DNA from: Pisolithus tinctorius
Taxonomy: Eukaryota > Basidiomycota > Agaricomycetes > Boletales > Pisolithaceae
Direction: 5' to 3'
Assembly (NCBI GenBank): GCA_024663395.1
Contig: JANFAH010000038.1
Coordinates: 310,001 to 374,000 of the forward strand
Length of the DNA stretch: 64,000 bases
Every line of letters begins with the position of its first letter. Within the stretch, counting starts at the first letter, position 1. The notes under the pieces were generated by a model, which ran no database searches, was not told where the DNA came from, and saw only the letters and a program-made list of their open reading frames with translations. Of this stretch, positions 1-64,000 are shown piece after piece. The position numbers and the translations under genes are program-made.

Positions 1-440
1 GGAGAAGTGGTCTTGGTCATGAGTTCAGGGGTGGAGAGTTTTCTTTGTTTTATTTCCTTCTTTTGTTTTTGCATTGTACCACTGGACTTAGTGGCGAGCA
101 GCCGTGTCGCTGACTAAGCGCATGCGCTGTGTTTGCGCGAGTTCAGTTTACCATAACAACAAAGTTCATGTCACAGGCCCTCAGTAGTAGGGTGATTTCA
201 TCTTGCATTTCAGCAAGTTTTTGAAGTTAGAATTATTACTTTGGGGAGTACCCAAAGGGCCAGGAGGACTGGCAAGAGTTATTGGACAGACACAGCTAAG
301 TATTCCTTTTCAGTTCGCAATTTTCACCTTTTTACTACACTTCCTTTCTCCAGTGAGAACCTCCCTCTTGGGTTGAGCACTATACTCGCCCATTACTGAT
401 ATTTACTAATTAAAGGTATGTTCTAAATCCTATTCCTACA
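1..440 (+). mobile_element. LTR of family L, 5' end cut by window edge
   Basis: This matches the complete solo LTR at 5314-5774 and the two LTRs of the full element at 31473-40480, read in that element's sense direction. The first ~30 bases of the LTR lie outside the window. It ends in ATTCCTACA and is followed directly by 161-bp satellite. It is CpG-poor compared with the young LTRs, so it is an old copy. No internal element sequence is attached, so it is either solo or the edge of something to the left. Confidence 0.8.
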
Positions 441-1795
441 GTGGCATCCCCAGCACCCCCTCAACAGTGGCTTTCCATGGACACCATTCTGGCATGAATC
501 AGAGCTGATTTGAGTGACCAAGACCTCACAAGCTGCACCTGGGATGTATGTCCCATTAATCAGACTATTGCCAGCCTTCTGCCCATCTGTATTGAGCAGA
601 TGCAGTATGCTTGGCATCCCCTCAACAGTGGCTGTCCATGGACACCACTCCATCATGAATTGGAGCTAATTTGAGTGACCCAGACCTCACAAGCTGCACC
701 CTCAGTGTATTTGGCATGAATCAGACTATTGCCAGCCATCTGCCCATCTGAATTGAGTGGATGCTGCATCCTGGGCACCTGCTCAACAGTGGCTTTCCAT
801 GGACACCATTCTGGCATGGATCAGAGCTGATCTGAGTGACCCAGACCTCACAAGCTGTGCCCTTGGTGTATTTGGCATTAATCAGACAATTGCCAGCCAT
901 CTGCCAATCCACATTGAGCAGATGCAGCATCCCCAGCACCCCCCAACAGTGGCTTTCCATTGACACCATTCCAGCATGAATCAGATCTGATTTGAGTGAT
1001 GCAGGACTCACAAGCTGCACCCGGGATGTATGTCCCATTAATCGGAGTATTGCCAGCCATCCACCCATCTGTATTGAGTGGATGTGGTATCCTTGGCACC
1101 TGCTCAACAATGGCTTTCCATGGACACCATTCTGGCATGAATTGGAGCTGATTTGAGTGACCCAGACCTCACAAGCTGCACCCAGGATGTATGTCCCATT
1201 AATCAGACTATTGCCAGCCAGGCACCCATCTGTATTGAGCAGATGCAGTATCCCCAGCACCTGCTGAACAGCAGCTTTCCATGCACACCATTCCAGCATG
1301 AATCAGAGCTGATTTCAGTGACCCAGATCTTGCAAGCTGCACCCTGGATGTATTTGGTATTAATCAGACTATTGCCAGCCATCTGCCCATCTGCATTGAG
1401 CAGATGTGGTATCCCCAGCACCTGCTGAAGAGCAGCTTTCCATGCACACCATGTCAGCATGAATGGGAGCTGATTTGAGTGAGCAAGATCCTGCAAGGTG
1501 CACCCTGGATGTATGTGCCATTCATCCAACTGTCCTGAGCCATGCACCCATCTGTATTGAGCAGATGTGGTATCCCTGGCACCCCCTCAACAGCAGCTTT
1601 CTGCAGACACCATTCCCACATGAATTGGAGGTGATTTCAGTGATCCAGATGCAGCAGGCTGCAGCTTGACTGTGTGCTGCATGAATCAAGCTATCACTGG
1701 CCATCCACCTATCTGTTTTGTGTGGATGTCATATCCTCACCACCCACTCAACAGCAGTTTTCCATGCACACCATTCCATCATGAATTGGATGTGA
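441..1795 (-). repeat. 161-bp satellite A, reverse orientation
   Basis: About 8.4 tandem units. The motif gacacca..tctggcatgaa recurs at 480, 641 and 802, giving a strict 161-bp period. Orientation is opposite to the array at 3565-6404. Units are open in several frames and yield many overlapping 60-110 aa ORFs. Because 161 is not a multiple of three, successive units are read in different frames, so I do not treat these ORFs as genes. Many differences between units are CA/TG alternatives, which suggests decayed CpG. Confidence 0.9.
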
Positions 1796-1796
1796 A

Positions 1797-3560
1797 GGGC
1801 ATAGTGGTCATAACAAGTGTATTTGCATTTAATTTGATCATCCATGAAGTGTCTGAAAGGCTCAGAAAGACTGGAAAGTATCTTAGCGGCTCAAACAAAA
1901 AAAGTGTTCGCATTTTTGATATATTTGACATGGGCACTTAAAAAGGAACTAGCTTTGAGGATGGTTCTGTACCTAAAACATATCAACAGCTCATTATGTG
2001 GGGCTGACACTTTGAGGTGTTGTGCCATGATCTCCTCCTGCTGGTATTTAGGGGTTTCATCATGTTCTAGGCTGTTTACTGCTATGCTGACTATCTAGGC
2101 AGCACTGTAATACTGATTGCAGTCACCACAACATTCCCAAGCTCATCCCTTCAGGTAGAGCACTGGGGCACTGAAACAATCCTCCAGAGAGTGTGGGAAA
2201 AGGTGAAAAAAATTGCGGAAACTTTCAAAACATATCAAAAACATGAAATTGCACACCCCACACAATGTGTGGTATCCAATGGATAGTAGTACTGAGTGTT
2301 CCTTGGTGATTGGATATACATACATGTAACATATTATATTCATCACTCATTAAAACCCAAAAATGCGAAAATTGATACACTAGGACCTGTCATTGAATGG
2401 ATACATTTGACTACCCAAGGTGTAGGAGACTAACACCAAGTCTGAAGTTCTGAGTTGTGTTACACTCAAGTGGGTCTAATATAGTCCAAGGAGGTCCTAA
2501 CATATGAACAAAGTCTCAGTACTACAATCCATTGGATACCACACATTGTGTGGGGTGTGCAATTTCATGTTTTTGATATGTTTTGAAAGTCCCCGAATTT
2601 TTTTTGCACCTTTTCCCACACTCTCTGGAGGATTGTTTCAGTTCCCCAGTGCTCTACCCTGAAGGGATGAGCTTGGGAATGTTGTGGTGACTGCCAATCA
2701 GTAGTACAGTGCTGTCTGGACTGTCAGAATAGCAGTAAACAGCCTAGAACATGATGAAACCCCTAAATACCAGCAGGAGGAGATCATGGCACAACACCTC
2801 AAAGTGTCAGCCCCACATAATGAGCTGTTGATATGTTTTAGGTACAGAACCATCCTCAAAGCTAGTTCCTTTTTCAAGTGCCCATGTCAAATATATCAAA
2901 AATGCGAACACTGTTTTTGTTTGAGCCGCTAAGATACTTTCCAGTTTTTCTGAGCCTTTCAGACACTTCATGGATGATCAAATTACATGCAAGTACACTT
3001 GTTATGACCACTATGCCAAGTCAGATTACATTACCAGTGCCAAAAAGCCCAGAGAAATATCTTCAGGGTGTAACACAGGGAGGAGGCAATTGTGCCACTA
3101 CACTTGAAGCACACCATCCCAGCCTATCAACTTGTGATATGTTGTAGGGACACAATAAATGGATAGATATAACCAATATATCAAAAAAGTGATTGCTTTT
3201 TCTGGTTTTGCCCCAATCAGACATTGCAATTATTTAGGCCCATTAGGATGGGCAGAAGGCATTCATTTATGGTCTAATGGACTTATAGTACATGTAACTA
3301 TCTTATACAATGCCTACAGTGAAGGGACAGAGCCCAGAAAGAAAGGGGAGGCTGGGGACAATGAGGGCAGTGTGTGGGAATGTTGGATATCAGGCACATG
3401 CCAAATGAGGACATGTTTCTGGGAGTAGTGGCTGCGCTGTTTTATGATTACATAATTACATAAAATTTGGAGGAGTGATGAAAATAAACTGTGGGGATTT
3501 GTGGGGAGAAACTCCAAAGGGCAGGAGGGGGGGTGGGCGATCTCAAATCTACACTACTAG
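1797..3560. repeat. Block B with head-to-head inverted partial copy
   Basis: Positions 1797-2297 are the reverse complement of about 2518-3090, with a ~220-bp non-repeated spacer. The part 2325-3560 is a 1.24-kb unit found again in reverse at 13705-14942. It has a G-rich/C-rich end near 3525-3540 (ggcaggaggggggtgggcg), where it meets satellite A on both sides of the larger structure. Short ORFs on both strands are mirror copies of each other and show no protein domain. It may be the terminal block of a large foldback structure; its family is not recognised. Confidence 0.75.
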
Positions 3561-3564
3561 TATA

Positions 3565-5313
3565 TTGATGCATCACTTCACCTCCAATTCATGATGGAAT
3601 GGTGTGCATGGAAAACTGCTGTTGAGTGGGTGCTGAGGATATGACATCCATGCGAAACAGAGAGGTGGATGGCCAGTAATAGCTTGATTCATGCAGCAGA
3701 CATTCAGGCTGCAGCCTGCTGCATCTGGATCACTGAAATCACCTCCAATTCATGTGTGAATGGTGTCTGCAGAAAGCCACTGTTGAGGGGGTGCCAGGGA
3801 TACCACATCTGCTCAATACAGATGGGTGCATGGCTCAGGACAGTTGGATGAATGGCACATACATCCAGGGTGCACCTTGCAGGATCTTGCTCACTCAAAT
3901 CAGCTCCCATTCATGCTGACATGGTGTGCATGGAAAGCTGCTCTTCAGCAGGTGCTGGGGATACCACATCTGCTCCTGTTGAGGGAGTGCCAGGGATACC
4001 ACATCTGCTCAATACAGATTGGTGGATGGCTCCCAGCAGTTGGATGAATGGCACATACATCCAGGGTGCACCTTGCAGGACCTGGCTCACTCAAATCAGC
4101 TCCAATTCATGGCTGAATGGTGTCATTGGACAGCTGCTGTTGAGCAGGTGCCAGGGATACTGCATCCACTCAATATGGATGGGCAGATGGCTGGCAATAG
4201 TGTGGTTAATGCCACATACATCCAGTCTGCAGCTTGCAGGATCTGGGTTACTGCAATGAGCTCCAATTCAAGCCAGAATGGTGTCCATGGAAAGCCACTG
4301 TTCAGTGGGTGCTGGGGATACCACATCTGCTCAATATGGATGGGCAGATGGCTGGCAATAGTCTGATTGATGCCACATACATCCATGGTGCAACTTGTGA
4401 GATCTGGGTCACTGAAATCAGCTTAGATTCATGCCAGAATGGTGTCCATGGAAAGCCACTGTTGAGTGGGTGCCAAGCATACCACATCCACTCAATACAG
4501 ATGGGCAGATGGCTGGCAATAATCTGATTAATGGGACATACATCCCAGGTGCAGTGTGCAAGGTTTCAGTCACTCAAATCAGATCTGAGTCATGCCAGAA
4601 TGGTGTCCATGGAAAGCCACTGTTGAGTGGGTGCCAAGGATACCGCATCCACTCAATACAGATGGGCAGAAGGCTGGAAATAGTCTGATTAATGGGACAT
4701 ACATCCTGGGTGCAGCTTGTGAGGTCTGGATCACTCAAATCAGCTCCAATTCATGCCAGAATGGTGTCCATGGAAAGCCACTGTTGAGTGGGTGCCAAGG
4801 ATACCTCATCTGCCCAATACAGATGGGTGGATGGCTGGCAATACTCTGATTAATGGGACATACATCCTGGGTGCAGCTTGTGAGGTCTGGGTCACTCAAA
4901 TCAGTTCTGATTCATGCCAGAATGCTGTCCATTGAAAGCTGCTGTTGGGCAGGTGCTGCAGATACTGCATCCACTCAATACAGATGGGTGGGAGGCTGAC
5001 AATTGTCTGATTAATGCCAAATATGCCAAGGGTGCAGCTTGTGAGATCTGGGTCACTCAAATCAGCTCCAATTCATGCCAGAATGGTGTCCATGGAAAGC
5101 CACTGTTGAGTGGGTGCTGAGGATACTGCATCTGCTGAACACAGATGGGCAGAAGGCTTGCAATAGTCTGATTAATGGGACATACATCCTGGGTGCAGCT
5201 TGTGAGGTCTGGGTCACTCCAATCAGCTCCAATTCATGCCAGGATGGTGTCCATGGAAAGCCAATGTTGAGTGGGTACCAGGGACATTGCATCCGCTCAA
5301 TGTGGATGGGCAG
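3565..5313 (+). repeat. 161-bp satellite A, forward orientation
   Basis: About 10.8 units. The motif atgccagaatggtgtcc occurs at 4431, 4592, 4753 and 4914, all 161 bp apart. The array abuts block B on the left and is cut on the right by a solo LTR at 5314; it resumes at 5775. A small irregularity near 3977-4010 fuses parts of two units. No conserved coding frame. Confidence 0.9.
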
Positions 5314-5774
5314 TGTAGGGAACGAGTTCAAGTTCCCTAGGAGAATTCATCTTGGTCAGCAGTTTAGGGGTTGAGGGACTTGTTTTATTTCTTGTTTTTG
5401 TTTTCATGTTTGTACCCCTGGACTTGGTGGTGAGCAGCTGCATTGTTGACTCAGCACATGTGCTGTGTTTGCATGAGTTCAGTTTACCATAGAACCAAGT
5501 TCATGTCACAGGCCCTCAGTAGTAGGGTGATATAGTCTCGCATTTTGGCAAGTCTTCAAAGTTAGATTTATTACTTTGGGGAGTACCCAAAGTGCCAGGA
5601 GGACTAGCAGAAGATAGTGGTCAGGCAGAGCTAAGTATTCATCTCAGTTCGCATTTTTACACTTTTTACTACACTTCCTTTCTCCAGAGAGAACCTCCCT
5701 TTTGGGTCGAGCACAATACTCACCCATTACTGACAATTACTAATTCTAGGTGCCATCTTTTACCTATTCCTACA
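5314..5774 (+). mobile_element. Solo LTR, family L, inside satellite A
   Basis: A 461-bp sequence from TGTAGGGAACG to TATTCCTACA, same length as the 460-bp LTRs of the complete element at 31473-40480. It sits cleanly in a satellite unit. The flanking tetranucleotides are GCAG and GTGG, which would both derive from GCGG by one CpG transition each. That fits a 4-bp target duplication like the CCGA/CCAA pair around the full-length copy. A solo LTR is the usual product of LTR-LTR recombination. Confidence 0.85.
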
Positions 5775-6404
5775 GTGGATTGCTGGCAATAGTCTGATTA
5801 ACACCAAATACACCAAGGGTGCAGCTTGTGAGATCTGGGTCACTCAAATCAGCCCCAATTCATGACAGAATGGTGTCCATGGAAGGCCACTGTTGAGTGG
5901 GTGCCAGGGATGCCACATCCACTCCATGCAGATGGGCAGATGGCTGGCACTAGCCTGATTAATGCCAAATACACCAAGCATGCAGCTTGTGAGGTCTTGG
6001 TCACTCAAATCAGCTCTGATGCATGCCAGAATGGTGTCCATGGCAAGTCACTGTTGAGGGGGTGCCAGGGATGCTGCATCTGCTCAATGTGGATGGGTGG
6101 ATGGCTGGCAATAGCCTGATTAATGCCAAATACATCCAGAGTGCAGCTTGTGAGATGTGGGTCACTCAAATCATCTCCAATTCATGCCAGCATGGTGTCC
6201 ATGGAAAGCTGCTGTTCAGTGGGTGCTGGGGATACTGCATCCACTCAATATGGATGGGTGGATGGCTGGCAATAGGCTGATTAATGCCAAATACATCCAG
6301 GGTGTGGCTTGCAAGATCTGGGTCACTCAAACCATCTCCAATTCATGCCAGCATGGTGTCCATTGAAAGCTGCTGTTCAGTGGGTGCCAGGGATACCACA
6401 TCCA
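5775..6404 (+). repeat. 161-bp satellite A, continuation
   Basis: About 3.9 units continuing the 3565-5313 array after the LTR insertion. The array passes into satellite C at about 6405 within the phrase ccacatccatcagtgatagg, and the mirror of this junction is at about 11855. Confidence 0.88.
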
Positions 6405-6728
6405 TCAGTGATAGGCCCATCTTTATGTTACAACAGGGTACATCTTACTGGGGCCAGGCCTGCCCATATGCTGTGACAATATAAATAATACTACTGAAGG
6501 GCCTGTCCATATGTTGTGATGCTATACATGAGATTACTGACAGGCCCATCTTTATGTTTTGTCAGAGGTACATCTTACTGTGGACAGGCCTGTCCATATG
6601 TTGTGACAATATAAATCATATTACTGATGGGCCCATCCATATGTTCTGACTCTATTCAATGATACTAGTGATGGGCCCATCTTTATGTTTCAACAGGGTA
6701 CATCTTACTGGGGCCAGGCCCCCCCATA
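6405..6728 (+). repeat. Satellite C (~129-bp units), left block
   Basis: Tandem units built of two related halves with signature words ccatatgttgtgac, gggcccatctttatg and gtacatcttactg. The same array continues after element D (8306-8425) and reappears in reverse orientation at 11150-11855. No coding potential seen. The ta of a ccatatgctg unit is the target of element D. Confidence 0.85.
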
Positions 6729-8305
6729 GCAGTGGCTCACAAAATTGTCCCAATGTTTGCCTGCTTTCATTAATCATGGTGTAGCAAGTGAACTATCATT
6801 ATTGAGTCCAAGGTGTTGGCAGATGGATCAAAGCAGCTGGTCATGGCCTTCTGATGAGCCATATTACATAACAATTGAATAGAAACTGATGACAGAATAC
6901 CCAAATGAAAATGAGAGCTCATTGGGACAATTATGTAACTTTGTGATATACTGGGGATGTAGTCCTTGGGAACACATATAAAATATGGTGAGATGCTCAC
7001 CAATGCTTACATAATGTATCATATGGTCTAGTGAATGATTTGTCAACAAACAAACAATGCCAAACAGTGATTTTGCACCACTAAGCCTCCTTGCTGTAAC
7101 ACAAGTCAAGAAATCACCATTCTGGCTCATCAGGGACATTCTCTCAGGGCAACCTCAGCAAGTGCTGGTGTACACTATAGTGCAATCAATTGAATATGCT
7201 ATCAGCACCATTGGTCTCTTCAGAAACCTGCTGGCCATCATCTCCTGGACTGTTCCCCCACCAAAGCCCCCTGTGTCCTAGAACTAATCAGTACTGTGAG
7301 AGCTGAGAATGATGTGGAGGTCCAATCTGGCATTCTTCCTATCATGAACACACCAATCACCCATTAACTAGCACATTTCTGTGAAGGGGAAACTGGTATG
7401 GAGGTCAGGGTGAAGCTAAACCCTTTCTCACTCCAGGTACCATGGGAGGGATATGCTACTGAGCTACCAGGTTCCACATTCCTGGCCTTCTATCTGGCAC
7501 TGGATATTTCTTTGAGTCTTATATGACCAAATAACTCCTTCCCAGTGATCCCCAGTTTAGCCCAGAGTGCAGTCTGGCCAACCCTCCCTTGATACTGGGA
7601 GTGCCCAGAAGGGTTGTGCTTCACCTGAGCCTTCAGGCAGGCTTTTCTTCAGCTGAGATGTAGTAGTTAGTGGGTGATTGGTTTGTTCATGATAGGAAGA
7701 ATGCCAGATTGGACCTCCACATCATTCTCAGCTCTCACAGTACTGATTAGTTCTAGGACACAGGGGGCTTTGGTGGGGGAACAGTCCAGGAGATGATGGC
7801 CAGCAGGTTTCTGAAGAGACCAATGGTACTGATAGCATATTCAATTGATTACGCTATAGTGTACACCAGCACTTGCTGAGGTTGCCCTGAGAGAATGTCC
7901 ATGATGAGCCAGAATGGTGATTTCTTGACTTGTGTTACAGCAAGGAGGCTTAGTGGTGCAAAATCACTGTTTGGCATTGTTTGTTTGTTGACAAATCATT
8001 CACTAGACCATATGATACATTATGTAAGCATTGGTGAGCATCTCACCATATTTTATATGTGTTCCCAAGGACTACATCCCCAGTATATCACAAAGTTACA
8101 TAATTGTCCCAATGAGCTCTCATTTTCATTTGGGTATTCTGTCATCAGTTTCTATTCAATTGTTATGTAATATGGCTCATCAGAAGGCCATGACCAGCTG
8201 CTTTGATCCATCTGCCAACACCTTGGACTCAATAATGATAGTTCACTTGCTACACCATGATTCATGAAAAACATGCAAACATTGGGACAATTTTGTGAGC
8301 CACTG
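6729..8305. mobile_element. Palindromic Tc1/mariner-type element D (non-autonomous)
   Basis: Ends are CAGTGGCTCACAAAATTGTC at 6730 and its reverse complement ending CACTG at 8305. TA at 6727-6728 and 8306-8307 matches an uninterrupted satellite C unit (ccatatgctg), so the target duplication is TA. The outer ~640 bp on each side are near-identical inverted copies: short ORFs in 6770-7139 recur almost unchanged at 7895-8267 on the other strand. A ~300-bp imperfect centre lies between. No transposase is encoded. Its interior is homologous to the elements at 15184-16168, 26290-27648 and 60329-60998. Confidence 0.85.
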
Positions 8306-8425
8306 TATGCTGTGACAATATAAATAATACTACTGAATGGCCTGGCCATATGTTGTGATGGCTATACATGAGATTACTGACAGGCCCATCTTTATGTTTT
8401 GTCAGAGGTACATCTTACTGTCGAT
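8306..8425 (+). repeat. Satellite C, continuation after element D
   Basis: Continues the C array interrupted by element D (tgctgtgacaatataaataa onward). It ends at about 8425, where Ty3-related sequence begins. Confidence 0.8.
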
Positions 8426-9290
8426 GGGCCCATTGTAGTAGGGGAGCAGGGGGAGAGGCGAGGATGAGTCAGACTTAGTCAGCAGAGGTAGATGGAGAGA
8501 CATGCAATGTACAGTAGACACAACGAATGAACAAGGCAGGTCTTCTCCTATCTCATCATGGTGATGAGAGGGCACTTGAACCCACAAGAAGAACTGCAGA
8601 AACCTGCACCAAGAGCTGCATAGACACAGAGTACAGATATAGCAGTGATACACACATAAAACCTGTAGACCTGTATCAACCCATATCAACCTAACACACA
8701 AGACTTAAGAAAACAGCAGTGCACTGTAGCAACCACACATAATCCTGCCACCCAAATGACAACAACCAAGGGACAAATGGAGACAGTTCATGGCACATGT
8801 AATGCCTGACACAATGTCCAGATTGTTGTCACCACTGGTCACACCACTAACAGAAAGTGACATCATGCTAGAGCTGGTGAGAGACTCACCACCAGAGTAC
8901 ACATCCACAAGAGGGCTACCACCATTCAGACAATTAAGCCCAACATCTGATGATCAGCTACAGGACAACACAGCAGCAGTACACAGTGAAGAAGTTTGTG
9001 GGGTTGCAGAGGGAAACCCAGAGAGGAATCTGTAGGGAACCTCAGTAGTCTGTCAAGCTACTGAGGGACTAGGTAAAATTTACTAGTGTATGTGTGCGCT
9101 CTAACAGCTTATGTAAGCGACATGATCACATGTCTAAGTCCAAGTAAGGACAGGGGTTGTTTCACTCCAACACACAGGACCCAGTTGAACCACCTGAGCA
9201 ATAACACAACAACTAATACCACACAAATCCAGTACACTACCCCAGTACATCTCAGCACCACCACCTACCACAGCAGGGAATCAACAGACA
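8426..9290 (+). other. 5' region of Ty3 fragment, no clear gene
   Basis: An A/C-rich sequence upstream of a gag pseudogene. A short ORF at 8790-9035 has no recognised domain. A TGTAGGGAACCTCAG start at about 9030 could be the beginning of a short LTR or leader, but I find no second copy to confirm it. The left border is satellite C. Confidence 0.4.
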
Positions 9291-10410
9291 GTGAACACTA
9301 TGCCTGCTGCCACGAGATCAGCACAGAGGACAAACCCAGCACAAATTGCAATGATGATGGATCTGAAGCCATTCAGGGGGGATGAGGATGAGATGCAGGA
9401 CCCACAGACCTTCTTATGCACATTCAAGCATATCATGCAGATGGTGGCATTGACAGATGAAATGGAGAAAATCAAGGCTCTACAAGACTACCTTGCACTG
9501 CACTCAGAAGTGCAAAGGTGGTATGATGGCCTGAGCAGCTCCCAGAAAGTGATATGGACAGAGCTAGAGAAGGCATTCAATGAGCAATGGGAACCACTAC
9601 CAACAGCAGTGAAAACACAGGAGGCATACCAAGAAGAACTAACCATGCTAACACTGAAGGACAAGGAGGTAGGAACCAGAAAGGAGGTGGGAGGCACAAA
9701 GGTGTGGGTGCACATAGTATGGGCGAAGGAAGCACTACACCTGGCAAAGGCAGTGGGAGTGGAGAGAGACATAGGCCTCATTCACATCATACACAAACAA
9801 CTTCCCAAGGTCATCCAAAAATTGATGAAGAAGAAGTACATGTCCTTTGAAGACTTGGCATCAGAAGTTTGGGGACTGGATGTAGAGGAGATACAGAGGG
9901 AGAAGGAGGAACTGGACAAGAAGAAAAAGGAAGAGGACGAGAGAGAGAGGTGACTCACACAACAGCAGAAGGCATCATTGGCAGACTTCACAGCAAGGCT
10001 ACAGCACCTTACAATTGCACCTACAAACATTGCAGCACCAGCAATGACAGTTCCAAAACCAGCTTCAACAGCTCCCACTTCATGATCCAGCAAGGGAGAC
10101 AAGCACCAGCCCTGCTCACTGACATGCAGAAGGAAATCATCTGCAACAATGTCAATAAGTTCACACATCACATGGCAGACCCAGGAGGATGGAGAGCATA
10201 TGAAGCACAACTCACTGCCTGGATGCAGACATACAGTGAGGCCACAAGAGTGGCTGAGCACCTCCCATTCCCACTGTGACCAGGAACAGCAGCAGTTTGC
10301 TCAGGCGAGTGCTATAAGTGCAGAACACATGGCCACACAAGCCACAACTGCCCAATACTGCCCAGAGATAGGATGCATTTGGACCCTAGAGAAACTGCAT
10401 GGAGGGTGAT
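9291..10410 (+). pseudogene. gag: Ty3/gypsy gag (degenerate) with CCHC zinc knuckle
   Basis: A 220-codon ORF (9291-9953) has the pattern of a Retrotrans_gag capsid: an FRGDED start, then W/F-rich helices and a basic-acidic C-terminal coiled coil. The frame then breaks; the continuation lies in other frames (9869-10279). A Cys-Tyr-Lys-Cys...His...Cys zinc knuckle (CX2CX4HX4C) is at 10310-10351. Gag packages the element RNA; the knuckle binds nucleic acid. The protein is inactivated by frameshifts. It is followed by a protease fragment and then satellite C, with no RT or integrase attached. Confidence 0.75.
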
Positions 10411-10713
10411 GTGCAATCAGGCATTAGGGCCCATCAATAGAGCAATGGCAACAGATATCAGGTTGGTCATCAAAGATGAGCAGGGAAAAGAGGATGGGTT
10501 GCCATAATGGATGGAACAATGACCCCAGTAGCTCACAAATCACAAGTACAATACACAGGCCCACATGTATTGAACAATACAATTGACAACACAGTCAACA
10601 TATACACAGTGAGTGCACCAGCAGATGACACAGATTCCAAGAGCAACAAAACCATCCCATTCATACAAAACATAACAATAGACAACATAAATGGGGAATG
10701 AATATGAGTATGA

Positions 10714-11121
10714 GCCCTATTTGATGATGGCATGATGATAAACACAATGTGCACAATGGTCTTCAAAACAGTCAAACACAGGCTAAAAGGATGGATCACC
10801 TGCTCACAACCACTGAGGATGGCAAATGGCACAGTCATACCAGCAGTAGCACAATGGACAGGAATGATATGGGTAGGAGATGTCAAGACACAAGGCATGT
10901 TTGTGGTGTTTAATAGCAGAGGCAGATGGGCATTCCTGGTAGGAAAGCCACTACTAATTGTGTTCAAGGTGCAACATGACTACAATACAGACCAGGTAAC
11001 AGTGTCAGACAGAGAACACATGCTAATGCCACACAACAGATATCATGACCAAACCCATGAACAAGTCATGGGCAACAAACACAGGACCCTGGACATCAAG
11101 CAATGTGACACTGATAAATGA
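10714..11121 (+). pseudogene. Retropepsin-like protease fragment of Ty3 element
   Basis: The frame opens with Ala-Leu-Phe-Asp-Asp-Gly (10714-10731), a likely version of the retroviral aspartic protease active site (usually D-S/T-G). It continues with a WVGDV..GMFVVFNSRG..FLVGKPLL segment typical of fungal Ty3 proteases. It ends at a stop at 11121, just before satellite C, so the rest of pol is missing. The DDG in place of D-T/S-G is either a lineage variant or decay; I cannot tell which. Confidence 0.6.
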
Positions 11122-11149
11122 ACCATGGCAAGCAAAGGCCCAAATGGAC

Positions 11150-11855
11150 ACACCTGTCCACAGTAATATGTACCTCTGATGAAACATAAAGATGGGCCTG
11201 TCAGTAATCTCATGTATAGCATCACAACATATGGATGGGCCCTTCAGTAGTATGATTTATATTGTCACAACATATGGGCAGGCCTGGCCCCAGTAAGATG
11301 TACCCTGTCAAAACATAAAGATGGGCCTGTCACTAGTATCATTGAATAGAGTCACAACATATGGATGGGCCCTTCAGTAATATTATTTATATTGTCACAA
11401 CATATGGATAGGCCTGTCCACAGTAAGATGGACCTCTGACAGAAGATAAAGATGGGCCCATCAGTAATCTCATGTATAGCATCACAACATATGGACAGGC
11501 CTGTCAGTAGTATTATTTATATTGTCACAACATATGGGCAGGCGCATCCACAGTAAGATGTACCTCTGATGAAACATAAAGAGGGGCCTGTCAGTAATCT
11601 CATGTATAGCATCACAACATATGGATGGGCCCTTCAGTATTATTATGTATATTGTCACAGCATATGGGCAGGCCTGTCCACAGTAAGATGTACCTCTGAT
11701 GAAACATAAAGATGGGCCCATCAGTAATCTCATGTATAGCATCACAACATATGGACAGGCCCTTCAGTAGTATTATTTATATTTTCACAGCATATGGGCA
11801 GGCCTGGCCCCAGTAAGATGTACCCTGTTGAAACATAAAGATGGGCCCATCACTA
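11150..11855 (-). repeat. Satellite C, reverse-orientation block
   Basis: About 5.5 units of ~129 bp, reverse complement of the blocks at 6405-6728 and 8306-8425. The phrase cacaacatatgga recurs at about 11224, 11352 and 11482. It is the right-hand partner of the left C array in the large inverted structure. Confidence 0.85.
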
Positions 11856-13700
11856 ATGGATGTGGTATCCCTGGCACCCACTGAACAGCAGCTTTCAATG
11901 GACACCATGCTGGCATGAATCAGAGATGATGTGAGTGACCCAGATCTTGCAAGCTGCACCCTGGATGTATTTGGCAGTGATCAGACTATTTCCAGCCATC
12001 CACCCATGCATATTGAGTGGATGAGGAATCCCCAGCACCTGCTGAACAGTGACTTTCCATGGACACCATGTTGGCATGAATTGGAGATGATTTGAGTGAC
12101 CCAGATCACACAAGCTGCACTCTGGGTGTATCTGGCATTAATCAGACTATTTCCAGCCATCCACCCATCCACATCGAGTGGATGCAGCATCCCTGGCACC
12201 CCCTCAATAGTGGCTTGCCATGGACACCATTCCAGCATGAATTGGAGCTGATTTGAGTGACCCAGACCTCACAAGTGCACCCAGGATGTATGGCCCATGA
12301 ATCAGACTATTTCCAACCATCCACCCATCTGTATTGAGTGCATGAGGTATCCTCAGCACTCACTCAACAGTGGCTTTCCATGGACACCATTCTGGCATGA
12401 ATCAGAGCTGATTTGAGTGACCCACCTCACAAGCTGCACCTGGGATGTATGTCCCATTAATCAGACTATTGCCAGCCATCTGCCCATCTGTATTTAGCAG
12501 ATGAGGTATCCTTGGCACCCACTCAACAGTGGCTTTCCATGGACACCATTCTGGCATGAATCTGAGCTGATTTGAGTGACCCAGACCTTACCAGCTGCAC
12601 CCTTGGTGTATTTGGCATTAATCAGACTATTGCCAGCCATCCACCCATCTGTATTGAGCAGATGTGGCATCCCTGGCACCCACTCAACAGTGGCTTTCCA
12701 TGGACACCATTCTGGCATGAATCAGAGCTGATTTGAGTGACCCAGACCTCACAAGCTGCACCCAGGATGTATGTCCCATTAATCAGACTATTGTCAGCCT
12801 TCCACCCATTGGTATTGAGCGGATGCAGTATCCTCAGCATCCCCTCAACAGTGGCTTTTCATGGACACCATTCTGGCATGAATCAGAGCTGATTTCAGTG
12901 ACCCAGATCTCACAAGCTGCACCCTTGGTGTATTTGCCATTAATCAGACTATTGCCAGCCTTCTGCCCATCTGCATTGAGTGGATGTGGTATCCTCAGCA
13001 CACACTCAACAGTGGCTGTCCATGGACACCATTCTGGCATGAATCAGATCTGATCCAACCTTGCACACTGCACCCAGGATGTATATCCCATTCATCAGAC
13101 TATTGCCAGCCATCCACCCATCTGTATTGAGCAGATGTGGTATGCTTGGCACCCACTCAACAGTGGCTGTCCATGGACACCATTCTGTCATGAATCCGAG
13201 CTAATCTGAGTGACACAGTCCCCACAAGCTGCACCCAGGATGTATGTGGAGTTAATCAGACTATTGCCAACCATCTGCCCATCTGTATGGAGTGAATGTG
13301 GTATCCCCAGCACCTGCTGAACAGTGGCTTTCCATGCACACCATTCTGGCATGAATTGGAGCTGATTTGAGTGACCCAGATCTTGCAAGCTGCACCCTGG
13401 ATGTATTTGGTATTAATCAGACTATTGCCAGCCATCTGCCCATCTGCATTCAGCAGATGTGGTATCCCCAGCACCTACTGAACAGCAGCTTTCCATGGAT
13501 GCCATTCTGCCATGAATAGGACCTGATTTGAGTCATCCAGATCCCACAAGCTGCACCCTGGATGCAAGTCTCATTAATGAGGGTATTGCCAGCCATCCAC
13601 CCATTCATATTGAGCTGATGTGGTATCCCCAGCATCCACTCAACAGCAGCATGCCATGGACACCATTCCAACATGAATTGGAGCTGATTTCCATGACCCA
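11856..13700 (-). repeat. 161-bp satellite A, reverse-orientation block
   Basis: About 11.5 units, reverse complement of 3565-6404. It meets satellite C at 11855 and block B at ~13703, mirroring the left arm. The open frames it produces are satellite readings, not genes. Confidence 0.9.
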
Positions 13701-13704
13701 GATC

Positions 13705-14942
13705 AGATCTGCCCACCCCCCTCCTGCCCTTTCAAGTTTCTCCTCACAAATCCCCACAGGTTATTTTCATCACTCCTCCAAATTTTATGTAATTATGTAA
13801 TCATAAAACAGCGCAGCCACTACTCCCAGAAACATGTCCTCATTTGGCATGTGCCTGATATCCAACATTCCCACACACTGCCCTCATTGTCCCCAGCCTC
13901 CCCTTTCTTTCTGGGCTCTGTCCCTTCGCTTTAGGCATTATATAAGATCGTTACATGTACTATAAGTCCATTAGCCCATAAATGAATGCTGTTCCCCCCA
14001 TCCTAATGGGCCTAAATAATTGCAATGTCTGATTGGGGCAAAACCAGAAAAAGCAATCACTTTTTTGATATATTGGTTATATCTATCCATTTATTGTGTC
14101 CCCTTGAAGGGGCCATGTGTCCCTACAACATATCACAAGTTGGTAGGCTGGGATGGTGTGCTTCAAGTGTAGTGGCACAATTGCCTCCTCCCTGTGTTAC
14201 ACCCTGAAGATATTTCTCTGGGCTTTTTGGCACTGGTAATGTAATCTGACTTGGCATAGTGGTCATAACAAGTGTACTTGCATGTAATTTGATCATCCAT
14301 GAAGTGTCTGAAAGGCTCAGAAAAACTGGAAAGTATCTTAGCGGCTCAAACAAAAAAAGTGTTCACATTTTTGATATATTTGACATGGGCACTTGAAAGT
14401 GGAACTAGCTTTGAGGATGGTTCCATACCTACAACATATCAACAGCTCATTATGTGGGGCAGACACCTGGAGGTGTTGTGCCATGAGCTCTTCCTGCTGG
14501 TATTTAGGGGTTTCATCATGTTCTAGGCTGTTTACTGCTATTCTGACAATCTAGGCAGCACTGTACTACTGATTGGCAGTCACCACAACATTCCCAAGCT
14601 CATCCCTTCAGGGTAGAGCACTGGGGAACTGAAACAATCCTCCAGAGAGCATGGGAAAAGGTGCCAAAAATTGCGGAGATTTTCAAAACATATCAAAAAC
14701 ATGAAATTGCACACCCCACACAATGTATGGTATCCAATGGATTGTAGTACTGAGATTTTGTTCATATGTTAGGACCTCCTTGGACTATATTAGACCCACT
14801 TGAGTGTAACACAACTCAGAACTTCAGACTTGGTGTTAGTCTCCTACACCTTGGGTAGTCAAATGTATCCATTCAATGACAGGTCCTAGTGTATCAATTT
14901 TCGCATTGTTGGGTTTTAATGAGTGATGAATATAATATGTTC
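13705..14942 (-). repeat. Block B, single reverse copy
   Basis: Reverse complement of about 2325-3560, including the C-rich terminus (gcccacccccctcctgccc) next to satellite A. The encoded mirror ORF at 14123-14353 is nearly identical to one at 2878-3147. It ends near 14942, where the G unit starts. No recognisable protein. Confidence 0.8.
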
Positions 14943-15183
14943 ACTTCAGTCAACCCCCCTCGGAGACCTATTAGGTCTGGAGATTTTGATATAAGTATTA
15001 ACCTAATAGGTGTCATTTGGTGGGGAATTCCCAACTTTTGGGGATTCTCCACCACCATTCCTGGAGATTCTCCAAGGCAGCAATTTAATATGGTTGGCAA
15101 AAACATTTCCTCCATAATATATATATATTATACATCAAATGAAAGGGTAGCTGGGGTCCAAATTGGACTTTCTCCAGGCTAAA
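14943..15183 (+). repeat. G unit (mobile repeat ending at 43-bp array motif)
   Basis: The segment from cacttcagtcaac to ctccaggctaaata is repeated at 22346-22612. It contains an 18-nt inverted motif around tattaggtct/acctaatagg, ggggattctccac words related to the 21-bp minisatellite, and an (AT)n tract. Here it ends at TA, where element I is inserted; the other copy runs on into the 43-bp minisatellite. Confidence 0.7.
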
Positions 15184-16168
15184 TACAGTGAGGGACAAAA
15201 GTGTTGCAATGTTTGTAAGGTTTGACTTTCTGCTGATGTAGCCTGGGCTATTCTGCACAGATGATCATGATACCTATACCATTGGAAAGGGGTGACTCTA
15301 CACTTTCCAGTGCACTAAGGTTCAGTCCAAACAAAGCAATACATGCCGAGATACACCCTATTCTTTCCAAAATGTGCATTGCAATGCTTTTGTCCCTGAC
15401 TGGTGAAATTGTGAAAAGCAACCTTTTGATGGGATTAAGGGCATGAAGGATGGGAAAATATGATTACATAATAGACCACATGATCTTCCAGATGATTTGT
15501 CAGCATGTAAACAATGACAAACATTGGACTTGTACCATTAACCCTCCCTCTTTTACCACAACTCATGAAATCATCTCTCTAGCTCACATGGTCATTTTCT
15601 CAAGGAATTCTTTTCAAATACTGGTGGCCACCACAGTACCATCAGTATAGCATGCTCTCAGAACCATCAGTCCCTTAAAAAACCTGCTGTCAGTCATTCC
15701 CTGGACTGTTTCCCCCCCATGCCTGATGTGTTCTGGGACTAATCAGTACTTGGAAGGCTGAAAATGTTATGGAGGTCAATCTGGCACTTCAGCACATGGT
15801 GGAAAAGCTAGCCCCCTCTCAACCAATGCATTTCTGGCACTGGGACACTGGCATGGAGGTTGGGGGGAGACAAAACCTCCTTGTGCTCCAAGCACCCTAA
15901 GAGGGTTCACTAGATCTTGCTCTGATCTGAACTTTGGATGACTGGGGAAGGGTCATTTGGTCATATGTGACCAAAGGCAATATTCAGGGCCAGATGGAAG
16001 CACAGGATTCTGCTCCATGGCAGTTCAGTAGCATATCCTCCTGATGACACCCAGAGATAAAGCGGATTTTGTCTTGCCCTAGCTTCCATACCACTGTCCC
16101 TGTGCCAGAAATGCATTGGTTGAGAGGGGGCTAGCATTTCCACCATGTGCTGAAGTGCCAGATTGACC
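15184..16168 (+). mobile_element. Element I, left part (Tc1-type, truncated)
   Basis: Starts with CAGTGAGGGACAAAAGTG at 15186 next to TA (15184-15185), inserted in the word gctaaaTAgacc of the G unit. The first arm, 15186-15402, is closed by an inverted copy of its own end (TTTTGTCCCTGACTG). The interior is one half of a palindrome, with centre tttggtcatatgtgaccaaa at 15956-15975, shared with elements D and I-2. It is cut at 16168, where Ty3 pol begins. No transposase. Confidence 0.75.
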
Positions 16169-18216
16169 TCCATCTTGGCCAAGCATGCCATCCTCATGGT
16201 CGCTCTCCTGATGACAGTAAGGTGAAGAAGGTCATCAACTGGCCAACACTTGCCACTACCAAGGATGTTCACTCTTTCCTAGGTCTCTGCAGTACTGTTC
16301 ACATCTGGATTGCGAACTATTCACAGTTGGCTCACCCACTCATTGATCTCTATCACAAGAATGCTCCATTCATCTGGGGTCAGGCCCAGCAAGATGCATT
16401 TGATGCCTTGAAGCTTGCCATCTCATCTGCTCCTGCCCTTCACCCCATTGACTACTCGTCTGACCTGCCAGTTGTTCTTTCTGTTGATGCCAGTAACATT
16501 GCCATTGGATTCATCCTGTCTCAGTATGATGATGAAGGTCACAAACATCCTGCTTGCTATGGATTGCTTCCCATCAATGAATGTGAATCTCGCTACAGTC
16601 AGCCTAAGCTCGAGCTCTACAGTCTTCTCAGAGTGCTTCATCACTATCATCTATATCTCTATGGCATTCGCCATCTATGGGTAGAGGTTGATGTGAAATA
16701 CATCAAAGGTATGCTCAACGATCCAGATCTTCAGCCTAATGCAACCATCAATCACTGGATTGAGGGTATCCTACTCTTCAACTTTAAGCTTGTTCACGTC
16801 CCTGCTGTTCAACACCAAGCCCCAGATGCACTTTCTAGATGTTAACCTACAGAAGAAGAGTATGAAGAAGGCAAGGTCGATGCAGAAGAAGCTGATGAGT
16901 GGTTGGAGAGTGTTCTTTTCACAGATGCCCATCCCCTCCCATACAATGTCATGACCCTCCCATCCTTCCTTTCCAATGATACATCCCAGGATGTCCTTTT
17001 ATGTAGAGTCCTCCACTTCCTTCAAACAACAGAACTACAACCATTCCCTTCCAACACTGCTCACAAGCATTTCATTCGCAGATCCCTCCAGTTCTTCCTT
17101 TGTGAAGACCAGCTCTTTAAACATCGAGGTCCCCATCCTCCGGCTAAGGTCATCTTCAACCCAGATCTCCGTGCACAGATCCTCAGTCATGCTCATGAAG
17201 AACTTGGTCATCATGGAGTCTTTGGAGTCTTTCAGACCATCAGGCAGTGCTTTTATTGGCCTCAGCTCTATCAAGATGTCACCCATCATGTCCATTCCTG
17301 CCATGAATGGCAGATCTGAAGCACTTGTAAGGCAGAGGTTCCCATCACCATCACCACTTCCCCTAGAATCTTTATGAAGGTTTATGTCAATGTCATGCTC
17401 ATGCCCAAAGCTTGTGGATATTGCTATCTTGTTGCAGCTTGAGATGATCTTTCCCTCACTGCAGAAGGTCGTGCTCTTCGACATGCTAATGCAGACAGTC
17501 TTGCTAGGTTCTTCTGGGAAGAGGTCTTCTGTCATTATGGCATAATTGCGCAGGTTGTCACTGATAATGGCAGCGAGGTCAAGGGTGCCTTTGAGAAACT
17601 CATGAAGCACTATTCCATTCTGCAGATTCACATCTCCCCATATAATTCAAAAGCAAATGGAGTTGTAGAGCATGGACACTTTGTTATCAGAGAAGCTATT
17701 ATCAAGGCTTGCAAAGGAGACCTTTTGCTCTGGCCTTCCAAGGTTCATCATGCATTCTTTGCAGACAAGGTTACTACTCATTGCTCCACTGGATTCAGCC
17801 CTTACTTCTTGCTCCATGGTCTTGATCCTGTCTTGCCCTTCAATCTCTTTGAGTCTACATATCTTCTTGAAGGATTCCAGTCTGGAATGACTTCTCAGGA
17901 GCTCCTCACACATCGCATTCATCAGTTGGAGAAGAGAGAGGAGGACATCAATGCCGCTTTCACCACTCTGCAGAGGTCTCATTTGTGCTCCAAGGGTTGG
18001 TTTGAGAAGAGGTATGCACTACAGTTGGTGAAGTCTGCTTATGAGCTGGGAGACTTGGTATTGGTTCACAACACTCAGATAGAAGAGGAACTGGATTGTA
18101 AATCAAAGCCACACTACCTTGGTCCCTATGAGGTTGTTTGTCACACCAAGGGAGGTTCCTACATCATTAAAGAACTTGATGGCACCATTTCTGCTTGAGG
18201 AGTCACAGCATTTTGA
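16169..18216 (+). pseudogene. pol: Ty3/gypsy pol: RT thumb, RNase H, integrase (degenerate)
   Basis: The 16147-16845 frame carries the end of the RT domain (KVKKVINWP..FLGLC) and an RNase H with VDAS and ELYSLL motifs. 16903-17319 has the integrase zinc-binding HH..CC region, but the second Cys pair reads C-H-E-W, so one zinc ligand is lost. After a frameshift, 17440-18198 holds the integrase core (VTDNGSEV, then ISPYNSKANGVVEHGH with the catalytic Glu) and a C-terminal domain. A stop at 18196-18198 separates an acidic tail. RT palm is missing because the left side is element I. Confidence 0.85.
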
Positions 18217-19425
18217 CTCATTCCCTATTATTCTTGACACACTCATTTACCAGAAGTTATGGAAAAAGATATTGGTGAAGAAGAAGAAAGTAACAGCAAT
18301 AATGATGATGAAGAAAATGATGCTGAAGATGAAGATGAGGAAAACCAAGAACACAATAACGAAAATGACTATGACTCAGATGACTATTCATGATTTCTCC
18401 TTTCTCTTTTGATTTCTTACACTTATCCTCACTCATTCTTTTCTTCATTTCATTTGGATTTTTCTGTTTTCCCTGGGTTCCCTGCATTGGTTGCAATCAG
18501 GGACAATTGCATTTCTTGCCAGTGGATGTCACACACCAAAGGTGTTTGGTGAGGTGGACATGGATGCAGCTGATGAATGGAGATGAAGACCATAGCCCTC
18601 ATGCAAAGAAGGACAGCCAGAAATGTCAGCAGTCATCCCTTGCACAAGAATGAGTCATCAATGCCAAAGAAAAAGGAAGGAAGCAAGTTAAGCACCAATA
18701 AACAGGTCTTAAGCACCCATGTACAGCATTCTGGTTTTCGACATATCTCCACCATTTCTGCAGATACCGAAACCATTCCCACACTCACTTGTAGTGCTCA
18801 GCCATGTGATCCCACCTTCCAAAATTGGAAAGGATTTGCACACTCCACACGTTTCTACAGCACTCCCTCCAAAAGATGCTCATGTCACTAATTCTGCTGA
18901 TATGGCCACCTTCACATCAATCATTTCACTTATCCCCTTTGCTAGGGACCATGGCTATGTATATCTACCAGGAGTTCCTACCAGCTTCTGTCCTGAAGCA
19001 TCCTGGTACATCCCATCCTTGTTTGCCCCCTCTCAGCCCATCCAGCTTGGACAGCATGTTCTTTTTGTCAGTATGACCTCTAGGAGGACATTCTTTGGTT
19101 GCCTCAGGTCTGTCATTCGCTTGGAAAGGTCTTATGTGGTCATTTCAGTCTCTCTGGTCCAAGAAGCATATGGATCCTTCCTCCCTGCTCCCTGCAATGG
19201 CTTCATACCAGTCTTGTCCATCATTCTTCCAAAATTGCGACAGCTACAGTATAATCTACTGTTCTCCACTCTCCCTGATCGCATCCATGACAAGTATGAT
19301 GCACATCTTGCCCCCTTGTTGCAAGATACAGCAGAAGACACTCCCCCTTCATCCTCTCTTCCAACAGAGCCTCATTCATGAAGTTTTTACTTGCTTCACT
19401 GAGAGGACAGTTAGGGGGGGAAAGT
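18217..19425 (+). pseudogene. 3' ORF region of Ty3 element, function unknown
   Basis: Between pol and a polypurine tract (ttaggggggggaaag at 19411-19424) lie broken frames, the longest at 18719-19381 (220 aa, Ser/Pro/Leu-rich, no recognised domain). A segment from about 18533 to 19205 occurs again inverted at 47832-48476, so this region was copied elsewhere in the window. It could be a decayed third ORF of the element. No signal peptide or membrane segments that would suggest an envelope protein. Confidence 0.4.
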
Positions 19426-20245
19426 TGCGATCCCCTATGCTCCTGTCACCCCACAGAACCCCAAAGCTTGACCCCTGTTGACATCTGACTCACCCTGTCC
19501 ACTTTTGGATGTACTGTATTGGCATCAGATCAGCGCTGCCTCTCTGTCATCCCACTTTGGCCCAGAGGCAATCTCTTTGAGATGTGACATGCACAGCCTC
19601 CCCCTAATGTGATTCCAGTGCATTTTCCCAGTTTCTGACATTATTTGACTCATACTTTGACATTCTGACTGTCTTTGACTCACCTATTGCCAATACTTAC
19701 CAATCTTTTGACTTTGCTTACTGATTCTTCATTTTTTGGCTTACTTATCCTTACCAATGCTCACCAATGCTTTCTAAGATGATTACCCACCGCTTACATT
19801 CCTTAGTCATCAGTTACCAATCACTTACCAAGTGTTTGCACCTTGTTTTCCATAGGCAATGCCCCTGTGCTGTATATAAATCACTGTACTTAGATAGCTG
19901 AAAAAAAGAGAAGGGAGAAGATGTCAGAGAGCCCCCTCTTGCTCACATTTTATCATCACTCAGTAAATCATTCAGCAGCTTCAATAGTTGAGACTTTATT
20001 AAGGGTCTAGCTATTGTCTACTTCACTTATCATCGTCTATCATCAATCAGCTTTGCTCCAAGTCCTCCCTGAGCTCAGTGCAGCTCAGAGCATCGAATTA
20101 AGTTGCCATCCATCCTGCTGTAGGCTGACAGCAGTCTACCCTATCACATTCTATCACATTCTTGCTCCCTCTTTGTCAGGAGCACCCCCAACCCTCAGCA
20201 CTCATCTTTGAGTGTTGTAGCTTGCAAAAACCCTCCCAGATAACA
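19426..20245 (+). mobile_element. Probable LTR of the preceding Ty3 element
   Basis: Begins TGCGATCCCC immediately after a purine tract and ends GATAACA, about 820 bp. Contains a TATA-like tgtatataaat at 19871-19881 and an A/G-rich stretch after it. Only one copy is visible in the window, so the borders rest on the TG..CA rule and the polypurine tract. Confidence 0.5.
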
Positions 20246-20339
20246 GGTTCTACCATCTAGGTACCACATAGGCACACCACCACTTGCTCTTATTGTCTTT
20301 TGTGTTGGTTTTGGTTGGTTTCCAACACTGAACCTCACT

Positions 20340-20871
20340 TTGACTCACAGCACAGTCAGGTACTCCACAGCACACACACTGCATGGTCCAGTGCCTGGAC
20401 TGTTTCCTTTTCTGGATGTTCTATGTTACCCATTTGTATGTCCTCCATCCACCCTTCATTTGTCATCTAGGAAGTTTTACTTAAAATTTTCTGGGTCTCC
20501 ATATGTCAGTTCCAATTCCAGTTACTGTGCCTCCATAGTGGTATAAAAGCATGTATCATACTCCACCATTCCTCAGTATGAATATCAACTTAGTTCCTAC
20601 TCCCTCTGTCTTGGACTTCTGCCTGTCAGAGTTATCTCTGACTCTCTGTCTGTACTCTCCCTCTGAAATATGAGGGCTGAGATCGTGCAAGGGGGTAGTG
20701 CATGAGCTAAACCTGACACCCTCACTTTGCTCCACCTTTACTTCAGTGGTCTTCATTCCTGCCAACACTCTGCTAGTCAGAGTTCTGTCCTTTTGTGTCA
20801 GACTTGCTTCTGGACCCCTCCCCAGACCTTGTTAAGCATTGGAGTCGGTCGGAGTAGGCCCAGACTTGACA
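20340..20871 (+). mobile_element. LTR of family F, 5'-truncated, CpG-poor
   Basis: Aligns with the last ~530 bp of the intact solo LTR at 28509-29222 and ends in the same ggcccagacttgaca. Positions where the young LTR has CG mostly read TG or CA here. It is followed at 20933 by a gag start codon, so it is the 5' LTR of a fragmentary Ty3 element. Confidence 0.8.
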
Positions 20872-20932
20872 GTATATTTGTACTCACACTTGTATGATCT
20901 TGCTTTCTGTCTTCCAAAAAACTTACACCATT

Positions 20933-21967
20933 ATGAGAACTTGAGCTCAATCCCAGAGAGAGGTCGCTGAAAACCTTGCTGCAGCACTAGCTAATCTGCA
21001 TCAACTCCCTTCCATTGTCAAACAGTTCCAATCATTCTCTGCTCAACACTGCTCTTGTGCTGAGGGAAAAAGCACTTCACAAGCTGGTCGCTCCAACCTC
21101 CACCTGACAACCTTCCATACTCTGTCTCCTTGTAATCAAGATGATGGACTTGACCCCAACCCTGATTATCCTGATGGTGATCCTGACAGTGGAGGCAGTG
21201 GTGACAGGGATATTCCCAAAGACCTGGCTGAGCTGCCAGAGGATCCCCTCATAGCTCTTGCTAGAGTTGTCCATGCACTTGCATGGTCTAGTTCATGCAC
21301 TGGGGACTCCACTCCAAAAACCAAGGTCTGTGAGCCTGACACCTTTGATGGCTCTGACCCAAAGAAACTCCATGAGTTCCTTGTTCAATGTGAGCTGAAC
21401 TTTCAAGACTGCTCCCATGCGTTCCACTCCAACAGGGCAAAGGTTACCTTTGCCCAGTCTTACCTTAAGGGAATGGCCCTGGCTTGGTTCGAGCCAGATC
21501 TGCTAAACCCTGATGGCTATGACCACCCACTCTGGATGGATGACTACCATGGGTTCTTACATGAGCTCACAACTAATTTCAGTCCACATGATGCCATAGC
21601 AGATGCTGTCCAGCAACTCAAGAACCTGACTATGAAAGACGGTTCTCAGATTACCAAATACATTGTGGAGTTCAATCACTGGGCTTCACAGGTCAAGGAC
21701 TATGGTGTCAGTGCACTCTGCCACCGTTTTTATAGTGGACTTCCAGACTGCATCAAAGACGAGATCACTTGCATCAGAAAACCTACTACCCTTGCACAAC
21801 TCTGCAAACTCACCCAGACCATCGATGCACACTACTGGGAACATAAAGCAGAGATCTCATGCACCACCAAGTCTGCCACTGACAAGTTGCAGTCCTCCAG
21901 CTCTGACAACAAGTATAAATTGGCATCCTCCACCTCTGCTCTGAAGCCCAATGCAAAGGGCTATTGA
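20933..21967 (+). pseudogene. gag: Ty3/gypsy gag, family F
   Basis: A 344-codon frame from ATG at 20933, with one early TGA as codon 4 (20942-20944) and no other stop to 21967. The TGA follows Met-Arg-Thr and precedes AQSQREV; CGA to TGA is the simplest explanation. The central region (FDGSDPKKLHEFLVQC.. to YSGLPDCIKDEI) is a Retrotrans_gag capsid domain. An acidic linker precedes it and a Ser-rich tail follows. There is no zinc knuckle before the sequence is cut by a copia LTR at 21965. Confidence 0.8.
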
Positions 21968-22181
21968 AGGTAGGCTGAGACAAGAGACCTAGGAAGGAGA
22001 CTACAGTAGTAAGTCAGTAAGGTAGCTATTAATTAACAAAGAAGAACAGTTACCTCAGGCTTCAGTTACAAGAAGTCTGAGGTACACCTGGAGGAAAAAC
22101 AAACATCCTAAGTGCGAAGGTTTATTATGTAAGCTTGTACAATGTAAGCAAAATTCAGGTAAAGGTGGTAACACTTCAACA
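21965..22181 (-). mobile_element. Ty1/copia 3' LTR
   Basis: A 217-bp LTR reading TGTTGAAGTG..CTACCTTCA on the minus strand. It directly follows, in that direction, a polypurine tract (gctgagggggtg, 22182-22194) and the copia RNase H end. Short LTRs of this size are usual for copia elements. It abuts the Ty3 gag frame at 21965. Confidence 0.7.
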
Positions 22182-22203
22182 CACCCCCTCAGCATAACAA
22201 GGC

Positions 22204-22352
22204 TTAGAAAATAATACCCATACCAGAAGAGAAATGCTCATGCTTCTCATGTGATAACCCCTTGGTGAGGATGTCAGCCACCTGCTCATTTGTAGACACA
22301 TACTGTACTGCCAGGTCTCCACTCTCCACCTTTTCACGAATAAAATGCACTT
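22204..22352 (-). pseudogene. pol: Ty1/copia RNase H C-terminus
   Basis: The minus-strand frame reads VHFIREKVESGDLAVQYVST then NEQVADILTKGL, the hallmark C-terminus of copia RNase H (H-F-I-R-E-K..T..Q.ADI.TK.L). Only ~50 codons remain. Upstream in its sense direction the frame runs into the G unit at 22346, so the rest of the copia element was replaced or interrupted there. Confidence 0.85.
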
Positions 22353-22612
22353 CAGTCAACTCCCCTCGGAGACCTATTAGGTCTGGAGATTTTGATATAA
22401 GTATTAACCTAATAGGTGTCATTTTGTTGGGAATTCCCAACTTTTGGGGATTCTCCACCACCATTCCTGGAGATTCTCCATTCCCTAGCTGGAGATTCTC
22501 CAGGGCAGCAATTTAATATGGTTGGAGAAAATGTTTTCTCCATAATATATATATATTATACATCAAATGAAAGGGTAGCTGGGGTCCAAGTTGGACTTTC
22601 TCCAGGCTAAAT
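22346..22612 (+). repeat. G unit, second copy
   Basis: Near-identical to 14943-15183 with an extra ggagattctcc segment. Its left boundary coincides with the point where copia homology stops, and its right side grades into the 43-bp minisatellite. The two together may be one arm of a foldback-type element. Confidence 0.7.
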
Positions 22613-23285
22613 AGACCCCCTTTCCAGGTTGATCCTGGGCTTTCCCCAGGCTAAATAGACCTGCTTTCCAGGTTGATCCTGGGATTTCCCCTGGCTAAAT
22701 AGACCTGCTTTCCAGGTGAACCTGGGCTTTCCCCAGGCTAAATAGACCTGCTTTCCAGGTGAACCTGGGATTTCCCCAGGCTAAATAGACCTGCTTCCCA
22801 GGTGAACCTGGGATTTCCCCAGGCTAAATAGACCTGCTTTCCAGGTGAACCTGGGATTTCCCCAGGCTAAATAGACCTGCTTCCCAGGTGAACCTGGGAT
22901 TTCCCCAGGCTAAATAGACCTGCTTGCCAGGTGAACCTGGGCTTTCCCCAGGTTAAATAGACCTGCTTGCCAGGTGAACCTGGGCTTTCCCCAGGCTAAA
23001 TAGACCTGCTTTCCAGGTGAACCTGGGTTTTCCCCAGGCTAAATAGACCTGCTCTCCAGGGTGAACCTGGGCTTTCCCCAGGCTAAATAGACCTGCTTTC
23101 CAGGTGAACCTGGGTTTTCCCCAGGCTAAATAGACCTACATTCTAGGCTGACCTGGGTTTTCCCCAGGGTAAATAGACCTGCTTTCCAGGCAGAACATGG
23201 GCTTCCCATAGGCTAAATAGACCCATTTCCAGGGTGAACCTGGGTTTTCCCCAGGCTAAATAGACCCACTTTCCCAGGCCATGTC
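22600..23285 (+). repeat. 43-bp minisatellite
   Basis: About 16 tandem copies of a 43-bp unit containing aaatagacctgctttccagg and tgaacctgggatttccccag. Each unit holds a short inverted pair (cctggg/ccccagg). Left units continue seamlessly from the G unit; the right end is followed by ggggattctccatgcatcagg, resembling the end of the 21-bp arrays. Confidence 0.9.
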
Positions 23286-23440
23286 CTGGTGGGGATTCTC
23301 CATGCATCAGGAAAACAGTGGTTGTTCTAACTGTTCTAATCACAACTTATCTCAGAAAGGTAGATGTATAAGTGGAATGGATGCCAAGGAACATATAGAG
23401 CAAGTGAATTAAGCAAGACACATATGGTTCTATAGAGTAC
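23286..23440. other. Spacer between minisatellite and solo LTR
   Basis: Contains a gattctccatgcatcaggaaaac segment resembling the inner edge of the foldback arms at 24372 and 26230, then unremarkable AT-rich sequence ending in AGTAC, the target site of the next LTR. Confidence 0.4.
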
Positions 23441-24159
23441 TGTCAAGTCTGAGCCTACTCTGACCAACTCTGATGCTTAACCAGGTCTGGAGAGAGGTGT
23501 AGAAGCAAGTCTGACACAGATGAATGGAACTCTGACTAGTGGAGGATTGGCAGGGACAAAGTCAGCTGAGGCAGAAATGGAGCAGAGTGAGGGTGTTGGG
23601 TTTAGCTTGTGCACTACCCCCTTGCACAATGTCAGCCCTCATATTTCAGAGGAAGAGACCAGACAGATGTTTGGAGATAACTCTGACAGACAGAAGATGG
23701 AGAGAGATGGAGTAGGAACTTTGGTAATATTCATACTGAAGAACAGTGGAGTACTGTACATGCTTTGATGCTGCTATGGAGGTACAGTAACTGGAATCAG
23801 GACTGACATATGGAGACTCATAAGTTTTCAAGTAACAACTTCCTGGATGATGAATGAAGGGAAGATGGAGAACATATGACAGGTAACACAGAACAAGCCA
23901 AAAAGGAAACAGTCCAGGTGCTGGACCATGTGGTGCACATGCTGCAGAGTACCTGACTGTGCACTGTCAACAAGAAGTCTGAAAGATGGTCACATGACCT
24001 CTTGGAGGATGGTCTGCATGGTCTGATGAGAGACCAGTACAAGTCCAACAGAAGGCACAGTGGAGGAGACTTGTAAATGGTAGAGTGCAGGCAGAGTTGG
24101 TGCAGAGAGTGTGAATGAGCAGAGGAGTAGGGACTTAGAGTAAATGCATGGTTGTGACA
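23441..24159 (-). mobile_element. Solo LTR, family F (old copy)
   Basis: 719 bp, reverse orientation relative to 28509-29222, with TGTCAAGTC and GGTTGTGACA ends. Perfect 5-bp target duplication AGTAC at 23436-23440 and 24160-24164. CpG-depleted relative to the 28509 copy, so an older insertion. Confidence 0.9.
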
Positions 24160-24310
24160 AGTACTATGAATCAAGAGTTACAGTAATATAGTGGCATGAA
24201 GATATCAATAAGTCACTTACAGACCACATTAGGACCACAGAAAAAAAAGTGTGTCAGTAAGACAGCATGAATTAGATGATGTTAGACAATGAGCACTAAA
24301 GTGCAAATAT

Positions 24311-26289
24311 CAAGACATCAATAGATGCAGTGTAGACTATTAGACCACTTAGAAAAAGTTTTGTTTTCCTGATGCAGCCCACTGGGGATTCTCCATGTCA
24401 TGCTGGGGATTCTCCATGTCATGTTGGAGATTCTCCATGGCCTGCTGGGGATTCTCCATGGCATGCTGGGGATTCTCCATGGCTGGCTGGGGATTCTCCA
24501 TGGCTGGCTGGGGATTCTCCATGGCTGGCTGGGGATTCTCCATGGCTGGCTGGGGATTCTCCATGGCTGGCTGGGGATTCTCCATGTCATGATGGAGATT
24601 CTCCATGGCCTGCTGGGGATTCTCCATGGCTCCTGGGTATTCTCCATGTCATGATGGAGATTCTCCATGGCTGGCTGGGGATTCTCCATATCATGATGGA
24701 GATTCTCCATGTCATGCTGGAGATTCTCCATGTCATGATGGAGATTCTCCATGTCACCTGGGGATTCTCCATGTCTGGCAGGGGATTCTCCATGTCATGA
24801 TGGGGATTCTCCATGGCTCCTGGGGATTCTCCATGTCATGATGGAGATTCTCCATGTCAGGATGGAGATTCTCCACAGCCCCTGGGGATTCTCCATGGCT
24901 GGCTGGGGATTCTCCATATCATGATGGGGATTCTCCATGGCCTTCTGGGGATTCTCCATGGCATGCTGGAGATTCTCCATGGCTCCTGTGGATTCTCCAA
25001 TCCTAATTGACATTGAGGTCCAGTGACATTTTGTGTATACACTTGTGTTTTTCTTAGTATTCTGTGGTTTTCTCACGCAATTTTCCACTTTCTGATAAGA
25101 TAAGCATACTGTCATGATTGCACAATCAGGGGCTACAACTTTCATTATGACCATATCACTCCATTGTCATTCCCTGTGGTATTAATGCAGTATGATTACA
25201 AGTAGCAGTCATCATTAGTGTTGTGTAGTGTAGACTATGCTACATTTTGGTAGTCCGCATTTTTGACTACCACTGACTGCAAAAAGTGTAGTGTCGAGAG
25301 GTAGTGGTAAGGTCACATGACAACAGATCACATGATAGGGGGTCACATGTCTTGGTCACATGACCGATGACATAATGGTCACGTGACCTGAAGGTGACCC
25401 GGGTGTGACACCATCTCGGTCACGTGATATAGTTGTCACATGACCTATGCACCGCAATCCATGGTCACGTGATAACCTGCCGCAGAGTGAGCGGCATTTG
25501 GTCATGTGACAGTAGTCACGTGATGTGGTACGTTAGGTCACAGTAAATGTCTATCACATGACAAGACTCACGTGATCCAGTGCCCTGGGTCACGGCAAAA
25601 AGGTGTCACGTGACTTCAATCATGTGATCCAGAGCTTCGGCTCACCACAAAGGTTTGTCACTATGGAGAATCCCCAGCCAGCCATGGAGAATCTCCATCA
25701 TGACATGGAGAATCCCCAGGTGATATGGAGAATCTCCATCATGATATGGAGAATCCCCAGCCAGCCATGGAGAATCTCCATCATGACATGGAGAATCCCC
25801 AGGAGCCATGGAGAATCCCCAGCAGGCCATGGAGAATCTCCATCACGACATGGAGAATCCCCAGGAGCCATGGAGAATCCCCATCATGACATGGAGAATC
25901 CCCAGCCAGACATGGAGAATCCCCAGGTGACATGGAGAATCTCCATCATGACATGGAGAATCCCCAGGAGCCATGGAGAATCCCCAGCAGGCCATGGAGA
26001 ATCTCCAACATGACATGGAGAATCCCCAGCCAGGCATGGAGAATCCCCAGCCAGACATGGAGAATCCCCAGCCAGCCATGGAGAATCCCCAGCATGCCAT
26101 GGAGAATCCCCAGCAGGCCATGGAGAATCTCCCACATGACATGGAGAATCCCCAGCAGGCCATGGAGAATCTCCAACATGACATGGAGAATCCCCAGCAT
26201 GACATGGAGAATCCCCAGTGGGCTGCATCAGGAAAACAAAACTTTTTCTAAGTGGTCTAATAGTCTACACTGCATCTATTGATGTCTTG
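24311..26289. mobile_element. Foldback-like element with 21-bp repeat arms
   Basis: Terminal inverted repeats start caagacatcaatagatgcag at 24311 and end in its complement at 26289. Each arm is a ~65-bp unique end followed by 21-bp tandem repeats (ggggattctccatggctggct and variants): left 24372-25005, right 25660-26225 in opposite orientation. The unique core is 25006-25659. This design, long inverted repeats made of short tandem repeats around a core, is that of foldback elements. The heptapeptide ORFs (MENPQPA)n are readings of the 21-bp unit. No clear target duplication was found. Confidence 0.8.
25313..25627. promoter_or_regulatory. Cluster of 14 TCACRTGA/TCATGTGA octamers
   Basis: Octamers start at 25313, 25328, 25343 (last base T), 25356, 25379, 25420, 25436, 25465, 25502, 25516, 25554, 25568, 25606 and 25620. 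The core CACGTG/CACATG is the E-box; RTCACRTG is the site of the yeast Cbf1 (CDEI) type bHLH proteins. CpGs are retained in this ~315-bp core, unlike the flanking arms. It may act as a promoter, enhancer or protein-binding array; no gene starts nearby. Confidence 0.65.
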
Positions 26290-27648
26290 TGGTGAAATAG
26301 TGAAAAGTGACCTTTTGATGGGATTAAGGGTATGAAGGATGAGAAAATATGATTACATAATAGACCACATGATCTTCCAGATGATTTGTCAGCATGTAAA
26401 CAATGACAAACATTGGACTTGTACCATTGATCCTCCCTCTTTTACCACAACTCATGAAATCATCTCTCCAGCTCACATGGTCATTTTCTCAAGGAATTCT
26501 TATCCAATACTGGTGGCCACCACAGTGCCATCAGTATAACATGCTCTCAGAACCATCAGTCCCTTAAAAAACCTGCTGTCAGTCATTTCCTGGACTGTTT
26601 CCCCCCCCATGCCTGATGTATTCTGGGACTGATCAGTACTTGGAAGGCTGAAAATGTTATGGAGGTCAATATGGCACTTTATAACATGATGTACAAACCA
26701 GTCCCCTCTCAAACAATGCATTTCTGGCACAGGGACAGTGGTATGGAACTTAGGGCAAGACAAAATCCTCTTTACCCCTGGGTGTCATCAGAAGGATATG
26801 CTACTGAACTGCCATGGAGCAGAATCCTGTGCTTCAATCTGGCCCTGAATATTGCCTTTGGTCACATATGACCAAATAATCCTTCCCCAGTCATCTACAG
26901 TTCAGATCAGAGCAAGATCTAGTGAACCCTCTTATGGTGCTCAGAGCACAGGGAGGTTTTGTCTCACCCCAACTTTCATACCACTGTCCCTGTGCCAGAA
27001 ATGCATTGTTTGAGAGGGGACTGGTTTGTACATCATGTTATAAAGTGCCATATTGACCTCCATAACATTTTCAGCCTTCCAAGTACTGCTCAGTCCCAGA
27101 ATACATCAGGCATGGGGGGGGGAAACAGTCCAGGAAATGACTGACAGCAGGTTTTTTAAGGGACTGATGGTTCTGAGAGCATGTTATACTGATGGCACTG
27201 TGGTGGCCACCAGTATTTGATAAGAATTCCTTGAGAAAATGACCATGTGAGCTGGAGAGATGATTTCATGAGTTGTGGTAAAAGAGGGAGGATCAATGGT
27301 ACAAGTCCAATGTTTGTCATTGTTTACATGCTGACAAATCATCTGGAAGATCATGTGGTCTATTATGTAATCATATTTTCTCATCCTTCATACCCTTAAT
27401 CCCATCAAAAGGTCACTTTTCACTATTTCACCAGTCAGGGACAAAAGTGTTGCAATGCACTTTTCAGAAAGAATATGGTGTATCTCAGCATGTATTGCTT
27501 TGTTTGGACTGAACCCTAGTGCTCTGGAAAGCTTAGAGTCACCCCTTTCCAATGGTATAGGTATCATGATTATCTGTCCAGAATAGCCTGAGCTACATCA
27601 GCAACAAGTCACACCTCACAATCATTGCAACACTTTTGTCCCTCACTG
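26290..27648. mobile_element. Palindromic Tc1-type element I-2 (left arm lost)
   Basis: 26290-26855 and 26876-27431 are inverted copies around tttggtcacatatgaccaaa (26855-26874). The right 217-bp arm (27432-27648) ends CACTTTTGTCCCTCACTG followed by TA at 27649. It lies in a Ty3 integrase gene (TA then gcaatggactttgtggg). The matching left arm is absent: the foldback element ends exactly where it should start. Mirror ORFs 26339-26539 and 27184-27384 differ by few residues. No transposase. Confidence 0.8.
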
Positions 27649-28275
27649 TAGCAATGGACTTTGTGGGACCATTCCCACCAAGCAAAGGGTACAACTACCT
27701 GTGGGTAGTCCTATGCTGTCTGATGTCCATGATACACCTGATACTGGTGAAGATGACAGTGCAAGCTTCGGAACTTGCATGGATATTGATAAAAGAAATA
27801 GCCCACTTGCACAGGCTACCAGAGATGATCGTCTCAGACAGAGACACAAAATTTATGTTGACATTCTGGTGTGAGATGCACAGAATGCTAGGAGTGAAGC
27901 TCCTAATGTCAACTGCATTTCACCCACAGACAGATGGTGCATCCAAACAAGCCATTTGCAATGTAGCACAGATGCTATGATCAATGGTCTATCTGGACCA
28001 GAGGGACTGGGTGTTGAAGCTGCCAATGGTCAAGTTTGCAATAAACTCAAGCATCAACAGTTCTACAGGGTTCACCCCATTTGAACTGAACTACAGACAT
28101 ATGCCCATAATGATGCAATGCATCAAGAAAGGGATGACTACATCATCCCCAGGAGTAAGGACATTTGTCTGACAAGCACTAGAAAATTTAGAGATGGTGC
28201 ATGATGCCATAATTGAGTGTAGGGTAGTGCAGACATATCACACCAAGAAGAAACAAGCAGAAGGAACTCACCTTT

Positions 28276-28508
28276 GAGTTGGAGACTTGGTGTATCTCTC
28301 CATGAAGAACCTGACCATGCCCAAAGGACGAGCTCATAAACTTGTACCAAGGTTCATTGGGCCAATGAAGGTTCTGCACTATGATAGTGCGAGTGATTCA
28401 TATACACTCAAGCTACCAGAGCAACTAAGAGTGAGTTGGAGACTTGGTGTATCTCTCCATGAAGAACCTGACCATGCCCAAAGGACGAGCTCATAAACTT
28501 GTACCAAG
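28276..28508 (+). repeat. 157-bp tandem duplication in integrase
   Basis: The word gagttggagacttggtg occurs at 28276 and 28433. The second copy runs to 28508, is interrupted by the solo LTR, and resumes at 29223 with ccaaggttcattgggcc. The copies are almost identical, so the duplication is recent or was present when the LTR arrived. Confidence 0.85.
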
Positions 28509-29222
28509 TGTCATAACCGCGCGTTCGTCATAGGTCCTTACTCACTCCGCAACCTTTTCCGCCGGTCATTCGCTCACTCCGCACCAACTCCGCCCACCTT
28601 CTGTCGTCTACGAACCATCTCCGCTCCGACTGTTGTCGGACTTGTGTTACTCTCCTACCGGACCGAGCGGTCTGTTCTCTGAGGGGTCATGTGACTACCT
28701 TCGCAGTCAGGTACTCCGCAGCACGCTCACCGCGTGGGCCAGCGCCTGGACTGTTCCCTTTTCTGGATGTTCTGTGTTACCCATTCGTATGTCCTCCATC
28801 TACCCTTCATTCATCGTCCAGGAAATTTTACTTGAAAACTTATGAGTCTCCATATGTCAGTTCCGATTCCGGTTACTGTACCTCCGTAGTAGTATAAAAA
28901 CATGTACTGTACTCCGCTGTTCTTCAGTACGAATATCAACTTAGTTCCTACTCCCTCTGATTCCGTCTTCTGTCTGTCGGAGTTATCTCTGACTCTCTGT
29001 CTGTACTCTCCCTCTGAAATACGAGGGCTGAGATCGTGCAAGGGGGTAGCGCACGAGCTAAACCCGACGCCCTCACTCCGCTCCACCTTTGTCTCGGCGG
29101 TCTTCGTTCCTGCCGACACTCCGCTAGTCGGAGTTCTGTTCTTCTGTGTCGGACTTGCTTCCGGACCCTCCTCTAGACCTTATTAAGCATCGGAGTTGGT
29201 CGGAGTAGGCCCGGACTTGACA
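28509..29222 (+). mobile_element. Solo LTR, family F (young copy)
   Basis: 714 bp from TGTCATAACCGCGCG to GGCCCGGACTTGACA, with a perfect 5-bp target duplication CCAAG (28504-28508 and 29223-29227). It is rich in CpG, unlike copies at 20340 and 23441, so it is the youngest F insertion here. Contains a TATA-like gtataaaaac at ~28892. Inserted into the duplicated integrase segment. Confidence 0.92.
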
Positions 29223-29414
29223 CCAAGGTTCATTGGGCCAATGAAGGTTCTGCACTATGATAGTGCAAGTGATTCATATACACTCAAGCTACCAGAGCAA
29301 CTAAGAGTGAGATGCATACACCCAACATTTCACATTGGGCTTCTGCACAAGTATGAGCCAAATGATGACTTACTGTTCCCATGATGTGATGCACACACCT
29401 TCTATGACATCAGT

Positions 29415-29624
29415 ATGACTGACAATGATGAATGGATAGTGGACAAGGTACTTGCCCACCAGTGGTCTGATAACAAGGTAGAATTCCTTGTCAAGTGGAA
29501 TCTGGGAGACTCCACATGGGAACTGATGTCCCACTGCAAGAAGCTCAAGGCCCTAGACAGGTACCTTGAACTTCAAGGCATGCAGAATGTACACCAGTTG
29601 CCTCGCAAGGCACAGGATACATGA
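29415..29624 (+). pseudogene. Chromodomain of Ty3 chromovirus
   Basis: A 69-residue frame with the chromodomain signature: W-I-V-D-K-V-L, KVEFLVKWNLGD, STWEL, then a helix ending with LDRYLE. Chromodomains at the integrase C-terminus read histone marks (typically H3K9 methylation) and direct insertion to heterochromatin. It is the end of the pol gene at 27651; the separate open frame reflects frameshifts upstream. Confidence 0.8.
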
Positions 29625-29640
29625 GAATGCATAGTAGCCA

Positions 29641-29959
29641 CTTAGTGGCTACAAGTAGTTGTGTACTACTAGTGGAACCAAACAGACTCAGAGAAAAAAC
29701 AAAGTCAAATAAAAATATAAATAAAAAAACAAAGATAAAGATCAAAAAAGCCTAAAAATAACTGAACACCACATTCTGTCAAAGGTAGATAGTATAATGT
29801 AGCCACCTGCTGATCACTCCTCATTCACATGTTTTTTTCTGTGTTGAGTATTACTTAAGTTTTTAATTATGCCTTGCACCCTGCCTTTTTCCTCTTGCTT
29901 CTTCCTCACTCATACCACTTCATAGCACCACCCCCTTCCAACACAGCAAACCATCAAGT
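29641..29959. other. A/T-rich spacer, no gene
   Basis: Contains a short inverted repeat (gtagccacttagtggctac, 29636-29654) and an A-rich tract of aaaataaaaa type (29690-29760). Could be the 3' end of the chromovirus and the 5' leader of the next element; no second copy allows a border call. Confidence 0.35.
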
Positions 29960-31472
29960 ATGTCTTCCTGTGATAACTGTCACAGCACCCAGAGCTCACA
30001 CTCCCCCCAGCCCTCCCCACACCATTCTCACAGGGAGTCAGCCACACATGATCATGGTGAGCTCTCTGCATGTCAAGGCACACAACCTGATAGTGAGGCC
30101 CCTCACTCGCTGTCCCCCACTGCTCAGCACAGCATGCATACAGTCAGCAGTGGCCAGAAGTGTGCTCACTCCCCATCTGTTGCATCATCATGCACCTCAT
30201 CTCAAGAGCATGATGATCATCATGACAAACACCCTCAAGGACCTTTCTGGGTGTGCCACCCACAACTGCCATTTATCCAGCATCATGATTCTGGTTGCAT
30301 GACATGCAATGCTTATGCATTGCATGTCTCCCAGGGCATGGCCCTCTCCAAAGCAGGCCTCACTCCTGCAATATTCAACCTTGCAGACAAAGCTGTGCAC
30401 ATCATCCACCATTCTCCATACAACATGTGTCGTCACATCACATGCCTTGAGGATGACCTCAATGACCATGACAATGAGATTTGTCACCTACAAGACAAGA
30501 TTGACAAACTCCATCATACATGCCCAGCTCCCACATCAGTTGAGCAGGAGGCATGTGATTTCAAACACACATGAGTCATGTCCCTTGGTGGTCCTGACCA
30601 CCACATCCTTGACCAGCCTGGAGCTGGTCCCTCAACATCCCAGATGGCCCTCCCCACTGTGATGTTTGTTTCAGGGGGGAGGGTGCAGGTGAAGCCTGCT
30701 GGTTCTCATATTTTGAGGGAGCAACCCTCATCACAGCATGGATGGCCTCACCATCCTCCTATGGAGGATGTGATGATGACCAACCATGCTGTTGGCTTCC
30801 CAGATGTCCCTAGTGATGTCCAAATGACTCTGGATGAGGGTGCATGCTCTGTTCCTGCACAGGGAACAATGTTCCCTGAGTTTGATGGGACAGAATGGCC
30901 CCATCATGTGCTTAGTCTGGGCAAAGGCTCAGACAGTAAGAATAAAATCCTCTTCATGAGGATCAATGACAATCTCTATGCCTATGAGGGCAAAAAGATT
31001 GACAGTGTGAAGTGAAACCTCAGGCTGCACATTGTCCCACCAGTCCCAGTGGGCAAGAGGCCGTACGATTTGAAGGAGGCATCCTGGGGCCCATTGCCCT
31101 CTTCAACACTGTGGATGATATCTGCCAACTCTACATGAGAGCATTACAGGAGCCAGAGGATAAGGCTCCCTGCATCTGAAAGGTGCAGGACCTTATAACT
31201 TACCTCAACTTCTGGAAAAGATGCAAGTTGGGGTCAAATGAAGTCATCAACCTCACATTGAGCAAATGGAAGCCCCCTGCATGGTCTTCCAAGAAATCTC
31301 ATGAGAGGAGAGAGGCCCTCAAAGAAAAGGGGAAGGTGGCCTGACCCCAAGGGGAGGAGGAACAAGCATCTGCTGTGGGGATACCCCCACCTATGTCTGG
31401 CCCCTCTGGAGGTGCTCCAGCACTGCAGGAGTGGATAGCAGATGCTCCTTTGGGTTCGACTCCAGTGCCCGA
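29960..31472 (+). pseudogene. Retroelement-like ORF N, part 1 (unknown function)
   Basis: Two long frames: 29960-30574 (204 aa, Ser/His/Pro-rich N-terminus, then a Cys/His-containing stretch and a helix DDLNDHDNEICHLQDKIDKL) and 30578-31015 (145 aa), with further broken frames to 31472. The gene is interrupted by LTR element L (target CCGA at 31469-31472 and CCAA at 40481-40484) and resumes after 40480. I do not recognise the protein. Its 3' side leads to a purine tract and LTR at 41715, so it probably belongs to a (non-autonomous) LTR element. Confidence 0.5.
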
Positions 31473-31932
31473 TGTAGGAATAGGTAAAATAGATATACCT
31501 ATAATGGTAATAGTCAGTAATGGGCGAGTTTAGTGCTCGACCCAAAAGGGAGGTTCTCTCTGGAGAAAGAAGTGTAGTAAAAAGTAAAAAATGCGAACTA
31601 GAAAAAAGATACTTAGCTGTGCCTGTCTAATACTCTTGCCAGTCCTCCTGGCACTTTGGGTACTCCCCAAAGTAATAAATCTAACTTTGAAAACTCGCCA
31701 AAATGCGAGACTAAATCACCCTACTACTGAGGGCCTGTGACATGGATTGGTTCTTTTGGTAAACTGAACTCGTGCGAACACAGCACACGTGCTTAGTCAG
31801 CAACGCAGCTGCTCGCCACCAAGTCCAGGGGTACAAACACAAAAACAAAGGCAAGAAACAAAACAAGTCCTTCCACCCCTAAACTCCTGACCAAGACGGA
31901 TTCTCCTAGGGAACTCAAACTCGTTCCCTACA
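31473..31932 (-). repeat. 3' LTR of element L
   Basis: 460 bp; on the minus strand begins TGTAGGGAACGAG and ends CCTATTCCTACA. Same family as the LTRs at 1-440 and 5314-5774. Confidence 0.92.
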
Positions 31933-32041
31933 TCCGAGGGGTGGTTTAGAATTTGACCGTCCTTGGTCGCTCTCCTCCTCGCATGAACATCCTCATCCTC
32001 ACATCTGCTTCCCTCGACCTCACCACATATCCTCACGCCCT

Positions 32042-33110
32042 TCAAACACAACTCTTTGCCCCTAACCTCCTCACTACTCGAACATGACCCCCTTCCTTCC
32101 CAAAACATGCTCCTGATCTCGCTGAACAACCCTCTTCATCCTCAAAACCTTTCGCCCTCGAACACAACCCTTTCCACCTACAGAGCGCCACCTGGCCTCT
32201 TGAACACACACCCTGCCTCTCGAACACTCCCCTCAAGGCCCAAACCTCGAACCAAAAGATGATGGAGATAATCTCCAGGCAAGCGAACAAGTGAGTAATA
32301 AATCGAGTGCAGAGCGAGTCAATGACAGCTCTTCGAGGCACAGTCTTTGTGTGAAACAGTAACAGAGTGTAACACAGCTCAGCGGCTGGTACAGCAGATG
32401 CTGGCCCTCTACAAGGCAGCTCGAAGACGTACATATGTACCTAAAACAAACCTCGATCAGTCGTGTATTTACTATCCTTAAATGCATATGTGCTCTCGAC
32501 TACTGCTCATCCTTAAGACAATTTAGCACCAAGAAAAAAAAACAATGGAACTTGAAATCATAAGTCAGGGTGAGTAGAATCACCCGAAGGTTAGCACGAC
32601 TTGGTTGAACAATGTCGCTCGAAGCAAAACTCATTTTAAAGAAAACTATATATCAACACACTCACCAGGACCCTTGCCTTGTTCACTTGTCCCATTCCTA
32701 TTTTCACAGCCTCGACTCCCTGTGCATGTGCGCCCTTGATTTCTCATACTTCATCTGGTACTCCATCAGGTGGCCGAAGCTCTTGTGCTAAGTGTTGCTG
32801 AGCAACCTCGAGTCGCCTGTCTTCATTCACCATTATCTCGACCCTAGATACAAAGTATTTTGGTGTAGTATACATTCGAATCATAATAAAAGATATCACC
32901 TTAAGTCTGTACATTCTTGCATCTCCTTCGTTGATAGGTCTTCGACTCTGACAGGTGCAGGCACTAAGTTCACTCGACCTTAGTTGCTGGCCTTCAACCT
33001 TGCAGTCAGGCGGACAAAGTCTTGATGCTAAGTACTGATGCGCAGCTTCAAACTGTCCATCCCTGTTGATCCTTTTCACCTTCGCACTAAGGGCTCTGTA
33101 CTTCACAGTA
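32042..33110 (-). other. 3' interior of element L, unrecognised repeats
   Basis: Two diverged ~240-bp repeats near 32750-33110 encode, in one minus-strand frame (33106-32744, 120 aa), twin segments resembling INRDGQFEAAHQYLASRLCP and VNEDRRLEVAQQHLAQELRP. Another minus-strand frame at 32434-32042 (130 aa) is Cys/Arg-rich with no domain. Whether either is translated is unknown. Confidence 0.4.
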
Positions 33111-33604
33111 GAATATCCTCAAATCAAAACTGAAAAGGGCACCTTGGCATCTTCTTTTCCTTCAGATATCACTGACTGCACTTCAACTTGGTCAAGTACC
33201 TTAGACCTGTAGATTCGTGAGTAGAACATCATAAAAACAAAAGACAAGAATGAGCGCTCGGGCTCGGTGCCTGAATCCACACTGCCTCAAATGCGCTGTG
33301 TGTGACTTCGTTGTTTCAGCCAGCCTCGCCCCTCCTCAATCTTCGCATATTGCATGCCATCTCGCCTACTCGAACTCGCTTCGTCTTCTTCTCTTCCAGA
33401 CATCAGTAGCCACATGTCGATTCCTTCATGTGTCTTATAATGTTGTGTGATCTCTTGTATCCTCAACGGTCGGTGTCGTAGATCTGACCAGGTTCGTCGC
33501 TCTCGTTCTTCAGTATACCTGTGGGTACTTTGCTCAAAGCTGCTAGTGGACTCTAGTATAGCGATCACCATTTGTCGTAGGTACCTGTTTCCCCTAGAAT
33601 AACC

Positions 33605-36600
33605 AGGATGTAAGTGACACCTTCCAATTTCAAAACGAAAATTTGAGCTGTCAAGCTCAGGGTCTGCGCCCATCGTGCTTCACCTCCATTGAATGACACT
33701 TCCTATTTTGCGCAGCTGTTGATCTGCATCCAGTCCTGTCATTGTTGCTAATATCCACCATGCCACCTCCCAGCCTTCGTCATCAAACATCTCTTTTCCT
33801 TCGACACTGCACTGTAATGTCAGCATTCTTTCTCTCGTGTACTGTACCCATTCCCCCCACTCACAGTAGAGCTGTCGAATTGTCTTGTGTAGCTTCAATT
33901 TGATAGTCCGGTGTTCGTCCTTGTGTGTTGCTTTGCACTTCCACACTGCAGCCACTTGGATGTCACTCCTACCTCTTCATAGACACTGAACTTTCCTATA
34001 GTAAAGTAGCTGTAAGTGATATGACACAAAACAAAAGAGAAAGATTGAGCTGTCGAGCTCAGCGCATGAATCCTCTATGCATCTCCTCCATCGAATGACT
34101 CCTCACTGTAGCAAGGCATTCTGTATGATATATGTAATGCCTGATCTCTCCAATATATCCAACATGTCCCGCTCATCTGTGGTGTCCCCCGAATAAAGCG
34201 AAACATGGCCATGATGTCTCTGCACAATATCCAACACAGCGATGGTGTCTCCCCTTGCTAACTGCTCGACAGCGTGTTGACCTAAAATTTCGCTTTGTAC
34301 TGTAGATGCATCAGTACCTTGTAAAAACTTGTACTCCCTGAAACGACATAGCTTTAAGTAAATCACTCGAAAGAAAAAACTAAAACTTGAGCCTTCAGGC
34401 CCACTCAGCAGGATCTCAACGCTCTCTGCACGTTGCACATCTCGCTGCGACTCCAAACCTCGCCACCATGTTGCTATTTGTGCTAAGTCTTGTGTGCAAG
34501 TCCTCTGAGTTGCTTCGAATTTGCTTCCGGAGTCATTTTGTAGTCGTCGCACTGGTATCACTGCGAGTTGACACATACTCTCTTCGAAGTTGTCGTCTAC
34601 CCTTGCACCTCATCTCTCTGGGCCTTCAAGCCCAACCGGTGTGGCTTCAACACTGTTCGCATGTTGCGCATTCTGCTCCGAATCCAAATTCCTCTGTCGC
34701 ACTGCCATTTGTAGCAGTTCTTGTGTATGAGTCCGCAGAGTTGCTCCAAACGTTCCTCTTGTGACTCCTCTTGGTTTCACTTGTCGCTCCGTAAGTTGCT
34801 GTGTCCTTCTTTCTGATTTGTTGTCTATTCTATATAAATGTACCTGTAAGTAAAAAGTTATGAAACAAAAACAAAAACTTGAGTCGTTGGGCTCCATTTC
34901 CACGTTCATTGGATGTTGTATCCTCGACGATCGCCATTGACGTTCGAGCACAGATTCTTGAGTCTTGATCGCAGGGATGCTGGTTACACTTCGTCGCAGC
35001 TGTCTGCCGCCCCTAGAGTAGGATAGGTGTAAGTAATACATTCTAGAATCAAAACAAAACCCTGGGCTGTTGAGCCCAGTACCTGCGCTCATCACGCCTC
35101 GTTCCCAGTGAACAGCTGTTCCAGCCTTGCATGGCTACCAATCTGCTTCGAGCCTCATTGTCATCGTTGTCGCTGTCACTGTAGTCGCTGTCATTGTCCC
35201 TTGTACTGCGATCGTTGTCCATCGTAGACATCTGGCCTCCCTAGAATAACGAAGGTGTAAGTAAACTATCATAGGACTAAAACAGAACTTCGAGCGTTCG
35301 AGCTCGGTGGTCTTCATTGCATGTTGTTTCCTTCAGATGGCAATTCTTGCCTCGTGTCGCACTCGCTCTTGTATCCTTGATGGTCGTTGTTGTAGATTGA
35401 ACCATAGTCGTCGCCCTTGTTTCCATTGAACAGCTGCTCCAGCCTCGCATGGCCTTCGGTCTGTGTCAAGTCTTGTCATCGCTGTCATTTCTTGTATCAT
35501 GATCGCTGTTCATCGTAGATAGTTGGCCTCCCTAGAACAATGAAGATGTAAGTAATATTTCCTAGAACTAAAACAGAACTCGGAGCGTTCGCGCCCAATA
35601 ATCTCCATTGTGCATCGTTTCCTTCGGACAGTCGTTCTTGTCTTGTATAGCCTTCAGTCTGTGTCAAGCGTTGTCGTCACTGCCACTGTATTCGTCGTAC
35701 TTCCGTGCAACCTTTGATTGTAGTTCGTCATAGATTCTTGAATAGCGATCACAGGGACATCGGTCTTGCTTCGTCGCCTATACCCATTTTCCCTAGAGTA
35801 GAAACTCTGAAAGTAAAATGCTATGGAATGTAAAGGAAACCTTGGGCCTTCGAGCCCAGAACCCATGCTCGTCGTGCCCCATCTCCTTAAGACGGCTGTT
35901 CCAGCCTCGCATGGCTGTTGCTCTGAGTCCAGCGCTGTCGTTGTCCTCACTGTAACTGTCGCTGTCGCTAGATTTAAGCCTTCGGCTTGTCCTGACCATT
36001 CGCCCCACTCGTAGTATTACCGCTGTATCGTGTCGCATAGCTTCTCCTTGACAGTCCACTGTCCTTGGTAGACCGTCATAGATCCTTGAATCGCCACTGC
36101 TTGGACGTTGTTTGAGCATCGTCCCGCACATCTGCTTTTCCTAGAGTAGGATAGTTGTAAGTAAAACATCCTGAAATCGACATAAAACCTTGAGCCATAG
36201 GGCTCAGTATCTGCACTCAGCATAATCATCGACGTCGTTCCTTGTATCGTGATCATTGTCTGTAGTAGATATCCGGCTCCTCTTTCTGCCCTAGAATAGC
36301 GTAGATGTAAGTAAAACGTTTCGAAATATGAATGAACCTGTGAGCCATTGGGCTCTCCATCTGCATTCCTTGCACCCCAATTCCGTTGAGCAGCACATCC
36401 GATCTTGCTTGGCTGTCGATCTCCACTAGGTCTTGTCATCATCATTGTTTCTTGTATCGCAATGGCCTGGGTGTCGCTCGTACATCGTTGTGTATAGCTG
36501 TTTTCCCTCCATGGAATGGCACTTCTGCTCTCACACGAGCCTCGGTCCGCACTCAGTGCAACTGTCTTTGTCATTCCTTGTACCGTGATCGCTTGGACGT

Positions 36601-36900
36601 TGGTCAGTCTCCGTCGCATGTACCAGCTTTCTCCTGCATAGAATAGCTGTAAGTAAAATGTTTCGAAACTAAAACACACCTGTGAGCCATTGGGCTCTCC
36701 ATCTGGGCTCTTCGCACCCCATTTCCATCGAGTGGTGCATCCGATCTTGCCTGGCCATTGGTCCACAGTAAGTGTAACCGTCGTTGTCATTCTTTGTATC
36801 ACAATTGTTGTCCGTTGTGAATATCCGGTTTCCCTAGAGTAAGGCAGATGTAAGTAAAACATTCTGCAATCAAAACCGACCTTTGAGCTGTCGAGCTCAG
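33605..36900 (-). repeat. Array of 12 stem-loop/ACTTAC cassettes in element L
   Basis: Twelve ~70-nt cassettes recur at irregular 150-490-bp intervals. Each has GTAAGT or a near form on the plus strand (ACTTAC on minus) at 33610, 34012, 34354, 34846, 35028, 35256, 35547, 35808, 36157, 36307, 36649 and 36850. Exactly 35-36 bp further lies a 14-nt hairpin (5-bp arms, 4-nt loop), e.g. gagctgtcgagctc at 34047 and gagccattgggctc at 36342. Read on minus, hairpin, ~30 nt, ACTTACA, ~10 nt, CTAG/G resembles a short intron 3' end; it also encodes a recurring FYLxLxYSRE peptide. Segments between cassettes are also related. Confidence 0.75.
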
Positions 36901-37336
36901 ACCCTGTGCTCATCGCGCCCTGTTTCCATAGCACTGTCCTTCTCGTCTTGCCCAGCCATTGATCTGCACTAAGTAAAGTCGTCGTTGTCATCATCGCTGT
37001 CGCTCGAGTCGCTGCCATTGTCGCTTTTTCTGCTGTCGCCATCACTCGTAACTGCAGTACCTCGTGCATGGTACATCGTTTGCCCCATTCTTCATATCCT
37101 TCGGTCGCTGCGATCTTGCATAGTTGGCCTGTAATACTAGATGTGTTGGTATGTAGTACTTGAGTGTGCGCGGCCATGATGCGCAGAGCGGTCACGTGAC
37201 TCCGCTTAGTCAACATCGCAGGACTGTCTGTGCAAGTCCTAACACCGAGTGTGCGTGTTGATTCGCTCGACGAATCCTCGAATAAAACATTTATTGCTGA
37301 TACTGTGGCCACGGAATATTTCGAGTGCGAGGGCAT
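36017..37336 (-). CDS. ORF3 of element L, repeat protein of unknown function
   Basis: A 439-codon open frame on the minus strand that reads through four of the stem-loop cassettes. It contains four copies of a repeat with [EG][LP]x[GS]S..F, then FYLxLxYSRE, then QAIxIQG and SADQ.P.KIG.. segments. Similar but broken repeats continue in several frames to 33287. It overlaps the end of ORF2 by ~100 bp in another frame. No database-type domain is recognised. If the cassettes are introns, this reading is not the mature protein. Confidence 0.4.
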   Translation of the reverse strand: MPSHSKYSVATVSAINVLFEDSSSESTRTLGVRTCTDSPAMLTKRSHVTALRIMAAHTQVLHTNTSSITGQLCKIAATEGYEEWGKRCTMHEVLQLRVMATAEKATMAATRATAMMTTTTLLSADQWLGKTRRTVLWKQGAMSTGSELDSSKVGFDCRMFYLHLPYSRETGYSQRTTIVIQRMTTTVTLTVDQWPGKIGCTTRWKWGAKSPDGEPNGSQVCFSFETFYLQLFYAGESWYMRRRLTNVQAITVQGMTKTVALSADRGSCESRSAIPWRENSYTQRCTSDTQAIAIQETMMMTRPSGDRQPSKIGCAAQRNWGARNADGEPNGSQVHSYFETFYLHLRYSRAERGAGYLLQTMITIQGTTSMIMLSADTEPYGSRFYVDFRMFYLQLSYSRKSRCAGRCSNNVQAVAIQGSMTVYQGQWTVKEKLCDTIQR

Positions 37337-38198
37337 CTATCCTCGCCGCGTGCTTCAACATTTCGATTCGCAAAATTTCTTCTGGTGGCTTCCTTCGTAT
37401 GACGAGCCTCGATGGCTCCTCGACCTGAATTCTTCTCGCAATAACCTTCAACTCGATGTGATTCATGTGCTGCGGCACTCTGTGTGAGTCAATGACCTCT
37501 TTGTATGCCAACCTATCTGTTTCAGGACTGCCTGTGAGTGTTTCGAGCCCTTTGACTTCAACTCCTGTGGGCTTTGGGTGTTCTTCAAGCCTTTCGGCTT
37601 CGAATTCGAGCGGAATCTTTGACCTGAATAGGTTGTCGGTTAACTGATGTGTATTTCTGCTGACTGCAGGAACTCCGAGGCCGCTCCTTTCATTACCTCG
37701 ACCTCTTAGGTAGGACTCCTGTAGTGACACACCAGTAGCCATCAGAGAAGCTCGATACGAACAAAAAGAAAAACCCCTTTGAGTGTTGTAATTCGCTTCG
37801 AATTCGAATGGGACTTTTGTTGTGAGTGGTTCCTCCACCAATGCAGGTTCGACTCGCTCGAGTTCTACTGCTTCCTGTAACTCAGTAGTCAGTATTCTGT
37901 TCATACTCAAGGAAAACTCTTTCGTCTCAAAACTGGTCACTGCAGCTGCTTCAACGAGCCTGCCAAGGCTTCGGTCCTCACTATTTGTCTTCTCGGGTGG
38001 GCTGTGTGGCTGCGCGCTACTTGTCGAAACTAACTTTGGTACTTTCTCGCACTCCATGTACCTTGATACTTCTGTAGATCCCTGTACATTGTTCATCAGC
38101 GAGTCATGTGTAGCTGTAGGCAGAAAATACTTCGTAGATAGATGTTGCTTGTCTGAACTCGATTCTGGGTCACTTCGTGGCTCATAGTAGTCTTCCAT
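37239..38198 (-). CDS. ORF2 of element L, unknown, in frame with gag
   Basis: 319 codons, starting six bases after the gag stop and in the same reading frame. The separating codon is TGA within ERA-stop-TS, so a CGA to TGA change or stop readthrough could join the two. The product is Glu/Ser/Arg-rich with a basic C-terminal stretch (VIRRKPPEEILRIEMLKHAA). No zinc knuckle, protease, or RT motif. It may be the C-terminal part of a gag polyprotein. Confidence 0.55.
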   Translation of the reverse strand: MEDYYEPRSDPESSSDKQHLSTKYFLPTATHDSLMNNVQGSTEVSRYMECEKVPKLVSTSSAQPHSPPEKTNSEDRSLGRLVEAAAVTSFETKEFSLSMNRILTTELQEAVELERVEPALVEEPLTTKVPFEFEANYNTQRGFSFCSYRASLMATGVSLQESYLRGRGNERSGLGVPAVSRNTHQLTDNLFRSKIPLEFEAERLEEHPKPTGVEVKGLETLTGSPETDRLAYKEVIDSHRVPQHMNHIELKVIARRIQVEEPSRLVIRRKPPEEILRIEMLKHAARIDALALEIFRGHSISNKCFIRGFVERINTHTRC

Positions 38199-38204
38199 GC
38201 TTGT

Positions 38205-39842
38205 TCATGCTCGCTCCAAGCGAAATCCTTTGTGTAGTAGTCGTGTTGCTGTGTATGTTACTTGCTCCATGGGCCATGGATCGTCTGAGTGTTGCTGTCG
38301 ATCATCGCGTCGCATTTTCCAAATAATTTCGCGCCGGAATTCCTTGTTGAAGCCTTGTACATAGAGGTCTTCAAGCTCATCAGCCTCGAGTTGCTTCGAA
38401 ACCTGTAGAAACGTTGCTAAATCTAGAAAATAGAGTCTGTAGTTCATCAGTTCTTCCTCTGTATGAATTTCTCTTCTTGCTCGGCTGTCAACGAGGCTGT
38501 AAAGGTCATTCCTCGAGTACTGTTGATCCATTTTCCAGGACCCAGGATACAAACGTGCAATGGCTACCACAAATTCGGGCCAACTCAGCTGATCTTCAAT
38601 GAATTTGTACCATGAGTCCAAGACTTTGCTGCTTGCATACCAGCAAACCCATTTCGCCCATTCTTGGTCATCAAAGCAATTCTCGCACTTGCAAAGACTT
38701 CGAACCTTTCTGTGAAGTACGGGTTTACCCTCAGGTGACCGGGCTTCAAGACTGGGTGACAGGGGTTAGCCCAGGTGGCCAGAGTCATGGCCAGAAGACA
38801 GGGCTTAAGTCCGAGTGGCCAAAGTCGAGGCCGAGAGACAGGGGCCAAGTCCGGTTGGACCGGAGTCAAGGCTGGAGGTCAGGGGCCAAGTCCGGAGGAC
38901 CGGACTTAAGGCCGGGAGCGTGGGAATAAGACCGGTAGCGTGGGAAACCGACCGGTCTTGGGGTGCGCACAGGGGGAAGCCGGTCCGGGGTTGGATCTCC
39001 CTCCCTTGGTCTCAGCTTATGTGCTGTACCCTTATGCAAGCCAGGGAGAGGTCCAGGACAGGGGCCGGGGATAGCTTAAGGCTCGGCCTTAGCTATAGAG
39101 TAGTCTCGGGGTGTAGTACGGAGTTGAGGGTAATACTAAGTTGATATTCTGACTGGGGTGCTACGAAGTATGTACAGGGGTTAAATACAGGAGGCTGGTC
39201 TGGGATAATGAACATAGAGCCGGACTTGTGAATAAGCTATTAGTGAGATGATTAGCAAGACAAGGATAGCCACAGTGGCTATGCAGAGGCTAATAGCCAA
39301 AGTCCGGGTGACCGGCATAACCGGGGTCGGACACAGGATTGTACAGTAAGCAAAGTCTGATGAACAGGCTAGACTAAATATAGTACAAACAAAGGGAAAC
39401 AGACCGGAGTTATGTCCGGGTGACCCGGACATAGACCTAGGAGGACCGGGGTGGAGCAGCGCAAGGCTGGGAGGCCGAAACGGACCGGAGATAGGGGTAA
39501 AACACCGGACTTGAGTTATGCAGGCCGGAGTTGAGTTATCTAGGGCTGGGACTGGGTTTTCTAGGCTGGACTAGGACCGGACTTGACCGGAGATAGGGGC
39601 TAGGGGTCCGGACTGGGCTGAGTCCGAGTCCGAGAGTCATGGATATGACACTTTCCAAAATACCTAAAAAGGTCAGATGCATACCCCGAGAACCATGGTG
39701 CATCCTTCGAATGCCTCGGTGGCATTCCCTCGAGTTCTCTCAGCACATTCTCACGACTTCTTCGCAGAAATTCAACTATTAATTTGCCTTCGGACTTGCT
39801 TCTCGGCTCGATGGATCTTCGACTTCGACACTTGCTTGACAT
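38205..39842 (-). pseudogene. gag: gag-like gene of element L, split by solo LTR
   Basis: Begins at ATG 39842 and runs 64 codons to 39651, is interrupted by the 940-bp LTR J, then resumes at 38705 in the same frame for 166 codons to a stop at 38205. Without the insertion it is ~230 aa. The second part (SWYKFIEDQLSWPEFVVAIA.. to DLYVQGFNKEFRREIIWKM) has the capsid-like W..F..A...Y and F..GF...R patterns of fungal Ty3 Gag. Apart from the insertion the frame is intact, consistent with a recent element. Confidence 0.7.
38711..39650 (+). mobile_element. Solo LTR, family J, inside element L gag
   Basis: 940 bp from TGTGAAGTACGGG to GGATATGACA with perfect 5-bp target duplication CTTTC (38706-38710 and 39651-39655). 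Very CpG-rich (repeated ccgg/accgg words), so the youngest or least-decayed element in the window. A CpG-poor relative is at 46392-47313. Confidence 0.93.
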
Positions 39843-39999
39843 TTGCTGCTTGAAAATTAGCTCTGAAATTTTCCCAAATTTTTGAGTGTAGACTGTAACT
39901 ATAGCTGAGACTCTGAGTACTTAGCTTGTCCTAGTCAACCCAGCAAAAACTTCGTTCGGTGATAAAATGGTGGCTTCTTTCCCCAAAATGGACAGAACC

Positions 40000-40018
40000 C
40001 CCCTTGTGGTGGGCTCCA
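40000..40018 (-). other. Primer binding site of element L
   Basis: On the minus strand, two bases after the LTR end, the sequence TGGAGCCCACCACAAGGGG begins with the TGG expected for pairing with a tRNA 3' CCA. It fixes the element orientation as minus. Which tRNA primes it cannot be told by eye. Confidence 0.65.
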
Positions 40019-40020
40019 GA

Positions 40021-40480
40021 TGTAGGAATAGGTAAAATAGATATACCTATAATGGTAATAGTCAGTAATGGGCGAGTTTAGTGCTCGACCCAAAAGGGAG
40101 GTTCTCTCTGGAGAAAGAAGTGTAGTAAAAAGTAAAAAATGCGAACTAGAAAAAAGATACTTAGCTGTGCCTGTCTAATACTCTTGCCAGTCCTCCTGGC
40201 ACTTTGGGTACTCCCCAAAGTAATAAATCTAACTTCGAAAACTCGCTGAAATGCGAGACTAAATCACCCTACTACTGAGGGCCTGTGACATGGATTGGTT
40301 CTTTTGGTAAACTGAACTCGCACAAACACAGCACACGTGCTTAGTCAGCAATGCAGCTGCTCGCCACCAAGTCCAGGGGTACAAACACAAAAACAAAGGC
40401 AAGAAACAAAACAAGTCCTTCCACCCCTAAACTCCTGACCAAGACGGATTCTCCTAGGGAACTCGAACTCGTTCCCTACA
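40021..40480 (-). repeat. 5' LTR of element L
   Basis: 460 bp, identical in length to 31473-31932 and differing at eight sites. It adjoins the primer binding site in minus sense, so it is the 5' LTR. Confidence 0.92.
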
Positions 40481-41503
40481 CCAATGTAGGATCAACCCCT
40501 ACCCCTGCTCTCATCAACCACATGAGACTCAACAGGTCTCTGAACAAAGGCCCAGGCTGAGCTCCCAAGCTCAGTCCTCCATGAGGACACAACCTCCTTG
40601 CAAGGCAAAAGGGGCCAAGCCCTCTGGTGGGAAGTCTAGGGGCATCCCTGAGCTGCCATCAAATTCCCCTCCCCTCAACAGCTCCATCAAAGCTTGGAGG
40701 GAGTTCATCAACAAAGAACAGAGGTGCCCTCACTGGGGCAAAGATGGCCAGTCCACACTCATGGCCATGCTCCCAGGGGTACTGGGGACATCTAGCAGGC
40801 CAGATGACTCCAACACAGAGGCTCACCCTCCGTCTCTGCACAACATCTGAGGGTTCCTCCTCTACAAGCACCTGGCACCAGTTCCCCAGAACCATAGGGC
40901 TCAAAATGTCTGGATGCACAAGTTGGCTTGCCTACTCATGGTAAGGGGACAATATTGGTCCCTCCTTGACTGGGCAGAAGTCAGCCCAGTCAAAGGCGCA
41001 TCACATCCCTGGGATGGTGAGTTCACCACCTCAGTTGATAGGGCCTCAATTGCTGCATATCTCACTGCTAATGGAGTCAGCACATATGACACTGACAATG
41101 CACTACAATGGGCTCAACAAGCTGGTCAAGAGTATGGCAATGGTATCATTGTGAATGGAGGGGAGAATAACCCTCAGGTCATGGCAAAAATCGAGCCCCT
41201 GAGGAAGGCTCTTGCCAAACCTTGCCCCCCAAGTGATGTTGGATCAAGGGAGTGGTACGAGTGTCAGGCTCAAGCCATTGGTTGCACCATCAACCAGGTC
41301 CCTCTGGGTCACATTCCCTTACAGGCTGACAATCAGCAGATTGTCTCTGCATTCACCTCTGCAGCATTTATCTATGACCTTCCCCACTGTCCTCATGGGG
41401 GAACATCCACTGTCAGGGGAAATCCCCCTGCTAAAGATTCTGAGCCCAAGGAGGGTGAAATGACTGATGACCTGTTCAAGGATGAGGATAGGTTGCAAAT
41501 GTG
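40481..41503 (+). pseudogene. Retroelement-like ORF N, part 2
   Basis: Continuation of the gene cut by element L. Broken frames to 40850, then a 196-codon frame 40914-41504 (Trp/Asp-rich; SLLDWAEVSPV and HPWDGEFTTSVDRASIAAYL segments, acidic C-terminus ending GEMTDDLFKDEDRLQM). No recognised domain. It is followed by a pyrimidine-rich stretch and then a purine tract and LTR, so it is likely the last ORF of an LTR element. Confidence 0.5.
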
Positions 41504-41714
41504 AGGGAGTGTTCCCTCTGGAGACACAACTCTCTGATTAAAGGATTGGGTTCAACACCCTTTCTCTGCATTTGGACTTTGAGGCCTAACCCTCAAAGTA
41601 CTAGTTCATGAAGCCTAACCTCCATGCAATTGTCTTTTTTCCCCTTTCTTCCCATCTCTTTCTTTTCTTCCTTTTCTTTACTTTCTGAGCCTGGGTTGGC
41701 TCTGCAGGGGAGGG

Positions 41715-42003
41715 TGTTAGGGGTTATGCCCCAAAAATAGGAGCTACTTAGTATGGGCATGTGATACCAAGGTATCACATGCCTCCTCATATATAAATAT
41801 TGTCTCAAAAATTTTAGATAGATATCTTATTTTTGTCTCTACATCTTACTGTGTGAATACCATACAGTACACTTCATGCACATGAGCTTGAGACAACTCA
41901 ACCACAGCCTTACAGCCAGCTATGAAGGCACTGATGAAGACACATCTTGGCTGCAACACCAAGGACCTACTCACTGCATTCCATGCCAGTTATCCTGGTA
42001 AAC
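41715..42003 (+). mobile_element. Probable LTR of element N (3' border uncertain)
   Basis: Begins TGTTAGGGGTTATGCCCC right after the purine tract gcaggggaggg, and has a TATA-like catatataaat near 41789. The right border is set only by where homology with family K (50130 onward) begins. Confidence 0.45.
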
Positions 42004-43386
42004 CTGGACTGATCCCTAGCTAAACATCCCTCTAACCTTCTTTTCCTTTTCTTGTTCTTACTTTCCCTTACTATACTGAGATGATTGATGCATTAAAAGA
42101 TATGTATACAGTATGTACATCAGCATTTGGTAGATTGGTGTACTCACTTGGAGTCCCCCTTGAACACTCCCCCCTCGCTCATCCAGAGTTCTCATTCCTC
42201 CCCACTCTCCGACCTGGACCACTGACCCTTCATGCACACATCCTCAGGCTGGTGCATGATCCCCTCATCCAGCTCCACCCCTGCTCCCTCACAATCCAAT
42301 CAGAGGCTTCTGAGCTCCAAGTCTGCCACATCTGAGTGCAGCTCCTCACTGGACTTGGATGCTGGGGGGGTCGGGCACAGGATGAATGTGAACTCACCCA
42401 GTAGATCACCCAGCCAACTGTTGAATCAGCACTGGGTCTCCCTCCCAGCTTGCATCTCCATGGTTTGATGGTCCATAGCTGCTGCAATCAGCTCAAACCC
42501 CTTGACCACCACTGCAACCAAGGGGTCAGGGGGAGTAGCAGTGGGTGCGACCACTCACGAGGGGCCAGCTTCTGACTCACCAGGTGCCCCAGGCCTGGTT
42601 CAAGTGACCTTCTTCTTCTCTCCAACCCTCAGTGATGTAGCATCCTCCAGTGCTCTCTTCTTCCCAGCCTTTGCCCCAACCTCTTTGCTCTCAAGCTCCA
42701 CCCCTTTGGGCAACTCACACCAGACCTTCATGTCAGTACATCAGTCACACATCCTCTTTTTGCACTTACTCTGCTGCATGCAACTGAAGGTGCATGGCAC
42801 CTGCCCCTTCTCACACTGTTGACACAATACAGCATTTGCAACACTGGTACTTGTCACCTGCACCTTGCCCTTTGGATCCCCCATCTTCTGTTGTGCCTGG
42901 GTTTCCTGCTCCCAGTGCTCAGCCTCCATCCACTCCTGCTTGCGCCTCTCGGCCTCTAGCTGCTCCTGCTCGTGCCTCTTGGCCTCCGATCGCTTCTGCT
43001 CTCAACACTCAGCCTCCAATTGCTCCCTTTTGTGCTGTTCCACCTCCAGACAGACTCTCTTGAGCCTCTCTGCCTCCAGCCAGGTGGCCTCTTCTCTCAA
43101 TGCCTTATGCCATTTGCACTTGGCCATCTTCACCTGAATGTCAGCCTCCTTGTCATCACTGGTGATCTGGAGTTTGGGCATGGTGGCCCTCTGGAAGCCA
43201 GTTGGGTCGCTGGTTACATGTGGAGTGGGTTGACAAGTAGACATGGTGAAAAGGTTGGGAAAGAAACAGGCCTTGCAGGGAACTTGCTTTTTGACCCTGG
43301 GGAACATGTGTTCTATTGGCACAGCAACTACCAACCTCATGTACCTTAGGGTGGGTCTCAGGGGCTTGACCCTAAGGGGGGGACAC
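42004..43386 (+). mobile_element. Ty3 family K, copy 1, 3' interior fragment
   Basis: Colinear with 50140-51444 (3' region of K copy 2) and ends in the same polypurine region (ccctaagggggggacac) before an LTR. It holds the antisense cysteine-rich ORF. Pol is not present. It shares the LTR at 43387 with copy 2, an arrangement expected from unequal recombination. Confidence 0.7.
42190..43340 (-). pseudogene. Antisense Zn2Cys6-like coiled-coil ORF, K copy 1
   Basis: Minus-strand frame starting near the LTR. An N-terminal segment is followed by a long Glu/Arg/Gln-rich heptad region (ALREEATWLEAERL.., repeated EAERxxxE), a cysteine cluster CQQC-x6-C..CDxC-x6-C, and a C-terminal region (AMDHQTMEMQAGRETQ..FNSWLGDLLGEF) conserved in copy 2. 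The spacing is CX2CX6CX14CX2CX6C, reminiscent of fungal Zn2Cys6 DNA-binding domains. Several in-frame stops (one after the second CD pair) make this copy a pseudogene. It runs opposite to pol. Confidence 0.55.
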
Positions 43387-44021
43387 TGTCATATACTGAG
43401 AGGCTCATACCTCAGGACTATGCCATCAACACTAAGTGAACAATGAATGCTGAGTATACCCTTCCTTTTTACTATACTTTTCTAGTTAGCTCTTGTACTG
43501 CCCCTGTATGTGCTGAGGCAGTGTCTGTCACCAGCTTCCTGACCTCTGCCTTCTTGCTTAACCTTTGGTTAGTTTCTCTGCATTGCTATCCAGTCCCTCA
43601 CTGGTAACCCTGGCCTTTGGGTTGCCAGTCTTCAGTATATATACTCTACGTATGTTGTACTTAGAACTGCAGTCTGAATATCAATCTAGTTCACCCCTCA
43701 GCTCCTAGCTTAAGCCTGAGACAACTCTCAGCTTTTGCTCCTGACTGCCCTCAGCTCTCTCTGACTTCAACCCAGCTTGCACAAGGGTCTCGCACATGAG
43801 CTAAGACAAAGGGTTGTTGCACCTGGCACTTGGCCTTCAGCCTTCAACCCCCAACCCAGTCACGAACTTACAGCTGTTTGCAAAATGATGCAGAAAATCT
43901 GTTTGACAATTAGTCTGTTTGGATATAGCCAGGATAGGACCCCAAAACCACCTCTATGGTAACATTGTGTAGTGTAAGCATGTACTTAGACTTTGTCCCT
44001 ACAGCAGACTTGTTTTTCAAC

Positions 44022-45466
44022 ATGTCATCACCATCACAATCCCCCACTCCCATCACAGAAAAATTACATTCTTTCATGATTTCGCTTTCTGTCTATGGAC
44101 CCAAGAAAAAGGAGAAGGGAAAGACTGTGCCAAAAGCGACCATGAAGACAAAATAGCTTACTTTTGCTGTCAACAATACTAACTACCTCGATTTTCTACA
44201 GCATGTACTGGACAAGCATGGTCAAGGACAATATAGGGTCTCAAGCAGTAAACATTTTCCCTTCAGGTTTGTACTGCCCAAAGCACAGAGGTAAGTCATC
44301 TCTCACTCTGTAAATCGGTGCTAACCATGCTTTACCTTAGCCAAGCTGTCAGTAATGCGATCGATGTCGATAACAAAGTCAACTACAAGGATATGGTCAA
44401 GAGGATTTGTAGCATTCACCCTGGCCCAACAAAGATCTATGTCAATATGAAACATGTGGAGAAACTTCCGACTATCAATGGCTCTGGAGACAAGAGCAAT
44501 TTGTCTGGTGAGGATAGTGGAAAGCAGAAACATTCAGACCTCAATATGTGCCTTGCCCAGTGGCACATGAAACTCCTGAGCTGGTACAAGAATGAGAACA
44601 ACAAGGGAATGACTTACATCAGGCCAGTGGGGCCAATCCCCCTTTCACCTGTGATGGTACTGGACTGGTGCCATGCATTGGTAAGTCCTTCACTACTCAT
44701 GAACATTCTATCCCTAAACTATCTGTAGGATGAAGGGCAAGCTACATTGTCAGTTCCCCCAAACCTCGAGTCTTTCAATTGGAGCAACAAAGTGCCATTT
44801 TTGCATCCAGCCCACAAAGTGCAAGCCCAGGCATCGCAAAATATTGATATCAACTCTATTACTGGTGTTCTCCTTCTTCAGACACTTGCAAACTCTGGCC
44901 TCTTTTCACCCAGTGTATCTAGTGCCTGCACTTCTCCAGTTCCACCTCCTGTGACACCCACACACATACCACAGGATCCTCCCATTTCACCACCTGTCCC
45001 ATCTCCATCTCATCTCTCCCACTTTCTTTGCTATGCTGAAACGAACCTCAGTGTTTGCAACACCACCCTCTATGAATGGGAACTTGAACTGCAGTCGATT
45101 GGGCCTGACATCCTCATGGATATCAATGACCAGACACTTGCTAGGGCTGGTATCACCACTGGTGACATCATTCATCTCAAGAAGGGAAGTTTACTTTGGT
45201 GGAATGGTCCTGATGCAAAGAGGAAGCATAGCAACACTGGGGCATCATCAGGCAATGAGCAAGTGGGCCAAGCCTCATCCCCACCCACCAGGCCATTGAA
45301 GAAGATCACATATGAGAAGCGATTCAAGGATGGTGGTGGGTGTCATTTCACAGCATCTCCGATGACAATCAACAAAGATGATGATGGTAGCAAGCTGGCC
45401 CCACTCGACTATGACCTTTATTATCACTGCACTCCTCGTTCTTCTCAGAGGCAGATGCAGAGATGA
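44022..45466 (+). pseudogene. Intron-containing cargo gene in element E (SAM-like C-terminus)
   Basis: Three exons: 44022-44290, 44341-44680 and 44729-45466. Introns 44291-44340 and 44681-44728 start GTAAGT, contain gctaacc or cctaaac branch-like words and end CTTAG/TGTAG, and the frame is preserved across both. The 448-codon product has a KKKEKGKT basic segment, a Pro-rich linker, and near residues 330-370 GPDILMDINDQTLARAGITT then GDIIHLKK, resembling a SAM-domain helix. One in-frame TAG (44154-44156) interrupts exon 1. Function unknown; I only infer a basidiomycete-type family. Confidence 0.65.
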
Positions 45467-45551
45467 CCTTCTGAGTGACATGGAGGCCATGAAGAGTTTG
45501 AGAAAGTGTAGATGGAGTGATATGAACTCAATGCTTGAGCCAGAGCTCCTC

Positions 45552-45848
45552 TCAAAGCTTATCTAGGTAGATTGTGCTGCAATGTTGAATGACAGCAAGG
45601 ATAAACATGATGTCTTTGAGGCTGAGAATGTGACAATGACCAATGGTATGGGAATAAGTGTTTGGGTTGTACATGACACCATACTTGGTGTGAAGTCTGA
45701 GAGTTTTGTAAACAAGTGTTTTCTTGATGCCTAGAATACTACAGATTTGCTTGATGCTATAGCCATTTTGGTGAAGGACAGGAATATGAGACTTGAGGTC
45801 AATGGATACCATGCAAGAGGGCATGTTGGCGATGTTCAGTATGTTCAA
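45552..45848 (-). pseudogene. Tc1/mariner transposase N-terminal HTH fragment
   Basis: 98 codons on the minus strand. IPVLHQNGYSIKQICSILGI then KKTLVYKTLRLHTKYG is a helix-turn-helix of the type at the N-terminus of fungal Tc1-like transposases; the following LSLKDIMFILAVIQHCSTIYLDKL segment fits the second recognition domain. The catalytic DDE half is absent. It starts ~125 bp inside the right inverted repeat. Confidence 0.65.
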
Positions 45849-46391
45849 TTCTTAGTGTACTACAGTAACAGACAGTAGCTACCCACTAAGGTACTTCTGG
45901 GGTCCTATCCCAGCTATATCTGAACAGTCTGATTGTCAAACAGATTTTCCACATTGTTTTACAAACAGCTGTAACATGGGGTGATTGAGGTAAGGATTGA
46001 GATGAAGACCAGGGTGACCAGCCAGAGGTCAGAGACAGCTCAGGGGAGCTGAGAGAAGTAAGTCCAGTTGTTGCAGCTGGCTCAGGGGTTGACATGACCG
46101 GTCCAGAGTCAGGCAAAAATGAGTGGCAGGAAGGGGTCAAGAGTGAGGGAGTGGATGCATTAAGTTTTGACCACTAGGAACATAGTGTCAGGGGTAATGT
46201 AACCCAGGGGTGTGCAGAGTGCTGAGGATCTCTGGGTTACCTCTCTGCTTCAGCAGAGGTCTCCAGGTTGGGCTCTGGAGTCAGAGGAGAGGCAGCCCAA
46301 TGAGTCCCAATGGACAAGGTCATGGGTAGGGGCTCTAGAGCAGGACCTAGACATGATGAAGTGACTCGCACAAGTGTGAGTCAGAATATAC

Positions 46392-47313
46392 TGTGAAGTA
46401 CAGGGTTACCCTTGGGTGACTGGGCTTCAAGACCAGGTGACAGGGGCTAAGTCTGGTTGACCAAAGTCAAGGCCAGGAGACAGGGGCCAAATCCAGTTGG
46501 ACTGGAGTTAAGACTGGAGGTTAGGGGTTGAGTCTGGGGGACTGGACTTAAGACCAGGAGCATGGGAATAAGGCCAGTAGCATGGGAAACCAACAAGTCT
46601 TGGAGCATGCACAGGGGGAAGCCAGTCTGGGGTTGGATCTACCTCCCTTGGTCTCAGCTTATGTGCTGTACCCTTATGCAAGCCAGGGAGAGGTCTGGGA
46701 CAGGGGCTAGGGATAGCCTAAGGCTCAGCCTTAGCTATAGAGTAGACTCAAGGGGTATTACAGACTTGAGGGTAATACTAAATCGATATTCTGACTGAGG
46801 TGCTACAAAGTATGTACATGGGTGAAATACATGAGGCTGGTCCAGGGTAACAAACATAGAGCTGGACTTGTTAATAAGCTATTAGTGAGATGATTAGCAA
46901 GGTGTGGACAGCCATGGAGGCTGTGCCAAGATTAATAGTTAAAGTCTGGGTGACTGGCATAACTGGAGTTGGACACAGGTTTGTACAGTAAGCAAAAGTC
47001 AGACAAAAGGACTAGACTAAATTTAGTACAAACAATGGAAAACAGACCGAAGTTATGTCTGGGTGACCCAGACATGGACCTGGGAGGACTGGGGTGGAGT
47101 AGTGCAAGGCCAGGAGGCTGGAGTGGACCGGAGATAGGGGTAAAACACCGGACATGAGTTATCTAAGCTGGAGTTGGGTTATTCAGGACCGGATTTAGGT
47201 TTCCTAGGCCAGAGTTAGGTTTTCTAGGCCAGACTAGGACTGGACCTGACCGGAGATAGGGGCTAGGGGTCTGGACTGGACCAGGATTGAGCCCAAGAGT
47301 TGTGGATATGACA
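46392..47313 (+). mobile_element. LTR of family J, old copy
   Basis: Colinear with 38711-39650 (start tgtgaagtac, end ggatatgaca) but ~20 bp shorter, with TG/CA at most sites where the young copy has CG. No matching target duplication (flanks tatac and ctctc), so it may be a recombinant or part of a larger lost element. Confidence 0.8.
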
Positions 47314-47831
47314 CTCTCCCTCATTGTAGTAGTTCCCTTGTCTCAGTTAAGGTCCCTGTCATCCCTATCCTCTATCCCTTGTGTCAGAGGTACTGCTAAC
47401 CTGTTATACATTTATTGGCTTGCATTCTACACTGCCCCACCCTTGACCTACATCATATATAAGGCCACATAGTACTCTGATGTAATCAGTACAAATATCA
47501 ACAATAAAGTCCCCACTTCCAACTCCCTCTGAGTTCCCTCCAGAGTTTTGTCTCCACTCCTCTGAGTCTGCTCTGCCTCTGAAATACAAGGGCTGAGCTT
47601 GTGCAAGGGGGCAGTGCACTAGCTGAACCCAACACCCTCCCATCCTCCAACCTCTGACTCTGACCTCTGTCTCCAAAACTTTCCTCTGTACTCCTCCACC
47701 CCTTGTTTGTTGCATACCTTGCCACCCAGTGGTTGGATTCACTTCAGACTTTGACCCCTGTACTCCACAGCCCAACCCGCTCCTACTCTGCCCTAAGAGG
47801 AAGTCAGGGGTGTTGTGTGACTTTGACAGTA
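47314..47831 (+). repeat. LTR-like fragment related to family F
   Basis: The second half (tgcctctgaaatacaagggctgagc.., ending gactttgaca) resembles the 3' half of family F LTRs. A TATA-like catatataagg is at ~47452. The left border abuts LTR J. No partner copy is present. Confidence 0.45.
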
Positions 47832-48476
47832 TGAAGACATTGCAGGGTGCAGGGATGAAGGATCCATATGCTTCTTGGACTGTAGAGACTAAAACAACCA
47901 CATAAGACCTTTCTAACCAAATGAAAGACCTGAGGCAACCAAAGAACATCCTCCTGGAGGTCATACTGACAAAAAGAATGTGCTGTCCAGGCTGGATGGG
48001 CTGAGAGGGGGCAGACAAGGATGGGATGTACCAGGATGCTTCAGGACAGAATCTAGTAGGAATTCCTGGTCCCTAGCAAAGGGAACAAGTGAAATGATTG
48101 ATGTGGAGGCAGCCATATCAGAAGAATTAGCAAAATGAGCATCTTTTGGAGGGAGTGCTGTAGAAATGTGTGGAGTGCACAGATCCTTCCCAATTTTGGA
48201 AGGTAGGATCACATGGCTGAGCACTATAAGCAAGTGTGGGAATGGTGTTGGTATCTGCAGAAATGGTGGAGATACATTGAAAACTGACAGGTGCTTAAGA
48301 AATTTTATTGGCACTTAACTTGCTTCCTTCTTTTTGCTTTGGCATTGATGACTTGTTCTTGTGTGAAGGATGACTGCCAACATTCCTGGCTGTCATTCTA
48401 TGCATGAGGGCTATAGTCTTCATCTCCATTCATCAGCAGTATCCATGTCCATGTCACCAAACACCTTTGGTGTGTG
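47832..48476 (-). repeat. Inverted fragment of Ty3 3' ORF region
   Basis: Reverse complement of about 18533-19205. Its minus-strand frame 48314-47961 encodes the same SPPFLQIPTPFPH.. protein as 18719-19381. It ends exactly where family K RNase H coding starts, so it replaces the reverse transcriptase portion of K. Confidence 0.75.
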
Positions 48477-50160
48477 ACACTGGTTGCCATCTACTCCTGG
48501 ACACTGCCTGCACCAGAACTCAACTACAACACCCATGACAAGGAGCTACTTGCTATCTTTGAAGCTTTCTGGGCCTGGAGGTACTACTTGGAGTGTTCCC
48601 CACTACTCATCAATGTGGTCACTGACCACAAGAACCTAGAATATTTTTTGACCTCCAAGGTGCTCACCCACCAGCAAGCCTGGTGGTCCAAGTACCTATC
48701 ACATTTCAACCTTGTCATTTGTTTCCACCCAGGTAAGCTTGGTGCCAAGCCTGACACTCTCACTAGATGGTGGGACATCTACCCCAAAGAGGGGGATAGG
48801 GACTATGCCCAGGCAAACCCCCACATTCTCCAACCAGTGTTCATGCAGGAACAGCTGGTCTTGACTCTCTGTGCCACATGCTTGGAGTACCCCATCCTAT
48901 GTGCCAGCCTTCTAATGGACATAGAACAATTCCACAACAAAATACTTGCCACACTACCTTCAGACCCCCTGGCCCAACACCAACTCACAAATACCTCCAA
49001 TCCTTGGTGGTCAGTTGACAACACTGGCCTGGTGCACCTCAATAACCAGATCTATGTACCAGATGCCAATGACCTTTGGCTCAAGGTCCTTCAGTACAAA
49101 CATGACCACCTGCTGTCAGGACACTTCAGCCAAAATCAGACATTGGAACTGATCCAGCAAGAATACACCTGGCCTGGTGTTCACACCTTCATCAAAGAGT
49201 ATGTGAAACCCTGTGCCATGTGTGCAAGAGCCAAAACACCCAGACACCAACCATATGGCACCCTGAAACAGTGGCCAATACTGGAAAGGCCATGGAATTC
49301 CATCTCTATGGATTTCATTGAACACCTACCAGCATCTGGTGGTCACACCACTATCCTGGTAGTTGTCAACCAACTATCCAAGCAGGCTATATTCATACCC
49401 ACCTATGACACTATCACCTCCCCCAAGCATGCCAGACTCTTCCTACTCCATGTCTTCTCAAAACAGTGTTCCAGCACATGTACCCTCTGACCAAGGCTCT
49501 GAGTTTGTCTCAAACTTCTTCTGGTCCTTGGGTAAAGTGCTGGATATGCATCTCCACTTTACTTCTGGATACCACCCAGAAGGAGATGGCCAGACTGAGT
49601 GAGCAAACCAGACCTTGGAGCAGTACCTCTGGGTGTATTACAACTACCAACAGGATAACTGGGCTGAGTTACTTCCATTGGCTGAGTTTGCCTATAACAA
49701 TGCCCTGAGTGCAACCACTGGTGCTTCCCCTTTCTTCACCAACAAGGGTTACCACCCTAACCTCTCAGTCTCAGTCTTCCCTGAAAGGGACTTATCCTCA
49801 GCATGGGCTAGGGACTACACCATGTACCTAGATGAATTACACTGGTTCCTACAAGAAGAAATGGCACTAGCCCAAGCTAGATACCAAGGTCCAGCAGATG
49901 CAAAAAGGCTACTGGCACCTGAGATCAACCTCAGTGATCAGGTCTATGTCAAAACCAAGTACTTCCAGACCACAAGACCATCACAGAAACTTGCAGACAA
50001 GAACCTAGCCCCATACTCAGTGATAGCTCAGCCTGGCACCCACTCATTCACCCTTCATCTTCTGGACTCCATGCACATGGTATACCCAGTGTTCTGCATG
50101 TCACAGTTAGAGCTGGCACACCCCAATACCATCCCAAACTGCACCCAGCCACCACTTTCC
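48476..50160 (+). pseudogene. pol: Ty3 pol, RNase H and integrase, family K
   Basis: 48476-49490 holds RNase H (APELNYNTHDKELLAIFEAF), the linker, the integrase zinc-binding HHCC motif (HDHLLSGH..CAMCARAK) and the first catalytic Asp (SMDFIEHLPAS). A frameshift near 49475 moves the frame; SDQGSEF and GYHPEGDGQTE (second Asp and Glu region) follow to a TGA at 49600-49602, at a TE-R position in relatives. The frame then continues to about 50160 with the integrase C-terminal domain. Two lesions inactivate it. Confidence 0.85.
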
Positions 50161-50296
50161 ATTCTCTATTTTCCTTATTCTTGTTTTTCCTCACTATACC
50201 AAGACAATTTATATGTATTGGTAGTACAGTATATGCATCAGCATTCAGCTCAGTCTGGCATACTCACTCAGAGTCCCCCTCACTCATCCAGAGCTC

Positions 50297-51342
50297 TCAT
50301 TCCTCCCCACTCTCTGAACTGGACCACCAGCCCTTCATGCACATGATCCCCTTGTCCAACTCCATCCCTGCTCCTTTGTGATCTGACCAGAGACTCTTGA
50401 GCTCCAGGTCTGCCACACCCAAGTGCAGCTCCCCATTGGACTCAGATGCCAGGGGGGTTGGATGTAGGACAAACTCAAACTCACCCAATAGGTCACCCAG
50501 CCAACTGTTGAATTGGTGCTGGGTCTCCCTCCCAGCTTGCATCTCTGTGGTCTGGTGATCCATAGCTGCAGTGCTCAACTTGAACCCCTTGACAACTGCC
50601 ACAACCAAAGGGTTGGGGGGGTTGGCAGTGGGTGCATCCACTCCCAAGGGGCCAGCCTCTGACTCACTGGGAACCCCAGACCTGGTCCACATAACCTTCT
50701 TCTTCTCCCCAGCCCTTGGCAATGTGTCATCCTCTGGCACTTGCTTCTTCCCAGCCTTCACCCCAACCTCCTCAGTCTCAGGCTCCACCCCCTCACACAG
50801 CTTACACCTGACCTTCATATTGGTGCACCAGTCACACATCCTCTTCTTGCACTTACTCTGTTGCATGTGACTGAGGGTGCACAGCACCTGCCCTTTCTTG
50901 CACTGTTGGTATGACATGGTGTTTGCAACACTGGTACCCTTCTCCTGTGCCTTGCCCTTCAGTTCCCCCATTTTCTGTTGTGCCTGGGTCTCCTGCTTGC
51001 AGCACTTGGCCTCCAGTCACTCCTGCTCTCACTTCTCAGCCTCCCACTGCTCCTGCTCTCATCTTCTGGCTGCTACCCACTCCCTTTTGCACTTCTCTGC
51101 CTCCAGTCACTCCCTCTAGAGCCTCTCTGCCTCCAGCCAGGCAGCCTCTTTCCTCAATGCCTTAAACTGCTTGCCTTGGCCATCTTTGCCTGGATATTGG
51201 CCTCCTTGTCATCACTGGTAATCTGGAGCTCAGGCATGGTGGCCCTCTGGAAACTGGATGGGTTGTTGGATACATGCAGAGTGGATTGATGAGCAGAAGA
51301 CATGATGAAGAGGTTGGGAGAAAACAGATTTTGCAGAAGCAC
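50297..51342 (-). pseudogene. Antisense Zn2Cys6-like coiled-coil ORF, K copy 2
   Basis: Colinear with the minus-strand ORF at 42190-43340. The 224-codon open part (50971-50297) has YQQC-x6-C...CDWC-x6-C (first Cys changed to Tyr), a Lys-rich SKCKKRM linker, then AAMDHQTTEMQAGRETQ and an acidic Ser/Glu end. The upstream coiled-coil part (51342-50980) carries several stops. Both K copies keep this ORF antisense between integrase and 3' LTR, its start pointing away from the LTR, where an antisense LTR promoter could drive it. Confidence 0.55.
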
Positions 51343-52039
51343 ACCTTTTTGACCCTGGGGAACACATGTTCTACCAGCATAGTGACTGCCAACCTTGTGT
51401 ACCTTAGGGTGGGTCTCAGGGGCTCAGCCCTAAGGGGGGGATACTGTCATATACCAAGAAGCTCATACCTTGGTCCTACACCATGAACACTGAGCTAATG
51501 CCAAACACCAAACATACTCTGCCTCTTACTATACTTTTCTAGTCAGCTCTTTGTACTGCCCTCACTTGGGCTGAGGCAGTGTCTGTCACTGGCTCTCTGA
51601 TCCCTGCCTCCTCACTTAACCTTTAGTTAGTTTCTTTGCATCACTATTTAGTCTCTCACCAGCAGCCCCGGGGTTGCTGGTCTTTGGTATATACAGTGGC
51701 TCAAAAAACTGACTGCATGTTTGGACATTTTTCACTAAAGTCAATACTGCCCCATACCCCCTAACCTAGGCCCCAACCTATAAGTGTATGAAACAAAGCC
51801 CTTACCATTGGCTCTCTATTGGTGCAGGGGTCAAGGGTTTCAGATAAGGTTTGAACAAATGGCCACCATTTCAAAATGATGACTCATGCAGTCAGTTTTT
51901 TGACTTTAGGTTTCAATTACATATATTAGACCCTGGCATACTGTAATATTAATACATATGTTTGGTAATGGTTCTATTATGTCACCTTTATGTAACTGAG
52001 TGTCAGACACTATAAATAAACCCCACCATCACCATGAAA

Positions 52040-53048
52040 CCCATCTCTGCTTCTCAAAGAAAGAGCAACATATCTCTCTCCTCTCTTGATCTTTCCTCCA
52101 GGAAAATTGCTTCCCAAACTGGCTTAGGGTAATCTACAATATGTCAGGTCCTTCAGAAACTCCAGCCAGAGAGGACTAGGCTTTGTGGTGGCCATCCATT
52201 AAAGCTTACCCCTACTAACAAAAGGGCTATTGTTCAGCAAATCATTATTGGCAAGGCCAAAATTGCTGTTCAAGCCATTCAATTCATCAATTCTATTATT
52301 GATACTCCTGTCTGCCAGACTCTGAGAAATACCCCTCAAGGAAGCCTCTGTGAAGGCTGTGGTCAAGAAAAAGAAGCCCTTGCTTTCTAATGGACACAAG
52401 AAGAGAATACTAGCCTTTGCTCTCATGTACCAGAATTGGACCATGGGGGACTGGAAAAGAGTTATATGGTCAGATGAGACCTAAATACATAGGACTGGGT
52501 CAGATGGGCAAGATTATGTGTGGAAAAAGAAGGGTGAAGGGCTAATTGCTAGAGAGGTCAAGGGTACAATTAAGTGTGGAAGTGGTTCACTGATGGTATG
52601 GGGCTGCAGAAGGTGGAATGGAGTAGGGGTTTTGAGTAAGGTGGGTGGATGGATGGATGCTGAACAGTATGTGGCCATTTTGGAGCAGGGGCTGCTGCAA
52701 ATCTTGGAAGATTCTGGAATTCCAGAAGGTGACATTATCATCCAACAAGATAATGGCCCCAAGCACACCTCTAGGAGAGCCAAAAGTTGGTTGGAAGATC
52801 AGGAAATCAACCTTCTGGACTGGCCTGCACAATCTCCAGACCTTAATCCCATTGAACATACATGGAATCACCTCAAGAGATGCCTCTCAGGTTATGAGAG
52901 TGCTCCTACAGGCATTCACTGACTGCGGGAAAGAGTGGGGGAGGAGTGGGGGATGATTGATGAGGAGCAGTGTCAAAAATGGATAGAAAGCATGCCAAGA
53001 AGAATTGAAGCAGTTATTAGGGCCAAAGGAGTTCATACAAAGTACTAG
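52040..53048 (+). pseudogene. Tc1-family transposase, DD34E
   Basis: An N-terminal helix-turn-helix (LSSRKIASQTGLG, then STICRVLQKL) begins near 52070, broken by stops and frameshifts. VIWSDET (first Asp) is near 52466. The frame 52518-52922 includes SLMVWGC, IIIQQDNGPKHTS (second Asp) and WPAQSPDLNPIEHTWNHLK with the Glu 34 residues later, diagnostic of Tc1. A TGA at 52920 precedes the normal C-terminal helix, ending at 53046. Cut-and-paste transposase, now inactive. Confidence 0.9.
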
Positions 53049-53239
53049 ATACTTAAATTGATATACATAAAGTCAAAAAACTGACCACATGAGTCATCAT
53101 TTTGAAATGGCTACCATTTGATCAAACCTTATCCACAACCCTTGACCACTGCACCAATAGAGAGCCAAGGGTAAGGGCTTTGTTTCACCCACTTATAGGT
53201 TAGGGCCTAGGTTAGGTGGTATGGGGCATTATTGACTTT

Positions 53240-53647
53240 TGTTATGCTTGACCAAAGTCAAGATGTAGGGAGAGCTCAAACACAGACTATGGGTTTCTAC
53301 TGAGCAACAGCTGCAGTAACCTTCATAAACGACAAAGGATTTAGGCAACACTGGTAAGAGTGGTCCTGGTTAGGGACTCTGAGGGCGAAGTTCTGAGAAC
53401 ACTGCATATGATTGAGCAGCTCAAGTCTGGGGTTCCAAGACTTGAGCCAGCAGTCTAAATACTACGGGAGAATGGACCATGAGGCATCCACATGTATCAA
53501 GGTAACTACACCATTGGTTGAACAATGACAACATATGTCCTAGGCATGTAGTGAGTAAGTAATGCTAGTGGTGGAAATAGAAAGCCATTGGATCAAACAC
53601 AAGGTAAATGTATGGTGAAAAGAAGAAAACAGGGGTGAAACATAACA
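53240..53647 (-). repeat. 3' LTR of chromovirus M
   Basis: 408 bp; lacks a 42-bp segment present in the 5' LTR near 59945-59986. Otherwise its differences from the 5' LTR are nearly all CpG transitions. Confidence 0.9.
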
Positions 53648-54599
53648 TTACCCCCTGTCTAAGCGTTGAAGTCCCCAACTTCAACCACTCTCCATAAGGT
53701 TCTCTGGTCATGTTGCTAATGGTGGAGTTGTCAAAGTCAAAGTCATTGTTGTACAAATTGTCATCCTCACTCCCAACAAGGGTACAATCATCCACCACTC
53801 CAGGAGTGGCAATTCTTTCCTGTAATGGACAGCAAGGGTGTAAGGATGGACATTGGGCTTGGGTATGTCCAGGGCAAGTGGTATGACAAAGAGGACATTC
53901 ATAAAGTCTGCAATCAATGTGAATGTGTCCAAGATGTCAACAGATGTAACATGTCTGATGGTAGCATGGATTGGAGGGGGAGAGAGGACGATCAGCCTCA
54001 GTGAGTGCATTCAGCACAGGAGATGGCAGTAGTTGGGCAAGGGTTTCAACAGTGTTTAGTATGTAGTCGAGCTCAGCTCTGGAGACACTAAAGGCAGACT
54101 TGGGGTCTACTTTGGAGGGAGAGTCATGGGACTCACATGGTTGTGGATTAGGACCTGACAAGCAGCAGGTGCAAGGTCTGTCAGCTCTTCTGAGAGAGCA
54201 GGACAAGTGGGAGGAGCGGGAGGATGGTGATGATGCTGGGGGGGAGGATGACACAGAGGACACTGGAGGGGGGGTTGCAGTTGACAGTCTTCTAGACCCA
54301 GGAGGGGGGGGTGTGATCAACATAGGGTACTGTCAAACATTATAAATGAGGTCAGCACCTCCAAGGATGTCAAAGAGTCAAAGGAGCAAGGGAACCTGCT
54401 CATGGACAATCTCATTCAGAATGGTTCAGGCAGGGGACAGAAGGGGGTTCTGTCGATTTATGTAGCAGGACAACTCCTCAAGCCAAAGGGCTTGGATGGT
54501 AGCATGATATACCAAGTTGAGAGGGGAGTTCTCATCAACTTCATGATAGACAGTGCTGACAATAGCAGGGTCAGCGATGAAGAGGTGGTATGAAGCAAT

Positions 54600-55992
54600 C
54601 ATTTGATCGCTGGCAGGTTGTCACTGACAATGAGCGAAGGGGGTATGATGGCAAGAAGGTTCACGGGGGTAGGTGTAACAACAAGGAGGCATTTCAAGAG
54701 TAACATTTCTAATGGCGTGAATGGAATGTCAAGTGGGGGGTTTCTGAGGGGGAAAATCTTTTGGGAAACATTTCTTATATGTGGAGAGCATATCATCTGC
54801 ATGTTCAAGGTGTGTTTCTTTTTGCCACAAGTTTTTGGAAGAGGGATAACCCTTCCATTTGATTAAAAAGGCATGTCCACAGCCGGACCTTTTATGGCTG
54901 ACTATCACCTCAACCTCATACTCTTCTTCCTCATTGATCAGGTCAGGTGGTGGAGCTGGGAAGTTCAGTCTGTGGACATCACTTTCACAATAGGGTGATA
55001 AGAGGGAAGTGTGGAAGACATCATGGATCTTCCATCATGTGGGAATCACGAGATGGTAAGTGACTGGAGATAGGATGTCAGAAATGGTGAAGGGTCCTTC
55101 TCTCTTCAGGGCAAGTTTTTGATTTTCATGGGAACATTTCAAGTTCTGTGCTTCCAGCCAGACCTTATCATTTTTCTGGAATGGGGTGAAGGGTCATGAC
55201 ATGTGGTTTTTCATTACATTTCAGGCTAGATCATGGGCTGCAAGGGCTTCTTCTCTAGCCTTTTGGAGTTCCTTGAGTCTAGACTCAACAGTGGGAAGGT
55301 GGGTTTCCATGATAAGGGACAGAAGCAGTTTCAGTTCATACCCATACATGAGGTAGAATGGTGACTGATGGGTGACAGAATGTGGCTGGTGGTTGTGTGC
55401 AAATTCTGCCATTGGGAGGTTATCCACCCACAAGGCAGGGTCGTTCTGGCAGAAGATTCTGAGGTATGTTTCAACCTCTTGGTTGACACATTCTGTTTCC
55501 CCATCTGTCTGGGGATGGTATGCCATCGAGAGGGCAAGGGAGTATCCCAAAAGGGAGGCAAGTTCTTTAGCAAATGTAGAGGCAAACTGAGGGCCTCAAT
55601 CAGATATGATTTTGTCATACAGCCCAAAATGGGAGTAGACCTTTTTGAAGAAGAGTGCTGCAATATCAGCAGTGGAGGTGGTTTTCTTTGTTGGTGTTAA
55701 AATTACCCCCTTTGTAAGCCCATGGTCTACCATGAGCAAAAGGGAATCATATCCTTTAGAAGAGGGACGGTTGGTGACCAGATCGCATGAGATCTGTTGG
55801 AAAGGGTGGGTCAGGGTCAAGGGGATGGGCATAAGGGGTGGAGTCATCAGGTGTGTGTTTGTCTTGTTTTGCTGGCATGTAGCACAGCCTTCTACATATT
55901 TTCAGACAAAGGATGCCAGTCCAGGCCACCAAAACTTGGAGGAGATGAGTTGTTGGGTTTTTAGGACACCTGGGTGTCCAGCAGAGGGGTGA
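54600..55992 (-). pseudogene. pol: Chromovirus M integrase and chromodomain
   Basis: Zinc-binding segment (HHDHPSAGHPG..CATCQQNK, at ~55870-56000), core with SCDLVTNRPSSKGYD (~55800), IISD-stop-GPQFAS (TGA at 55596-55598) and AYHPQTDGETECVNQEV (catalytic Glu, ~55500), then the GPF-type C-terminal domain. The chromodomain (EEEYEVEVIVSHKRS..HAFLIKWKGYPSSKNLW) lies at about 54800-54940. Integrase inserts cDNA and the chromodomain targets silent chromatin. TGA stops interrupt the frame several times; the flanking residues stay well conserved. Confidence 0.85.
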
Positions 55993-56018
55993 TCATGGTG
56001 GTTGGACATGATGGTCCA

Positions 56019-57716
56019 TCAGAGGATGGGATCATCAGGGATATATACCCAGTCTTTGTAGAGTAAGACTCCACTGTCAAACTGCCAATCAGAAAGGTGG
56101 GACTTGAAGGGGAGGGGCATGTCAGTGTTTTCTATAGCATGAAGTGCCATTTGGACCACAGGATCTTTCATAGAAGAGGATGCAACCTTCTGGGTAAGGT
56201 TTGTGTCAATGAGATTGACAAACATAGTCTGGGGGAGGAGTGTGACTCCTGTATTGTCATCATCATTTTCTGGGATATGATTAGGGAGGCGGGAGAGTGC
56301 ATCAGGTGCAGCCAGGTCTTTTCCTGGGACATGTTCTAGTTGCAGATCAAAGTCTGCAAGGTCGAGGAGCCAACAAGCTTGTTGACAATTCAAGTTTTGT
56401 GGGGCTTTGAAGTAGGTCAAATTCTTGTGGTCGGTGAAGACCTTGACCAGGAATGGGGATCCATGGAGGTAATGTCTCCAGGACTTTAATCCTCAGATAA
56501 TGCCAAGCAGTTCTCTGTCATAGATATTGTAATTTCATTCTGCTGGGTTAAACAATTGGGAGATGAAGGCACAGGGTTGCCACTGGCCATTGGAATTTTC
56601 TTGGAGGAGAATGCCTCCAGTCATGTACTTTGACACATTGGTTGTTATTGCGAATGGCTGAGAGGTATCAGGCATTCAAAGAGTAGGTTGTGCCATGAAA
56701 ATCCTTTTCAGGAGGTCAAAGGCAGTTTGGCATTTCTTCGACCATTCCCAAGTAGTGGTTTTCTTGGTTAGGTCGATCAGGGGTTGAGCAATGTCAGAGT
56801 AATAGGGGATGAATCTCCTATAGAAGTTTGTGAATCCTAGAAAGGATCGCACATCCTTGACCTTTTTTGGGATTGGCCATTCTGTGATTCCTTGGACTTT
56901 GACAGGGTCCATGGCAACAGTGTTTTCCTTGATGATCATTCCAATGTATTCAACCTTGGTCAGATTGAAGTGACATTTTTCCAGTTTGAGAGGGAGTGAC
57001 AACTCTCTCATTTGTTCAAGAACACAGCAGGTTCTTCGTTTATGTTCTTCAGGGTTGGTGGAGAAGATGAGGAGGTCATCCATGTAGATGACCAGCCATC
57101 CTTCAGCAATCATGTCTTGGAAGGAGTCATTCATGAATCGCTGGAAGGTGGTGGGGGAATTGCACAGTCCGAAGAACATGACCATGGGTTCAAAGAGTCC
57201 TTTGTGCATGATGAACGCAGCTTTCCATTGGTCTCCTTCCTTGATACGGACATTATTGTAGCCCAATCTTACATCCATCTTCGTGAAAATAGATGCTCCC
57301 TTGAGTTTGTCAACAAGGTCTGAGATGAGAGGGAGGGAATATGCATCTTTTACTGTGTTCTTATTCAGATATCAGTAATCTTGGCAAGGGCAAAGGGAGC
57401 CATCTTTCTTCCTGACAAAGAAAAAGGGGGCAGCTTGAGGGGACTTCAAGGGGCAGATTTTTCCCTCTCAAAGGTTTTCTTTGATGAATTTCTCCACAGA
57501 CTCTCTTTCAGAAGGGGAGAGTGGATATGCCTTGGCCACCTTGGGGACAAAGTCCTCTACAAGGTTAATGGCATGGTCATAGGGTCATGATGGAGGCAGG
57601 ACTCCATCAGAAGGTTTTTCAAATACCGAGGCAAAGTCTTTATAGTCTTCAGGGAGGACTGCCTTCGGTTTCTTTTTATGTTCTTCTTGGGCTAGTTCAG
57701 TAGCCATAGTGATCTT
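56019..57716 (-). pseudogene. pol: Chromovirus M reverse transcriptase and RNase H
   Basis: The longest intact piece (57278-56676) spans MDVRLGYNNVRI, GLCNSPTTFQRFMND, the catalytic YMDDLLIFS (YMDD at 57086-57075) and FLGFTNFYRRFI, with the thumb to PTL-stop. Upstream [10 protein letters not shown] and CQDY-stop-YLN are present. RNase H continues past stops: NYNIYDRELLGI, FTDHKNLTYF, ADFDLQLEHVPG, DALSRLPN. At least five stops here are TGA, at positions where relatives have Arg (for example DY-R-YLN and AE-R-NY). Confidence 0.88.
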
Positions 57717-58596
57717 TCAAAGAAGACTATTATTGGGATTAATTTTCTTGGCTTCTTTGACGAGTTTTCCAACTGACATCACAAAGTGTGCACAGATGGT
57801 TTCATCTTTGGGTTCTTCATATTCCATGAACTTGTTTATTCCTTTTTTCTCAACAGGGGAAACAAGGTTCACAGTGGGTTCTTCAACTGCAACAGAAGAG
57901 ACATTGTGTCTCAAGTCCTTAGACCTGTTGGTCTTTTTGTCAATGGAAAGTGTGCCCATTCTCCAGTCAATGATGGGGTTGTTTTCCCATAACCAAGGAA
58001 GGCCAAGGATAATGTTCTCTGTTCTGCAATTGATAACATGGAAAAAGGACTGATGGACGAGTCCTTTAACCTTGAAATAAAGGGTGGCAGAAAAGAGGAT
58101 TTTTCCTTTTGAATTTTGAGTCCCATCAGCATTCTTGGTGAGAATGGGTTTGGCAAGCCATTGAGTGGGGGGATTCAGTGTTTTCACATGAAAGCCCAAT
58201 CAATGCAAGATATTTCTGCTCCTGAGTCAACCAGAGCAGTGGTGTTGACAACTTTGGTGGTTCTTTCTGATGCATAAAGGGAGATGGGGATCTGCATAGT
58301 ACATTCTGGTGTAGAAGATACAAGTACAGGTGCAACAGAAACAGAACTGTCCTTATTATCAGGAACATCTGGCATCAATGCAGAGCTCCCATTCAAAAAT
58401 CCTTCCCAAGCACCCTAGCAATGTTGACCAAGGCAATGGATGGACCAGCAACTTTTTCTTCATCATCACTTTCTTCTACCTCCACAATTTTGTGGATTTT
58501 CTTGACTTTCTTTTGGGGAGTCTTCCCTTTGTCAGGACACTCTCGAGAGAGGTGTCCCTTGTTTCCACAACCGAAACATCTTCCCTCTTTGATGTG
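57717..58596 (-). pseudogene. Chromovirus M zinc knuckle and protease
   Basis: CX2CX4HX4C knuckle (CFGCGNKGHLSREC) at 58578-58537, in frame with gag beyond its TGA. Retropepsin active site ALVDSGAEIS with DSG at 58228-58220, then IILGLPWLWENNPIIDW near 58000, the conserved end of the protease. A frame break near 58190 separates the two halves. The protease would cut the Gag-Pol polyprotein. Confidence 0.82.
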
Positions 58597-59508
58597 TCAG
58601 TCTCTTTCTTCTTTGGAGAGTCTCACTCCATCCATGTCCATGGCATTTGGATCTTTTTCTTTGGTGAGGTTGTTCTTGGGATAGAACATCCTTTTTTCTT
58701 TCTTTCCAGAGAACTCGTTTACCTTCCTCCATTTTGCATCGAACTTTTGAGCCTGCATGTACCACTCAGTGATCTTTGTGGGAGTGGTTTCCATCATATG
58801 GATACGATTTGTGATGAAGGGTTTGAGTCCTTGTGAGAAGAACTCAATCAAGGCAACATCTTCTGTGATGGTAGAGTCGGCAGCAGCTGTTTGGAAATCA
58901 GTGATATATTGTTCTACTGATTCTTTCTGTTTCATGGTATGCAATTTGGTGATTGCAGTACTGGCAGTATCAGAGGAGGTGAAAGAGTTCTTAAAATCTT
59001 TTGTAAAATTGGCGAAGGTGCCGAAACTTGGGGGGTTCTTTTCCAGAGATGTTTTCTGGAAGGTAGCTGCCCAAGAGCAGGCAACACCTTTCTTCATATA
59101 CAACAAGGCATAGACAACCTCTTTGGTGTCTGTGTTGTAGATTTCTTTGTTCACCAGGAGATAGGTCTGTACTGAGTACAGCCAACTCATGGCATTCTTC
59201 TGGTCTCCATCAAAGTCAGATGGAGCACAGATCTTTAATTCAGTGGCTTTAATGGTGGCATTGCTGACCATAGCCTTCGACAATGAACCAGACATCATGT
59301 TCTGAGGTGGGGGCAGGGATGTAGGAAGTGCAGGGATGGGTGCTGGTGGGATGGGAGCACCAAGCATGGCAAGTGACTGGGTGAAGAGGTTTGAGAGGAT
59401 CCCTGAGGTGAATCCTCTATCCAGTTGTTCAGGTTCATTGGAGGAGTTGACTGTGATGGTACTCTCCTGTTCTTCATCAGATGATGATTCTTCACAAGTG
59501 GGTCGCAA
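58597..59508 (-). pseudogene. gag: Chromovirus M gag
   Basis: 303 codons from ATG 59508: acidic Ser/Glu N-terminus, Pro-rich linker, capsid (FDGDQKNAMSWLYSVQTYLL.. to FFSQGLKPFITNRI) and a basic tail. The stop is TGA directly before HIKEGRCFGCG, so the zinc knuckle originally belonged to the same frame; CGA to TGA is the likely cause. No other stop lies in the 303 codons. Confidence 0.85.
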
Positions 59509-59595
59509 CAGCGCCTAATGTCAATTGTTTCAAGGGTTCATGGTGGTGCACTAAACAGTGACTGATTCAGCCAAAGGCTGGCAGACTTGAGCTTT

Positions 59596-60045
59596 TGTTA
59601 TGCTCAACCAAAGTCAAGATGTAGGGAGAGCTCAAACACAGACTATGGGTTTCTACTGAGCAACAGCTGCAGTAACCTTCATAAATGACAAAGGATTTAG
59701 GCAACACTGGTAAGAGTGGTCCTGGTTAGGGACTCTGAGGGTGAAGTTCTGAGAACACTGCATATGATTGAGCAGCTCAAGTCTGGGGTTCCAAGACTTG
59801 AGCCAGCAGTCTAAATACTACAGGAGAATGGACCATGAGGCATCCGCATGTATCAAGGTAACTATGCCATTGGTTGAACAATGACAACATATGTCCTAGG
59901 CATGTAGTGAGTAAGTAACACTAGTGGTGGAAATAGAAAGCCATCAGATCAGAGAGAAGATGGCTCGAAAAGGAAAGGTTGTCCAAAGGATCAAACACAA
60001 GGTAAATGTATGGTGAAAAGAAGAAAACAGGGGTGAAATGTAACA
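59596..60045 (-). repeat. 5' LTR of chromovirus M
   Basis: 450 bp; contains a 42-bp stretch (around gagagaagatggctcgaaaa at 59952) absent from the 3' LTR. Flanked by ACTTT on the right. Confidence 0.9.
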
Positions 60046-60328
60046 ACTTTAGTGAAAAATGTCCAAACATGCAGTCAGTTTTTTGAGCCACTGTATACTC
60101 TACATACTTTGTACTTAGCTCTTCAGTCTGAATATCAACATAGTTCACCCCATAAGCTCCTAGCCTATGCCTGAGTCAACTCTCAGCTTTTGCTCCTGAC
60201 CCCTCTCAGCACCCTCTGACTTCAACCTGGCTTGCACAAGGGTCTAGTGCATGAGCTAAGACCAAGGGTTGTCACATCAGCTCTTGGCCTTTGGTCCTCA
60301 TTCCCCTGACCTTGTCACAGACTTAACA

Positions 60329-60998
60329 CAATGCCCTAGATGTCCTGGAACTATTCAGTCCTGGGAAAGCTGAAAATGACATGAAGGTCCATTCTTGCAT
60401 TCAGCCTATCATGACCACACCAATCACCCATCAACTAATGCATCACAGCCAAAGGAAAGCCAGTTTGAAGGCTCAGATGAAGCACAACCCTCCTGTGCAC
60501 ATTCAGTATCCTGGGAGGGTTGGCTAGGCTGTACTCTAAGCTGACCTGTGGATCACTGGGAAAGAGTTATTTGGTCATAAAAGACCAAAGGTAATATCCA
60601 GCACCAGATAGAAGGGTAGGAATGCACACCCTGGAAACTTCATGGCATATTCCTCCCATGGCACCTGAAGTGTAATGAGGATTTTGCTTCACCCTGACCA
60701 CTATACCAGTTTCCCTTTGGCAGGCATGCACTAGTTAATTGGTTGTTGATGTGGTCATGATAGGCTGAATGCCAGAATGGACCTTCATGTCATTTTCAGC
60801 TTTCCCAGGACTAAATAGTTCCAGGACATCTAGGGCATTGGTGGGGAAACAGTGTAGGGGATGACTGCAAGTAGGCTTCTGAAGGGACTGATGGTTCTGA
60901 GAGCATATTCTATTGATTATACTGGAGAGTACAGCAGCATTTGCTGAGATTGCCCTGAAAGGACTTCCTTGATGATCCAGAACAGTGATTTCTTGAGT
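60329..60998. mobile_element. Fragment of palindromic element family D/I
   Basis: Interior of the palindrome seen in D (6729-8305) and I-2: gatgtcctggaactattcag at 60346 is mirrored by ctaaatagttccaggacatc near 60812, with centre ggtcataaaagaccaaa at ~60573. Both outer arms are missing: it lies exactly between two family K LTRs. No coding sequence. Confidence 0.75.
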
Positions 60999-61501
60999 TG
61001 TGCATGCCAAGCAACTCAGCACCCTGGTCCTTGACAGTGGAATGCTGATACTGGACTGACTGCTGATGGTAGTTAGGTTTCCCTCTTGTTCTCTTTTCAG
61101 TTAGACATTTGCACTGCCCTCACTTGTGCTGAGGCAGTGTCAGTCATTCAGTCCTTGACCTTAGCCAGTATGCAGCCTAAGTATTTCATAACCTTTAGTA
61201 CATTCTTCTGCATTGCTATGTAGTCATCTGCCAGTAAGTCTGGTCTTCAGGTTCCCAGCCCTTGGTATATACATAAGTCTTCACTACCCCTGTACTTAGT
61301 CCTCAGTCTGAATATCAAATTAGTCTTCCCTTGAACCCTTGGCTTAGATTTGAGTTGACTCTCAGCTTTCACATCTGACCCCCCTTGGCTTTCACCTTTG
61401 ACTTCAACCCTTGCACAAGAGTCTAGCACACAAGCTAGACTAAGGGTTGTCACACCTCAGTCTTCAGTCTTCAGTCCCCTTGACCTGTCTCAGACTTAAC
61501 A
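60999..61501 (+). mobile_element. Additional LTR of family K
   Basis: 503 bp, start TGTGCATGCCAAGCAACTCAG, end CAGACTTAACA, colinear with LTRs 1 and 2 including gctgaggcagtgt and cttgcacaag. No target duplication is visible (flanks tgagt/tgctg). More diverged than the other two. Confidence 0.7.
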
Positions 61502-62654
61502 TGCTGCTAGTGCACTGCCACCAGAAGTGACCATAGAGTTATGATGACATAATGAAAGTTGTAGCTTGTAATTATGGGACTATACTTGTCTTCTCCAGAA
61601 GTGAAAAAATGCATGAGAAAAATGCAAAATACTTGAAAAATCTGAATCCTTACACACAATATGTCACCAGATTGTGATGACATCATAAGCCAAATTGCAG
61701 GCCCTGATGACAGAATCACAGTGGTATGCTTTCCTCATCATGATTCACAAAAAATGGGCAAGATACAGACAGAAGAAGTGCAGTGTATTAGGATTAGGGT
61801 GAGATTAGCAATGGATTAGGATTAGACTTAGATGAGATTAGGTTGGGGTTAGAGTTGGACTGGCATAAGGTTAAGATAGGTTTAGGTCAGGAAGTGATAA
61901 GTAGTATTATTTTTGAATGGGTTGGTTAGTGTTCTGATTACCAAAGGTTAGTATTTTGTTGTATAGTGGACTACCAAATGTGTGGATTCCAATGGAATTG
62001 CTGTGAGACTAGTGAGCTTTAGAATGTTGTGTAGTGCAGTACCATACTGTGCTGTGGCATGAATGCTGTAGGGCTGGGACACTCTGGGGACTCTGGGGTA
62101 CTGTAAGGTACTGTGACAGCATTGCAATATGTGTAGGAAGCTGACACCCTCTAGCAATTTTTTGGGGGGTTGCTGATATGGGAGTACAGTGGTTAACCAT
62201 AGTACATCAGCAATCTGATATGATTTCAGAGCTCCAGAAAAATTGCCAAGTTACTGATGCAGTCAGTGGTAAATAAGAGAATTATGTGGGGGCCAACATG
62301 ACCAGTGTGCCAGAGTATGTAGAAAAAGTACCAGTGGGAGCAATCTCTGAAGCCAATGGTATGGTCACTTGAATTGACAAGGCTCTCACCAACTTTAGGA
62401 GTAGCCTAGAAGCTGGTAGAATGGCATCCTGCTTTATGAACATGTATACAGGATGGTTATCATTTGGCAAAGTTACCAATACAGAATTTCTGCATGCAGT
62501 GCATGACAACATTGTACATCATATCTGCCACTGTAAGCAAGTATTGATTTCCTGGTGTAAAATTTAGAGGAATGTAACTATGATCTTAATTGTCCAAAGC
62601 ATCGATTGTTCACAGTAGAGAAGTAGAAGGATATACATGGATAGTAAGCAAAGA
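61502..62654. other. Intergenic region without recognisable gene
   Basis: Short ORFs (for example 62282-62512 minus, 76 aa) show no domain. At 61788-61880 there is a run of degenerate TTAGG words (ttaggattagggtgagattag and later copies). The right end adjoins the stop codon of the WD40 gene (62655-62657), so part of this is that gene's 3' flank. Confidence 0.5.
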
Positions 62655-64000
62655 CTAATTCTCAATAGACCTGAAACATTGATGCCACTTGGTGCCATGA
62701 ACCATTTGACTCAAATCTAATTCTACACAGCATCCAATGGGGATGACTGCAGTGTTCCACATAGAGTAAAAGGGCACCCTGAGTGATACAGGTATCCACA
62801 GCAGCAACCTTCCATTAGGGCCTTTCAACCAGCCATCATTGTGAAGTTTCACAGGTTCATCCCTACTGGTATGTGCATCCTGGAGATGATCAAGCAGTTG
62901 CCCAGCATCATGCAATGCATGAGAAGACATGGAGGAAAAACATATTGAATGTGCTTAATGGTTTCAGTGTAAGTGAGATCCATAAGACATGGGAAATGCT
63001 CACCATATGCAGGGGAAGGCAAGGCACGTGCACTCTTTGGATTGTTTGCAGGTGGTTCAAATGTGTCTTGGTTGCAAAGCATTTCTTCATCACTCTCAGC
63101 ATCCCAAACCCCCACAGTCTTGTCTCCTAAGCTGGAGACAATCCTCTTCCCATCAGGGGAGAATGCCACTGATGTGACATGATGTGTATGACCCTCCAGA
63201 GGGCTGCCAACCTGCACACCTCTCTCAGCATCCCAAACCCTCACAGTCTTGTCATCTGAGCCTGAGACAATCCTCTTCCCATCAGGGGAGAATGCCACTG
63301 ATCTGACATAATCTGTATGACCCTCCAGAGGGCTGCCAACCTGCACACCTCTCTCAGCATCCCAAACCCTCACAGTCTTGTCTTCTGAGCCTGAGACAAT
63401 CCTCTTCCCATCAGGGGAGAATGCCACTGATGCAACATATTCTGTATGACCCTCCAGAGGGCTGCCAACCTGCACACCTCTCTCAGCATCCCAAACCCTC
63501 ACAGTCTTGTCATTTGAGCCTGAGACAATCCTCTTCCCATCAGGGGAGAATGCCACTGATCTGACATAATCTGTATGACCCTCTAGAATCAGCTGAACAG
63601 AAGGCCACTCCCTGAACCCTCCTGCAAAAACCTCTGCTAGACAATGGAATTTTGGCTTGAGCACTTTTGGTAGCAAGCTGTTTGATGGACAAAATGGAAG
63701 TGCAGAGATGTAGACATGCATTGCACTCTGTGAGATTGCATTGCCAAAGTTCCAAATGAACTGTATCCCATCTTGTGCAAATGCTAATGTATCCTCAAAC
63801 CCACTTTGGCCCTTTCATAGGTCTCAGATGATGATATGCATAAATTATGGAATACTCACTTGTAGCCACTTTGCAGTACAGGCAAGAGCATCTGCAGTAT
63901 TTCCAACTAAACCAAGCAGACTCATGGCCTCAAGCCAGAACACAAGCCTTTCACTGCTAACCACAGTGTGCACCAGTATTGCGAGCCTGGAGTCAAATGC
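62655..64000 (-). CDS. NACHT-WD40 (NLR-type) gene, 3' part
   Basis: Exons on the minus strand: 64000-63860 (continuing beyond the window), 63811-63004, 62953-62655. Introns 63859-63812 (GTGAGT..AAG, 48 nt) and 63003-62954 (GTGAGC..TTAAG, 50 nt) keep the frame. Exon 1 has the ERLVFWLEAMSLLG..AKWLQ linker helix typical of Agaricomycete NACHT-WD40 proteins; then QFIWNFGNAISQSAMHVYIS and four WD40 repeats of 43 aa (EGHTDYVRSVAFSPDGKRI type). The last exon ends with DGWLKGPNGRLLLWIP and a MVHGTKW motif, the usual C-terminus. The NACHT domain lies outside. Likely a recognition/cell-death receptor of the fungal NLR type. Confidence 0.88.

What the first reader, a model, noticed from the sequence alone, without database searches (positions are those of the whole stretch)
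33605..36900. Twelve stem-loop/GTAAGT cassettes with fixed spacing and covarying stems in element L
Seen directly: twelve 14-nt hairpins (5-bp arms, 4-nt loop) at 33645, 34047, 34389, 34881, 35064, 35292, 35583, 35844, 36192, 36342, 36684 and 36885, each 35-36 bp from a GTAAGT-like word. The stems change on both sides together: gagct/agctc, gagcc/ggctc, gggct/agccc. Ten of twelve keep the outer pairs. The distance is constant although cassette spacing varies from 150 to 490 bp. On the minus strand the cassette looks like the 3' part of a short intron (ACTTACA then CTAG/GG). A family of repeated introns or structured RNA modules inside one LTR element would be unusual, because spliced introns should be lost through the RNA intermediate. 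An alternative is a peptide repeat, since the frame FYLxLxYSRE is also kept.
Basis: partly seen in the sequence, partly recalled or inferred. Interest (0 to 1): 0.85.

Follow-up and report, generated by a model that had tools for sequence, protein, structure and literature searches.

The report
Intron-like modules in a fungal retrotransposon
A mobile genetic element in a fungus carries about a dozen repeated, readable intron-like segments inside one giant gene, and sister copies of the element have lost such segments at exactly the predicted end, which suggests that they are sometimes cut out of its RNA.

Summary
In detail: twelve 14-nt stem-loops lie at the stated places, each at a fixed distance from a GTAAGT-like word. 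A weaker thirteenth module lies at 33194-33271. The sense strand is minus. All 11 spacings are multiples of three, because the modules sit in one long frame of an apparently non-autonomous, gag-type LTR element (LTRs 31467-31932 and 40015-40480, 98% identical). At least 150 genome places match its gag-like part. Some copies keep one open frame of 1,600-2,000 aa; the two read whole have 8 and 10 modules and a captured dehydrogenase fragment. The window copy is broken.

The modules are more than a peptide repeat. On a tree of 168 units, synonymous positions of the stem, of TACTTA and of TCT before AG are nearly frozen (1-8 changes; third-position mean 24). CTYAC-13 nt-YAG resembles host 3' splice sites, and avoiding a purine in CTNAC avoids an in-frame stop. 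Of 14 deletions classed as removing a module, 13 end exactly at an acceptor AG; only 4 are GT-AG.

Best reading: optional, exitron-like introns with a good acceptor and a weak donor. Splicing itself is not shown, and stem covariation is clear at only one pair.

The parts
31467..31932 (-). 3' LTR of the element
   Evidence: 98.07% identical to the 5' LTR over 465 nt
40015..40480 (-). 5' LTR; starts TGTAGGG and is followed by a possible tRNA-primer site TGGAGCCCACCAC (reading of the site from general knowledge, not tested)
38205..38765 (-). part of the gag-like frame, interrupted upstream by a nested insertion
   Evidence: relatives found only in Pisolithus (6 proteins)
37239..38204 (-). next piece of the same gag-like frame
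32746..37336 (-). long decayed frame carrying the modules: 11 in-frame stops against 76 and 68 in the other two minus frames
36827..36904 (-). module 1 (stem 36885-36898)
36626..36703 (-). module 2 (stem 36684-36697)
36508..36509 (-). junction of a unit that lacks its module: 90-nt loss ending at the acceptor AG, shared with L014, L015 and L016
   Evidence: cluster represented by L014
36284..36361 (-). module 3 (stem 36342-36355)
36134..36211 (-). module 4 (stem 36192-36205)
35786..35863 (-). module 5 (stem 35844-35857)
35525..35602 (-). module 6 (stem 35583-35596)
35234..35311 (-). module 7 (stem 35292-35305)
35006..35083 (-). module 8 (stem 35064-35077)
34823..34900 (-). module 9 (stem 34881-34894)
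34331..34408 (-). module 10 (stem 34389-34402)
34097..34297 (-). remnant of the captured dehydrogenase (3Beta_HSD-like) fragment
   Evidence: match G000:C38:344097-344297; family of the intact copy
33989..34066 (-). module 11 (stem 34047-34060)
33587..33664 (-). module 12 (stem 33645-33658)
33194..33271 (-). weaker thirteenth module
   Evidence: E 4.3e-8; also in family D1

Best explanation
The twelve cassettes are exitron-like modules in the giant open frame of a gag-type LTR retrotransposon that appears to lack its own polymerase. Read on the minus strand, each has a short conserved dyad (GRGC-N6-GCYC, able to form a small stem), in most units a weak GT donor 16-18 nt after the start of the dyad, a T-rich stretch, a branch-like CTYAC, and an acceptor YAG whose G lies 17 nt after the branch A. 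The module must also stay readable: a purine in CTNAC would make an in-frame TAA or TGA, and only T or C is seen there. Most of the time the segment would be retained and translated in the full-length RNA, which also serves as the genome. Occasionally a segment is removed from the RNA, the shortened RNA is reverse transcribed, and a daughter copy lacks that module. Shown: the frame, the nucleotide-level constraint, and the exact 3' edge of the losses. Inferred: that the spliceosome does it, and that retention has a function.
For: Frame: 11 of 11 spacings in the window are multiples of three. Of 149 places matching the dehydrogenase-like part, 10 lie in open frames of 1,600 aa or more (two pairs look like one locus twice, and one of the 10 has two TGA inside the match). 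Constraint: on a tree of 168 units the mean third-position count is 24 changes, but the two mutually paired third positions of the stem have 3 and 4, the synonymous positions of TACTTA have 4, 1 and 2, and the last base of TCT has 8. Leu inside TACTTA is TTA in 171 of 172 Leu codons among 185 units, against 33 of 255 Leu codons elsewhere in two intact frames. Arg at the acceptor is AGR in 167 of 167, although CGN makes up 241 of 391 Arg codons elsewhere. CTYAC and YAG are each present in 91% of 185 units, both in 84%; a GT lies at offset 16, 17 or 18 in 164 of 185. Host introns inferred from conserved genes are 45-71 nt, 16 of 24 with CTNAY near the 3' end. Losses: of 14 deletion junctions classed as removing a module, 13 have the 3' edge exactly at an acceptor AG (offset 65, or a second AG at 70); AG is at the 3' edge in 28 of 72 other deletions (Fisher p 2e-4), and no uniform placement in 200,000 reached 13. 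Four of the 13 start at the predicted donor region (offsets 14-19, ties included), three of them compatible with GT-AG. In L023 two neighbouring GT-AG losses of 47 and 70 nt together restore the frame.
Against: Nine of the 13 acceptor-edge losses are not GT-AG when compared with intact relatives, and seven have no GT at the 5' edge at all. In three of these the left flank matches an intact relative at 96-98%, so the lack of GT is not easily a later mutation. The donor is weak: T at +3 in most units, while 23 of 24 inferred host introns have a purine there. No GTRAGT occurs in the sense strand of two intact frames. The predicted excised length, 47-49 nt (54 with the second AG), is only sometimes a multiple of three. 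There are no RNA data. The host-intron set came from a script that rewarded GTRNGT and CTNAY, so its consensus is partly circular; the purine form of CTNAY is in 10 of the 16 with a site. Some of the 13 junctions may be one event seen twice (L034/L015 clearly; L014/L049 possibly).
Confidence: 0.5

Rival explanations
1. Acceptor-edge losses come from reverse-transcriptase jumps, not from ligation of exons. A processing event or an RNA 5' end at the module AG leaves a 3' fragment; reverse transcriptase runs off there and re-lands at variable upstream places, and mostly in-frame results survive.
For: Fixed 3' edge with variable 5' edges (-29 to about +18); 11 of 13 losses are multiples of three, like 80 of 86 deletions overall. 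Nine of 13 are not GT-AG.
Against: Three of the four losses that start at the predicted donor, and one that starts at -5, are compatible with GT-AG. It still needs something that recognises the AG.
Confidence: 0.2
2. A peptide repeat only: the array encodes a repeated protein segment (E[LP][DN][GS]S..FYLHLPYSRE) of a gag-linked protein, and the nucleotide pattern is its by-product.
For: Frame and spacing are kept; intact frames of up to 1,998 aa; the core is conserved as peptide; dN/dS 0.54-0.80 in the array, below 1.
Against: Change counts at the three codon positions are nearly equal (814, 822, 891). The frozen third positions hold across different amino acids (TAC/CAC/TGC; GGC/AGC/CGC/GAC; GAG/GGG/AAG/AGG), while neighbouring third positions vary freely. 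It does not predict the exact edge of losses.
Confidence: 0.15
3. A protein-binding or packaging site: the dyad GRGC-N6-GCYC with TACTTAC is bound by a dimeric protein (DNA) or by Gag (RNA), repeated to raise avidity.
For: Dyad letters conserved, loop letters free except one A; pair 2 covaries.
Against: Does not explain the CTYAC-YAG spacing or the AG edge of losses; RNAalifold finds no consensus stem.
Confidence: 0.1
4. Antisense splice donors: GTRAGTA on the window's + strand is a real 5' splice site of an antisense transcript.
For: GTRAGT at this place on the antisense strand in 86% of 185 units.
Against: The base before GT is T, not G, in about 85% of units; + frames hold 111-127 stops in 8 kb; deletions compatible with CT-AC, the antisense signature, are 1 of 86 against 7 of 86 for GT-AG.
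Confidence: 0.05

Closest known systems
[quoted passage not shown] PMC4484396, passages read)
   Same: Intron signals inside an open frame, no stop when retained, weaker splice sites.
   Different: Here about a dozen related copies in one mobile element that passes through RNA at each generation; splicing not yet observed.
Optional splicing in plant LTR elements: BARE (PMC3735527, abstract and outline read) and EVD shGAG (PMC8892269, passages read)
   Same: LTR element with an unspliced long RNA and a spliced second product.
   Different: Those describe a spliced RNA for Gag; here many short in-frame modules lie downstream of the gag-like region.
Introner-like elements in fungi (PMC4457414, passages read)
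   Same: Repeated short introns with shared sequence in a fungus.
   Different: [quoted passage not shown] here the modules multiply with the units of one retrotransposon and are retained as coding sequence.
TR-GAG type non-autonomous LTR elements (search listing only; definition recalled)
   Same: Two LTRs, a gag-like frame, no polymerase found.
   Different: Extra frame of about 4 kb with a module array and a captured dehydrogenase fragment; gag assignment not confirmed by any profile.

Membership tests
Exitron | inside a protein-coding frame, no stop when retained | tested here: met
   L023 and L028 have single frames of 1,954 and 1,722 aa across their modules; many other copies, the window included, have decayed
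Exitron | branch site and 3' splice site like those of the host | tested here: met
   CTYAC and YAG both in 84% of 185 units; 16 of 24 inferred host introns have CTNAY near the 3' end, two of them CTTAC (partly circular)
Exitron | usable 5' splice site | tested here: inconclusive
   GT at offsets 16-18 in 164 of 185 but T at +3 in most; 4 of 14 module losses are compatible with GT-AG
Exitron | spliced RNA seen | not testable with these tools
   no RNA reads available
Structured RNA family with covarying stem | several independently covarying pairs and a consensus fold | tested here: not met
   one pair covaries clearly, RNAalifold predicts none; no Rfam family at threshold
Introner-like element | near-identical introns in many unrelated genes | not tested
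TR-GAG type LTR element | paired LTRs | tested here: met
   LTR pairs of about 470 nt also in 8 of 22 other loci examined, several of which may be cut too short to hold both
TR-GAG type LTR element | gag domain | tested here: inconclusive
   no Pfam or NCBIfam match for the N-terminal 600 aa of L023; placed by position after the 5' LTR and recalled resemblance
TR-GAG type LTR element | no reverse transcriptase or integrase | tested here: met
   at E up to 1 only 3Beta_HSD, Epimerase and NAD_binding_10 match the two intact frames; frames outside the giant ORF were not all scanned

The most novel reading that the evidence does not exclude
An LTR retrotransposon family that keeps an array of about a dozen optional introns through cycles of reverse transcription, by making each intron fully readable (in frame, stop-free, branch site without the purine that would make a stop), so that the unspliced genome RNA is one giant message while splicing yields many shorter products and, now and then, heritable intron loss.
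Probability: 0.35. Interest if true: 0.85.

Novelty: new variant of a known kind. Interest (0 to 1): 0.6.

Why it matters
Introns should vanish from elements that copy themselves through RNA. A family that carries a dozen intron-like modules, keeps them readable and leaves a trail of exact losses would give a natural record of how often splicing precedes reverse transcription, and a case of exitron evolution with many replicates in one genome. In the basidiomycete Cryptococcus neoformans, stalled spliceosomes are reported to trigger siRNA production (passages of PMC6643885, citing an earlier paper), so modules with a weak donor and a good acceptor may bear on genome defence as well.

Tried and rejected
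Antisense introns on the + strand: rejected as the main reading (stops in all + frames; 1 of 86 deletions compatible with CT-AC). A sense intron with a strong donor: not found (no GTRAGT in the sense strand of two intact frames). Known RNA families: none at threshold. Known protein domains in the array or the gag-like part: none. A first deletion scan with stricter thresholds found 30 junctions, 2 with GT-AG and none with CT-AC. Relaxed scans are the ones used: searches (23 copies, 57 junctions; 4 mainly GT-AG, 1 mainly CT-AC; 27 copies, 86 junctions), which takes the shortest near-best comparison of each junction. A peptide profile for units lacking modules found one case (one search failed on a command error); a nucleotide profile replaced it, whose list contains false positives. 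One search looked only for the sequence after offset 65, so it is biased; searches do not share that bias. A possible 48-nt loss seen by eye at L023:6099 is not in the scan and is not counted. L033:3628 (87 nt) appears but falls below the identity cut and is not counted among the 13.

Full report
What is there. The strand that matters is the minus strand. There the cassettes belong to an LTR element with LTRs at 31467-31932 and 40015-40480, 98% identical. The minus frame from 37336 down to 32746 carries 11 stops, against 76 and 68 in the other two minus frames. All 11 distances between hairpins are multiples of three, and so are 162 of 184 distances in 20 other loci; one locus, L021, accounts for 7 of the 22 exceptions.

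The family. The window lies in a 92.5-Mb genome of 221 contigs. A 351-nt piece of the array has at least 86 matches (194 candidates, 40 scored). The gag-like part has at least 150 (742 candidates, 150 scored, 60-100% identity). The captured dehydrogenase-like part has 149 matches, some of which, such as seven identical hits at 49%, seem to belong to other sequences; 10 of the 149 lie in open frames of 1,600 aa or more, two pairs of them perhaps the same locus on two contigs, and one with two TGA inside the match. Relatives of the array protein were found only in Pisolithus tinctorius (2 hits, 7,993 candidates scored), and those of the gag-like part only in P. tinctorius and P. orientalis (6 hits), so the host is probably a Pisolithus or close kin. 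Copy L023 has one frame of 1,954 aa and L028 one of 1,722 aa. From the N-terminus this frame has a gag-like region (no profile match; assigned by position and recalled resemblance), the array, and a fragment related to sterol-4-alpha-carboxylate 3-dehydrogenase (3Beta_HSD E 1.9e-14; solved structure 6jkg E 2.4e-16). No polymerase was found in these frames. Reverse transcriptases are abundant in the genome (2,198 candidates, 150 scored), so the element presumably moves in trans; I did not test every copy for a nearby polymerase.

Peptide or nucleotide? Between copies L023, L028, L033 and L034 the gag-like region is under purifying selection (dN/dS 0.28-0.46 in six pairs), whereas the array gives 0.54-0.80 with nearly equal differences at the three codon positions (homology of units between copies is uncertain). 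On a tree of 168 units, taken from 21 loci of which 20 contributed distinct units, the three codon positions have 814, 822 and 891 changes. Against this loose background some synonymous positions are almost frozen. The third-position mean is 24 changes. The stem's two mutually paired third positions have 3 and 4, TAC has 4, TTA has 1 (first position) and 2 (third), and the last base of TCT has 8. The loop's third positions have 32 and 46, and the third position of another conserved Tyr nearby has 21. The same base is kept under different amino acids: TAC, CAC and TGC; TTA and TCA; GGC, AGC, CGC and GAC; GAG, GGG, AAG and AGG. Among 185 units Leu at this site is TTA in 171 of 172, against 33 of 255 Leu codons elsewhere in the two intact frames; Arg at the acceptor is AGR in 167 of 167, against 150 of 391 elsewhere. 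The units were collected by a peptide profile, which does not select synonymous codons, although the loci were collected by DNA similarity to two units of the window. This is constraint on the nucleic acid, not only on the peptide.

What the constrained letters look like. In the sense strand they read: dyad GRGC-N6-GCYC; GT at offset 16, 17 or 18 in 164 of 185 units; a T-rich stretch; TACTYAC; 13 nt; YAG. CTYAC and YAG are each present in 91% of 185 units and both in 84%. Twenty-four host introns inferred from actin, TCP1 and tubulin genes (some near-duplicates) are 45-71 nt long; 16 of 24 have CTNAY near the 3' end, 10 of these with a purine and two with CTTAC. The script rewarded such signals, so this consensus is partly circular. 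In the module's frame a purine in CTNAC gives TAA or TGA, and only T (173 of 185) and C (12 of 185) are seen. The donor is weak, most often GTTTGT, GTTTTG, GTTCTG, GTTTTT or GTTCGT.

Exact losses. If the modules are sometimes spliced from the RNA that is then reverse transcribed, daughter copies should lack them at exact edges. In an all-against-all comparison of 27 loci (window, L013-L034, L049-L052; some near-duplicates, some partial), 86 distinct deletion junctions of 30-400 nt were found; 80 of 86 lengths are multiples of three, 7 are compatible with GT-AG and 1 with CT-AC. Fourteen were classed as removing the module. In 13 of them the 3' edge is exactly at the acceptor AG (offset 65) or at a second AG five bases on, allowing for ties in placement; the fourteenth joins two units at their common TTTAC. 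Among 72 other junctions 28 have AG at the 3' edge (Fisher p 2e-4). Four of the 13 begin at the predicted donor region, three of them compatible with GT-AG. One more, in L023, is GT-AG with a donor at -5. In L023 the losses of 47 and 70 nt are neighbours, neither is a multiple of three, and their sum of 117 restores the giant frame, as expected if both were removed from one RNA. The window itself shows one such loss, at 36508/36509, shared with L014, L015 and L016. Two pairs among the 13 may be single events (L015 with L034; L014 with L049).

Results against. Nine of the 13 losses are not GT-AG when compared with intact relatives, and seven have no GT at the 5' edge; in three the left flank is 96-98% identical to the intact relative. 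Canonical splicing does not make those; a reverse transcriptase that runs off at a cut or an RNA end at the AG and re-lands upstream would. Either way the AG looks like a processing point of the sense RNA. Stem covariation is limited: one pair of five, 5.0 joint changes on the tree against 0.55 expected, with one other column pair at the same distance scoring slightly higher, and no consensus fold by RNAalifold.

Comparison with what is known. Exitrons (PMC4484396, passages) share the readable-intron property. BARE (PMC3735527, abstract and outline) and EVD (PMC8892269, passages) show that LTR elements can use optional splicing for Gag. Introner-like elements (PMC4457414, passages) are repeated fungal introns, but in unrelated genes. 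The Pisolithus genome paper (PMC10066745, passages on transposable elements) reports LTR elements among the main classes; the passages that I saw describe no such module. Paper searches on Pisolithus with retrotransposon (15 of 31 listed), exitron with transposable element (8 of 9 listed), LTR element with splicing terms (9 of 9) and LTR element with intron loss (8 of 9) listed no title that describes an array of this kind; that is a statement about these listings only.

Verdict. The modules are intron-like, readable and constrained at the nucleotide level, with a heritable trail of exact losses; splicing remains to be shown.

Noticed in passing
window 38766-39656 and 46391-47319: A nested insertion of about 0.9 kb splits the gag-like frame; pieces of a second copy of the same repeat (76-86% identical) lie at 46391-47319.
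   Followed up: partly
L023 aa 1546-1671; window 34097-34297: Captured fragment related to sterol-4-alpha-carboxylate 3-dehydrogenase, present in many copies; the host gene it came from was not identified.
   Followed up: partly
window 446-13702: Arrays of a 161-nt satellite (and 130-nt and 43-nt units) at several places in the window.
   Followed up: no
window 24382-24999 and 25663-26218: Arrays of a 21-nt unit around GGGGATTCTCCAT and its reverse complement, in opposite orientation less than 1 kb apart.
   Followed up: no
window 63093-63587: 129-nt tandem repeats (94% matches) that read like WD40 repeats (recalled, not tested).
   Followed up: no
window 40480 and 31467: By eye, no matching target-site duplication and no purine-rich tract before the 3' LTR.
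   Followed up: partly
G000:C149/C83; C17/C44/C115/C197: Matches with identical scores on different contigs suggest that the assembly holds both haplotypes or duplicates, so copy numbers may be counted twice.
   Followed up: no
G000, seven places with identical scores (query 20-101, 49%): A second repeated sequence with a dehydrogenase-like fragment, perhaps another mobile element.
   Followed up: no
many copies: Most in-frame stops listed in decayed copies are TGA, as expected from CGA to TGA change in methylated DNA (inference).
   Followed up: no
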